NCBI GenBank assembly: GCA_902728285.1
Contig: CACVBU010000011.1
Location: 992,001 to 1,056,000 of the forward strand
Length of the DNA: 64,000 nt
Reading direction: 5' to 3'
Source of the DNA: Clytia hemisphaerica
Lineage: Eukaryota; Cnidaria; Hydrozoa; Leptothecata; Clytiidae
Part shown: positions 1 through 64,000 of the stretch, piece after piece
Layout of the letters: each line of letters opens with the position of its first letter
Numbering within the stretch: the stretch's first letter is position 1
Notes under the pieces: model-generated
Databases searched by the model: none
What the model saw: the letters and a program-made list of their open reading frames with translations, nothing else
Told to the model about the DNA's origin: nothing
Made by a program: the position numbers and the translations under genes

Positions 1-1310
1 ACGGAAATAACAATTAAAAACATAAATAAAATCTAAATCTAAAATATTAAAAACTGTTTTGTATATATTTTTTATTCGGGTCTGTAAATTTTCAAACGAA
101 GCCAAGAAGGAAGACAAAATGGCGCCAGGTCTCTTGAGAAGTAACAAAGTTTAGGACCTTTGGAAAAAAGGCTATTGTGGCTGAAGTTCGAAAGGAATCT
201 TAAATTTTATTACATGGAATCATTAACAAGATGTTGTATAGTTATTTCCACATGAAAACAGGTTTCAGATTTCAAAAGTTTAGGCAAAAAGAGGTACCCC
301 ATAACCTAGCCCAATTGGCTACCCCATTGGCTACCCTGCTTTTTAGACCAACCCGAATTACGCCCACAAGATTGACACAATTGAGGTCAATAATGAAATC
401 AAAATATAGTGATATTGTGCAAAAACAACAAAAACTGAAGAAGCATTTTGCAAGAGGTTATTGTGTAAGGAAATACTTTTCATACTTTCCACTTTGACGA
501 GATGAAGTTGCATCCAAACTATAAAACAAAACAAAACCCCATCTGGCATAAAAAGAAGTTCTTTTTTATTTATAAAAATGAAATAAGCAAATGATAACAA
601 ACTAATTTTCACCCAAAAATTTCTGATAAACCTAGAGCACTTTCTAGGAAGATGAGCGCTAGCATAAAATGTTGTTGAAACATACCATGTCAAGATCTAA
701 GATCAGTAAAATACTGTAAAAAAAGGCTTTTCATGCAAACATTGGGACATCCTAAAAAAAGTCATTGTTTCCGGTCCGCAGCTGGGTTAACATTTTTTTA
801 CGACTCAACCGGCTGGTCTTAAAATTTCTTTTTTGGACTGTAGAAGTCTGAAAACCATGCCTAATTTCAACAAAAATCGTACGCTTTTTGCATGTTTCCA
901 GACATAATCGATTTGAAAAATAAATACTAAAAAGACTGATTTAACCAGATTTAACTTGAGAAACTTATACGGCAATTGAGCTTGAGAACTTTCAAAAGCA
1001 GTTTTACTATAAATCTGTTTGTGAAAACTCACCAAAACTCTCCAGTCGGTCCTTTCAGAGAGAAGTAGATAAAGCACCCTATGCCATTATATTCATAGTC
1101 ACTTTCCCTTTTAACAGCTTCGTCATATGAGATTCTTTCACCTAAAAATTGAAATAAATCTTCTTCAAGTTTGGTGTACTTTAATGGGATAAAATTTTGC
1201 GGGGATTAAATTTTGCGGATTTTGCAGATTTTGGCCCAATTCACGAAAACCCGATTTTGAACAATAAATGGCTGTCTTTTTTTAATTAAAGCTGTTAAAA
1301 AGGTCAAATC
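1..1310. other. Intergenic, no gene recognised
   Basis: AT-rich sequence with only short chance reading frames; none resembles a known domain. At about 748-790 there is a half-copy of the TIR of the element at 1311-1724 (catcctaaaaaaagtc followed by tttccggtccg), so this stretch probably holds a decayed relative of that element. Confidence 0.5.
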
Positions 1311-1724
1311 AGGCCATCCTAAAAAAAATCTTTGTTTCCAGTCCGGGGTTGGGTGAAAGTTTTTTTAAGAAGCTGGCTTTTTATATTATTATGTATTTTT
1401 ATTTCGATCATATTATGTCATGTGATTTTTGTCTTTAAGATCATTTAAAAACGTACCAAAAATAATTAAAGATATATCTGAATGCGAAAATAAGCTTCAA
1501 AACCTTATAACCAATTCTGTTTTGGCTTTAGAGTCAATAATAAGAGGATTGAGGCTTCAGCATTGTTTGGAAAAGTGTCAAAAAAACTTAAAAATCACTC
1601 GAATTCCCCCCCCCCCCCAAAAAAAAAAAAAAAAAAAAAGAAAGAAAAAGAATCCAGATTGCCAGGGTGAGGAAGATTTTGCCCAATAGCGGACCGGAAA
1701 AAAGCAATTTTTTAAGGATGGCCT
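1311..1724. mobile_element. MITE with aggccatcct TIRs
   Basis: The left end reads aggccatcctaaaaaa and continues to a tttccagtccgg motif; the right end is its inverted copy (ggaccggaaaa ... ttaaggatggcct). The element is 414 bp and has no transposase. A C-run followed by a long A-run at about 1605-1640 produces a spurious lysine-rich reading frame. Confidence 0.6.
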
Positions 1725-2875
1725 AATGACAAATTCTTTTATTGTTATTTATTATTCAGTATTGACAGCTCAGTTAAATTTATTTGTGCTAATGTTTTTT
1801 TCCTCTAATTCAGCCTTAAAAGAAACCCAAAAACAGTAAAATGACTATTTTAAATGCAATTCACTAAAGTTACTAGATAAAAGGAGCGCAAAATCAAGTT
1901 AAATATTTACCTGCATACTCCATCAAAAAATCACCAACCAGAAACCGTTTTGTAGCAAATACTCCTTTTCCTGTAAGAATTTGAGAGATTTATGAGAGAA
2001 TCAACTTGCCAGTTATGAGGTGTTTAAAGGTGTCCAGTTTCAAGTTAAGAATAGTTGTAAAATGCTTATTTTGAAGTAAAGTTGAAAACTTAGTTCAAAG
2101 TTAGTCAAGTCAAGTTATAAGTCTAGTTCAACAGAGTTCAAAGTTAGTCAAGTCAAGTTACAAGTCTAGTTAAAAGTTAGTCAAGTCAAGTTACAAGTCT
2201 AGTTAAAAGTTACCAGCCATCTGTGTCAATCACGTCAATTTGTCAGGTCATTTATGTCAAGTCATGAGTTTTGCAGCAGGTATTTTCCAAGATCCTCAAA
2301 TCAAAACAAAGAAATGTTGTTACACTTTCGCTTTAACATAGTAAAAAATGTTTATATCTTTCCAGTTAAAGTATAGACTGCCCACTAGTTATCTAAGATC
2401 TGTTCAGTGGTGCCCAGGTGGTGTAATTTTGTTTTTGCCTTACGTAGACCTCTTATTTTTCAGACAAAACCGGGGTTACAAGCCAAAATCATAGGAATAA
2501 ATATTTTTGGAAATTTCAACTTAAGGTAATAGGGTCATCATATATCATTCGAAAGCTCTCAAAAATCGATATAGAATAATTTCAAGCGGATATAGGGCCT
2601 GGTTTTTTCATGTCAAAAAAGTCCAGAAAACACTGAAAATACGAAAAATAGTGCAATTTTTAGGTTCTTTCATGTTTTTTTTGTAAATACAAAGTCCTGA
2701 AAACACTAAAGGCACAGTACCTTTTGAGGAGATGTGTTTGTGGTGCTTTTGGTGTTTACTGCATTTCAAAACTTCATTTCCAAAAATCATCAGTCAAAAG
2801 TCTCATCCTGCAAACACTGCAATTTTCGAGGTTTTTTCATTACAGAAATTCCGTGTTTACAGTGTTTTGTCATAG
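1725..2875. other. Intergenic with a short tandem repeat
   Basis: No gene recognised. It contains the tandem repeat at 2099-2215. At 2610-2860 there are two loosely similar segments (tgcaatttt followed by ggtt and ttttcat) that look like a decayed repeat. Confidence 0.45.
2099..2215. repeat. ~33-bp tandem repeat
   Basis: About three and a half copies of a unit built on gtcaagtcaagttacaagtctagtt. Adjacent copies are nearly identical, which indicates recent slippage or unequal exchange. Confidence 0.7.
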
Positions 2876-4235
2876 GGGAGGCCCCCCCAGGCGACCCTCA
2901 ATTCACGTATTCACGCAAAATTTTTTGCCAATTCACGTATTCACGCGCGAAAAAAACCATTTTCACGTTCACGCGCTGATTTTGTTTTTAATTCTTTTGT
3001 TAAACGATTGTGACCTTATTGGGCTAAATTTGACCTTTTTATGGCCAACATAAAGTTTTCTGCAGTTTTTTGACCTTATTCTCGACATCGTCGACCCTTT
3101 AAGACCTCTGCAATTATTGGAGCTTTCATAGGGCAATGTTTAATGTCTGTCTATCCCGTCTATTACGCCAAAGTTACAAAAAACTACCTCTCTGGCGTAC
3201 GGTGGTATAAACCCTGCCTGAATTTGCTTTCTAAGGGAGGTAAGTGCAAAGTTAAGCCTTAGTTTTAAGGTTTCCCCCCGAAATTTCTTCGTCGCAGGTC
3301 CTAAATATATTTTATTTTGAGAATAAATTTAAATCGAGGTTTGGCCCAAATTCATGGTCTGGAAAGTCGCGAGGTTCAAAGAGGTGGTACAACCAGAGGA
3401 CGAAAATTCCAAAGTTTGACCCCCTGTCTCATTGAAGAAAAGATGTGGAAAGGAAAAAGCGAGCGAAGCGAGCGCGAAAATTTTTTGGCCTTAACACACT
3501 ATTGTTGCCCTAATATGCCTTGTTTGGTCAAACAATTCATTCAGAATCTTTGATTATTTTCAACACTGACCATTTACTGGTACAAATCTGGTACGGCGAG
3601 TGACGTACCTGCCTTACACGATGCGGCGTCACAAGAGTTTTTTTCTGAATGTTCGATGATGCAATCATATAAAATTTTTTAGAACTATCTACCTACTTTT
3701 GTAAATTATCGAAGAATCAAATACCCTTCACTGTCTCCAAGTTCATGCGGTATCTTTTTGTGTATACTGCATTTAGTAACAATATAAGCGATTACAGAAA
3801 GACGACCATCATTAGCGCCGACGAAGAAAATTTTCTCATTTAGACTTTTTTGTTTTGGCTCAAAACACTCTCGCTGGATGCAATATTTGCATCACAAAAT
3901 GCGCCCTTAAAAAAATATTTGTTTCTGTTTCAATTTTTGATTATTTTGAATAACTTGACAATGGCAATAGGTCAATATGATATAAAGGATTATGCGAGCG
4001 AAGCGAGCAAGAAAATTTTACATATTTAGGTTTATTCAGTTTTGTTTTAGACAATAATTTGCTTTTCACGTTCACGCTCAAAATCTCGATTCACGAATTC
4101 ACGCTGGTAAAATCTTATTTTCACGTTCACGCGGATATCTCAATTCACGTATTCACGCGTTGAAAAAGTCCAATTCACGTATTCACGACAGAAAAAAGGG
4201 TCATTCACGCGTCACGCCAGCCCCTGGGGGAGCCC
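2876..4235. mobile_element. 1.36-kb TIR element with attcacg subrepeats
   Basis: The ends are inverted (gggaggcccccccagg on the left; cccctgggggagccc on the right) and are flanked by a 5-bp direct repeat CATAG at 2871-2875 and 4236-4240, a probable target duplication. Just inside both ends the sequence is made of many copies of ttcacgtattcacg or ttcacgttcacgcg. The interior has two copies of gcgagcgaagcgagc. Reading frames inside (for example around 3317-3553) show no domain. A related fragment lies at 52019-52140. Confidence 0.65.
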
Positions 4236-4776
4236 CATAGGGTCCTCCAGGGTTCAGGTACCCCCAAAAAATTTAGGTACCCCCAATCATTTTGGTACCC
4301 CAAAAAATATGAGATTTTTTGAGTAGCCCCCAAACATTTATTAAAAACTTAAAATGCAATATTTTGCTCTTTTTTGTAGAGGCACAAGGAGAATTCTGAC
4401 CGATTCAGGGTTCCTACAACATTTAATTTCTCAAAAATGAGGAGATTTAAAGATACTTTAAGGAGAAATTTTCCCTTTTTCTGCTACAATATTGAGGTTT
4501 AAAAACAAGTTAAACCTGATACGAGAAAAGAAATATGAGCAGTGTTAAACTGTTGTTGCGAGCGAAGCGAGCATAAATTTTTTCAAGAAACAATGGGAAA
4601 TTTCTAAATACTACAGAAGAAATAGCCAGCCCCCACCCTCACCTTCAAAATTCCAGGTCCCCCCAAACATATCAGGTACCCCCTAAATTTAAGAATACTT
4701 CCAGGTACCTGGCTTATTTTTTAACACTTTTTTTTTTAGGTACCCCCAAATTTCTGGGGGGGGGGTGGATCCTATG
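4236..4776. mobile_element. TIR element with aggtaccccc subrepeats
   Basis: It starts catagggtcctcc and ends ggtggatcctatg, an imperfect inverted pair. Inside each end are several copies of aggtacccccaaa. The middle carries one gcgagcgaagcgagc, also present in the adjoining element. There is no coding capacity. It directly abuts the element at 2876-4235, so the exact border is uncertain. Confidence 0.5.
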
Positions 4777-5180
4777 TTTGCTCTGACGTCATGATAAGAT
4801 GGCGTTCGCTTTTAAAAATGTATAACAAGTGCATTGACTAAAAAAATTGAGCGACCTCAAAAAAAAAAAAGAACAAAAGAACAAATTTTCCCCTAATATC
4901 TGTTCAAATCATATAACAGGAGCAAAGGTGCTTTTCTTTAAATCTGTTTCCAATTTATCTTTCATGTTGTTGTTTTAACCTTGTGACAAAAGTGAAAGAA
5001 AAACAAAGTCACATGATTCAATCTGTAAAGAGGATTGATTCTGATGACCGGAGTTTTATGCGGAAATAAAATGAGTGCAAAGTATGACAGAGTACCACCA
5101 AGTCACACAACATGCACACTCTTGTCACAACGTGCACACCACCATCTTGAAGAATTTGGGTGTGAACCATTTGAACCAAA
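4777..5180. other. Intergenic, left flank of the foldback element
   Basis: No gene recognised. Short frames on both strands have no recognisable domain. Confidence 0.4.
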
Positions 5181-5186
5181 AGTTTA
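5181..5186. repeat. Target-site duplication AGTTTA, left copy
   Basis: The hexamer agttta lies directly outside the ccaggcg terminus and is repeated at 21539-21544 directly outside the cgcctgg terminus. This is the expected footprint of transposition of the whole 16.35-kb unit. Confidence 0.7.
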
Positions 5187-5530
5187 CCAGGCGATGTCAA
5201 CCGAACGCTATCGAACCAATTTTCGTAATCGAACAATCGAATTTCATCGAACTAATCGAACGATTACCGAACCAAATCGAACATTAATCGAATTTTCTAC
5301 TTGATTAGTTCGATTAGTTCGATTACATCTATTGTTCGATTGCGTTCGCTTAGTTCCATAGAGTTCGAAATTAAAAATAACTTGGTTAGGTATTCGCAGT
5401 TAGGAATTAGGGATTCGCAATTAGGGATTAGGGATTCAAACTTTGATTGAATTTTTTGAAAGACCTAATTAACTTACGACTTTCAAATAAAAGGAATATG
5501 TTAGAAAACATTCCCAAGTTTCATTTCCAT
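5187..5530. repeat. Left terminal inverted segment of the foldback element
   Basis: The outer ~185 bp carry repeated tcgaact/aatcgaac motifs, partly in inverted pairs. The inner ~165 bp match the right arm in inverted orientation. This inner part includes ttagggattagggattc, a short telomere-like run that is also seen once per satellite monomer (attagggattcg). Confidence 0.75.
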
Positions 5531-8500
5531 AAAAAAAATTGCTCTCCATCGCAGTGTTCGAGCTGTAAAAATCGCAGACTGAAGAATTAGGGATTCGCGC
5601 AATCGTCACCGAGTAAACAACTCGGACTTATGTGGAGGAGAGCAGACTTTTGTTGAACTTTTAAATATTGGAATACGGTTGTGAATATTATAAGGTCTCA
5701 TTTCTACCAAAAATAATCGCTCTCCATCGCAGTGTTCGAGCTGTAAAAATCGCAGACTGGTGAATTAGGGATTCGCGATATCGCCACCGAGTGAACAACT
5801 CGGCCTTAAGTGGAGAAGAGCAGACTTTTGTTGAAATTTTAAATATTGGAATACGGTTAGAATATTATAAGGTCTCATTTCCACCAAAAAAAGTCGCTCT
5901 CCATCGCAGTGTTCGAGCTGTAAAAATCGCAGACTGAAGAATTAGGGATTAGCGAAATCGTCACCGAGTGAACAACTCGGACTTGTGTGGAGGAGAGCGG
6001 ACTTTTGTTGAACTTTTAAATATTGGAATACGGTTGAGAATATTATAAGGTCTCATTTCTACCAAAAATAATCGCTCTCCATCGCAGTGTTCGAGCTGTA
6101 AAAATCGCAGACTGACGAATTAGGGATTCACAATATCGCCACTGAGTGAACAACTCTGCCTTAAGTGAAGGAGAGCAGACTTTTGTTGAACTTTTAAATA
6201 TTGGAATACGGTTAGCAATATTATAAGGTCTCATTTCCATAAAAAATAATTGCTCTCCGTCGCAGTGTTCAAGCTGTAAAAATCGCAGACTGAAGAATTA
6301 GGGATTAGCGAAATCGTCACCGAGTGAACAACTCGGACTTGTGTGGAGGAGAGCGGACTTTTGTTGAACTTTTAAATATTGGAATACGGTTGAGAATATT
6401 ATAAGGTCTCATTTCTACCAAAAATAATCGCTCTCCATCGCAGTGTTCGAGCTGTAAAAATCGCAGACTGGAGAATTAGGGATTCGCGAAATCGTCACCG
6501 AGTGAACAACTCGGACTTGTGTGGAAGAGAGCAGCCTTTTGTTGAACTTTTAAATAATGGAATACGGTTAGGAATATTATAAGGTCTCATTTCCATAAAA
6601 AATAATTGCTCTCCATCGCAGTGTTCGAGCTGTAAAAATCGCAGACTGACGAATTAGGGATTCACAATATCGCCACCGAGTGAACAACTCGGCCTTAAGT
6701 GGAGAAGAGCAGACTTTTGTTGAACTTTTAAATATTGGAATACGGTTAGGAATATTATAAGGTCTCATTTCCATAAAAAAATAATTGCTCTCCATCGCAG
6801 TGTTCGAGCTGTAAAAATCGCAGACTGAAGAATTAGGGATTAGCGAAATCGTCACCGAGTGAACAACTCGGACTTGTGTGGAGGAGAGCGGACTTTTGTT
6901 GAACTTTTAAATATTGGAATACGGTTGAGAATATTATAAGGTCTCATTTCCACCAAAAATAATTGCTCTCCATCGCAGTGTTCGAGCTGTAAAAATCGCA
7001 GACTGGCGAATTAGGGATTTGCAATATCGCCACCGAGTGAACAACTCGGCCTTAAGTGGAGGAGAGCAGACTTTTGTTGAAATTTTAAATATTGGAATAC
7101 GGTTAGGAATATTATAAGGTCTCATTTCCATAAAAAATAATTGCTCTCCATCGCAGTGTTCGAGCTGTAAAAATTGCAGACTGAAGAATTAGGGATTCGC
7201 GATATCCCCACCGAGTGAACAACTCGGCCTTAAGTGGAGGAGAGCAGACTTTTGTTGAACTTTTAAATATTGGAATACGGTTAGCAATATTATAAGGTCT
7301 CATTTCCATAAAAAATAATTGCTCTCCATCGCAGTGTTCGAGATGGAGAAATCGCAGACTGAAGAATTAGGGATTCGCGAAATCGTCACCGAGTGAACAA
7401 CTCGGACTTGTGTGGAGGAGAGCAGACTTTTGTTGAACTTTTAAATATTGGAATACGGTTAGGAATATTATAAGGTCTGATTTCCACCAAAAATAATCGC
7501 TCTCCATCGCAGTGTTCGAGCTGTAAAAATCGCAGACTGAGAAATTAGGGATTTGCGATATCTCCACCGAGTGAACAACTCGGCCTTAAGTGGAGGAGAG
7601 CAGACTTTTGTTGAACTTTTAAATATTGGAATACGGTTAGGAATATTCAAAGGTCTCATTTCCATAAAAAATATTTACTCTCCATCGCAGTGTTCGAGCT
7701 GTAAAAATCGCAGACTGAAGAATTAGGGATTCGCGAAATCGTCACCGAGTGAACAACTCGGACTTGTGTGGAGGAGAGCAGACTTTTGTTGAACTTTTAA
7801 ATATTAGAATACGGTTGACAATATTATAAGGTCTCATTTCCATAAAAAATAATCGCTCTCCATCGCAGTGTTCGAGTTGGAGAAATCGCAGACTGAAGAA
7901 TTAGGGATTCGCGAAATCGTCACCGAGTGAACAACTCGGACTTGTGTGGAAGAGAGCAGACTTTTGTTGAACTTTTAAATATTGGAATACGGTTAGGAAT
8001 ATTATAAGGTCTCATTTCCACCAAAAATAATTGCTCTCCATCGCAGTGTTCGAGCTGTAAAAATCGCAGACTGAGAAATTAGGGATTCGCGATATCGCCA
8101 CCGAGTAAACAACTCGGCCTTAAGTGGAGGAGAGCAGACTTTTGTTGAACTTTTAAATATTGGAATACGGTTAGGAATATTATAAGGTCTCATTTCCACC
8201 AAAAATAATCGCTCTCCATTGCAGTGTTCGAGCTGTAAAAATCGCAGACTGGAGAATTAGGGATTCGCGAAATCGTCACCGAGTGAACAACTCGGACTTG
8301 TGTGGAGGAGACCAGACTTTTGTTGAACTTTTAAATATTGGAATACGGTTTAAAATATTATAAGGTCTCATTTCCACCAAAATTAATCGCTCTCCATCGC
8401 AGTGTTCGAGCTGTAAAAATCGCAGACTGGAGATTTAGGGATTCGCGAAATCCTCACCGAGTGAACAACTCGGATTTGTGTGGAAGAGACCAGACTTTTG

Positions 8501-9345
8501 TTGAACTTTTAAATATTGGAATACGGTTAGGAATATTATAAGGTCTCATTTCCATAAAAAATAATTGCTCTCCATCGCAGTGTTCGAGCTGTAAAAATCG
8601 CAGACTGACGAATTAGGGATCCAAAATATCGCCACCGAGTGAACAACTCGGCCTTAAGTGGAGGAGAGCAGACTTTTGTTGAACTTTTAAATATTGGAAT
8701 ACGGTTAGGAATATTATAAGGTCTCATTTCCACCAAAAATAATCGCTCTCCATTGCAGTGTTCGAGCTGTAAAAATCGCAGACTGAGAAATTAGGGATTC
8801 GCGATATCGCCACCGAGTGAACAACTCGGCCTTAAGTGGAGGAGAGCAGACTTTTGTTGAACTTTTAAATATTGGAATACGGTTAGGAATATTAAAAGGT
8901 CTCATTTCCATAAAAAATAATTGCTCTCCATCGCAGTGTTCGAGCTGTAAAAATCGCAGACTGAAGAATTAGGGATTAGCGAAATCGTCACCGAGTGAAC
9001 AACTCGGACTTGTGTGGAGGAGAGCAGACTTTTGTTGAACTTTTAAATATTGGAATACGGTTAGGAATATTATAAGGTCTTATTTCCACCAAAAATAATC
9101 GCTCTCCATCGCAGTGTTCGAGCTGTAAAAATCGCAGACTGAGAAATTAGGGATTTTCGCGATATCGCCACCGAGTGAACAACTCGGCCTTAAGTGGAGG
9201 AGAGCAGACTTTTGTTGAACTTTTAAATATTGGAATACGGTTAGGAATATTATAAGGTCTCATTTCCACCAAAAATAGTCGCTCTCCATCGCAGTGTCCG
9301 AGCTGTAAAAATCGCAGACTGACGTATTAGGTATTCGCGATATTC
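5531..9345 (-). repeat. ~178-bp satellite array, left arm (~21 copies)
   Basis: The monomer boundary tctccatcgcagtgttcgag recurs every ~178 bp. Each monomer contains ttaaatattggaatacggtt, an accgag-N7-ctcgg dyad, and attagggattcg. Two monomer types alternate: one with cggacttgtgtggagga plus gaaatcgtcacc, and one with cggccttaagtggagga plus atatcgccacc. The 65-66-residue frames seen once per monomer on the minus strand arise because 178 is not a multiple of 3; they are not genes. Confidence 0.92.
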
Positions 9346-9849
9346 GGAATCTAATTCCTGGGGATCGGAAATTGATGCTCTGTAAACCCAAAATAGAGTT
9401 ATCCTTGTGACAACTGAAAAGTTTTCTAAGATTAATAAAGAAAAGGGAGGCTTTTGACGGTTGTGAACGGTCGGGTTCGACTAAAAACATCGAAAAATTA
9501 ACAGTTTTACGTCCGGAGCGCAGGAGATATGACCGTAGCCTAGGATAAACCAGGCAAAGATTCGAATTTTACGAGGCTAAACTTTGGGGCAGACGAGAAA
9601 CTTCTAAAATTGTCTGATTAGGCTGAAATTTTGCAATCGAAACAAAATACACAAATAGTGATCGACCTCGTACGCATTCTATTCCATTTTGCCGAATTTT
9701 TGACTTCTAGTCCTTAGAATCTTATGGGAAAAACAGCGGGACCGGTATTTTCGAAAAATTTGGACGGGATAACGGTGATTTTCAAAAAATTGGCCGGGAT
9801 GGTGGTAATTTAAAACCTCGTACGCCCCCACAAAAAATGGCTGACTTCA

Positions 9850-10265
9850 GCTTTTTGATACTTACTGATAGCGCTAGATAATACCATGACAATGTCTGTC
9901 TTTCGAACGTGTAAGATTACGTAATTCAAAAATAAAATGTGAGATATTTCAGGATAGTTCCTGGACAACCTCGTCCGCGTGCAATCAGTCTTTATTTACG
10001 TTACTGATTGACGCCAGAGAATACCCTAGTGTTGGCTGATGTGAGTCCCCCCTCTCAGAGGGGGAACTTCTTCTCAAACAATACGTCATAAAAAAGTCTG
10101 ACGTTACAAAGTTACAATGCTATACAATGGTTTCAAATCCAGGAACAAATGAAATCTGATGTTTTGCTTTTGAATTACGTAATTTTACGCGTTTGAAAAC
10201 CAGCCAAAGCCAGCCAGGGTATTATCTAGCACTATCAGTAAGCATCAATAAAAAGCTGATAAAAC
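9850..10265. repeat. Imperfect inverted repeat inside the loop
   Basis: The left arm (agctttttgatacttactg ... ctagataatacc ... attacgtaattcaaaa) is matched in inverse at 10170-10265 (gaattacgtaatttt ... gtattatctagcac ... agtaagcatcaataaaaagct). A degenerate third copy (actgattgacgccagagaatacc) lies between them. This may be an old MITE or a replication-related dyad. Confidence 0.55.
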
Positions 10266-10319
10266 GCAGGGAACAAGGTTGGGTTCCTGGATTCCTGGGT
10301 TCCAGAATTTTCTCATATT

Positions 10320-10488
10320 GGGCTCTTCCAGAAAAAATCCGTTCATGGGGGGTGGAGATTATATTATTTTTTCATGATTTACCCCTGGACATTTTGATTT
10401 TTGACCCCCTGGACACGGGTTATACCCCTGGTCAAACATCAAATCAACCTCCACCCCCCCCATAAACGGACTTTTTCTGGAAGAGCCC
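10320..10488. mobile_element. 169-bp MITE in the loop
   Basis: The inverted ends gggctcttccagaaaaa and ctttttctggaagagccc extend inward to ggggggtggag and ctccaccccccc. ATT flanks both sides (10317-10319 and 10489-10491), a possible 3-bp target duplication. No coding capacity. Confidence 0.7.
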
Positions 10489-13400
10489 ATTAACACATGC
10501 GTGACAAAATTTCTGTGCTTGGTCGTCAGGGGTTGTTATTTTGAAAACTCGGTCTTTGATTCTCAGGGTAAAATTTCGCGCCATCTCTTTTTGCACACAA
10601 TGTCATCTGAGCGTATCCTTTGATAAAAGACTAAATTAAGACAACGCTAAAAACTGAGAAAATTATTTTTTTAGAAAAGTACGAGAAGCAATTTGAAATC
10701 TAATTCTGTCAGACGGCGTCACAAAGTAGACAAGGCTTAAATTTAAACAACGGTAAGCATTTTTGAAACCAATTTTTTTGTTACGTAAAAGTTACGTCTC
10801 AGTGTTAATTTTCGTTAATATTAAAACCTAAAAATTATACCTATTGATCTGAAATTGACAAAGACTGTGTGTACAACAATAGAAAGTGAAAAATGAATTT
10901 AAAAAGTGCTATGTACAAAAGTACAGTATTTTCAATTCATTGTAACATAATAGGTAAAAGTGGGCAAAAGTTGGTTATTTAGATGTTTTTAGTATATTGA
11001 ATATTCATCACCGAGAGCTATTAAGTCCAATAACCAACGCAAACCTATTGAATATATGTTTTATTATTGCCACCGCAGGGAGCCTAAAGCTCCCGAGGAT
11101 GGCATTCATAGCTTCAGGCATAAGGAAGTTGGGCAAACATCTCATAATTTTGCACGCGTTTTTCAGTATTTTAGTTCCGCTTGACGGTAGCATTCTTATC
11201 TTACGGTCTCTCTATTGTTTTATCATCATCAAATAAACTTTTCCGGAGTTGACCTGGTTACTCATTTTGAAATCTCAGTTTGTCTTTTTCTTATCCCCAG
11301 AGAGTTATAAATCTAAGGAAATTCCCTTTTCTGGGAAATTCCCTTTTTATACCACAAGTAGTTATTAAGCGCTCTTCATAGGTTAAAAATATTACCCTAC
11401 TTAAAGTATTCGGCCAGTTATGTTGCTAAACGTGTACATTAGTATTTTACTATTATTGGTGAAAATGAGACCTTATAATATTCCTAACCGTATTCCAATA
11501 TTTAAAAGTTCAACAAAAGTCTGCTTTCCTCCGCACAAGACCGAGTTGTTCACTCGGTGACGATTTCGCGAATCCCTAATTCTTCAGTCTGCAATTTTTA
11601 CAGCTCGAACACTACGATGGAGAGCGACTATTTTTGGTGGAAATGAGACCTTATGATATTCCTAACCGTATTCCAATATTTAAAAGTTCAACAAAAGTCT
11701 GCTCTCCTCCACACAAGTCCGAGTTGTTCACTCGGTGGTGATATCGTTAATCCCTAATTCGTCAGTCTGCGATGTTTACAGCTTGAACACTGCGATGGAG
11801 AGCGACTTTTTTTGGTGGAAATGAGACCTTATAATATTCCTAACCGTATTCCAATATTTAAAAGTTCAACAAAAGGCTGCTCTCTTCCACACAAGTCCGA
11901 GTTGTTCACTCGGTGACGATTTCGCGAATCCCTAATTCTCCAGTCTGCGATTTTTACAGCTCGAACACTGCAATGGAGAGCGATTATTTTTGGTGGAAAT
12001 GAGACCTTATAATATTGCTAACCGTATTCCAATATTTAAAAGTTCAACAAAAGTCTGCTCTCCTCCACTTAAGGCCGAGTTTTTCACTCGGTGGCGATAT
12101 TGTGAATCCCTAATTCGTCAGTCTGCGATTTTTACAGCTCGAACACTGCGATGGAGAACAATTATTTTTTATGAAAATGAGACCTTATAATATTGCTAAC
12201 CGTATTCCAATATTTTTAAAAGTTCAACAAAAGTCTGCTCTCTTCCACACAAGTCCGAGTTGTTCACTCGGTGACGATTTCGCGAATCCCTAATTCTCCA
12301 GTCTGCGATTTTTACAGCTCGAACACTGCAATGGAGAGCGATTATTTTTGGTGGAAATGAGACCTTATAATATTCCTAACCGTATTCCAATATTTAAAAG
12401 TTCAACAAAGTCTGCTCTCCTCCACTTAAGAAGGCCGAGTTGTTCACTCGGTGGCGATATTGTGAATCCCTAATTCGTCAGTCTGCGATTTTTACAGCTC
12501 GAACACTGCAATGGAGAGCGACTTTTTTTGGTGGAAATGAGACCTTATAATATTCCTAACCGTATTCCAATATTTAAAAGTTCAACAAAAGTCTGCTCTC
12601 CTCAACTTAAGGCCGAGTTGTTCACTCGCTGGCGATATTGTGAATCCCTAATTCGTCAGTCTGCGATTTTTACAGCTCGAACACTGCGATGGAGAGCAAT
12701 TATTTTTTATGGAAATGAGACCTTATAATATTGTTAACCGTATTCCAATATAAAAGTTCAACAAAGGCTGCTCTCTTCCACACAAGTCCGAGTTGTTCAC
12801 TCGGTGACGATTTCGCTAATCCCTTATTCTTCAGTCTGCGATTTTTACAGCTCGAACACTGCGATGGAGAGCAATTATCTTTTATGGAAATGAGACCTTA
12901 TAATATTGCTAACCGTTTTCCAATATTTAAAAGTTCAACAAAAGTCTGCTCTCTTCCACTTAAGGCCGAGTTGTTCACTCGGTGGCGATATCGCGAATCC
13001 CTAATTCTCCAGTCTGCGATTTTTTACAGCTCGAACACTGCGATGGAGAGCGAGTATTTTTGGTGGAAATGAGACCTTATAATATTTTCAACCGTATTCC
13101 AATATTTAAAAGTTCAACAAAAGTCCGCTCTCCTCCCACAAGTCCGAGTTGTTCACTCGGTGACGATTTCGGCGAATCCCTAATTCTCCAGTCTGCGATT
13201 TTTACAGCTCGAACACTGCAATGGAGAGCGATTATTTTTGGTGGAAATGAGACCTTATAATATTCCTAACCGTATTCCAATATTTAAAAGTTCAACAAAA
13301 GTCTGCTCTCCTCCACTTAAGGCCGAGTTGTTCACTCGGTGGCGATATTGTGAATCCCTAATTCGTCAGTCTGCGATTTTTACAGCTCGAACACTGCAAT

Positions 13401-14504
13401 GGAGAGCGACTTTTTTTGGTGGAAATGAGACCTTATAATATTCCTAACCGTATTCCAATATTTAAAAGTTCAACAAAAGTCTGCTCTCTCCTCACTTAAG
13501 GCCGAGTTGTTCACTCGCTGGCGATATTGTGAATCCCTAATTCGTCAGTCTGCGATTTTTACAGCTCGAACACTGCGATGGAGAGCAATTATTTTTTATG
13601 GAAATGAGACCTTATAATATTGTTAACCGTATTCCAATATTTAAAAGTTCAACAAAAGGCTGCTCTCTTCCACACAAGTCCGAGTTGTTCACTCGGTGAC
13701 GATTTCGCTAATCCCTTATTCTTCAGTCTGCGATTTTTACAGCTCGAACACTGCGATGGAGAGCAATTATCTTTTATGGAAATGAGACCTTATAATATTG
13801 CTAACCGTTTTCCAATATTTAAAAGTTCAACAAAAGTCTGCTCTCTTCCACTTAAGGCCGAGTTGTTCACTCGGTGGCGATATCGCGAATCCCTAATTCT
13901 CCAGTCTGCGATTTTTTACAGCTCGAACACTGCGATGGAGAGCGAGTATTTTTGGTGGAAATGAGACCTTATAATATTTTCAACCGTATTCCAATATTTA
14001 AAAGTTCAACAAAAGTCCGCTCTCCTCCACACAAGTCCGAGTTGTTCACTCGGTGACGATTTCGCGAATCCCTAATTCTCCAGTCTGCGATTTTTACAGC
14101 TCGAACACTGCATAGAGAGTGATTATTTTTGGTGGAAATGAGACCTTATAATATTCCTAACCGTATTCCAATATTTAAAAGTTCAACAAAAGTCTGCTCT
14201 CCTCCACTTAAGGCCGAGTTGTTCACTCGGTGGCGATATTGTGAATCCCTAATTCGTCAGTCTGCGATTTTTACAGCTCGAACACTGCAATGGAGAGCAA
14301 TTATTTTTTATGGAAATGAGACCTTATAATATTCCTAACCGTATTCCAATATTTAAAAGTTCAACAAAAGTCTGCTCTCCTCCACTTAAGGCCGAGTTGT
14401 TCACTCGGTGGCGATATTGTGAATCCCTAATTCGTCAGTCTGCGATTTTTACAGCTCGAACACTGCGATGGAGAGCGATTATTTTTGGTAGAAATGAGAC
14501 CTTA

Positions 14505-14764
14505 CTCTCGGGTGCCTAATAAACGTACATGTACGTTTATTAATTTCAATAAATATTTTCCTCAATTTCAAGAGCCTACTTGTGTTTCTAAGGCTAAATT
14601 CTACCCTCTTTGAATATGGAGGTTTTATCTATTCGTCAAATGAAAGCAGAATACCATTATTTACCCCCTAACCGAACCGGAAAAGACCCTTCATTAGGTT
14701 TGTACGCCTCTATTTTCAACCCTGTATGTTTATTCGTTACGTACGTTTATTAGGAACTCGAGAG
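14505..14764. mobile_element. 260-bp MITE inside the satellite, copy 1
   Basis: The ends are ctctcgggtgcctaataaac and its inverted partner (gtttattaggaactcgagag). TA flanks both sides (14503-14504 and 14765-14766). An uninterrupted monomer reads cttataatatt, so removing the insert plus one TA restores the monomer exactly. TA duplication fits the Tc1/mariner class. Confidence 0.85.
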
Positions 14765-17439
14765 TATAATATTCTCAACCGTATTCCAATATTTAAAAGT
14801 TCAACAAAAGTCTGCTCTCCTCCACACAAGTCCGAGTTCTTCACTCGGTGACGATTTCGCGAATCCCTAATTCTTCAGTCTGCGATTTTTACAGCTCGAA
14901 CACTGCGATGGAGAGCAATTATTTTTTATGGAAATGAGACCTTATAATATTGCTAACCGTATTCCAATATTTAAAAGTTCAACAAAAGTCTGCTCTCCTC
15001 CACTTACGGCCGAGTTGTTCACTCGGTGGCGATATTGTGAATCCCTAATTCTTCAGTCTGCGATTTTTACAGCTCGAACACTGCAATGGAGAGCAATTAT
15101 TTTTTATGGAAATGAGACCTTATAATATTGCTAACCGTATTCCAATATTTAAAAGTTCAACAAAAGGCTGCTCTCTTCCACACAAGTCCGAGTTGTTCAC
15201 TCGGTGACGATTTCGCGAATCCCTAATTCTCCAGTCTGCGATTTTTACAGCTCGAACACTGCAATGGAGAGTGATTATTTTGGTGGAAATGAGACCTTAT
15301 AATATCCTAACCGTTATTCCAATATTTAAAAGTTCAACAAAAGTCTGCTCTCCTCCACTTAAGGCCGAGTTGTTCACTCGGTGGCGATATTGTGAATCCC
15401 TAATTCTTCAGTCTGCGATTTTTACAGCTCGAACACTGCAATGGAGAGCGACTTTTTGGTGGAAATGAGACCTTATAATATTCCTAACCGTATACCAATA
15501 TTTAAAAGTTCAACAAAAGTCTGCTCTCCTCCACTTAAGGCCGAGTTGTTCACTCGGTGGCGATATTGTGAATCCCTAATTCGTCAGTCTGCGATTTTTA
15601 CAGCTCGAACACTGCGATGGAGACCGATTATTTTTGGTAGAAATGAGACCTTATAATATTCTCAACCGTATTCCAATATTTAAAAGTTCAACAAAAGTCT
15701 GCTCTCCTCCACACAAGTCCGAGTTGTTCACTCGGTGACGATTTCGCGAATCCCTAATTCTTCAGTCTGCGATTTTTACAGCTCGAAGACTGCGATGGAG
15801 AGCAATTATTTTTTATGGAAATGAGACCTTATAATATTGCTAACCGTATTCCAATATTTAAAAGTTCAAACAAAAGTCTGCTCTCCTCCACTTAAGGCCG
15901 AGTTGTTCACTCGGTGGCGATATTGTGAATCCCTAATTCGTCAGTCTGCGATTTTTACAGCTCGAACACTGCGATGGAGAGCAATTATTTTTTATGGAAA
16001 TGAGACCTTATAATATTGCTAACCGTATTCCAATATTTAAAAGTTCAACAAAAGTCTGCTCTCTTCCACACAAGTCCGAGTTGTTCACTCGGTGACGATT
16101 TCGCGAATCCCTAATTCTCCAGTCTGTGATTTTTACAGCTCGAACACTGCAATGGAGAGCGATTATTTTTGGTGGAAATGAGACCTTATAATATTCCTAA
16201 CCGTATTCAAATATTTAAAAGTTCAACAAAAGTCTGCTCTCCTCCACTTAAGGCCGAGTTGTTCACTCGGTGGCGATATTGTGAATCCCTAATTCGTCAG
16301 TCTGCGATTTTTACAGCTCGAACACTGCAATGGAGAGCGACTTTTTTTGGTGGAAATGAGACCTTATAATATTCCTAACCGTATTCCAATATTTAAAAGT
16401 TCAACAAAAGTCTGCTCTCCTCCACTTAAGGCCGAGTTGTTCACTCGCTGGCGATATTGTGAATCCCTAATTCGTCAGTCTGCAATTTTTACAGCTCGAA
16501 CACTGCGATGGAGAGCAATTATTTTTTATGGAAATGAGACCTTATAATATTGTTAACCGTATTCCAATATTTAAAAGTTCAACGAAAGGCTGCTCTCTTC
16601 CACACAAGTCCGAGTTGTTCACTCGGTGACGATTTCGCTAATCCCTTATTCTTCAGTCTGCGATTTTTACAGCTCGAACACTGCGATGGAGAGCAATCAT
16701 TTTTTATGGAAATGAGACCTTATAATATTGCTAACCGTTTTCCAATATTTAAAAGTTCAACAAAAGTCTGCTCTCTTCCACTTAAGGCCGAGTTGTTCAC
16801 TCGGTGGCGATATCGCGAATCCCTAATTCTCCAGTCTGCGATTCTTACAGCTCGAACACTGCGATGGAGAGCGAGTATTTTTGGTGGAAATGAGACCTTA
16901 TAATATTATCAACCGTATTCCAATATTTAAAAGTTCAACAAAAGTCCGCTCTCCTCCACACAAGTCCGAGTTGTTCACTCGGTGACGATTTCGCGAATCC
17001 CTAATTCTCCAGTCTGCGATTTTTACAGCTCGAACACTGCAATGGAGAGTGATTATTTTTGGTGGAAATGAGACCTTATAATATTCCTAACCGTATTCCA
17101 ATATTTAAAAGTTCAACAAAAGTCTGCTCTCCTCCACTTAAGGCCGAGTTGTTCACTCGGTGGCGATATTGTGAATCCCTAATTCGTCAGTCTGCTGCGA
17201 TTTTTACACAGCTCGAACACTGCAATGGAGAGCAATTATTTTTTATGGAAATGAGACCTTATAATATTCCTAACCGTATTCCAATATTTAAAAGTTCAAC
17301 AAAAGTCTGCTCTCCTCCACTTAAGGCCGAGTTGTTCACTCGGTGGCGATATTGTGAATCCCTAATTCGTCAGTCTGCGATTTTTACAGCTCGAACACTG
17401 CGATGGAGAGCGATTATTTTTGGTAGAAATGAGACCTTA

Positions 17440-17700
17440 CTCTCGGGTGCCTAATAAACGTACATGTACGTTTATTAATTTCAATAAATATTTTCCTCAA
17501 TTTCAAGAGCCTACTTGTGTTTCTAAGGCTAAATACCCTTCTTTGAATATGGAGGTTTTATCTATTCGTCAAATGAAAGCAGAATAACCATTATTTACCC
17601 CCTAACCGAACCGGAAAAGACCCTTCAATTAGGTTTTTACGCCTCTATTTTCAACCCTGTATGTTTATTCGTTACTGTACGTTTATTAGGAACTCGAGAG
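17440..17700. mobile_element. MITE inside the satellite, copy 2
   Basis: Nearly identical to the insert at 14505-14764, at the same place in its monomer and 2,935 bp downstream. It was therefore copied along with the surrounding satellite, not inserted independently. The equivalent position one block further on (~20376) has no insert. Confidence 0.85.
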
Positions 17701-20700
17701 TATAATATTCTCAACCGTATTCCAATATTTAAAAGTTCAACAAAAGTCTGCTCTCCTCCACACAAGTCCGAGTTCTTCACTCGGTGACGATTTCGCGAAT
17801 CCCTAATTCTTCAGTCTGCGATTTTTACAGCTCGAACACTGCGATGGAGAGCAATTATTTTTTATGGAAATGAGACCTTATAATATTGCTAACCGTATTC
17901 CAATATTTAAAAGTTCAACAAAAGTCTGCTCTCATCCACTTACGGCCACTCGGTGGCGATATTGTGAATCCCTAATTCTTCAGTCTGCGATTTTTACAGC
18001 TCGAACACTGCAATGGAGAGCAATTATTTTTTATGGAAATGAGACCTTATAATATTGCTAACCGTATTCCAATATTTAAAAGTTCAACAAAAGGCTGCTC
18101 TCTTCCACACAAGTCCGAGTTGTTCACTCGGTGACGATTTCGCGAATCCCTAATTCTCCAGTCTGCGATTTTTACAGCTCGAACACTGCAATGGAGAGTG
18201 ATTATTTTTGGTGGAAATGAGACCTTATAATATTCCTAACCGTATTCCAATATTTAAAAGTTCAACAAAAGTCTGCTCTCCTCCACTTAAGGCCGAGTTG
18301 TTCACTCGGTGGCGATATTGTGAATCCCTAATTCTTCAGTCTGCGATTTTTACAGCTCGAACACTGCAATGGAGAGCGACTTTTTTTGGTGGAAATGAGA
18401 CCTTATAATATTCCTAACCGTATACCAATATTTAAAAGTTCAACAAAAGTCTGCTCTCCTCCACTTAAGGCCGAGTTGTTCACTCGGTGGCGATATTGTG
18501 AATCCCTAATTCGTCAGTCTGCGATTTTTACAGCTCGAACACTGCGATGGAGAGCGATTATTTTTTGGTAGAAATGAGACCTTATAATATTCTCAACCGT
18601 ATTCCAATATTTAAAAGTTCAACAAAAGTCTGCTCTCCTCCACACAAGTCCGAGTTGTTCACTCGGTGACGATTTCGCGAATCCCTAATTCTTCAGTCTG
18701 CGATTTTTACAGCTCGAAGACTGCGATGGAGAGCAATTATTTTTTATGGAAATGAGACCTTATAATATTGCTAACCGTATTCCAATATTTAAAAGTTCAA
18801 CAAAAGTCTGCTCTCCTCCACTTAAGGCCGAGTTGTTCACTCGGTGGCGATATTGTGAATCCCTAATTCGTCAGTCTGCGATTTTTACAGCTCGAACACT
18901 GCGATGGAGAGCAATTATTTTTTATGGAAATGAGACCTTATAATATTGCTAACCGTATTCCAATATTTAAAAGTTCAACAAAAGTCTGCTCTCTTCCACA
19001 CAAGTCCGAGTTGTTCACTCGGTGACGATTTCGCGAATCCCTAATTCTCCAGTCTGCGATTTTTACAGCTCGAACACTGCAATGGAGAGCGATTATTTTT
19101 GGTGGAAATGAGACCTTATAATATTCCTAACCGTATTCCAATATTTAAAAGTTCAACAAAAGTCTGCTCTCCTCCACTTAAGGCCGAGTTGTTCACTCGG
19201 TGGCGATATTGTGAATCCCTAATTCGTCAGTCTGCGATTTTTACAGCTCGAACACTGCAATGGAGAGCGACTTTTTTTGGTGGAAATGAGACCTTATAAT
19301 ATTCCTAACCGTATTCCAATATTTAAAAGTTCAACAAAAGTCTGCTCTCCTCCACTTAAGGCCGAGTTGTTCACTCGGTGGCGATATTGTGAATCCCTAA
19401 TTCGTCAGTCTGCGATTTTTACAGCTCGAACACTGCGATGGAGAGCAATTATTTTTGGTAGAAATGAGACCTTATAATATTCTCAACCGTATTCCAATAT
19501 TTAAAAGTTCAACAAAAGTCTGCTCTCCTCCACACAAGTCCGAGTTGTTCACTCGGTGACGATTTCGCGAATCCCTAATTCTTCAGTCTGCGATTTTTAC
19601 AGCTCGAACACTGCGATGGAGAGCAATTATTTTTTATGGAAATGAGACCTTATAATATTGCTAACCGTATTCCAATATTTAAAAGTTCAACAAAAGTCTG
19701 CTCTCCTCCACTTAAGGCCGAGTTGTTCACTCGGTGGCGATATTGTGAATCCCTAATTCGTCAGTCTGCGATTTTTACAGCTCGAACACTGCGATGGAGA
19801 GCAATTATTTTTTATGGAAATGAGACCTTATAATATTGCTAACCGTATTCCAATATTTAAAAGTTCAACAAAAGTCTGCTCTCTTCCACACAAGTCCGAG
19901 TTGTTCACTCGGTGACGATTTCGCGAATCCCTAATTCTCCAGTCTGCGATTTTTACAGCTCGAACACTGCAATGGAGAGTGATTATTTTTGGTGGAAATG
20001 AGACCTTATAATATTCCTAACCGTATTCCAATATTTAAAAGTTCAACAAAAGTCTGCTCTCCTCCACTTAAGGCCGAGTTGTTCACTCGGTGGCGATATT
20101 GTGAATCCCTAATTCGTCAGTCTGCGATTTTTACAGCTCGAACACTGCGATGGAGAGCAATTATTTTTTATGGAAATGAGACCTTATAATATTGCTAACC
20201 GTATTCCAATATTTAAAAGTTCAACAAAAGTCTGCTCTCCTCCACTTACGGCCGAGTTGTTCACTCGGTGGCGATATTGTGAATCCCTAATTCGTCAGTC
20301 TGCGATTTTTACAGCTCGAACACTGCAATGGAGAGCAATTATTTTTTATGGAAATGAGACCTTATAATATTGCTAACCGTATTCCAATATTTAAAAGTTC
20401 AACAAAAGGCTGCTCTCTTCCACACAAGTCCGAGTTGTTTACTCGGTGACGATTTCGCGAATCCCTAATTCTCCAGTCTGCGATTTTTACAGCTCGAACA
20501 CTGCAATGGAGAGTGATTATTTTTGGTGGAAATGAGACCTTATAATATTCCTAACCGTATTCCAATATTTAAAAGTTCAACAAAGTCTGCTCTCCTCCAC
20601 TTAAGGCCGAGTTGTTCACTCGGTGGCGATATTGTGAATCCCTAATTCGTCAGTCTGCGATTTTTACAGCTCGAACACTGCAATGGAGAGCGACTTTTTT

Positions 20701-21070
20701 TGGTGGAAATGAGACCTTATAATATTCCTAACCGTATTCCAATATTTAAAAGTTCAACAAAAGTCTGCTCTCCTCCACTTAAGGCCGAGTTGTTCACTCG
20801 GTGGCGATATTGTGAATCCCTAATTCGTCAGTCTGCGATTTTTACAGCTCGAACACTGCGATGGAGAGCGATTATTTTTGGTAGAAATGAGACCTTATAA
20901 TATTCTCAACCGTATTCCAATATTTAAAAGTTCAACAAAAGTCTGCTCTCCTCCACACAAGTCCGAGTTGTTCACTCGGTGACGATTTCGCGAATCCCTA
21001 ATTCTTCAGTCTGCGATTTTTACAGCTCGAACACTGCGATGGAGAGCAATTATTTTTTATGGAAATGAAA

Positions 21071-21538
21071 CTTGGGAATGTTTTCTAACATATTCCTTTT
21101 ATTTGAAAGTCGTAAGTTAATTAGGTCTTTCAAAAAATTCAATCAAAGTTTGAATCCCTAATCCCTAATTGCGAATCCCTAATTCCTAACTGCGAATACC
21201 TAACCAAGTTATTTTTAATGAGTTCGAACAGTGTCCGCGAGATCTCTGCGACCAATTCTATTGTTAGAATTTTGTCCGCGCGAAGTCGTCCGCTCGGTAA
21301 ATAGAAAACCGGCTTTAGAGTAGCTTGCATGGAAATCGAACACATCGACCCACATCGAACTATAATCAAACTGAATCTAACAGTAATCGAACTGATCGAA
21401 TTGTAATCGAACAGTAATCGAACTTTACCGGGATATCTCAGTTCGATTACTGTTTGATTCAGTTCGGTAATCGAACAGCTATCGTTCGATTAGTTCGATG
21501 AAATTCGATTGTTCGATTGTTCGGTTGACACCGCCTGG
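21071..21538. repeat. Right terminal inverted segment of the foldback element
   Basis: The inner ~165 bp are the inverted copy of the left side; the outer part has atcgaac/gttcgat motifs and ends ttcggttgacaccgcctgg. It is about 130 bp longer than the left end because of extra sequence around 21220-21400. Confidence 0.75.
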
Positions 21539-21544
21539 AGTTTA
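21539..21544. repeat. Target-site duplication AGTTTA, right copy
   Basis: Matches the hexamer at 5181-5186. Confidence 0.7.
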
Positions 21545-22219
21545 GCAAACCCAAAAACCAGTCCAACCTGCTTTTTTTTCAGTTTGCTTGGTTGGCTAAA
21601 CTTTTGACCACCATCATTTAGATTTTGGTTTGGTTTTTGGCATTTCTTACCTAATACTTTACTTGTTTTCACTATCATTAGAAGCGCGAAATGTGAATCA
21701 GAACATTGATCTTTTTACAGCCAGTTACAGCTCTTATTTTTTTTTGACTTTCCTTTTTTTATAGTAACTACTTTAGTCGCAATAGTTAATTTCACTTTAA
21801 ATGCGCCTTTTGGCGGCTGATTTCCCACCCGGGCGGAATAACCACATGACCATAAAATTCAACAGGGCAGCCAAGTAGCGATGGATATCAATTGTGAGTC
21901 TTCTCCTCCTTACAAGCACTGGCAGTGTTTTTTAATTTATTAAAACAATGTTAAATGAAGACCATATGGATCTATTTGTTATAACTGTGCAAGTTTTGAC
22001 GAGTGTGCATGTTGTGCAACTTGACTGTAATGCAAAGTATCACCCGTTCACAGTGACTTTAAACCATAAAAGGGGAATGATTTGCTGTCAGTTGCTGGTG
22101 TTGTTCGTCTTTCTCACTACCTGCCATTATTAAATGAACATTTATCACGCTTTAAGCCTATTACCGATTACAATGTACGCATATTTGATACTCCTGACCC
22201 TCAAAATTTTGAGAATAAA
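21545..22219. other. Intergenic, no gene recognised
   Basis: Short frames only. No repeat relationship to other parts of the window was noticed. Confidence 0.4.
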
Positions 22220-22226
22220 GTTTAAG

Positions 22227-22848
22227 CATAGTATAAGAAAGCCACAGCTGGAGTGAGCAGAGCATGATTTCTGCTGTTCTATAACCAGTAACAATTTAGT
22301 CATAAAATGAGTGACAATAACAATAAATGTCATTTAAAAATCATGCAATGAAGTAAAGAGACTGGATATAGATGCATCAAGAAGAACAGAATATCATAAC
22401 GAAAAGAATTGGAACAAAAATAAGGTGCCTTTCAATGCCTCCATTATATTTTGGTAAAATTATTTCTGGAATAAGTAAAGGAATGTTTCAAGATCATACT
22501 CAGGAAATCTCACACAATGAGCTTTAGATTTACAACTACAAGCGTCGTTCAAAGTTTGTTCTTTTTCAAAAAAGTGCTTACAGACAATTTAGGCTACGTA
22601 GTGTTAGTTTTATGAAAATACCCAAACAAACTATATAATCTAGTTAATGTCAATAGGAACCATACTGGAGTTGTTCAACTATAAAAAGAACTGTTGTCGC
22701 CAAAAAAGAAGAAAAGTATGTAAATTTTATCCAAAAGTACATTGTAGTTCTTATAATGTGCGGAGACACAGATAGAACATCAATTAAGTGGCAAAAACAA
22801 TACCGTTAACATCTGTTAACATTCCAGCAGCGGCTTTCTTATACCATG
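22227..22848. mobile_element. 622-bp MITE, catagtataag family, copy 1
   Basis: The left end catagtataagaaagccacag and right end ctttcttataccatg are an inverted pair. A 7-bp direct repeat GTTTAAG flanks it (22220-22226 and 22849-22855). No transposase. A second copy lies in an intron at 48121-48825. Confidence 0.8.
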
Positions 22849-22855
22849 GTTTAAG

Positions 22856-24297
22856 ATACTTCCCAACTATCTAACTGAAATACTCCCAACCGCCGAAGAT
22901 ACTCCCATCCATGTATAAAAAAGATTTCTTCACCACCCCTTCCCAAACTTTGTCACCCCTACTTTAACAAGGGCTTTTCCTTTTTAATTTGAGCCTTTTA
23001 CTATACATGGAAAGATAAAAGGTCAAAGTTGTATACAGGTATTTAAAACTCTCAAATAGATTCAATTGATATTTTCTGCAAAATAAAAATGGGTAACAAA
23101 GTGATGCAAGCAACGTCTGACATATTGGAGTTGAACTTTGCCTGCAGGTCAGCAAATTATATCATACTCAAAACTTTTACCTATAGCTATAATTCTATTC
23201 TTACAGTACAATCTGTCGGACATACCCAAAATGACGTACATCTCTGAAAAAGTCTATACTGCATGTCAGGCTCCTCTAACACCCATGACACACCTACCAA
23301 AAACCTTTATATTGATTGAAAGTTTTTTCCTACTTAAGCAGTTGGTCAACTAGATCAAAAACATATCATTTTAATATCGAACGCCACTGATAAATGATGC
23401 TCAAAACGCTAAATTATTTACTCCATTATTACACAATCATTCTACTGCTTTCGTCACACAGCTTTTGAACAATCGAACCCAAAAGTATAATTGCAATTTA
23501 TGATAAAACAAAACTAGCGGTTTTGAATCATTTTTTCACTAAGGGATCTTCTCAAAAATAATAACCAAATATTCCTTATTAGCCGAATCATTTGGCTCAA
23601 ATCGCACAAGAATTCGCTTATTTAGCTGAATCAATTCACTTATATAGCTAGCCGAATCAGAATTCACGTACAAAATTATGGTTGTAAATAAGTTAGTTGT
23701 AAAACAATATATCAAATATCAAAATATAGCTAACGTCCCCGAATAGAAAACCAACTATTCTTATTTTAGAAGAAACCTTACATTCTAGTTTTTATATTTA
23801 TAAAAACTAGATTGATTAGGTGCGGAAAAGAATTTTGGCATGACTGATCCTTTTGTTTCGATAATAACATCAAAGCGGGAATTAATTTTCTTCTCATTTC
23901 TTTCTTTCCTTTTGCTTTCTTATTATTTCACGCTTTCTCTCTTAAAGCAGCAATCCAAATTAAAACGCATTTCTCAAAGAAAACAGTAAGAGATGGAAAC
24001 ACTCTCTTTTCTAGTACACTTTTTCTAGGCCTGTTTAGTGTGGGAACCCGTCTAGTTAGTACCTGGCTCTTGTATAAATGTTGTACTACTCTTGTTTGTA
24101 ATTTTTTACAATTTTGATGTTAAAACTACTAGACGGGAGGGGGTAGAAATTCCAAATCAGGGCGTTCATTTTGATTGGTTCGTGCTCTATTGTAAAAAAA
24201 ATTTTGTTTATATTAAGTGGCGCGAGATTTGAATTGTTTTAAAAAGTTAACAGTGACAGTTATGACACATATGACATATGGCAGAGAAGTGCAATGT
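22856..24297. other. Intergenic, no gene recognised
   Basis: AT-rich, no plausible coding region. At 24047-24138 a small inverted pair (cccgtctagttagta and aactactagacggg) may be a tiny MITE. Confidence 0.4.
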
Positions 24298-24516
24298 ATC
24301 ACTCTCCGATGGTAATCGAACACATTACCCTAATCGAACTAATTGAAAAAATAAAACAAGCACCAAACAAATAATGATATAATTGAAAAACTAACAAACT
24401 TAATCAAGATTTTCCGGTAAAGTTTGATTAGTGTTCAATTAACACTGATCGTTCGATTTGGTTTCATTAATTTTGATGATTCGATTAGAAAAATCTATTC
24501 GATTGACACCGTCTGG
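24298..24516. mobile_element. Short foldback-end relative
   Basis: Rich in taatcgaac/gttcgatt motifs like the ends of the 16-kb element, and ends ttcgattgacaccgtctgg, nearly the same terminus as at 21520-21538. The left boundary is vague. It looks like a small internally deleted relative or a solo end. Confidence 0.5.
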
Positions 24517-24522
24517 GAATTG

Positions 24523-24863
24523 TAACCTGATACAGCTGTGGAGTTTTCTTATCGCGACACGCTGAAGCTCTAAAGATCGCTAAAAACTAACATCTGAGGA
24601 ATATGCCCGTCTCTACGGAAAATTTTAAGTCAACTTTTTGTCGCGTTCCGAAACACCAAAACTGTTTTTTACTCTCAAAAAATTATATTTTTTATCCTTT
24701 TAGCGCTCCATTTGAAATTCCGTGATTGTTTTTAGTTTGTGCCCGGACTCCCAAATTGCGCGGTCCCAAAACACAAGGCAAATTCGTCAGATGGTATATT
24801 TTCATCGTGTCTTTAGAGCTTTAGCGTACCGATAGAAAATATCACCATCTGAATATCAGGTTA
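24523..24863. mobile_element. hAT-type MITE, copy 1
   Basis: The inverted ends taacctgata and tatcaggtta are flanked by a perfect 8-bp direct repeat GGGAATTG (24515-24522 and 24864-24871). The 8-bp duplication is the signature of the hAT superfamily. Internal ctgaagctctaaag and ctttagagctttagcgt form a second inverted pair. A second copy is at 61676-61998. Confidence 0.85.
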
Positions 24864-24871
24864 GGGAATTG

Positions 24872-25307
24872 TGGCAGGATAAGAGGAAAGGAATTTTTTA
24901 GACCGAGGGAGTCTTGGAGATTTTTATTTTTTGAGGGTGGATAATTTATTACTTTTACAACTTCTTAAATTAGGTTTAAAAATTCCCAACCAGATCATTA
25001 ATGAGATAATTTTAAAACTTTTAAATAATTAGTCTTTAGGGTGGAGTGCAGACTAGACCTTATATATTACAGAACAGAATGAGTATAAAAGAAGGTTCCT
25101 TGAGAAATCTGATATCAGTTGAAGTACTCCATCATTGAGTGAAGACATGTGGACATGAAATTGAAAGTTATTTTTTATGGAGTTGACATAACTGGCTAAG
25201 TACGCTGGCTATGTACAAACAGAGAAGACAGGTTTCCTAGCCTAGGCAGAGCTGTAATGTAAAGGCAATCCAGCAGAGGCTGCTAGCTGAACTTCTTATA
25301 CGCCCTT
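24872..25307. other. Intergenic, no gene recognised
   Basis: No supported feature. Confidence 0.35.
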
Positions 25308-26183
25308 GCTCGATTCAGTTCGGTACCGTAAGTCCAGATGACTTCGGCCACTGCCTGATGACTTCGGCCGACTTTGAAGGGCTGTAACTTTTTATAGAAT
25401 GAATGAATCACATTCATTTTTTCTACACATTTGGCCACAACGAAGGTCTTTCGAACGGTGCAAGAGAAAAATCAAGACTATTTATTCCTATTGAGAATGG
25501 GGCAAAAAACGGAAATTTCCGACCGTCTTTTTTGAAACTGTGATTATAAAATATTGCGGAAAGATATATGTAAAAATTTTGCACAGCAGTGCTGCACATA
25601 GACTAATTGTAAAGAATACAAAATCTTTTTGAAAAATAATGAATCCTTGAGGAGCTATAACCCCTTAAAGTTGACCCTATTTTTTTGCTTATTTTGGATA
25701 ATAAGCCTATGTTGACAACTTGAAATATTCATGTCAAATGATTAAGTTGTTAAACTGTTGCACGATCTAATTAGAATGACGTCACATTTTGCAGATTTCC
25801 TGCGAGAGTTACTTTATGAAGTTCATTGACATGCAAATGAGTTCAAGGATATTTTTAAGGGCCTCTTTAAATCACGATCGATAAAAGTGAGCTTATCTGA
25901 GCGGGATAAAAGTTTAAAAGCTTTTACATGTTCTTTCACAAGCATTAATTCAAGATGTATATTAAGGCAACGTAAAAAGGGGAAGGAAAGATACGAGAAT
26001 TTCCCGAAGAAATATCATTTTATCAGATGTGCATATCCCTGTCTCATGCAAATGGCATTTTAGCTCTCCCCGCCTCTCGCACCTCTCTGGTTCCAACGAA
26101 GGAAATACCATACTACATCCCTGTCTCGCAATGAAGGGAATACACATTACCTTGAGTTACCTTGAGCTTGTTTCGTAATATCT

Positions 26184-26441
26184 TTACGCATCCATCCTGT
26201 GAGGACCGATGTAAATTTTCATATTGATGATGCTGTTTGTTTCAGCTCGTCTCATCATAGTGTAGCCAGTCACGAGTGGCTCGTCGGGAACTGTAAAAAG
26301 ATATTTATCCAGCTCAGTTTTGAATTTCAATTTCTTGCACCCAGTGAGATCCCTCAGACGTTTTGGCAGCGAGTTGAAGAGCCTCGGTCCTTGGACTGTA
26401 AAACTTGAGTATATGACTTTTTGCCAGGGCCCCCTTTTCAC
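26184..26441 (-). pseudogene. 3' fragment of a non-LTR retrotransposon RT ORF
   Basis: The minus-strand frame has the sequence GPRLFNSLPKRLRD, then a lysine-rich FKTELDKYLF and PDEP. This pattern is typical of the C-terminal tail of CR1/Rex/Jockey-like LINE ORF2 proteins. Only about 85 residues remain; the catalytic RT and endonuclease domains are missing, as expected of a 5'-truncated copy. The break on the upstream side coincides with the start of the 34-bp minisatellite. Not functional as it stands. Confidence 0.7.
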
Positions 26442-26450
26442 TAGTGGTAT

Positions 26451-26650
26451 ATGACATTTTCATTACACCCCTTTCTCGCAACGAAGGGAATACACATTAC
26501 ATCCCTTTCTCGCAACGAAGGGAATACACATTACACCCCTTTCTCTCAACGAAGGGAATACACATTACACCCCTTTCTCGCAACGAAGGAAATACACAGT
26601 ACACCCCTTTCTCACAACGAAGGAAATACGCATTACATATCTGTCTCGTG
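26451..26650. repeat. 34-bp minisatellite
   Basis: Five to six copies of a unit containing cccctttctcgcaacgaagg and aatacacattac. An isolated unit also occurs at about 26117-26150 on the other side of the LINE fragment. The plus-strand frames here are repeat artefacts. Confidence 0.8.
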
Positions 26651-27867
26651 CGAGTGAGAATTTTTACTTCTTTTCACTTTTTGTCTTATAATGACGCAAC
26701 TTAGAATGCCGCTATTATTACCCTAAGTCGGTTAATTTTTGCATGTACTGATTTTTCGCGATAAGAATCTAAAAAATTAGCTGCGAAGCAGCCTCTTTAT
26801 TACCAAATTTCACCAATTTCTTTAGTTTTAAATTTTCAATTTAGCAAGAACTAAGTTCCGCGAAAAGGGTGAAAATTCATGAAAATCATCCAATTTACCG
26901 TTTTTAATTACTCCACGGAGTTTAATCCACCTAAGGCGGCGGACACGTAAGGTATTTTGATTTAAGTCAATGAATCTCTCCTGTTTAGGGATTGTAAAGA
27001 TCTTCTAGCGCCACACGATGGCCATTTAAAAATGTTAGAAAAGGTTTTGAAACGCTGTTGTGTGTCAACTGTTTCATATTTGATCGGTATTAAATGTGGT
27101 TTTGCCGGTTGAAGATTAAAATAATTTGAATATATTGCTTTTCTTTCAAGATATCCCAAATCGACACGTCGAATATGGTACAGCTATCAAGCATCCCGGA
27201 TTGATAAGTCAACGCATCGTCATATTGCACGGCATGCAATTGGGAAAAGGTATTTCGTTCTCGAATGTTTTCACCTGGTTTTATCCTTTATACCATTTTA
27301 ATATGTATCTTTCTTCTAGTAAAATAATAATTTCCAGGATTTTGACATTAACATTTGCGTTCTAGGTAGTATCAATGACGCGTGGCGGTATATAATGACA
27401 TAAAGAGGAGAGGGATACCGTGAAAGTGCAGAATAGCGTACAAGTAAGTACTCTCGGGTACCTAGTAGCTAGGTGGGGGGCCGCTAATTAATTTTTTCGA
27501 AAATTTTCCACCCAGGACATTTTTATTACAACCCCCCCCCCCGCTTATTGAGTTTTGAGATAACGTTAACTGTAAATTTCTCTACATGTCTAATAAATAT
27601 TCGATGGGCTTGGTTGTGCTTTCTATCTAAAGAGCTCGCGATAACGTAATGAAGCCTTGAATATACCTATTTTTATTCATTCGTTGTCTTTTATAGGAAC
27701 CACTGGATGAACCGATAATCGAGATCGTTCTCCGGTAGACAAGACCCTTAATTGTCAACTTGACTAAAACACGGCAGGAAAATCATTTATTCACCATCGA
27801 AGCGCTAAGAATTAGTATGCACCCGACTGTATCCACGGAGATTATACCTATATGGAAATATTTTTAT

Positions 27868-28134
27868 TACACCCCTATATCAGTGATCCGGTCACCTCCA
27901 CTCGATAGATGACCCGGTGAAAGAAATTACATAGAACCCAAATCAAAGATCTTATTTATGGTCTTACCCCGGTCAACAATCGTTAATTTTTTTTAAGAAT
28001 TCTTGGAATATTACTTGAAAGTCAATTTTTCCCTACCCGACGAAGTTAAAAGTTATCACTTAGTGAGTTTTGGAGATCCTATAGTCAGACCCGGTGGGTT
28101 TCAAAACTTCACTGGGTCACTGAGAAAGGGGTGT
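27868..28134. mobile_element. MITE, cacccct...aggggtg family
   Basis: The left end tacacccctatatcagtgatc and right end gggtcactgagaaaggggtgt are an inverted pair. Related copies occur at 30831-31117, 53559 onward and 56906-57213. Confidence 0.6.
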
Positions 28135-29248
28135 TCTATTATATATGAAATATATAAAAATGTACGTCTATGTGTGTCAGTAAATGTCCGGGACAGTGTA
28201 TATCATCTGTTTATGTCCACATTTACCAGCGGCTTTACAATAAGCAAACAGAGTATCATCAAATTTTACACTTGCGTTTGATTCCCAGTTTAGTGAAATC
28301 GGAGAGGTCATGTCGCAGTTATTGGTGAAATTTACCCTAATGGAGAGAAGATAAAAATTCCAATCGGGGAAAGAGAAAGATCCATTGAGTAATACAGTCA
28401 TTTTTAAGGGTTGAGATTGTCAATAGAACTTCCAAAAGGAGATAAACCTGAACAATTCGGGGGGAAATGATGAATTTTGAAAAGTTAACAAAAGTTAATC
28501 CCATCACAATTTTTCTCCGAGTCCGACTTAATTCAACCCCAAATCTTGTTTCCCGATAAGAAATTTTGCAACAGAAATTTACGACTGAAATTTCCCGTGT
28601 TAGGTCCCACCGGGTTCTGTGATACAAGTGTGTAGGGCAGATTATTATGTTCTTCTGTTGTTCGCTTTTCCTTTTGACATGTCATCGTTACCGCTTTGGT
28701 AAAACAACAAACGCAAAGCAAATGCTTGCAGAGTTTGTTTGTTCTTATAAACTTCGTTTCTTGATCCATCCTGATTCCAAAGAGGACAGGGCCTAAAAAT
28801 GAAATCGGAAAAACGATTAATTAATAAGCACGTTGTTACTTAACACGATCCCACCAAACCGGTTTACTGCCTAGTAATCGTAAAAATATACATGAACAAT
28901 TAACGAGCCGTAATTACTAACAAACAGATATATTTTCATATATTTGATTTTGAGGCTGGCCGAAGTTATCTTTTGCTACTTTTTGGGCTTCTTTGGGTCA
29001 TTGCTTTCGAAGGAAATACTTTTAGGTTGTGAAATTTTAACACATTAATTTAAGGGACTTCAAGATGATGTATAAGAAGTTTCATGCTCGTACAATCAAT
29101 ATTTATTGCAAACGAAGGTAAAAATGGTCAAAAGTGGCCGAAGTCATCTGGACTTACGGTAATCTAACAGCTATCGTTCGATATTAGTTCGATGAAATTC
29201 GATTAGTTCGATTGTTCGATTATATATTCGGTTGACGTTGTCTGGCGT

Positions 29249-30665
29249 TTTGGGGCCCAGAGACGACACGGAATTTCCGAAGGTTAAAATTTCTTCCAAA
29301 AGTTAAAATTTCCGAGGCCAACGAAGAAAATGTGTCTATTTCTGAGTCATTTAATTAAAAAACAATGAATAAACGTGGAATTTCCGATACTTCTTGGAAG
29401 TTTTTGGAAAAAATCCATGGACTTTCTGTAATTCTGAAGAGTTCTGGGATATCGATATTATTTCCCAGGCAAAAAAACTCATGTCGTACGGAGGGGGTTA
29501 ACGGAAATTTTCCGGAATGGCCCTTTGCACCCAACAATGGAGGTTTAAACACCCGACTGTTGGGTGTGTCGGCAGGGTTTTGTGAAATTTCTGGGGGATT
29601 CCAGGGGTTGTCAAGCAAGGGTCGTCTAAATTTGTTCTAAATTCCAAGCCATTGTTAATAAAAATTACTTTAAAGATTCTCCAAACGTCATGAATCTCAC
29701 TCTGCAGAGTTTTTTTTGAATGCATGGTTTTTTAATTGCTTTTTCAAGGAATTAAAAATGATACGTTTGTTTTTTATCTGTAGTTGACTCAACTGACAAG
29801 TAGGATTCTGTTCAGATTAAATGGATTTTCTTGCACAAGTTATGAAAAAAGATTTACCTATTTCATCATTGATCCTGAGTTCTTCAATACCATCTGGATC
29901 CACTCCTGATCCAAGGAACTTTTTCCAACTTCCACCACAAACTCTTGCAGAACTTCTTGTTCTCGACGCCATCTTGAAAATTGTACCATTTGCACGCTGA
30001 AACAAATATTTTTTCACGCTTCCAAACACACGCGGGACGAATATTTAGCATAAATTTGTATATTTTGAATAATTAAGAAACGAGATAGGCTATTACGTAA
30101 CTTTTACGCATAATTAGAAAAATAAACCAATCAGATTCAGATAGTGGAAAGAAACTTAAAATATGCTTCCTTTTTTAGGGGTAAAATGAAGTTATATTTC
30201 CATGTCGACCTAATAACTGTTTCGAAATACCGTGTCGACTTAAGGAAATATTTAACTAAAAAATTCTAACTTAGTTTGACCCCGATTGCGGACTGCCTGA
30301 GGTTTGTAAACTTTCATATCGGGTTCTCGCGTTGTAATCAGTGTTTTAATATGAGGGTCTTCGTTTCAAACTTTGTATTTTTCTCTAAAAATTGGTTCAA
30401 ACGTTAGGTCGACACACTTTTTGTCGACCTAACGAAGATGTCGACCTAATGTTCGTTTTGAGATATAGGTTTGTCGACTTAAAGACGATCCAGAAATGTT
30501 TTTCTTTAATTAGCTCTAAATCGATTTTCTTTATAATTGGTTTTATGTACACAGAAATTCTCCCCCGTTCTTCCACAACTCGACATTTTGACACGAAACC
30601 TTGGTACATGTAGATAAAAAAAGGCATAAAAAAAATTTCAGGGAATTTATATTTTTGGGGACAAG
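29249..30665. other. Mostly intergenic, one candidate exon
   Basis: Apart from the possible minus-strand exon at 29857-29972 no gene is recognised. Between about 30190 and 30490 the motif gtcgacctaa or gtcgacttaa occurs six times, suggesting a decayed subrepeat-type element. Confidence 0.4.
29857..29972 (-). CDS. Possible first coding exon, unknown protein
   Basis: On the minus strand an ATG in strong context (caagATGGCG) opens a 116-nt segment beginning MASRTRSSARVCGGSWKKF and ending just before a donor-like GTAAAT. The charged, serine-rich start followed by an acidic stretch looks coding. No continuing exon could be placed with confidence towards lower coordinates, so this could be a first exon, a pseudogene remnant or chance. 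Confidence 0.3.
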
Positions 30666-33649
30666 ATGTTCAAGTTGGCTGTATTAGCTGGTAAGATTTT
30701 ACTTGGAAATCGAGTAAATTTTTCTTTGGTCAGAATATCTTATTCTTCACAATTCTAGTCAAAATATAGTTGACAAATTTGGTTTCCAAAAAATAATATT
30801 TTAAACAGAAATATCTATATCTATATTTTGTGTCACAGACCCACTGGAAAATGTGTCAAAAATTTCGTCCCCGCTGGGAAAATACTCTGGAATTTCAGCC
30901 CTCTTGGAAACTGACTTTGATTGCCTCCCCATTCAAAGTTCAATGATTAAAAATTGTACTCCAAAACCATCCCCACTGGATTTTTTATCCTTGAAAGAAT
31001 ATAATTTATATCCCCATTGGGATTTCAATAGGAATTTTAATCCCCATTGAGATCTCAATAGGAATTTTAATTCCCATTGAGAAAAAAGTTCCACTGGGGC
31101 TGTGAGACAAGGGTGTATCTTTGAGTTGATGGATTTCATATACTGTAGTTAGATCATTTACCTTTAAAAAATTACGTTAGAGTCATAAACAAAACATCAT
31201 TCTATATTCTGATAGTTTTGTTGACTTGTCAATGTTTGTTGGCGGTTGAGTCAAGCTGTGGATGTCAAAATAACGGTATTTGTAATGCAGATCTCGCATG
31301 CACGTGTCCTGAAGGTTTTTATGGTCAAACTTGCAACAAAAGTAAGTTTTGATTCCATTTTTTTTCATGGAGAGATTTCTTCCATTCTCTACAGTATATG
31401 GCCCCCAAAACGGAGACGGCCCCCAAAACGGAGGTTTTCATTAAAATGAAGATTCTGACTTGTAGATTTATCAGAATTAAACGATTTTTGTTTATTTTGA
31501 AAGAATGATGGTTATACTTAAAAATGAGCCTGTTTTTGCTGGTTTGAGACGGATTCAAAATAACATATTTGCGTCTAAAGGAAATATTTTAACACCAAAA
31601 TTAGATAAAAATTGCATATAACTCACTCTAGCTCCTTGGATATTGAAAATAAGTTATGAAAACGGGGTATAGGAAACTTTCTACACCTAATGCTGTTCAG
31701 GAAATGCAAATACATCTGTGACTTTAGAGGCTGGGTAAAAGATATAGCATCTTGAAGGTCAACCAGTATTTTGGAGCCCTAGAATCAGCATTGACAAAAC
31801 CGAAAATTCTAAATATGAGAAACAGCAAAAAATCTTGGAATTCTATTCCTATCACCTTGAGTTAATAGTTTATAACAAAAAATTAACATTATATATAAAA
31901 TTTTTCGCTGAATCAGCAAAAACGGCAAATTCTGTCATTTTTTTGCAAAATATAGGAGAAAAATATCTTTAAAGCTTAATATTTTCAGTTTCAGTTAAGC
32001 TTTTTTTCTAAAATTTTTACAGCTTATTCCATACATGAATGGAACTATTTTCAAAAGAGATTTGTTTTCAAAAACTTGATTAAGACGTTGTTAAATCAAA
32101 ATTGTCGTTTTGAAAATTTCTAAATTTTCAGTTTGGACTTTGCAATATCGAAAATCTTGAAATATTTCATAAAAATCATGAATTTTACATCCATCGGGTC
32201 GTAAATTTAAGGGAAAACACAAATATGTTCTTAGTTTTTCCCCCTATTACCACTGGGCTTAATAATTTGATTTTAACTACACCTCCGTTTTGGGGCCCCC
32301 AAACCTGCATTTTGACAACCAGGGGTATACTGTAAAAATGTTATCAAATAAATTTATGCCCAAAACCCTCTAAATCATATTTCAAAACTATGGTCAAAAT
32401 TTTGTATTCATATCTTAAAGATATCTCGAGAAATCGCTAAAATTTCAAACCTCCGTTTTGGGGGCCATTAGAAAAAAGCTACCTATCTTTAAGCGATTGA
32501 AAAATATTGTTGAAATTGAAAATTTTGAAAAAGAACTTCCAGGAAATAAAGTAGAAATTCATGCAGCAAAAATTTTTGTAAAATCTCTTTTCCTCTAGAT
32601 TTGAGAGAAATTTCAAATTTGATCGCCGTTTTGGGGGCCACATACAGTAATAGAAAAATTAAAATCCATTGGCTTTAAGCGTGCAATAATTCTTGTTTTC
32701 CTTGATATTTTTAAATCAATGATTCAGATAGACGATGTTACCGTCTGTCAAGATTAGTGCGCGGGAAAAATACGGTGCCGTTTAAGGCTGTAGAGAAAAG
32801 ATGTCGCAAAAGTGATGAATTTTTACCCGCCCGCGCGGACAAAATTCCCACCCGACTTTTTATTTCCCGCGCAGCTACGAACGAATTCATCTTAGACTAT
32901 AGGATCGTTTGGTGTTTCATAAGGAAGAGTGAACATTTCCTTTATATTCTAGACGCAGAAAGTTACAAAATCGTTTACGAATCAACGCCAAGAGTCAAAA
33001 CATCTGACATCATTAATGGCTTCAAGCTGAAACTCCAAAACCAAAAGATTACAAAATCCGTCTCAATTGGTCATTTCGGTAATATATATACTGTGACTTT
33101 CAATAAAGAACTTACTGAAACAGACCGTAGAAAATTACGTGCAATTGCTAAAGATGTGGCAGTGGGAATTAGTGTATTTGACATTGGTGATTTCAATGAA
33201 TGTGCGATTCAGAAATGTTATAACGGATTAATATGTATCAATACTCAGTATTCATTCAAATGTGGATGCCCAGAAGGTTATGAACTTATACAAAGCAGAT
33301 GTGTACAAGGTAAGGGAACACACTCGATTAGGTTTTAGTTTGCTCTGTTTTCTACCGTGAGTACCAATGTTTAGCTTTCTGTGAAATTTAAGCTATGGAG
33401 ACGGACTGAAGGAATTCAGTCACGCATGTCCATTTACGTTGTGATACTCACGGTATTATTTTCTTCTGTTTATTATAATACAGATACTTCTAATTTCAAC
33501 CTACAACGGCTATGAATCACCTTTTTGAGTGATTTTTTCGAATTAAAGGCTTTTTGTTTTTTCAAAGTGTTTCTAGTTTGGTGGATACGGTATCTCGATT
33601 AGACTCTAATCCTTTTGTTGCTAATTTTTTTTTAACAGTTGAAATCTAA
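30666..33649 (+). CDS. Small secreted protein with two EGF-like domains
   Basis: Four exons inferred from GT-AG sites, all joined in phase 1: 30666-30690, 31216-31341, 32953-33309 and 33639-33649 (172 residues). Exon 1 plus the start of exon 2 give a signal peptide (MFKLAVLAVLLTCQCLLA). Residues ~22-50 form a compact EGF module (CGCQNNGIC ... CTCPEGFYGQTC). Residues ~52-130 are an unrecognised alpha/beta-like segment. Residues ~133-168 are a second EGF-like module (CAIQKCYNGLICI ... CGCPEGY ... C). The last exon adds only VEI and a stop. A possible poly(A) signal is at 33943-33948. The exon 3 acceptor (ttatattctag) lies inside a longer open frame starting at 32757, so an alternative start cannot be excluded. 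Role unknown; secretion and protein binding are inferred from the EGF modules. Confidence 0.65.
30831..31117. mobile_element. MITE in intron 1, cacccct family
   Basis: Left tgtcacagacccactgg and right ccactggggctgtgagacaa plus gggtgta are inverted. The interior repeats ccccattgggatttcaatagg-type motifs. It belongs to the same family as 56906-57213; the outer few bases of the left end are altered. Confidence 0.65.
31390..32649. mobile_element. 1.26-kb TIR element in intron 2
   Basis: It starts tacagtatatggcccccaaa and ends with the inverted form (ttttgggggccacatacagta). Further internal copies of the cctccgttttggggg motif lie at about 31430, 32285 and 32450. It fills most of the intron between the two EGF-gene exons. 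No coding capacity. Confidence 0.65.
33353..33455. mobile_element. ~100-bp MITE in intron 3
   Basis: The inverted ends taccgtgagtacc and gatactcacggta are only ~100 bp apart. TA is at both edges. Confidence 0.5.
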
Positions 33650-34870
33650 GGTTCAAACTTCGAAACTAAAAAGAATCAGAAGCTTGTTTATAGCTACGTA
33701 CATATTATAGCCTCGACGACTGTGAATTTCGAAATCATCGTAGATATAAGGTCTGTTTCAGACAAAGTCATAAGTCATTTAAAGACTTTCTTTAAGGGCG
33801 ACCAGGGGCAGCCTTAATGACAGATAAAATGAGGTATAGATTAAGTAGAATAGCGGTATTGATACAGTTTAAAGCAGTTAGGCTAACTTAGACTATACTA
33901 TAGTCTAGAAATATGCCTTTATGTAAAGAAATATCATAGCCGAATAAAAATTCGTGAACGGGTTTTGCTTTTCAAGTTTACAGACGGTTGGGTCGGACGT
34001 TTTCGAAACTCTACCGCACTAACTCATAATGTTACCCATTACCGGCTTTAAACTCTGCGCGTATAGTATGTTCTCGAGTTTATCATTCTGGTAAATTTCC
34101 ACAGTGCGGCCTGTTGCGCGGTCAATAATCGGAACTTTCCCTAACCCTATACATCCTTTAGCCTACCTTATCGGCCATAACTTAGTCGGACCTAAGTGAC
34201 TAAATTTTGGCTTGGTGACTAAAATTAGGACCGACTAAAAATTTGGACCGAATAAAATTTGGGCCGACTAAAAATTTAGAAATGGCCAAAACTTAATTAT
34301 TAGTCGGCCCTTAGTGACTAAATTTTGACGAAGGTGACTAAAATTAGGGCCGAATAATAATTAAGGCCGACTAAAATTAAGGCCGACTAAGTTTTGGCCG
34401 ATAAGGTATACTAGACGTCACCTGCGTCTAGTATAATATAATATTTTCACCAAAGTACCGATTTCATGATGTTATGTGTTAAGGAAATGTAAGATACTTG
34501 TTTGTGATAGCATTTTTTTAAATTGTTGATCAAAAGTATTTCTCTTTCTGAGAAATACGAGAACTATAGGTAGGATGCTTCCTCAATTTACTTTTGAAAA
34601 AACTGTTCAGTGTGAATATTTACTTTTTCGCCCTTAAAAATTTGAGTCAGCATCTTTCTTGAGTATGAAAACATAAATTCTCTGAAAAAGTCAACGTATG
34701 TGCAAATAGCGTATGTATTTATTTGATGTGTTTTGAGGTAAATAACTCGAACTTAATCCACCCGAGCATGTTTTAATTCTACATTTTCTACAAGAAGGAA
34801 ATGAGATAAATGTAATTTCAGATTAATTTCAACTTTTAATAGTCGGTACACGAAACAAGATAAAACAAGT
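33650..34870. other. Intergenic with one MITE
   Basis: Nothing else supported besides the MITE at 34164-34408. Confidence 0.4.
34164..34408. mobile_element. 245-bp MITE, taccttatcggcc family, copy 1
   Basis: It starts taccttatcggccataactt and ends with the inverted partner (gttttggccgataaggta). The interior is almost entirely variants of gccgactaaaattag and tagtgactaaatttt, in other words copies of its own subterminal motif. A second copy is at 39274-39592. Confidence 0.75.
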
Positions 34871-35695
34871 ATGCCGGAGAATAGCAATATCCAACTTGAC
34901 GCTGAATCAGCGAATGGAGAACTCTGCACAAAGCAGGATTTAGAAAATAATTTAAAAACGATTCGTCTTAATTTTTTGACTGGTCAATTTTCAATTGATG
35001 TTTTGACGAATCGCTTGAATGTTGTGGGTGATGTGAAAGAGTATGTACGAAGTTTGAAAGGAATTGATATAAGGCAACAAGAAATCGTTTTTGTGAATCG
35101 GCAATTAGAGAATTATGAGAATTTACTGGAGTTGCATAACGACCATCAACATCAGTCTGGAAATCAATACACAGAATCGTTGACATTAAATCTGGTTATT
35201 AAAACGGGCCGAAAAATACAATTAAACTTTACTGAATCTTTCATGGATTTCGACACTTTGGAAATGCATGAGAATCAAACGATCTTAGATCTTAAAAAGA
35301 TGATTAGTCGATTAACAAGTGCTAGACTCAGACTCATAGATGTGTCAACGCCATCATTGTTTCAGCATGGAAGAGTAATCAGCAATGCCTTGCTGTTAAA
35401 GGAAGATTTGGTTTTACAAGTAACAGTTAAAATTCTTATAGAAATTGAGAGAAAAGGAGGGATTGAAAAAATGGAGAAACGTCTAACGAAAGATGAGTGG
35501 GTGGATGGTAAAATCAAGGATTTAATAAAGTTACAAGAACATGAATTTAATGAGCACCGTTTGATTCTTGATGAAGAATACATTGAAAATGAAGGACTGG
35601 AATTAGAGACGCCTTTGAATGACGTCGGTGAACGTAAAATACGTTTTATTGTTAAAAATGTCTCAAGAAAGAGCGATAACTGCGTGGTCTTGTAA
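34871..35695 (+). CDS. Intronless multi-ubiquitin-like protein with CaaX-type tail
   Basis: 274 residues in one frame; ATG in acceptable context and AATAAA 77 nt after the stop. Residues ~28-115 resemble a ubiquitin fold (a beta-hairpin, then DVKEYVRSLKGIDIRQQEI followed by VFVNRQLENYENLLEL, matching the helix and QQ-L-F-G-L-D pattern). Residues ~117-185 look like a second, more divergent copy. Residues ~186-263 are a conserved C-terminal module (EIERKG ... EWVDGKIKDL ... LETPL ... VGERKIRFIV) shared with the next gene. The protein ends in CVVL after a basic stretch, which fits a CaaX prenylation signal (final Leu favours geranylgeranyl). The membrane-anchored UBL3/MUB family has one UBL plus CaaX; this arrangement with several modules is different. 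No ubiquitin-type C-terminal Gly-Gly, so conjugation is unlikely. Role unknown. Confidence 0.75.
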   Translation: MPENSNIQLDAESANGELCTKQDLENNLKTIRLNFLTGQFSIDVLTNRLNVVGDVKEYVRSLKGIDIRQQEIVFVNRQLENYENLLELHNDHQHQSGNQYTESLTLNLVIKTGRKIQLNFTESFMDFDTLEMHENQTILDLKKMISRLTSARLRLIDVSTPSLFQHGRVISNALLLKEDLVLQVTVKILIEIERKGGIEKMEKRLTKDEWVDGKIKDLIKLQEHEFNEHRLILDEEYIENEGLELETPLNDVGERKIRFIVKNVSRKSDNCVVL

Positions 35696-35771
35696 ATATA
35701 TAAACGGTACAGGAGGCGTGCTGCTGGTCAGTATTTTTCCAGCACTGGTAGGATCGCAAAAGCACTAAATT

Positions 35772-35777
35772 AATAAA
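35772..35777 (+). promoter_or_regulatory. Poly(A) signal AATAAA
   Basis: Canonical hexamer shortly after the stop of the 274-residue UBL gene. Confidence 0.55.
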
Positions 35778-35825
35778 TCAAGTTGACACGGTAAAGCTTT
35801 AGACACTGTCAAGTCTTTTGTGGGA

Positions 35826-36047
35826 GGGGGGTGTGGGTGACGGGGTCGCCGACACCAAAATACCGACGAATTTTCCTTCTATCACCGTCAACACCGACAG
35901 AAAATACGTAAAAATCTCAAAAATCCGTATTTCATGACATGGCAATTTTGACACCAAAATACCGTCATTTTTTTCTTTAGACACCAAAACACCTACGGAA
36001 AAGAAGTTTAATACCATCACACCTTCAAACCCATATGCCCCCTTTTT
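35826..36047. mobile_element. G-run-ended element with gacaccaaaata subrepeats
   Basis: The left edge is ggggggtgtgggt and the right edge is acccatatgccccc, roughly inverted. Between them gacaccaaaataccg and variants occur four to five times. It resembles the other self-similar TIR elements in the window. Confidence 0.45.
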
Positions 36048-36882
36048 AGGGTATAAGTTGAAAAAAATTAATTTAATTCAATTAAACTTAAGAAACACTT
36101 CCCCAACCACCGCTAAAATTCTGGGGCCCGTCAACTTTGGTATCGGAAACCTTCCACAATGTTCTCGATATCAATGTTCTTGGTCATCGAAGCTTTATGT
36201 TTTTAAATAGTTTTTTTTATAAGAAAAACCTTTAATTCAAGTTTATTGACTATGATAACATTTGATAAAAACTGCAAAACAGCACGTCTTGTAACTAAAT
36301 CCCTTCGTAAGCAACATTTTATGAAATTGCTGTCTATAGCATTTCTCAGTTTTATAGAGGTTCAATAATTGCTATCGAAATCAATTTATCTCTCAAAAAG
36401 AGAGACCATCTATGCAACTTTTGATTGAGTTATGGTGGTGAGTATTCAAAAGAAAAAAATGATTCATGTCTTAGGATAAGAATTGGGTTTGTTTACAGAG
36501 CTTCTTAAATATATGATTGACAACATGTTTAAGTATATTTCGACATATCGATGATGACGTCTATCTAGAGTAGAAAGATAACTCTAGTCAAGTAAAAAAG
36601 ATGTTTTTATCATAACAGCATTGTTATTTAAGGCCTCTTGTTATGTAAATCTGTCTGCTGAGTGTTGGACTCTTCATGGTTGTTTTCTTATAACGTTGTC
36701 GAAAAGAAAATCCTTTCAGCTAAAACAAGATATCGCTTTGAAAAGTCTGATTTTATTTTTTCAAAAAGTGTAAAGCTCTGGGACTGACAGGGTTGAAAGC
36801 CCGTTGAAAGTCAACCTCATAGTTCCTAATAGTTAGGTTTATTTTTGCGTTTCTCTCAGTTTAAAAATAATATGTAAGAAAA
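36048..36882. other. Spacer between the two UBL genes
   Basis: No gene recognised; it presumably holds the promoter of the downstream UBL gene. Confidence 0.4.
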
Positions 36883-38472
36883 ATGATGAACCATTTTGTG
36901 TTAAAGATAGCTGGATACCAACCTTCTATATTCTATTGGTTTGATGTCCGGACTTTCCAAAAGTTCCAAGAAGCCTTACGAAAGAGATTCAGAATCGATC
37001 CTTTAAAAGAGTTTGTGGTTTATCATGGCGAATGTTTGGTCACTGAAGAACTTTATGAGACTTTGTATGAGAATCGATTGTCTGAGAAAGTGAAATTTGA
37101 AGCTAGGGGTGATCTTATGGACAACATCAGTAAGGAACGAATGGAGATGTTAAAACGAAGTGACTGTACAGTCAAAGTATACCGGACAACTACATTGACT
37201 TCAAAGAATATCGTTTACGAATTCAAACCACATATATCATCCACTATTCGAGAATTGAAGCTTGCACTTCAAGCAAATTTGAGAATCGATTTGATATCAG
37301 AAGGTCTTCATCTTTCAGATATTGATGCACCTTCAGGACATTCTCAAATCAGATTACTGTTACCACCGCATTATTGTTCTTTCTTGATTGATGAACAACC
37401 TATTGTTGATCTATTACTTGATTTACCACGTGCTCAACCAATGGAATTGAAAGTTCTATTCCCTTTGAACAAAGAAAGCATCAAGAAATATAAGATGAAA
37501 GTCATACCATTGATTGAGATCCAGATTTCAGATCTGAATCCAATGTCTTTGGACATTTTGTTACCAAAACTAGGCACATTTAGTATGATTGACTTGAAAT
37601 ACTGGATTCAGAAGAAATTCAAGGATCCAATTAATGAGCAAGTGTTCACTCTAAGTGGTCTGGAAATGACTGATGATAGTTTTGGATTAATGATGGTAGA
37701 TAAAGACGCGGGACAATATAAAATCGATGTGAGCATTTTTAGTACGGAAGATGTAGACCTTCAAAAAGTGTATCAGCAAAATAAGATAAAAACAATGGTG
37801 TCGGCAAGAATCTTTGGATCGATCAGCTCTGGTGATGTACTGGCAACTTATCATTTTCGTGGTCAAGAGGGTCAATCCATTGGGAATTATCTAGAGGAGA
37901 TATTTAAAATACCAATCAAAAACCAAATAATGTTTTATAATAATATTAGAATAACGCAAGAACAATTAATCAAGCAGTTAAAATCCAAACAAAATATTCG
38001 TAGGATTGTCCAGTCTTTGGAAGTGATTTTATCTGTCCAAGCAGATGATAATGAAACAGAGCTCTTACCAATCATTCAGGAATTGAATCTAAAACGATTA
38101 AGGTCAGTCATTGTGAAGCATCCTACCAAAGATACAATATTTTTGGATTTACAATTACAATTTTTGGATTTGGATTTACAAGTCAAAGCTAAAATTGTCT
38201 TGGAAATCGAAAGAAAAGGAGTTGTAACAGAAATCGAACGACATCTCACTACAGAATGGGCGGATGGTAGAATTGAGGATTTGTTATCAGTGACCGAATA
38301 CAATAATAGAGCTTATGGGTATCTAACTATCGATGAGCAACATTTTGGTAGTGGAGGATTAACATTAGAGACACCTTTTAAAAATGTTGGCCGTCGTAAA
38401 ATACGTTTCCTTGTTAGCCCACCCAAAATTAATCGGATATTTCCATGGGGTTTTAGATACCGTCCACGCTAA
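36883..38472 (+). CDS. Intronless large multi-ubiquitin-like protein
   Basis: 529 residues in one frame. The body looks like consecutive divergent UBL modules at about residues 3-75, 90-200, 205-290 (DLKYWIQKKFKDPINEQVF, then LSGLEMTDD) and 304-386 (IGNYLEEIFKIPIKNQIMFY, then NNIRITQEQ). A C-terminal module at ~434-510 (LEIERKG ... EWADGRIEDL ... LETPF ... VGRRKIRFLV) is clearly homologous, about half identical by eye, to residues 186-263 of the upstream gene. The segment just before it (RLRSVIV ... LDLDLQV) also matches. So the two genes are tandem paralogues with different numbers of modules. Unlike its neighbour it ends in a basic tail (FRYRPR) with no CaaX. No Gly-Gly terminus and no enzyme domain. 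Role unknown. Confidence 0.75.
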   Translation: MMNHFVLKIAGYQPSIFYWFDVRTFQKFQEALRKRFRIDPLKEFVVYHGECLVTEELYETLYENRLSEKVKFEARGDLMDNISKERMEMLKRSDCTVKVYRTTTLTSKNIVYEFKPHISSTIRELKLALQANLRIDLISEGLHLSDIDAPSGHSQIRLLLPPHYCSFLIDEQPIVDLLLDLPRAQPMELKVLFPLNKESIKKYKMKVIPLIEIQISDLNPMSLDILLPKLGTFSMIDLKYWIQKKFKDPINEQVFTLSGLEMTDDSFGLMMVDKDAGQYKIDVSIFSTEDVDLQKVYQQNKIKTMVSARIFGSISSGDVLATYHFRGQEGQSIGNYLEEIFKIPIKNQIMFYNNIRITQEQLIKQLKSKQNIRRIVQSLEVILSVQADDNETELLPIIQELNLKRLRSVIVKHPTKDTIFLDLQLQFLDLDLQVKAKIVLEIERKGVVTEIERHLTTEWADGRIEDLLSVTEYNNRAYGYLTIDEQHFGSGGLTLETPFKNVGRRKIRFLVSPPKINRIFPWGFRYRPR

Positions 38473-38598
38473 GAGCTTTAAAGAAGTCGGCAAATTTTTG
38501 AGAATGTGAGGTGGTAGTTGCCATTTGGAGAGGGAGGTATGCGCCCTTTCATTTTCGACGGATATTGTTGGCGCCCGACTCGAAAAAGCTTAGTATCA

Positions 38599-38604
38599 AA
38601 TAAA
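38599..38604 (+). promoter_or_regulatory. Poly(A) signal AATAAA
   Basis: About 130 nt after the stop of the 529-residue UBL gene. Confidence 0.5.
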
Positions 38605-38819
38605 CTGTGCTCCCATATTTACTTGCGAACCAATAATATAAAGAAAATTTGACATACACTGAAGGCAAGAGCTTGGCTGTTTTTAGTTCGTTTTGGTAGA
38701 ATCTTTTGTAATATTTTTTGCTTGTTTTAGAATTATTTCAATACCTTAACTTGCACTTTTTTTAAGAATAGGTAATCTGAAATTTGTCGTTCTTTATGAA
38801 GTTTGTCGTTCTTTTTGTC

Positions 38820-39166
38820 TACACGCTTTTTTTTATAAGAATGGTGTAAATCCATTTCATCATGGATATTCGTAACTTTTTTGGGAAAATCATCCTAAAA
38901 TATTTATACAGAATTCTTAGGTTAGTATCCTATTTCAGACCAGATTTAACATTTAGTGCATACGTCTCAAGCATAAAATAGCATTTTTGTGAAAGGAGTG
39001 AGCCTTACTTGGGGGTAATTGACAACTTATAATCGAAAATGCAATGGCATTCTTAGCTTAAGTAGCAAAATTCCATGATGGTGATATTCTTAGCATTATT
39101 CTTAATTTCTTGGCCATTTTCATCATGGACATTCTTATAAAGGGTATTCTTATTAAAAAGCGTGTA
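38820..39166. mobile_element. MITE, tacacgctttttttataagaa family, copy a
   Basis: The inverted ends tacacgc-T-run-ataagaa and ttcttattaaaaagcgtgta have TA at both edges. The interior has repeated tccatttcatcatgga and ttttcatcatggac motifs and is closely matched by copy b. Confidence 0.75.
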
Positions 39167-39273
39167 TTTTTAGTAATGCAGGATTTGTTACATAAACCCC
39201 CTCTATACCAAAGTCATGGAAAATCGAATGAATCATACTAATGAAAACACCACCGGCTAAAATTTACAACTAC

Positions 39274-39592
39274 TACCTTATCGGCAAAACTTTGGCTTGG
39301 TGACTAAAATTAGGGCCGAATAAAAATTTGGGGCGACTAAAATTTTAAAACTAAGTTTAAAATTAAGTTTTCTTTAACCAACTTTTTTGAATACCACATC
39401 ATTACGTCCGCTACAATTCATTATTTCATCCGCTATTATTCATTATATATTAGTCGGCCCTTAGTGACTAAATTTTGACGAGGTGACTGAAATTAGGGCC
39501 GAATAATAATTAAGGCAGACTAAAATTAAGGCCGACTAAAATTAAGGCCGAATAAAATTAAGGCCGAATAAAGTTAAGGCCGACTAAGATAT
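39274..39592. mobile_element. taccttatcggc-family MITE, copy 2
   Basis: Starts taccttatcggcaaaac and is filled with gccgactaaaattaagg repeats. The right terminus is damaged: it stops after ggccgactaagat without the ataaggta end. Confidence 0.65.
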
Positions 39593-40525
39593 CTGGTATG
39601 AAAATACGCGAATCATAAAAGCTAAAAGTAAAAATTAGAGATTTGATATTTCACAGAAGAGTGCTAGCAAGGGGTATTTCGGGTCCCCTATCATCCGAAG
39701 GACTTTTTCGTTTGCCTTGAAATTTCACAACCTTCTTAAGCTAAGGTTGAACTACCTTGAACTACCATTCTTGTTTCCACTGCCAATTATATCTGGATAG
39801 ACTTTAATAGGAAATTTGATTATTGAAGAACAAAGAGTTCATGCAATCCATTTTTGACTTCCGTTATCAAATATTTGTACAAATATACAGTTCCAAAAAT
39901 TAAAAAGAGCCTTCTCATTTTTTTCTTAATTCATTCAATCGTTCTGATACAGTCGAGTATAATATCCTGTATGTTGCCTGCTAAGTAGAAGTTAGTTTCA
40001 AATTACCGCTTCACTAATAACAATATCCTGCTTCCCATATGAAGCGAAAACCATAAACTTTTCCATAAAGTTTTCAAATTAGTAGTCAGCAATAGACAGT
40101 AAAATTACTTTTGACATTTTGAGATGAAATAAGATTTTAGACCTTTACGTTCGTTCGTTGGAAAGATAATCATGTGGAATTTTATATAAAAATGAAGAAG
40201 CAGAAACGAAGAAGAAAATAATCAACTCTTGATAAAATCTATATGGACACTAGTAGATCTTCAATGTTGAAAAGCTAATTACTATATGATTATGTTGCCT
40301 GAAGATTGTCACCAGATTAGCATGAAACTGCCAGTACAAGAATAAAAAAAGTGTCTTTTCTTCCCGACCAATCACTATGATAGAACTCTCAAGAATTAAA
40401 AATGAAGAAAAAAACTCTTAACAAGCTTGTTTTTTTTATTCAATATTTAAAAACAATTGGGACGATAGAAAACAATAGCTTCTTTTGTTCATTAAATTCT
40501 AACACAAAAATGGCTCCCATTATAC
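39593..40525. other. Intergenic, no gene recognised
   Basis: AT-rich, no supported feature. Confidence 0.35.
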
Positions 40526-40746
40526 TACACGTTTTTTTATAAAAACAAACTATATAAGAACATAAGACTTCGATGGTCAAAATGTTAAGAACAAGTTAAG
40601 AACATTTTAAGGCTTTGCGGACTCTAAACACCGGATTTCTTAGGAAAATAGACAAAAATACTCAAAAAATTGTAGAAATAAGGACATGTTAAGAACATCC
40701 GAAGGCTTAAATTTTTTTGGATGTTCTTATAACAAAAACGTGTGTA
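40526..40746. mobile_element. tacacg...cgtgta MITE, copy c
   Basis: Starts tacacgtttttttataaaaa and ends gttcttataacaaaaacgtg plus tgta. The interior has the motif gttaagaacat several times. A shorter subfamily than copies a and b. Confidence 0.65.
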
Positions 40747-40779
40747 GAAAATATTTTGATTTTCATTGTCTTGTCGCGT

Positions 40780-41123
40780 TACAAGCTTTTTTTATAAGAA
40801 TGGTGTACAAATCCATTTCATCATGGATATTCTTAACTTTTTTGGGAAAATCATCCTAAAATATTCTTACATCATTCTTAGGTTAGGATCCTAATTCAGA
40901 CTAGATTTTACATTTAGTACATACGTATATAGTAAATGGCATTTTTGTGAAAGGTAAATTGACGAATTGACAATTTATGATTGAAAATGCTCTAAAAATG
41001 GCATTCTTAGCTTGAGTAGCAAAATTCCATGATGGTGATATTCTTTAAGCATTTATTCTTAATTTTTTAGCTATTTTCATCATGGACATTCTTATAAAGT
41101 GTATTCTTATAAAAAAGGGTGTA
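40780..41123. mobile_element. tacacg...cgtgta MITE, copy b
   Basis: Very similar along its length to copy a (38820-39166), including ccatttcatcatggatattc and tccatgatggtgatattctt. The outer bases have diverged (acaagc). Confidence 0.7.
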
Positions 41124-42388
41124 ATTTCAACATGGTCTTTGTCACAGCGGGTTGTATTGGGGGAATTGTTCCTTTTCGGGTTCGAGTAGAACCATATATG
41201 GTTGATTCACGAAAATTGAAGATGTTTGGCAAATCAAAATACATTATTGGGGCTACATTCAGTTAAATTTACCATTTTAATAGACTCAAAAAGTATTGGG
41301 GGATAGGTAGCTTTTGAAAAAGGAAAGCATTGCTGAAAATTCAGATTTCTTGTTATGCAACACATTGTATATGTAATTCTGTAGTGTAGGAAGTATTAAA
41401 TTAGTGATCAAAATATATGGCAATATTGATACACTGTAAACGTTAGCCAAAAAATCTGAATGGAAACCTCAAAGTAAATGAAATCAGAAAGAAAGAAAAT
41501 CTTAATCAGGGGTTACGTTGTTAATGAGAGGTAATCAAAAAATTTGTTTTCGAAAAAAAATTATGATTTTTTTCCTTTAAGTACTATAGTAAAACCGCAA
41601 CACTGAAAACTACTGGTTTAAAAAAATACCACTTTCAAAATTGATGATATCAGAAGAAAAAACACCAAAAGTTAATTGGTAGATTATGTAACTTCCATTA
41701 AATTACAAGGAACATATGTTTTTTTAAAGAGCTGGCGTTACCCTTAACAACAGGTCGTAATAGCTCTCGACGATGACGAGTTTAGTTTTAGATTTGATTG
41801 GAAAGTAATACAATACGTTTTGAAATCTTCCTTCTTAATGATATCGCTAACGACTAACAAACGAATGTCTGATGAGATATCATAGATGATAAAGATCGAT
41901 GAAAATTGAAGGTATGAAGGCCCAGCAACATATAGGGGACATAACAATAGTCAAATTTTTCTCCAAAATGAGCTTGACAAAGCGTAGTTTATTCAAAAAC
42001 GGACAAACAGCATCACAGACAGCGACATGCTAATCAAAGGTTCGGTGCTAGACCTACAAGTTCTCCCTTGATTAAACTTTTGAATCACTCTTTGATACAT
42101 GTTTTTGGGTGGCATGTTAACAAAGTTTGTTACCACCAATTTTCTTGAGACCTTATTGAGGCCCAATCAAAATTCACCCAAAATTGGTAGCCATGAATTA
42201 TGTGCAAGTCATTTAATTGTTTCTCTTGATTTCTAAAGATCAATTGACATTCCCAAAGGTTTACCAACCTTATCGTTAGTTTCCCGCGAACAACGCACTT
42301 CATTGAAAATGTTTTCCAGGTGTTATCTATCCTATTTGAAAAATTAATGTGAGACTAAAATTATCAGGGTTCAACCATGTCATTTAAC
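41124..42388. other. Intergenic, no gene recognised
   Basis: No convincing exon or repeat. Frames are short. Confidence 0.35.
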
Positions 42389-42506
42389 TACACTTTTTTT
42401 ATAAAAACATACGGCTTCGATGGCCAAATTTTAAGGCTTAAAGATAAAAAAGTTAAGAACATCTGAAGGCTTCAAAAATGTTTGATGTTCTTATAAAAAA
42501 CGTGTA
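42389..42506. mobile_element. tacac...cgtgta MITE, copy d
   Basis: 118 bp. It keeps the two ends (tacactttttttataaaaac and gttcttataaaaaacgtgta) and a short core with the cttcgatggccaaa and gttaagaacatctgaagg motifs shared with copy c. Confidence 0.65.
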
Positions 42507-42763
42507 TAGGAGAAAATTTCGGTTTGACCTCTTAATTTGCCTATTTCAGCATGAATTCCCCATAAAAAGACCTTTGAAAGTAAGAGCCGTAGCGTAATGG
42601 CTTAAATCTTAAATCCTTTTTACCAAAAAACGAAAAAAAAACAAAAACGTAAAGAGCCATGCCACTACTGCCTTTCTTTCGATTTTCAAGGAAATTTTCA
42701 TCGAGTAAGGGATCGTACTAAATAGAGGAACTTCAAATTAGAGAGCATCAACTGTATTGACGT

Positions 42764-42979
42764 TACACGCTTTTTTTTATAAGAACATCCAACAATTTGG
42801 AAACCTTCAGATTGTTCTTAATCTGTTCTTATTTTTGCATTCTGTGAGTATTTTTGTGCAATTTTCTAAGAATTTGGGTGTTGTAGTTGTAGAGCATATA
42901 AAACCTTAAAATGTTCTTAATATTTTTGTCATCCAAGTCTAATGTTCTTAAACAGTTTATTCTTATAAACAGGTGTGTA
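42764..42979. mobile_element. tacacg...gtgta MITE, copy e
   Basis: Starts tacacgc-T-run-ataagaaca and ends attcttataaacaggtgtgta; the core has the complementary gttcttaa motifs, so it is inserted opposite to copy c. Confidence 0.65.
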
Positions 42980-43710
42980 CTTCTCGTATGCTTTTAGGAC
43001 AAAATGACGAATATTTCTTCGTAAGCGAATTCTAAATCCTAGAGCTTCCTTCATTAAATCGCATACGTAAAACAGGTGTTAGTCAGTGCCTTCATAATTA
43101 TTTATTTTGACACAGTGTAATAAAAACGTATAGCATTGAAGGAAAATAGAAAAAAAAATTGTTAAGGGAGTTGTCGTTTACTGTTTCCGTACACGGAACA
43201 CAAAGCTATTGAAATTAGCAATTAAAGAACTTCCGGTAGTAATAATTACACCAGTGTTTTTCATTAAAATGATTGTCGATACATTTTGTTTGTTTCGTCA
43301 TATACTCCTTAAAGATGGCCAATTTGCAGATCACTTATTTTTTTTTTCTTGAGCTTGACAATCATTGGTTAATTAAATACAATGAAGGCTTCTTATTGGT
43401 TAAAACCTGTATTTATGTTTTGCGTAACCTTTATTAATCATTAAAAAATAATCAACTCATTTTCGTTTTCCCGTTGACTATGCCTATTCTATTGTTTGTT
43501 GTCAATGGATATAATTCTTCACCAATCCATAAACCATTGTTCTCAATTCTTCCGGGGTAATTAATTGCCAGCAAAAATACGAAAAGAAGTCTCCGACGAC
43601 AGGAGAAAAGAAATCATTCCTTCATTTTACTTGACGTACTTTTGTGATCAATTCATTTTTTCGAATTCAGGATTTTTTTCTTCATTATTATTTTTCAAAA
43701 AAATCCGAAA
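42980..43710. other. Upstream region of the FN3/LDLa gene
   Basis: AT-rich with no gene. It presumably contains the promoter of the gene starting at 43711, but no clear TATA box or initiator stands out. Confidence 0.4.
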
Positions 43711-43756
43711 ATGCGTTCCATATATATTTTTCTAGCATTGCTATCACTAACTAAAG
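43711..43756 (+). CDS. Exon 1: signal peptide
   Basis: Codes MRSIYIFLALLSLTK plus one base; donor GTAAGC. A short hydrophobic leader typical of secretion, ending at a phase-1 junction, so the signal peptide is a separable module. Confidence 0.8.
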
Positions 43757-46700
43757 GTAAGCTGGTTTCTTATTTGTTTTTCTTTGCACTTTTGTGGTAT
43801 TTTGACCTCTCTAACCTTTTGAAACCGCAGAGTTTTGTTGAATGCGAAATAGAGTTTCTATACTAATTCCCTATTTGGGCATTATGAAATGTGATTACTT
43901 TTTCTAAGATATTCTTTGGGAAGAAGCAACCAACGGGGAAAGAGGATTCTTGGCCTTGAGAATCTGGGATGGTTTCCTTTTTATTTGGCGAATATTTTAA
44001 TTCTGGCTAATGGATCAAAATAAGGAACTGAAGAACTAAAACAAAAATTCGAAAAACTATTTTTGCTCGTAGCTTTTGGTACCGTAGCTTTTCTGTGTTC
44101 ATTACGAAGAGATATTGTTAACCTAATTGACATAAAATTTCATTTTCCAGCACAAATCTCTGTAGTTCAGAATGTGAAATTAACACCGATCCAATACAAA
44201 GAATCAGATAGTGTAACAGTCACCTGGGATGTTCCCAAGGATCTTGGATCTTTCAAAGAAGCAGATTTAACATACGGTGTCGAATCATGTGCAATTTCAA
44301 CCACCAATTGCAAAAGTTATGGCAATGTTACCACAAGGAGTGTAGCAATGACAGATTTCGCCAGAGATCGTGGTCAAATCTACACATACCATATTAGAGC
44401 TTACAGTAAAGATGGAACTAAAGGGGAAGAGAAAAAAGATCTCTTGAAATTCGAAAAACGAGGTAGGTCACGCGATTCCTGATTTGGAAATTCTCACCTT
44501 AGATTGGGTGAATTCAAGAAATGAATTTGTTTTAAGATGTTTCATAATTTGGGAATGCTTCTTTCAAATCAATACTTTGAAATGTATTAAATATTTCAAG
44601 TTTTTTAAATTCTGGGTCGCGATTGAACTAGCCCTGAAGCTGTTTGCTGAATACAATCTCTTTGATTACTGTGATGTTGATGGCTTCATCAATGCTAATA
44701 GTATAGCAATAAAGTTTCAAAGCCAGATTCCTTGGCTATGATTGAACGGGCTGAGCAAGTACTCTACACCTCAAAATTATAGATTCAAGCCTAGCTCATA
44801 ACTCCTCTTCTTCTTCTTCCAGATACCTGTCGTAAAGGTTTCTTTGCATGTGAGAGCAGCAACCAGTGTGAGGAAGAGGATAGAAAATGTGATGGTATTC
44901 AAGGCTGCAGTGATAACTCTGATGAAACCGCCTTCGCTGGCTGCTGTAAGTGTTAACGTTTATTTCTGGTCTGAAAACCATATTTCATATCCAATTTGTT
45001 CGATTAATTATCTTACATTTCTAAAGATTTAAAAGATTAACTGGAACAAATACAAGCCTAAGCTGCCACACAACGTTGTTTCAATACGTCACAACTAACT
45101 ATGTTTCAACGCGTATCTAATGTTCACAACGTCCATATAACATAATTAAATGCACGTTGAAACAATGTTGTGTGCAAGATTGGAGGACATCGCAAATGAA
45201 AATCGCAACGCGCACCGCAAAAAGGAGCTTTCGTAAAATTTCCGAGATCCGCGAGAATTCTAAAGACTGCATTATCAGCTAATATAATCCGGATATATGA
45301 GCAATATAGGACAGATTTTCCGGAAACATAAATATACAACGGATATGATATAATCTTTAGATAATATCACTTAATAAGGTCAAAACCTATAATACTTGGG
45401 TTTAGCAAATAAGCTAAAGTCTTAAGTATTTAAAATGTATGATAATGTCAATGCCCATTAAAAACATTGAATTTTTTAGCCATTCTTATCAAATTCATCT
45501 TACCCTCAGAAAGACCTGCCTAGTTGTTTCAATGCCCTAATCTGTTAGACATACAAAGTTCTGATATGAAAACAAACAATTCTATATTATATTAGGACTG
45601 TCAATCGACATAAATATCACCCTAATTCTACTTTTCTCCTTCTAGTACCGCCTCCAAGAACTGATGCTGTTGTCTTCGATAAAATCGGCGAAACTTCCAT
45701 TACAATCTTATTCCAACCTGTCCACCCAAAGGAACGACCAACCAAATATTCGTTTGAAGTGATCGAAAAAGCAACAGATAAAATTTTCACTAGAAAGAAT
45801 GTCTATGCAATCAAATACGAGCAAAAAGAACGTGCAGTAACCTTTGATGGTTTGACTCCAGGAACAGAATATAACTTCAGATTCGCAGCTGTGAATGCAG
45901 TTGGTACAGGAATTTTTTCCGATGATGTCACTTTGAAGACGGATGGAGTTGCACCAGGTAATTTATTTTTATAATTTCAAAGTCTTTTCGCTTTAAGTGC
46001 GAATTCTATTTTTCTTCCACATGGAAACCGCTCTTAAGAGAATTAATCTAGTTTCGGCTGCCATGGTTACTTCATGGTAACAGAAGAGTGCACACTTAAA
46101 GCGAATAAACTCATCTCAGATCATCCTTTGCTAATGATATCGCTTATTATTTTGTATTTGTTTAGTCCAATTTTTAAGCTCTTGATAACTTACTGGTTAG
46201 TGTCCTTCACCTGTCTGACCTGCCTGTCCCATCTTGCTTTATGGGTTCTAAGTATATTTTCTCTAGGAGAAAAAACCTTTTCTCCAGTAAATAAAAGACC
46301 TGTTAACTGCTGTTATCAGCTCAATTTCTTTGAAACTTGGCAATGTTTTAACTTAAATTCATGGTCACTTGAAATATGATTATAGCTCAAAATTTTGCAA
46401 CATTTACAACTGACTATTTGCTTTTCAGCTACTACCACCACCACCGCCGCCCCTGTAAGTGATATTCCCAAAGTTACAAATGTTAAAGTTACACCAAAAG
46501 TTCTCTCCGAGAGTACTGCAGTTATCATCACATGGGACGAACCATCTGAAAAAGCTGATCAAGTTGATAAATATGAGGTGACTTACTGTGAAATTAATAT
46601 GGCTGACACGTGTAAGAAAGGAACTGAGACTGGAACACGTAAAGTTGAGATCACTGGATTGGACAATCAAAAGTTTTACACACTCCATATTAAAGCTATT

Positions 46701-49700
46701 GGCAAAGACGGCAAAGCAGGTGCTGACTTCAGTGATCCATTCCAACCAGCCAAGAAACGTGAGTTGAACAAGGTTCTGTTGATGCAGACAACTCCAGGAT
46801 GCAGACTACCTTATGTCGTGTTCATTTTCAATGTTCTTTAGTATAATTTAGTCATACTCATTATTCAGACTCTACCAAACCTGTTTCTTGCAGTTTAATT
46901 CTCATAAATGGCAACTTTAGAATCTAGCATTTATAAAATCTGCTAACATTCTACATCAATGACAATTTCTACTTTGCATAAACTAAATTCAATAAACTTG
47001 AGGGATAACAAGACTCATTAAAAAAACAATTATTCATACCAATATTAATTTTCATCTTCATATTCACCAATAGGAACTTGCTCCAGTGATCAATTCACAT
47101 GCACCAAAGTTGATAGTTGTATCGCTAAAGACAGAATATGTAATACATTGGTTGATTGCGCAGATAAATCAGACGAAGGGACCGATGCTAATTGTCGTAA
47201 GTAGCGCTTTCATTTTCAATGCAGGGTGTTCTAGAAATTTTTCATACCCACCCCTCGCTGTTGAGGATATCAATTTTTGGAGTTCCACAGTCCCCTGTAT
47301 ATCTGATCCACTGGAGGTGAAGTGTCAAGGGTTGAGATACCCTGGATACCCAGGCATTTTTTCCTGTACCAAGAAGTTTTGCTTTACAATGGATTTCCTA
47401 CTTGTTTTTTTAGTTTTGAATGGCGAAAATGAATTCTTTTTCAACCCCATCTATTTTCCCATTTTATAGCACTCCCCAAGAATGTCCCTGGAGACGTCAA
47501 AGTAGTGATGGTCAAATCAACTGGGTTTACTGTATCTTTCGAACAAGTTGCTGCCAGTGATCGAGCTGAAGAATATGATGTTTATGTTGTAGGTAAGTGT
47601 GACCATAAAAATGTTTCCTACGCAAATAATTACGATCAATGGCAGAGTGGTGTATCAGGGGTACATACCCTGAATAATGGTTTGATAATAAATAGAGGCA
47701 TCGGAGATGATGTCAAAGCCATTGACAATTGTTAATAATTTACCATTTAAATCATTTGAATTAAAATCTCAGACAAAATCGACTAGTCTTTCGATAATGA
47801 ATATTCACCAATCAATAAAACATAAAAATGAAGCGACTGCTTAGGTAGAAATTTTCGTCATCTTTCGTGACTTCATCACGTGTGATGCTGATGAAGTCAC
47901 GAAAGATGACGAAAATTTCTACCTAAGCAGTCGCTTCATTTTTATGTTTTACAAATTTGCTGCTTCTACATTTTACGTTTTCCACCAATCAATATATTGC
48001 GAGACTAACGTCCATTAGATGTTTCTTGTAAGAAATAAAATAAAATATAAATAAAATTGTATTCAAAACTAAGGTATTTTCTAGTCATTGCGAAACGATT
48101 CTTCCATTTAAACTTTAAACCATAGTATAAGAAAGCCGCGGCTGGAATGATGACGCTATTGTTTTTGTCGTAAATGGATGTTCTATCTGTGTCTTCGTGG
48201 TTTATAAGAACTAAGTCGAAGGTGACAAAATCCTTAACCTTAAATGTGTTCATAATATTCAATTGAAGAACAACTACTTTTCAAGTCTCAAATTTTTCTC
48301 ACTATCCTCTCTTATTACCTTATTTGAAGTATATTTTTATAAATTCCAAATAAATTTTTATAAATTTAGGACCAAATAAAACACATTTTATTAAAAGAAC
48401 TAATTTTCAAATGCTAAACTTTCAATGCTTTCTGTCACCTCAATACTGTTGTTTTTCGAATGGAATTTTCACAGAATGCAGCTTGAATATTTATTTACTA
48501 ATACCAGTAATAATTTTTCAGAATAATCAGGAAGGCATTTCAAGGCACTCAATTTTCTTCAAGTTCTTAAAGCACTGACATTCTGACGTTCTAGTACTTT
48601 TAAACCAAGAGTCTTTTCTTTTACTTTGATGTTATGAATGCGTGAATTATCAAGAGATTTGCGTTTATGAGCAAAATTACGTCTAACGAGGTAGTTTGTT
48701 AAAAGTCAAATTAAATTGACAATGGAAATTGTCACCGAACCATAAAAAAAATTTGTTCTTACGACATAGATAGAACAACAGAAATTCAGCTGTACTCATT
48801 CCAGCCGCGGCTTTCTTATACTATGTTTAAACCTACCAATCTACCATAGATACCAAAACAGACAAAGGAATCACCAAGAAGATTAGCCACGAGGCTTTCG
48901 GTAGACCAATCAAAGAAGTCAAAATTGAAGGTTTGACTGTCGATACTGAATATAAAATTCGTGTTCGAGCTAGAAATGCTGTCGGTGATGGACAATGGTC
49001 TGCTGATGTTATCACCAGAACTGGTAGGTGGAAATATCTTGAAAAAATTTTTGAGTTTTTCTCATTCTGTTGAAATTGGTTTAAGGTTTGTACGAGTCTT
49101 GTTTTGAAATTTCCGTTGCAGTTTTTATTTATATTCAGAGTATTAAAATTTTGTAACTGTGTAAAAATTTATGCAACGTCTTTAGAAATCTACAATCTAT
49201 CCTACCTAGTAAATTTTGAACACACTCGCTTCATGAGTTGATAGGTGGAATTGATTTGTTGGAGTGTGTATAACTAGTTTTAAGAGATTCTGAGATTTTT
49301 ATTTTCTATAATTTAAACATAATTTAAACATAATTTTAAATCATTTCTTTCATTTCAGAAAACTTTGGTCCAGTCCTCAATGTGAAATTGACACCTGTTG
49401 AGTTCTTTGAATCATCATCTTTTGTAATCTCCTGGCAACGACCACTCAATTTTGACAAATCAATAGTCTTCAGTTACCAAGTCATATATTGTCGAATCAA
49501 TCTTAAAGATACATGTAAAACAACGGAAAAAACTACAGGTCATGATCAAGTTATAAAAGGTTTGAACCGTGAAGATATCTACGAATGGGAGATCAAGATT
49601 TTTGATTCAGAAGGCGCTGAAGGCAAATCCATTAAGGACACGTATAAAACAAAACCAAGAGGTGAGTCAGACGAATTTTTTCTTCACTTTCATTATTATT

Positions 49701-52700
49701 GTCGTTTTTTCTTATATAACCCCTACCCTAAAGAGAAAAAGAAATCGGAAATAATCAAGGAGTAAAGAAATTCAGGATATACACCAATCAACATTAAGTA
49801 ATGATGTCAAATTGCTTCCAATATAGAGATGTGACCACAACAATCGTTAAAAGTGATTAATTGCTAATTTCTTTAAACAGATTCAACCGAATTTCTCTTC
49901 TAGCCCAAACCGTCCCCGTAGAAAAGGAAAACTATAGAAAAGTAAAACGTGACTTGAATTTTCACTGAGTTTGAAATAAGAATTTAGTCAGCTCACATCA
50001 TAATAGAAATGTAAAACAAAATATCTATAAAATTCACATGAAACAATCACTGTAATGCAAACGTAAGCGTAGAAGAGTGGTGATCATTGTTATTGACGCC
50101 TGGGAGGTCGAAGTTCGATTCCCACTGCTTACTTGGCAAATTAACACACCTTCACCTGGGTCAAGGGGGGGGGGGGGGTTTCAGGGGGTACCCGATTCCG
50201 CAATTCCGCCAATTTTTTCTCCAATTTCCGTCAAACCGTCTTAAATTGAACCAAAATTCCGTCACCGAAAATTCCTTTGAAATTCAATATTTTTGTCGAA
50301 AATTCCGCAAATTTTGAATATCTTTTACCAATTCCGAAATTCCGCAAATTTTTTTGCTAAATTCCGTTTTTCCGCACTAAAATTGTCTAATTTTCCGTCT
50401 CCGTCAGAGAACCCAATTTCCGTAATTCCGTCTAAATTTTCGCCAAATTCCGCCACTCCGTCCGAAAAAAGGGCCGATTCCGCTCCTCCGCCAACCATGA
50501 AACCCCCCCGGTCAACTCATAACATGTGAGGGGAATTGGGTACCACTTTTCTGATACAAAATTTTATAAAAAATGTGTACTCTCTGCCGTGTAGTTCGAG
50601 TGCCCTCAATATACATCATGATATCTACTTCGTGAGGAGTCGGACCCATTTTGACCATCCCCCAAAGAGAATGGTTCATACAATCATTATCATAATATAG
50701 ACTATCAGCGATATAGATGTAAACATTGTTTCAACGTTTATCCAATATTCTCAACGTCCATATAACGCTAGATGAACGTTGAAATAACCCTGTGTGCAAA
50801 CTGGGATGTGTCAGGTTGACACGAGAATCGTGGGAAAAACAGTAGGTTGTTCTTTTTCCGATGCGGAAGACGTCATTTCTTCGAGAAACGTCGGCGGAAA
50901 ACATGCCTACGGTGCTCTATTGTCCTTGCCGATGATCATCACAATAAATGATTCAATTTTATTTTTTTTCTTTAGACGAATGCACTTCAGACCAATTTAG
51001 ATGTACTGGATCACCACAATGTGTGGACAAAAATAATCTTTGCAATGCTATCAAAGATTGTGGTGATGCCTCTGATGAAAAAGTTGGCGCTCAATGTAGT
51101 AAGTTGACCATTACATATAAAGTGATCGTTATCTCGTTCTGATATTTTGTTGACTTAGTATGGCTCTTTTTAAACACTATCATCAATTGTTGTTTTCACG
51201 GTATGGTTTTCTTGATTTTTATGTCATTCTTAAACGAAAACATCCAACATTTTTGAGTGTCAGAATCGGTTATCAATATCTTTTTACAAGCTTTAGATTT
51301 CTTTTAAAACTAAATCGAAGCTTTAGCAGATTTAAGTTTACTTAATCAAGGTAATTCTAAACATTGTGAATTGTTCATCCATTCGTTAGTGTATGATGAA
51401 TTGTGTTTGAACGTTTTCGGGAGTTTCGTATCCTATTTGTATAGAGAAAGAATCTTCGGGAGATGTGTATCATCAGACGCATGGGTCGGATATAAACAAT
51501 AACCCTTCCTCCGCAGCTCATGATCAGCCATTGTGGTATCCAGTTCCTCTCTAGCCCTGTTTCCCGTCTCAAAATGTTTAAGTTATACAAAAGTGTGTTT
51601 CACTTAAGATTTTTAAATTACTCATTTCCTTCTTCATTTTTTTCTCAACAGAGGTACCATCAAGCCGACCAAAGGAAATCGATGTCAAAGAAAAAAGCCA
51701 AGGATCTTACAAATTCACATTCCCTAATTTCCCTGGAGCAGACAGAATCGATCATTTTGAAATTGAAGTTCGTGACATTCGTAAAGATGAAGTTTTCTTA
51801 TCTTCCTCAAAACAACATAATTATCTTGCCGGAGCTGTTGTCGAATTCCAATTGGATGGTTTAGTCACTGGTAAAGAGTATGAAGTGAGATTCAGAGGTG
51901 TGAACCCTTCAGGTGATGGACCATGGAGTGAACCAATCAGCGTTGGTCAATGTAAGTTCTTTCAACTTCTCCTCCAAACAAACTATGTAACTTTAAAAGA
52001 AAAGTCTTCTCAGTATTATGACCCCCCCAGCGGACCTTCAACTCACACAATCAGACATTTTTTTTTCAAGTTCACGCCTTCACGCAGCTTTTTAAAATCT
52101 TCACGCATTGACACAAACCGTTAGGGGGCGTGCGTATATGGTCAGTTGGAGTTTATCTAAAATCAGCAGAATTTTTTTGATATCAAACGACGATAAACAG
52201 CAAACTCTCTCTAATTCGAGCCTCTTTTATTTGAATTTTTCATTAATTAGAACTGGAACTTAAGTCTCCGCTTGACTACGCTTGACTAGCTGTACCATGA
52301 AATACTGACCGTTATTCGAATCCTTCTCTTTCCTCGGATATTCGAAAGAAAATTCTTGGTCAATAAAAGATCGAATTAGAGAGAATCAACTGTAAATAAG
52401 TTAGAGTATCTACAGGTTTTTGATTTGTTGTTTTAACGTGCCTAAACAGGGTTTGGCCTAAAAGACAAGTGGAACTTAAAGGAAAACTACCTAGCTTCAA
52501 ACTTTTCGGCACTCTTTTAAAGAATGAAAATATAAACCATCAAGATATCAAGTTTTAGTACTAATGGAGCAATTCTAACTTTTTATGTTTTTACCAATAT
52601 TGTCTTAAATTTCTTTAGCTGTACCGCCACTCACACGCTCAACCACCAAGGCTCCACCATCAAGTGATGAATCATCAGAAGGCATGACAACTGCTCAAAA

Positions 52701-52860
52701 AGCTGGTATCGCAATAGGTATCATTTTAGCTTTAATCATCCTCATCATTATCATCGTCATCGTTATGAAGAATCGTAAATCGAAAAGTTCAAAACCACAA
52801 GGAAAATATAACGGTAGCGGTAAACCTAACAATGGTTATGAAATGGACCGACGACCATAG
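43711..52860 (+). CDS. Transmembrane protein with (FN3-LDLa-FN3) x3
   Basis: Twelve exons by GT-AG sites and frame: 43711-43756, 44151-44462, 44823-44945, 45646-45957, 46429-46758, 47074-47196, 47470-47592, 48850-49023, 49359-49661, 50976-51098, 51652-51951, 52619-52860. Every intron is phase 1. The predicted protein has 836 residues: signal peptide (1-16), then three repeats of FN3 type a, LDLa, FN3 type b, then a Thr/Ser-rich stalk, one membrane helix (~784-806, AGIAIGIILALIILIIIIVI) and a 30-residue basic tail. Each LDLa has six cysteines and a calcium-binding acidic SDE motif. Each type-a FN3 has an extra Cys pair 6-7 residues apart. LDLa and FN3 modules bind ligands or cells, so an adhesion or receptor role is inferred. 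No kinase or other enzyme domain. Exact family unknown. Confidence 0.85.
44151..44462 (+). CDS. Exon 2: FN3 type a, repeat 1
   Basis: Acceptor cattttccag. It codes one FN3 (VTVTWDVP ... YTYHIRAYSKDG) with the extra cysteines CAISTTNC. Donor GTAGGT. Confidence 0.85.
44823..44945 (+). CDS. Exon 3: LDLa domain 1
   Basis: Exactly 123 nt, with six cysteines and the SDNSDE motif. Acceptor ttcttcttccag, donor GTAAGT. Confidence 0.9.
45064..45176. mobile_element. ~110-bp MITE in intron 3
   Basis: The inverted ends cacacaacgttgtttcaa and ttgaaacaatgttgtgtg. A relative at 50724-50797 shares the core caacgtccatataac. Confidence 0.6.
45646..45957 (+). CDS. Exon 4: FN3 type b, repeat 1
   Basis: One complete FN3 in a single exon (ITILFQPV ... 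GLTPGTEYNFRFAAVNAVG). Donor GTAATT. Confidence 0.85.
46429..46758 (+). CDS. Exon 5: Thr linker and FN3 type a, repeat 2
   Basis: Begins with a short ATTTTTAAP linker, then an FN3 (VIITWDEP ... YTLHIKAIGKDG) with the Cys pair CEINMADTC. Donor GTGAGT. Confidence 0.85.
47074..47196 (+). CDS. Exon 6: LDLa domain 2
   Basis: 123 nt; six cysteines, DCADKSDEG. Donor GTAAGT. Confidence 0.9.
47470..47592 (+). CDS. Exon 7: first half of FN3 type b, repeat 2
   Basis: Codes the strands up to EEYDVYVV and then stops at a donor GTAAGT in phase 1. In the paralogous exons 4 and 11 the same domain is not interrupted. Confidence 0.8.
47817..47950. repeat. Perfect 62-bp-arm hairpin in intron 7
   Basis: Arms 47817-47878 and 47889-47950 are exact reverse complements with a 10-nt loop. 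Flanked on the outside by the direct repeat caccaatcaata (47806-47817 and 47983-47994). The transcript would fold into a long perfect hairpin. Confidence 0.9.
48121..48825. mobile_element. 705-bp MITE, catagtataag family, copy 2 (intron 7)
   Basis: Ends catagtataagaaagccgcg and cgcggctttcttatactatg are inverted; the 7-bp direct repeat TTTAAAC flanks it (48114-48120 and 48826-48832). The right edge plus duplication lies only 17 bp before exon 8, so it forms most of the intron's 3' part. Confidence 0.85.
48850..49023 (+). CDS. Exon 8: second half of FN3 type b, repeat 2
   Basis: The acceptor ctaccatag leads into DTKTDKGI ... KIEGLTVDTEYKIRVRARN, completing the FN3 begun in exon 7. Donor GTAGGT. 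Confidence 0.8.
49359..49661 (+). CDS. Exon 9: FN3 type a, repeat 3
   Basis: One FN3 (FVISWQRP ... YEWEIKIFDSEG) with the Cys pair CRINLKDTC. Donor GTGAGT. Confidence 0.85.
50063..50132 (+). repeat. tRNA-like sequence, possible SINE head
   Basis: About 70 nt with near-complementary ends (gtaagcg and tgcttac), an A-box-like tagaagagtgg and a B box agttcgattcc. The T stem does not pair well, so it is not a working tRNA. It lies in intron 9. Confidence 0.3.
50165..50514. mobile_element. G-run-ended element with attccg subrepeats (intron 9)
   Basis: The left G-run plus tttca and right tgaaaccccccc are inverted, and GGTCAA lies just outside both. The interior is mostly attccg, ttccgtc and ttccgc repeats. 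Confidence 0.55.
50724..50797. mobile_element. Short MITE, relative of 45064-45176 (intron 9)
   Basis: Shares attgtttcaacg, caacgtccatataac and tgtgtgca with the copy in intron 3. Confidence 0.45.
50976..51098 (+). CDS. Exon 10: LDLa domain 3
   Basis: 123 nt; six cysteines, DCGDASDE. Donor GTAAGT. Confidence 0.9.
51652..51951 (+). CDS. Exon 11: FN3 type b, repeat 3
   Basis: One complete FN3 (YKFTFPNF ... GLVTGKEYEVRFRGVNPSG). Donor GTAAGT. Confidence 0.85.
52019..52140. mobile_element. Fragment of the attcacg element family (intron 11)
   Basis: Contains acccccccagcggaccttcaa followed by ttcacgccttcacgc, matching the left end of the element at 2876-4235. The right part is missing. Confidence 0.5.
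52619..52860 (+). CDS. Exon 12: stalk, transmembrane helix and tail
   Basis: A Thr/Pro/Ser stalk, a long Ile-rich helix, then a basic juxtamembrane (MKNRKSKSSK) and a short tail ending DRRP and stop TAG. No signalling motif is obvious. Confidence 0.85.
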
Positions 52861-53185
52861 ATAATGGAGTTGAGTACGAGAAAAACTATTTGGAAGATGA
52901 AAAAAAAAAATGATATGATAAACTTTTTGAAAAACGATTTTATTTATTATATGATTGATCAATTCCGGACATGACTGGATTGAGTGAAGAATAGTATTTG
53001 ACATACAACAAACGCCATTTTTGCATCTTTTGTTGCAATATAATTGATTCCAGCCCAATCTCTTTTAAATCTAGCTCATTCTGAAATGCCTACTGAATTT
53101 ACCAAAAAGAAAGTAATTTTGAAAATTAGTTGTGGGTTTTGTTTTAGAAAAAGCCTCAAATATGTAGCAATTTGTGTTTACTGGA

Positions 53186-53191
53186 AATAAA
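53186..53191 (+). promoter_or_regulatory. Poly(A) signal AATAAA
   Basis: First AATAAA after the FN3/LDLa stop (about 325 nt downstream); another follows about 16 nt later. Confidence 0.45.
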
Positions 53192-53558
53192 ATCAAACGA
53201 AATAAAACAATAAGGTATGTACATGGCCTGACATGAAATACGTGCCTGATATGTAACGTACATATGAATAATTAAATCTTGACTTTTTTTTTAAATCAGG
53301 GTAAAAATCAAAATTTTCATATCTTTTCTAGTGTATATAAATAAATTTTTATTGCCTTATTGTTATAACTTTTATTTTATTTTTTAATGATAAATTCACA
53401 TTTGACTGTTTCCTCTGTTTGTTTGTTTGGAATAATTAAGTTAGCAATATTATTTTAATTTAAGTTTCTAGAATGTTTTTAAAGAATAAAACATTATGAA
53501 TAACATTAAATACTCTTAATGAACTTTCATTACCACAAATACTTTACCTATCTAATTG

Positions 53559-53700
53559 TAACACCCCTGTCTCACAGCCCCGGTGGAACTTTTTCCAACA
53601 GTAGGGATGAAATTTTCCATTGAAATCCCGATGAGATGATAAATTCTATTCTTCGGTTAGAAAATCTTGGAGGAGGTGAGATAGATAGATTTTCGAACGT
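53559..53700. mobile_element. Truncated MITE, cacccct family
   Basis: Has the left end taacacccctgtctcacagcc and the following ccattgaaatccc motif but no matching right end. Confidence 0.45.
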
Positions 53701-54324
53701 TACTTTACAGTTTTGGACGAATCAAATGGCTAAAAATAGATCACGTGACGTTTGAATCCCAAATTCACCTAGCCGAGCCAGCCCACCTCCATGGACGGCC
53801 CCTTATTATAGTGGGAGAGCGTTTTGCATTTCAACATCTTCAAAAGAATTTTTCTCATGTATCCACTCTTTATTGGGAATCAAAAAAAGTCTTTGAAATC
53901 ACATTCGGCATTTGACTTTCGTAGAATCATATAAGTGATTATCAGATCGTACGTGACTCTTAAGGCTTGGGGACACAAGAAGTCTTTTTTGCATTATGGT
54001 GGGATGCAACATGCTCCATCTCACCAACCTGAAACATTTTCTCGTGTCTCTACCCCATTTTTCTTACTACCAATACAAGTGAAATCTCTCAAAAACTAAT
54101 ATTGAGAGAAGTGGGCGAGTGAATTGAGCACTTATTTTGAAAGCCATATCTTATCAATGTTTCGATATTACTGTCTCCTTGCCTTTTGGATTTTTGTCTA
54201 GATTCTATTTCTTATCTTGTCTCCTTTTCCATATTTCTTTTTCTTCTTTATCATGTCTTTATTGAAAATCTTATTTCGTCTAAATGCAGTGAGGTTTGAA
54301 ATTAAAAATTGGAACTTGTGTAAT
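53701..54324. other. Intergenic, no gene recognised
   Basis: No supported feature. Confidence 0.35.
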
Positions 54325-54436
54325 TTAAGGGCTCTGACCATAGTGAATTTTTCATAATTGCCGTGTTTAAAATGTGTTTTCTGACTGATGTAACCAACAA
54401 AACTATGGCATGTTACAGTATACATTTTCTGTTAGA

Positions 54437-54568
54437 CAAACTATTCCTGAATCTGAAAATTCAAAAATTGCATTGAAAAAATTTGATGAAGAAGAAAATG
54501 AAGACTTTTGCGAGGAAGCGTATTTCAAATTTGAAGAGCTTAGTTTAGGCGAAGAAAAAACATTTTGA
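54437..54568 (+). pseudogene. Acidic coding remnant of the TTAA element
   Basis: A frame with LKKFDEEENEDFCEEAYFKF and a stop at 54566-54568. The second copy near 63928-64000 keeps the same frame (KKFDEEENEDFCGEEYFNFE), with several differences at third codon positions. This suggests both derive from the same protein end, perhaps an acidic exon of a transposase, but it is too short to assign. Confidence 0.4.
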
Positions 54569-54901
54569 AAAATTTTTCGCAGTAGATGGTGTATCTTTTA
54601 CCGAACAATAAAATTTTTTGCGGACAATTTTTGTAAATGCTTCTTTGTCTCGAAATCTTCAAAACAGTGGTTTTTCATCAATTTTTCATCTGGATTTTGC
54701 TTAAAAAACAGCCATAACTTTTGACACATCTTTTTAGAAATATTTTCCGCAAAATCTAAAATAATTCAATTCTTTGCGGACAGTTTGAAAAAAGTTCGAA
54801 ACAAAAAGGTTAATTACTTAGCACTTTTTATAAAAGAAGGTGATGCAACATATTATTAACGTCTTTTTAAAGTTCATAACGTCATTTTTGCAATTAAGTT
54901 C

Positions 54902-55345
54902 TTACCGTAAATTACCGATTAAGCGCCCGGGCGCTTATTTAATTTTTCAGGCTCTGAGGGGGGCGCTTATTCAAGTGGGGCACTTATTCAAGCGGGGCGC
55001 TTATTTCTTTATTTCAGAAATTCGTATATCAACAAATTTGGAATCTATTAAACTTAACTGTTTCAAAGAGTTGATTTTTCAAAAAAGGATGAATAAAAGA
55101 AAAATTGGAAAAATCCAATTGACAATTTCTATCATTTTATTCTTAATCGCTTTCTTTCTTTTTAAGACACAAGTATCTACTCAATATCTTATTCAATTAA
55201 TAACAATATTTGAATAAGCGCCCCTCCCTTGAGGGGGGCGCTTATTCGAGCGGGGCGCTTATAAGATTATTTTAACTAAAAGGGGGGCGCTTATTCGAGC
55301 GGGGCGCTAATTCAAGCGGGGCGCTTAATCGGTGATTTACGGTAA
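54902..55345. mobile_element. 444-bp MITE with gcgcttattcgagcggg subrepeats
   Basis: Left ttaccgtaaattaccgatta and right taatcggtgatttacggtaa are inverted. Just inside, both ends are tandem-like copies of ggggcgcttattcaagcgg. Nested in the TTAA element. Confidence 0.75.
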
Positions 55346-55559
55346 TTACTCTTAAGGGGTTTGATTAAAAAGCAATTCATAAAGGCAATTCTTTGTTAAA
55401 AGTGTTAAAGAATCTAAAACATAACTTTTATGTTCAGATACTAAAATCAATTTTCTGACTATGGTCAAAGCCCTTAACATAAAAAAAATCACCAAAATAT
55501 CCATAAAAACGCAGTCGTAAACAAGGTCTGGGTGTTAGACAGGCACTTTTGAAGGCTAT

Positions 55560-55840
55560 TCAGCGCAGACGGAACTTGCTCTTAATTACATAACCTTTTG
55601 GGGGAATCTCCCTCCACTACCCCCATTTTGAGTCTCCACATCGGTCCGCATTACTATTTGCTAGGGATTCCCTTGCTCCTCTACTTTTCCGAATGCGAGA
55701 CCTTCCCTGGGGTTCACAGAACAAGACCATTCTAACTAACGGATAGGCCCCGCTTGGTCCGGAAGGTCTTCGTTCGGGTACACTGGGGAATCGTCTTTCG
55801 CATAAACTTTTTATTTTATTTCGCATAGACTTTATCATAA
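55560..55840 (-). other. GC-rich island of unknown origin
   Basis: About 240 bp of clearly higher GC than its surroundings. On the minus strand one frame is open over ~60 codons (SLCERRFPSVPERRPSGPSG onward). A second frame gives protein-like text (DDSPVYPNEDLPDQAGPI; WSCSVNPREGLAFGKVEEQG) interrupted by two TAG codons. Not recognised. It could be a captured gene fragment, a retroelement or ribozyme-like RNA remnant, or transferred DNA. Confidence 0.35.
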
Positions 55841-55984
55841 AAACAATAAAAAAGAAAGCTGTAAATATTAGATATATTTAGATATATACCTATTTTATTG
55901 GTGGTAAAAGAAAAGACAAAAAAAAAACAAAAAAACTTTTTTTGAAAACACAAATAATTGGAAGCCTCCGATGTTTTTGGGTAA

Positions 55985-56660
55985 AACTTAAATACGCAAC
56001 CAGTAACAATCACCCACAATCACCCACAACCAGCCACAATCACCCACAACCAGCCACAATCACCCACAATCAGTAACAATCACCAGGAAAAATGAACAAC
56101 CACCCAAAATGGGTACAACCGGCCAGGAAAAAGGTACAATCACCAACAACTACCCATAAAAAGGTACAACCAGCCAGAAAAAATGTACAACCACCCAGAA
56201 AAAAGGTACAACCACCCAGGAAAAAAAGGTACAACCACCCAAAAAAAAGGTACAACCACCCAGGAAAAAAAGGTACAACCACCCAAAAAAAAGGTACAAC
56301 CACCCAGAAAAAGGGAACAATCACCAAGGAAAAGGTACAACCAACCATAAAAAGGTACCACAAGCCAGAAAAAAGGTACATCTACACAGAAAAAGATACA
56401 GCCACCCAGAAAAAGGTACAATCACCCAGGAAAAGGTACAATCACCCAGGATAAAGGTACAACCACCCAGAAAAAAGGTACAATCACCCAGAAAAAAGGT
56501 ACAATCACCCAGGAAAAGGTACAACCACCCAGGAAAAGGTAAAACCACCCAGAAAAAAGGTACAATCACCCAGGAAAAGGTACAATCACCCAGGAAAAGG
56601 TACAACCACCAAGAAAAAGGTACAACCAGCCAGAAAAAAATGTACAATACGATATAGTCC
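55985..56660. repeat. Minisatellite, ggtacaaccacccagaaaaa
   Basis: Starts with ~12-bp units (aatcacccacaa), then about 27 units of 17-22 bp built on ggtacaaccacccagaaaaa. Frames of about 90-120 codons are open on both strands purely because the unit lacks stops; none is a credible gene. Confidence 0.9.
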
Positions 56661-56905
56661 AAAATTTATCACTGATTGACAAAAGAACAACAAAAAAGAG
56701 CCCCTTTTTATGTCAATCAGGGCAAAGTTTTAAGCTGTCTTTTTTGACTGAATAGATATTTTTTCAAGTTTTTTCGCATTTTTGACGTTTCAAGATCTCT
56801 GATATAAAAATGAAGATCATAGCATTATTCTAACCATGTCCCAGAATGCCAAATTTTAAGCGCAAAAATCTGGGGGCCTAGACATGTTCATTTGTCCGTC
56901 AAAAG

Positions 56906-57213
56906 TACACCCCCTCTCACAGACCCACTGGGACCCCATCCCACTGGAAAAATTCTTCAAGATATCGTCCCCAGTGGAAAATTATTCTTCCAATTGTTGT
57001 CCTCACTGAAAGTAATCAAATAGGCCAATACTCACTCCAAAATATTATGCTATTTTTCCCATCCCCATTGAATTTTGTGACTTGAAAACAAAAGAATTAA
57101 AATCCCCAGCCATAAAAGATATGGAAATATCAATCCCCATCGAGTTTCAGTCCGTTATTTTTATCCCCCCCACTGGCTGAATAAATCCTACCAGGTCTTT
57201 GAGAAAGGGTGTA
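56906..57213. mobile_element. MITE, cacccct family, complete copy
   Basis: Starts tacaccccctctcacagacc and ends ggtctttgagaaagggtgta, with TA at both edges. The interior has repeated ccccattgaattt, ccccagtgg and ccactgg motifs. Confidence 0.65.
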
Positions 57214-57912
57214 AAATTAGCATATAAGGATGTAGATTTCAGAAATCACTGTAATTAAAATTATTTTCAAGAAATTAGGGAAATACTGTTTTATGACTAT
57301 AAATACCTACATCATCGATAACGTCATTAAACTTAAAATTAGAATTTGCCAAAAAGTAGTGATAAAAATATATGATGAAATTTTCACGAAAGATGCATCC
57401 CATTGAGAAGGAGCAATTTGAGGGAAAAATAACTTTAAAAATGATGACGTCATCATCTTTTCAGCCAAAATTAATTTTCAAAAGTTTGTGATCACATATA
57501 ACAGTCATGAGGCAAAATTTCATATTTTTTTGATTTTGGGACTTGCCATAAGTTACACAAAATAGTCCTAAACGATGTTATCGTCCGTTACAGTGATAGT
57601 AAAGACGGGAAAATATGGCAGTATACGGAAAACAATCGGCGGGAGAGTTTCGAAGAAACGGAGGATAACTCTTTAGCATAAAAACGGTTTTGTAGTTTTG
57701 CTTGGACTTAGACTTGCAAACTCTACCTGCTGTAAACTCTTTTCGACAAAAAAGCCTGTTTGCGAATTATTTTTCGGCTTTGAGCTTATTTCTTAGGTAG
57801 TGATTTTTCTTAGACTATACCATAGCCTAGAGTAGTCCAAACACTATTAAAATCAGGACCAAACGACAGCAATATACATTGAAGTACAATGTAGACATAG
57901 CAATATCCAGGT
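57214..57912. other. Intergenic, no gene recognised
   Basis: No supported feature. Confidence 0.35.
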
Positions 57913-58254
57913 ACCTTAAAGGAAGAAATTTTGGCAGAAAGAAAATTTGGCGGATTTGGCGGATTTGGCCAGAATCCGCCAAATTAAGTTCCCGCCAAAA
58001 TTTCTTTTTTCCGCCATCCGCCAAATTAAATTCCCGCCAAATTAAACTTTTTGAAAATATGATCTCTTTTAAGGTGGTTTTGCATTTTTTTTGCTGTTTT
58101 TACGCCATTTTAAGGATAAAATTTTCAGCAAACGCCAAATTAAATTCCCGCCAAATTTAGTTTTTTCGTCCATCCGCCAAATTAAATTCCATCTAAAAAA
58201 CTTTTTCGGCCATCCGCCAAAATAAATTCCCGCCAAAATTTCTTCCTTTAAGGT
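57913..58254. mobile_element. 342-bp MITE with cgccaaattaaattcc subrepeats
   Basis: The ends accttaaaggaagaaatttt and aaaatttcttcctttaaggt are inverted; inside, ccgccaaattaaattcccgc and its inverted form recur throughout. Frames on both strands are artefacts. Confidence 0.75.
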
Positions 58255-58602
58255 TTTAATAACGATACAATCAGACTGATAACATCTGGAAAAGACATGA
58301 TAAAGAGCCCTCATGTCTAAGACCCTTATTTTTAAGCACTCTGTTTTAATTGCTTTCCATAATGAAAAGATAAGGTTCTTAAATGATATACAACTTTTCG
58401 ACCGTAGCCGCCAATTGCCGCGTGGTATTTTCTCGTCCGTTTTACAACTCTAAAACCGTCCCAGTCTTTTTTTCGCACCTATAGACAATAGAAAAAGTTG
58501 TAAAAAAGGATTGGATCGAGTTTAAGGGGATAATTGAATAATCGCCTGACCGCGAGACAACGGTCGAAAAAGTGTATTTAGAATAGATCTTAGCAAATGG
58601 AC

Positions 58603-58610
58603 TATAAAAG
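58603..58610 (+). promoter_or_regulatory. TATA box of the class C GPCR gene
   Basis: TATAAAAG, 87 nt upstream of the signal-peptide ATG at 58697. Spacing predicts a start site near 58635, which excludes the upstream in-frame ATG at 58628. Confidence 0.5.
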
Positions 58611-58696
58611 GATCACACTTAATCAACTTGGGTGTATTCTTTTGTAGTCATTGTAAAAGACGGTTTGTAAGGCGTAGACCAGTCAAGAATATTAAG

Positions 58697-60987
58697 ATGA
58701 CAAGATATTCAAGCATATTTTTACTCTCGTTCAACTGTTTTTATCTAGTCGTTGAAATCAATGCAAGTTCTCCATTCTATTTGAAATATGGTCTTGGAGG
58801 AATGGAGGAATATAATTCAATTGGTATATTATGTATGTATGTCCAGATAATGGAAGTACCCTTAGTATAGAGGCTAATCGAACTAGGATAAAAAATCGGC
58901 ATCTTGAAGCAATAGATAAAATATGGGCCCAAAATTATACCGATTATGTGATTTGCAATGATACTAATGAATTTATTGATCTGTTGTTGGAAGCAACGTT
59001 GAATGAAAAGTATTTCTTTGAGCCAGATATGGTTGGTGGAAATAATGTGTGGAGAAACCAGAATATATTGTATTTGTATTTTCACATCTCTCCTGATATG
59101 TCAAAGTTAGCAAAATCCATTCTAAGCTTTAGCAAAGTGATGAAACTGTGCGCTCCCACAAGGTGTGATGATCGTATTGAGTTAAAATCTATCGAGACAC
59201 AAGCGAATGAACTTAAAAGCTTGCTAGAAACCTTCGGTTGGTACGATGTGACACTAGTTTTATTGACGCCGACAAGTGGTCACATAACAAGCGAATACTG
59301 GACCAGCTATTACAAACAGTCAATTCAAACATTGAAAAACACGCAAACGTTTTGTATTAAAGCCAAAGAGTTCAATGTGACTTATGAGGTGCTTTTTGAC
59401 GACGAAAAAATGAAAAATTTCTTTTTATCAACAATGAACAGAGCCTTTGCAGACGCTTCTGTTCGGACTTCTGCTGTTGTCATATTTGTGCAAGAGGAGC
59501 ATGGTCATTATTTAATAAATACTATGGAAGATTTCTTACGTCATAATTACAAAGAAACGACAATGATCGTACATTTCCCTCACAGCTTAAGGGAGTTTGA
59601 GACACCAATCTTCACTCCATCAGAGTTTATCCAATGGCTTTATATACGACAACAGCCAATCAAAAAACCATACGGCTATGTTAACGTTCTCGGTGACTTG
59701 AAAAATTATGTATCGAATTATCGTTATGATATGAGTCCTGTGCCGGCTCTAAGCGCAGGTTTGAAGGATATGGAGGCTTTGTATGGATATTCCTACGTTA
59801 TACCTTTTTATATGGAAGAGCCGTTAGGTCCAGTATTACGCCATTTATATGACATCAAAGTCAAGCAGTCAAAGAAATTCTTAGAGGAGACAGACTATTG
59901 GCTTCCAACGAACTGCTCTAAAACACATTGCTTACCAGGGTTCCATAAAGTATACACAGAACGGGAAACGAGTGAGATTTTCGACTTGAGAATAGAATTC
60001 AAATGTGTGCTTTGTCCAGTCAACCATTTCAAAGCAGGTTATGGTGATGGATTGTGTATCGCTTGCAATGTTGAACCATTCACCATAGATGACGGTAAAA
60101 GAACAGCTTGTATCGATCGATATACCAACGTGGATTTTTCTTTCAGCGATCTTCAATTCTACCTGATACTGATATCTGGTGTTTTTTGTTTGTTCATCAC
60201 TTCTGTGGCGTTTGTGATTTTCGTATGGAAAAGAGACACCCCAACTGTTCGATCCAGTGATATAACCGTATCCACATTGCATTTGTCCAGCATTGAATTG
60301 ACCATCATCACCATCATGTATCTAAATTTAAGTGAGAATGTAACCATTATCAAATGCATCTCATCCAATCTCATTCTAAGCGTTTTATATGTCACCAACG
60401 TTGGTTTCATATATACAAAATCACAAAAGTTGATGTCAGCTTTTCAAGCCCTTTTCCGTATATCGAGGAGTCAGATTCGTCAGACATCGGCCGTCCAAGC
60501 TTTCACTATCATTTTGTTCCCAATAATTGCCAATGGAATTGCGATCACCACTTTCATTCAACAATCACCAGCGATCGATTCTTGGTTAGATGACAATCAA
60601 ATGCAACGTATCCATTACTGCAACACCAATTACCACACAAATATCATGGTCGCCTTTGTCACCATCCTTCAAATGTTTTGCTTTCGCCAAGCTTACTGTG
60701 GTAGAAATTTACCAGGTCCAATGAATACAGCAATGTCATTGGTCTACGCCATTCTAATAATCACAGTCAATTTCTTGATCTCTTTCCCTATCAGCTATTT
60801 CTTGGATCAAGTTGATCGTTTGTTCACACATTTGATCGTCCTTATCATCAATTGCATTGTGATTGTTAGTCTATTGTATGGCTACAAATGTTACATTATC
60901 ACCTTCAAGCCCCACAAAAATACAAGAGTTTATTTCAATCAACAACGAATGCAAGCCCTTGCAATTTTCAATCGTTCCGCTCGGTGA
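58697..60987 (+). CDS. Class C (family 3) GPCR, intronless, frame break near N-terminus
   Basis: The signal peptide (MTRYSSIFLLSFNCFYLVVE) and a short extracellular start are read from 58697. The body is open from 58831 in another frame (718 codons). The frames cross at a tatgtatgtatg run near 58829. Body residues ~1-380 resemble a Venus-flytrap ligand domain (ETFGWYDVTLVLL, then AVVIFVQEE). A Cys-rich linker follows (CVLCPVNHFKAGYGDGLCIA). Then come seven membrane segments from ~440 with the family motif WKRDTPTVRSSD after TM1 and YKCYIITFKPHKN after TM7, as in mGluR/CaSR-type receptors. It would act at the plasma membrane as a receptor for a small ligand, probably an amino acid or similar; the ligand cannot be told. 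The break may be a sequencing or assembly slip, a repeat-length allele or a real pseudogene; one extra TATG unit would join the frames. Confidence 0.82.
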
Positions 60988-61459
60988 AAAGTCCAAAATG
61001 AAACATTAAAAAACAAAGAAACAATCGAAGTGTATGGTACTCCCCGTGTTATATAAACCTACTTAGAAAGGCAAAAATGTATGGTCTGATTCGCCTTTTA
61101 GTGTTGAAAAAATTTCGCTTTTGAACTTTAACAAAGGCCAAGAATTCTAGCAATTTTTGTATTAAAAGAAAAATTTGTATGTTCATCTGATAATTTTGTG
61201 GAATCAATTTGTCGAAAAAGGTTGGTCGGCGAAAAGAATCGCATATGGTTTTTGTTCAATTTAAAAAATTCGATTGATTGGATGCTTATTCCAATTTTGA
61301 GTTTATGTGCAACTTACGACAAAGGATGGTCACAAAAAAACAATAATTGCTAAAGTTCATTGGTGTTTTCCATCCTTAATTCTTTTAAAATGTCGAACGT
61401 AAAAAGTAACGAAATTATTGGCAATAAGTGACGAATTTTTTTGCCGACGATTTTTTTAT

Positions 61460-61465
61460 AATAAA
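61460..61465 (+). promoter_or_regulatory. Possible poly(A) signal AATAAA
   Basis: About 470 nt after the GPCR stop; another AATAAA is at 61558-61563. Confidence 0.35.
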
Positions 61466-61534
61466 GGAATCTTCTATTTGGCAAACCACTGTATGATGAT
61501 AGACTAATATCGCTAGTATTTAAAATCTTATAAG

Positions 61535-61620
61535 ATTTTATTAATTATATTGTATATAATAAAGAATTGTATTGTATTGTATTGTATATAATATAATGTA
61601 TAATAGAGTATGCATGAATG
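61535..61620. repeat. AT-rich microsatellite
   Basis: Run of attgt and ataat units (tgtattgtattgtattgtat). Confidence 0.7.
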
Positions 61621-61675
61621 AATATATGTGTTGCTTAATAAATAACATTTTGTCAGCTTGAGAGTCACTTTTACA

Positions 61676-61998
61676 TAACCTGATAACAGCTGTTCATAAT
61701 TTTCTTACGTGCACGGTAAACCTCTGAAGGCACTTGAAAATTATACATCTGAGGAAAATAGTCCTCCCGCGGAAAATTTTACAACAAGAATCTTGTTGTG
61801 CGCCAGAAATTTAAAAACTGATACGGCGCCCTATTTGTAAACACAATCACGCAAATTTGTTGTCATCCCCAGTCCTTTTAGACGAACGCGGTCCTTACGA
61901 TTTTGAGATAGCATATTCGTCTGATTGTATGTTTTCACCCATCCCTTTAGAGCTTCAGCGTGGTGGGCAGAAAACATTCACAATCTGATCTCAGGTTA
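61676..61998. mobile_element. hAT-type MITE, copy 2
   Basis: Ends taacctgata and tctcaggtta; flanked by a perfect 8-bp direct repeat CTTTTACA (61668-61675 and 61999-62006). Shares catctgagg, cctctgaaggc and ctttagagcttcagcgt with copy 1 at 24523-24863. Confidence 0.85.
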
Positions 61999-62129
61999 CT
62001 TTTACAAGAATCTACTTGGACTGAACTTCACTTTTTGATAAACTTGTACGACACCAGTACGAGTCCAGTTAACTAGACTAGAAGTACTTGCATAGAATCA
62101 TTTTGAAGAAAATCGCCAAAATTCGAGAT

Positions 62130-63700
62130 AAACGTCTGGTGCCACTCATCAAAATGAAACATAAACAAGTTGCAGTTTAATTGATAAATAGTCTGGCAGA
62201 AATAAAAGTTGACCTTGAAAAAAATTCCGCGTAAACTCTCTTGGTACTGTTGGAAGCGGAATTTTATGAGGTTTAACATACTCAGAGCCTCACGTTGAGG
62301 TCCTTGGGGAAGAATATTGGTGAAATAAAACATTAAGGACACATTGCTATAAAATGCCTTGGAAATTGCTATTAAAATTAGGTCCGGATTAAAAAAACAT
62401 GGATGAAAAATTGTATTAAGAGGCTCTTATAATCCAACATGTCTTTAAGCCATTTTCACATTTTTCTCAACACCCACTTATGCTTTTTCAGTAAAAGATA
62501 TGTAATTCGTGTAGTACAATTCGTTTATTATCTTATTAATTGATTCATTTTTTGTGATTGTCATTTATAACTGTTTCCAAACGCTGCAAATGAAAGTGGA
62601 ATTTAATGTAGGATGGGTACATCCCCAGATTTGATCGTGGAAAAAAATCCCGTCTGTGAGTTACACCAATTTTGGGAAAGCCTATTTCAATTTTCTTAAA
62701 AAGCTTCAGAAATCCAATGATTGTATTAACATCTAGCCATTCAAATTTTTAATCAAAATTTAATGATATTTAAAGATTTCTCATATAAAGATTTCTCATA
62801 TAAAGCTTACTAATCAAGCTTCAATCAAGTTTCTAAAACCCAAACACACAAAGATGGGGTGACCAGGGGGGGGGTCTTGCAGTTACTCCTTGACACTATG
62901 TGGAGTAACTGCAATTTTGGACATTTTCTACAGACACCACCACCCTTGCAGTTATTCCATAGTGTACTAACTGATTTTACCCTCAAAATTGGTGTATACC
63001 ACCCCCAAAAATGTCAAATTTGGCAATTTTTTCACTGAATTCCTCATTTTTGATACCATTTTACTGGGTACGTCTTATTAACGACCGTTCAAGAGTTAAA
63101 TATCTCAATCATTTTCCAAGTTTATTAAAATATCTTTCATGCCTTGAAAGAAAAAACTTTGTGATTTTTTTTTGACTTTTGAAAAAAATGTTTTGAATTT
63201 TTTTGCTTCCAGAATTTTTAAAAACCTAAAATTTTAAGTGAAAAATTGAAAAATGTGCTCACTTAGTACACCATATCCCTGCATATCCTACCAAAATCGA
63301 CAATTTTGGGCTTAGGCACCACCCATGTTGCAGTTAGTCCACTGGTGGAGTAACTGTTTTCCCAAATTTTGGTTTATATACCACCACGGTAGTAATTGTC
63401 ATAGTGTTTATATAATAACTGCATGACCCCCCCCCCCCTGGGGTGACTCTCAAACGAGAATTTTATAAACAATTCGCACCCCCTATATCCAAACATATCA
63501 GGGGGAATACCAAAAGCTTTCCCAAAGGGCCTCATCATGAGGCTCTGAGTATGATAATCTACATAAAATTCCGCTTCCAACGGTACCAAGAAAGCAAGAA
63601 AGCTTACGCGGAATTTTTTTCTACGTTCACCCCTGTTTTATTGTATTTTGGCCAGACTAAAACTTTGTTTTAAGTGGCCATTTAATAAATGTGATCATTT
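62130..63700. mobile_element. Inverted-repeat element with nested insertion
   Basis: About 62170-62320 (tagtctggc ... attccgcgtaa ... ttggaagcggaattttatg ... atactcagagcctca) is matched inversely at about 63515-63670. Similarity fades outward, so the outer limits are uncertain. The interior holds the element at 62863-63441. No transposase recognised. Confidence 0.6.
62863..63441. mobile_element. G/C-run-ended element with gcagttactcca subrepeats
   Basis: Left ccagggggggggtcttgcag and right ctgcatgacccccc plus cctgg are inverted, with GGTGA directly outside both (5-bp duplication). Inside, gcagttactcc and ggagtaactgc occur repeatedly in both orientations. Confidence 0.65.
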
Positions 63701-63789
63701 TAATGAAAAGCGTCTGATCCAATTTTTCGATACATTTCTTGTCAGGGCCGTTCTCCACTCTCGGGCGAAATGATATCTGACGCAACGGT

Positions 63790-64000
63790 TTAAGGGCTCT
63801 GACCATAGTGAATTTTTTATATTTGCCGTTTACAAAATATAGATTTCTGCCTGATGTAGCCAAAAAAACTATGGCATGTTATACATTTTCTATTAGGCCA
63901 ACTATTTCTTAATCTGAAAATTAAAAAATGACAATGAAAAAATTTGACGAAGAAGAAAATGAAGACTTTTGCGGAGAAGAGTATTTCAACTTTGAAGACC
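63790..64000. mobile_element. Second copy of the TTAA element, cut by the window end
   Basis: Starts ttaagggctctgaccatagt, then follows the copy at 54325 closely, including the acidic coding-like stretch. Confidence 0.65.

Follow-up and report, generated by a model that had tools for sequence, protein, structure and literature searches.

Two arrays of one satellite lie in opposite orientation within about 16 kb of the genome of Clytia hemisphaerica, and this arrangement raises the question of whether they are two unrelated arrays or one unit that inserted. We addressed this question in a stretch of 64,000 nucleotides (the window), to whose coordinates all positions refer. The first-pass annotation had described arrays of about 21 and about 51 monomers, bounded by matched inverted termini and the 6-bp direct repeat AGTTTA, and had read them as one inserted 16-kb unit. 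As a monomer of ~178 bp falls in the size range of many centromeric satellites, it had also raised the possibility that this mobile family seeds satellite DNA. The parts of the structure are as follows.

5187-21538 (~16 kb): whole element, bounded by inverted ends and a 6-bp direct repeat
5181-5186, plus strand: left copy of the target-site duplication, 6 bp, AGTTTA
5187-5362 (176 bp), plus strand: left outer TIR module, starting with CCAGGCGATGTCAACCGAAC; self-palindromic, with many ATCGAAC/GTTCGAT motifs
5363-5521, plus strand: left inner TIR flank, carrying TTAGGGATTCGC mini-repeats
5522-9343, plus strand: left satellite array, 21 full or nearly full monomers of 178 bp and one partial monomer (83 of 178 positions)
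9344-11450 (2.1 kb), no strand: core (loop), containing nested inverted repeats
10320-10488: MITE-like inverted repeat nested in the core, GGGCTCTTCCAG...CTGGAAGAGCCC
11451-21067, minus strand: right satellite array, 51 monomers at 11468-21067 with a fragment reaching ~11451; 5-monomer higher-order repeat in part
21068-21229, minus strand: right inner TIR flank, matching the left flank
21230-21538 (309 bp), minus strand: right outer TIR part, starting (on the minus strand) with CCAGGCGGTGTCAACCGAAC
21539-21544, plus strand: right copy of the target-site duplication, 6 bp, AGTTTA

The direct repeat is perfect, and it abuts CCAGGCGATGTCAACCGAAC at 5187 and the inverted CCAGGCGGTGTCAACCGAAC ending at 21538. 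For two random 6-mers drawn from the window outside the element, the chance of equality was 0.000545. The terminal 20 bases of the two arms were alike in inverted orientation at 19 positions, the termini of the element being CC...GG; both the matched ends and the direct repeat were thus as first described. The flanking DNA differs between the two sides of the element. The coincidence of the inverted ends with the 6-bp direct repeat supports the proposal that the arrays belong to one unit of foldback structure and are not two unrelated arrays. Furthermore, the target-site duplication indicates that this two-ended structure came by insertion, a conclusion that rests on the 6 bp of direct repeat.

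From the outside inward, each arm consists of a palindromic outer module, an inner flank of about 160 bp, and the tandem array. The outer modules of both arms are rich in ATCGAAC and GTTCGAT; in the right arm, the self-palindromic portion is the outermost ~210 bp, and ~100 bp more lies inward of it. Apart from their terminal 20 bases, the outer TIR parts matched poorly, with 145 of 155 ungapped positions equal in an alignment of 330 columns, and BLAST gave 73.8% over 164 columns. All 159 ungapped positions of the inner flanks were equal between the two arms, and their alignment had 3 gap columns. When single-stranded DNA folding was compared with 200 shuffles, z was -3.2 for the left outer module and -5.9 for the right one; the same test gave -1.5 for a lone module ending at 24516, described below, and -1.5 and -0.6 for two monomers. 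In a search of 5181-11700 against Rfam (E up to 0.1), MIR860 matched at 5224-5345 with 30.3 bits, below its gathering score of 89; the match was ascribed to the hairpin of the palindromic left end module. Across the window, no RNA family reached its gathering threshold, and no tRNA genes were found.

A search of the window with a monomer profile (E up to 1e-3) yielded 73 matches, every one inside the element. The 21 monomers on the plus strand and 51 on the minus strand agree with the numbers initially reported; two of the 51 were matched over 172 of 178 positions, next to an insertion. Gap-free pairing of the left and right arrays extended over 2023 nt at 94%, and the arms are mutually complementary; the first-pass annotation had suggested that they could form a very large cruciform. 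The arm lengths of 9.6 and 3.8 kb given in the first-pass annotation hold for the arrays; with the outer parts included, the right arm measures about 10.1 kb and the left arm about 4.2 kb. The monomer and the inner flank have GAATTAGGGATTCGC in common, in the same orientation, and the monomer therefore probably arose from the arm itself. The local score between flank and monomer was 33, compared with a mean of 17.1 and a maximum of 29 for 500 single-base shuffles of the flank.

In the core, the longest stop-to-stop frame has 101 aa, and 24 frames have at least 40 aa. The five longest of these gave no Pfam match at E up to 0.1 (0/5), and no polymerase or integrase gene was detected among the core frames scanned. 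No transposase was seen among these frames. Since the core has short frames and no Pfam match in those scanned, we took the element to be non-autonomous.

The arms are long and inverted and carry internal tandem repeats, and a 6-bp duplication lies at the ends, as expected of a foldback element. Taken together, these findings make it very likely that the element is a non-autonomous foldback-type DNA transposon. Two further ends of the same kind in the window also speak for this reading. Counting against it are the large gaps between the outer TIR parts, the lack of satellite and of a recognised partner at those two ends, the clustering of arm labels on the monomer tree, and the lack of an overall register between the arms; nor was a second complete copy or an empty site seen. 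As a mechanism, a transposase supplied in trans would recognise the ends, perhaps together with the repeated ATCGAAC motifs, excise the unit, and reinsert it at a staggered cut of 6 bp. The monomer would have been born from arm sequence, and the arrays would have lengthened in each arm via unequal exchange or a similar process, with greater and later growth on the right. The likeness of the inner flanks is probably maintained by exchange between the arms.

The history of the arrays was then read from the monomers and from the following parts of the right array.

13428-16358, minus strand: 15-monomer block R26-R40, 2.93 kb
14505-14764: MITE copy 1, CTCTCGGGT...ACTCGAGAG between TA dinucleotides
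16359-19288, minus strand: 15-monomer block R11-R25, 2.93 kb, 99.6% like R26-R40 at ungapped positions
17440-17700: MITE copy 2, duplicated along with a 15-monomer block

On a tree of 72 monomers, from which the 83-bp partial monomer was left out, the monomers of both arms intermingled, suggesting that the monomer types are older than the parting of the arms or that sequence was exchanged between them. The tree had 13 label changes, whereas shuffling gave a mean of ~18 and so few changes in just 1-2 of 500 replicates; this clustering of labels suggests that the arms also evolved apart, with some growth within each. Counted from the outside, the arms showed no overall position-by-position register. 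Monomers L06-L09 and R07-R10 formed a colinear run with a mean distance of 0.021, and 12 of 2000 order shuffles were as good. The mean monomer distance between the arms was 0.070, and that of the two outermost monomers was 0.028. When these distances are set against the likeness of the inner flanks, they suggest that the two arms recently exchanged sequence at this place.

For lags 5, 10, and 15, the mean monomer distance in the right arm was 0.0356, 0.0441, and 0.032, respectively, compared with ~0.066 in shuffled order, and none of 5000 shuffles was as low at any of these lags; lag 3 gave no signal (3225/5000 as low). The higher-order repeat of this arm comprises five monomers (890 bp) and is regular in parts only, with lag-5 distances from 0 to 0.09. 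The left arm gave no signal at lags 5, 10, or 15 (1365 of 5000 shuffles as low at lag 5) and a signal at lag 3 (20/5000). With gaps ignored, the right arm contained 18 identical monomer pairs, and no such pair occurred in the left arm or between the arms.

A ~260-bp MITE interrupts the right array twice, and its two copies were equal at 259 of 260 positions (one substitution) with 5 gaps. One copy lies in each of the blocks R11-R25 and R26-R40, a recent duplicate stretch that was picked from the lag-15 profile. Of the 2914 ungapped positions of these blocks, 2902 were equal; 12 of the 18 gaps were a single base long. A pair of 15-monomer blocks that was not in phase with the duplication gave 2858 of 2918 (97.9%). 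The near-identity of the blocks and the same MITE in each suggest that a MITE first inserted into the right array and that a stretch of about 15 monomers was later duplicated with the MITE inside it. The gaps of one base suggest leftover long-read or consensus errors; hence, the copy number of the right array and its small gaps should be taken with caution.

The higher-order repeat and the block duplication occur in the right arm only, and this arm grew alone after a shared history. Because of this later amplification, the present 16 kb need not equal the inserted length; part of it is later growth, which may have followed insertion. Accordingly, the proposal that one 16-kb unit had inserted stands as to a single unit but goes beyond the evidence as to its full length, given the higher-order amplification and the 2.93-kb duplication at 99.6% in the right arm.

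A variant nested within the foldback reading concerns timing: what inserted would have been a short foldback or MITE bearing few repeats, and nearly all of the satellite would have grown in situ later. The confinement of the higher-order repeat and block duplication to one arm speaks for this variant, as do the two family ends without satellite described in the next paragraph. On the other hand, the main monomer types are common to both arms, and together with the colinear run L06-L09/R07-R10 they suggest that a multi-type array was already present when the arms separated, or that one arm acquired it from the other by exchange. We consider the variant a serious candidate, although its chances appear slightly less than even.

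Other ends of the family were sought by scanning the window for the terminal motif with up to 6 of 19 mismatches. Eight matches were obtained, of which four were kept; those at 29601, 30289, 44935, and 52285 (5-6 mismatches) were dropped because no ATCGAAC-rich sequence follows them. Besides the two ends of the element, the kept matches were the following.

24307-24516, minus strand: second family end, CCAGACGGTGTCAATCGAA, 2 of 19 mismatches; lone ~210-bp palindromic module, no satellite
29162-29245, minus strand: third family end, CCAGACAACGTCAACCGAA, 4 of 19 mismatches; no satellite

The module ending at 24516 is about 65% like the outermost right arm, and a 3.8-kb TA-flanked element (25324-29161) interrupts the third end. 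A limited look revealed neither a partner end nor a neighbouring direct repeat for the ends at 24516 and 29245. When the 6 bases beyond these two ends were sought in 22001-25400, CGTTTT occurred 0 times and GAATTG 4 times, one occurrence being the end itself and none lying at the other border of the module. The end module exists without satellite, which says nothing of the large form moving as such. No second complete copy of the element was seen in the 64-kb window, the other two ends each being single-ended.

The element at 25324-29161 has 29-bp perfect inverted repeats starting with TA (TACCGTAAGTCCAGATGACTTCGGCCACT) and is nested in another family member. The two of its 19 frames that were scanned gave no Pfam match. 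It contains a 34-bp tandem repeat at 26461-26637, with a related unit at 26094-26150, and CTCTCGGGTACC at 27451 is similar to the end of the MITE that interrupts the right array.

A pair of distinct, oppositely oriented family members, or a chimera formed by ectopic recombination, would account for the unequal outer TIR parts (176 and 309 bp) and the large gaps between them, and divergent TIRs are described for chimeric Galileo copies (PMC3573991). The same paper describes those chimeric copies as lacking matching direct repeats, whereas here a perfect 6-bp repeat lies exactly at both ends and the inner flanks of the two arms match; we therefore regard this origin as improbable. Least probable of all is an assembly artefact, or an in-place inversion of ordinary satellite without transposition. 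The suspected consensus errors in the blocks and MITE copies speak for it and could make the right-array copy number wrong; against it, the arms are unequal in length and have no identical monomers between them, the flanking DNA differs, and the ends coincide with the direct repeat.

In structure, the Clytia element is a foldback, and Tetris and Galileo are closest to it. Foldbacks that carry and grow a satellite are a known kind, in print for Tetris, which seeded satellite arrays (PMC4079207). Tetris, from Drosophila virilis, is a non-autonomous foldback in which each arm has an outer flanking domain and ~220-bp tandem repeats and the middle is non-coding; repeat number varies, with arrays of up to 66 copies, and DAIBAM is a short relative with the same ends (PMC4079207). 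FISH on DNA fibres showed expanded arrays inside the element (PMC4079207). Judged from this published description, the Clytia element resembles Tetris in its flanking domain, tandem-repeat arms, and non-coding middle; in Tetris, flank and repeat also have a common stretch, of 37 bp at ~80% (PMC4079207). The two differ in their direct repeats (8-10 bp in Tetris, 6 bp here) and in their arms: Tetris TIRs reach 1,735 bp (PMC4079207), whereas the arms of the Clytia element, at the sequence level and between matching direct repeats, measure about 4.2 and 10.1 kb. Galileo of Drosophila has long, internally repetitive TIRs, with ~210-bp repeats in the F group, and, like the Clytia element, unequal repeat numbers between the two TIRs of one copy (PMC3573991, PMC3688188). 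It differs in its 7-bp direct repeats (PMC3573991), in TIRs of up to about 1.26 kb, and in a known P superfamily transposase (PMC3573991, PMC3688188). Tm1, a Mutator/foldback family of root-knot nematodes, likewise has composite TIRs with tandem repeats, and it includes short MITE-like members; its tandem repeats are of 13-15 bp, and its direct repeats are mostly 9 bp, the range of 8-10 bp covering 45 of the 53 complete elements (PMC3169594).

The 6-bp duplication does not match the 8-10 bp of Mutator-type foldbacks such as Tetris and Tm1 (PMC4079207, PMC3169594) or the 7 bp of Galileo and the P superfamily (PMC3573991). Coral MITEs with TTAA duplications (PMC2872659) are not like the Clytia element. 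As its target-site length fits neither, the element was filed in neither the Mutator-type foldbacks nor Galileo. Target-site duplications of 6 bp are made by Polinton/Maverick, IS3EU, and Dada elements, and Polinton/Maverick elements have AG ends. The Clytia element has the 6-bp duplication of Polinton/Maverick; this assignment was rejected because its ends are CC...GG, not AG, and the core frames scanned lack the polymerase and integrase genes.

The Clytia element stands apart in its scale, with long arms enclosed by a matching pair of direct repeats, in its duplication of 6 bp, and in a higher-order repeat confined to a single arm. Higher-order repeats are known from centromeric satellites, and the origin of satellites and the formation of higher-order repeats are open questions. 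A literature search with a single wording, over titles and abstract openings, returned no report of higher-order repeats inside a foldback element. In an exact search, a CENP-B-box pattern occurred 0 times on either strand of the whole window. Two monomers (356 bp) matched no phage, and a pattern of one monomer matched 0 viral contigs, although a eukaryotic satellite would hardly be expected in either collection.

We tentatively propose, while judging it rather unlikely as a whole, that a foldback lineage with 6-bp duplications, whose transposase would hence belong to neither the Mutator nor the P group found among the satellite-bearing foldbacks compared, mobilises whole multi-kb satellite arrays, and that one-armed higher-order repeats form in an element that its target-site duplication still encloses. 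If true, satellite birth and higher-order evolution would have been caught within a mobile unit. One bounded unit holds an irregular left array and a partly regular higher-order right array of related monomers, so that amplification steps can be compared side by side.

Further repeats and coding sequences lie in the neighbourhood of the element. Tandem repeats of 16 bp and of type GACTAAAATTAAGGCC occur at 34182-34405 and 39276-39588 and are up to 97% alike. A 20-21-bp tandem repeat, ACAACCACCCAGAAAAAGGT, lies at 55997-56657, with one frame open for 165 aa (56160-56657). An uninterrupted frame of 723 aa at 58816-60987 is family C GPCR-like (7tm_3, E 4.3e-18), and an fn3 domain match was also observed in the neighbourhood.
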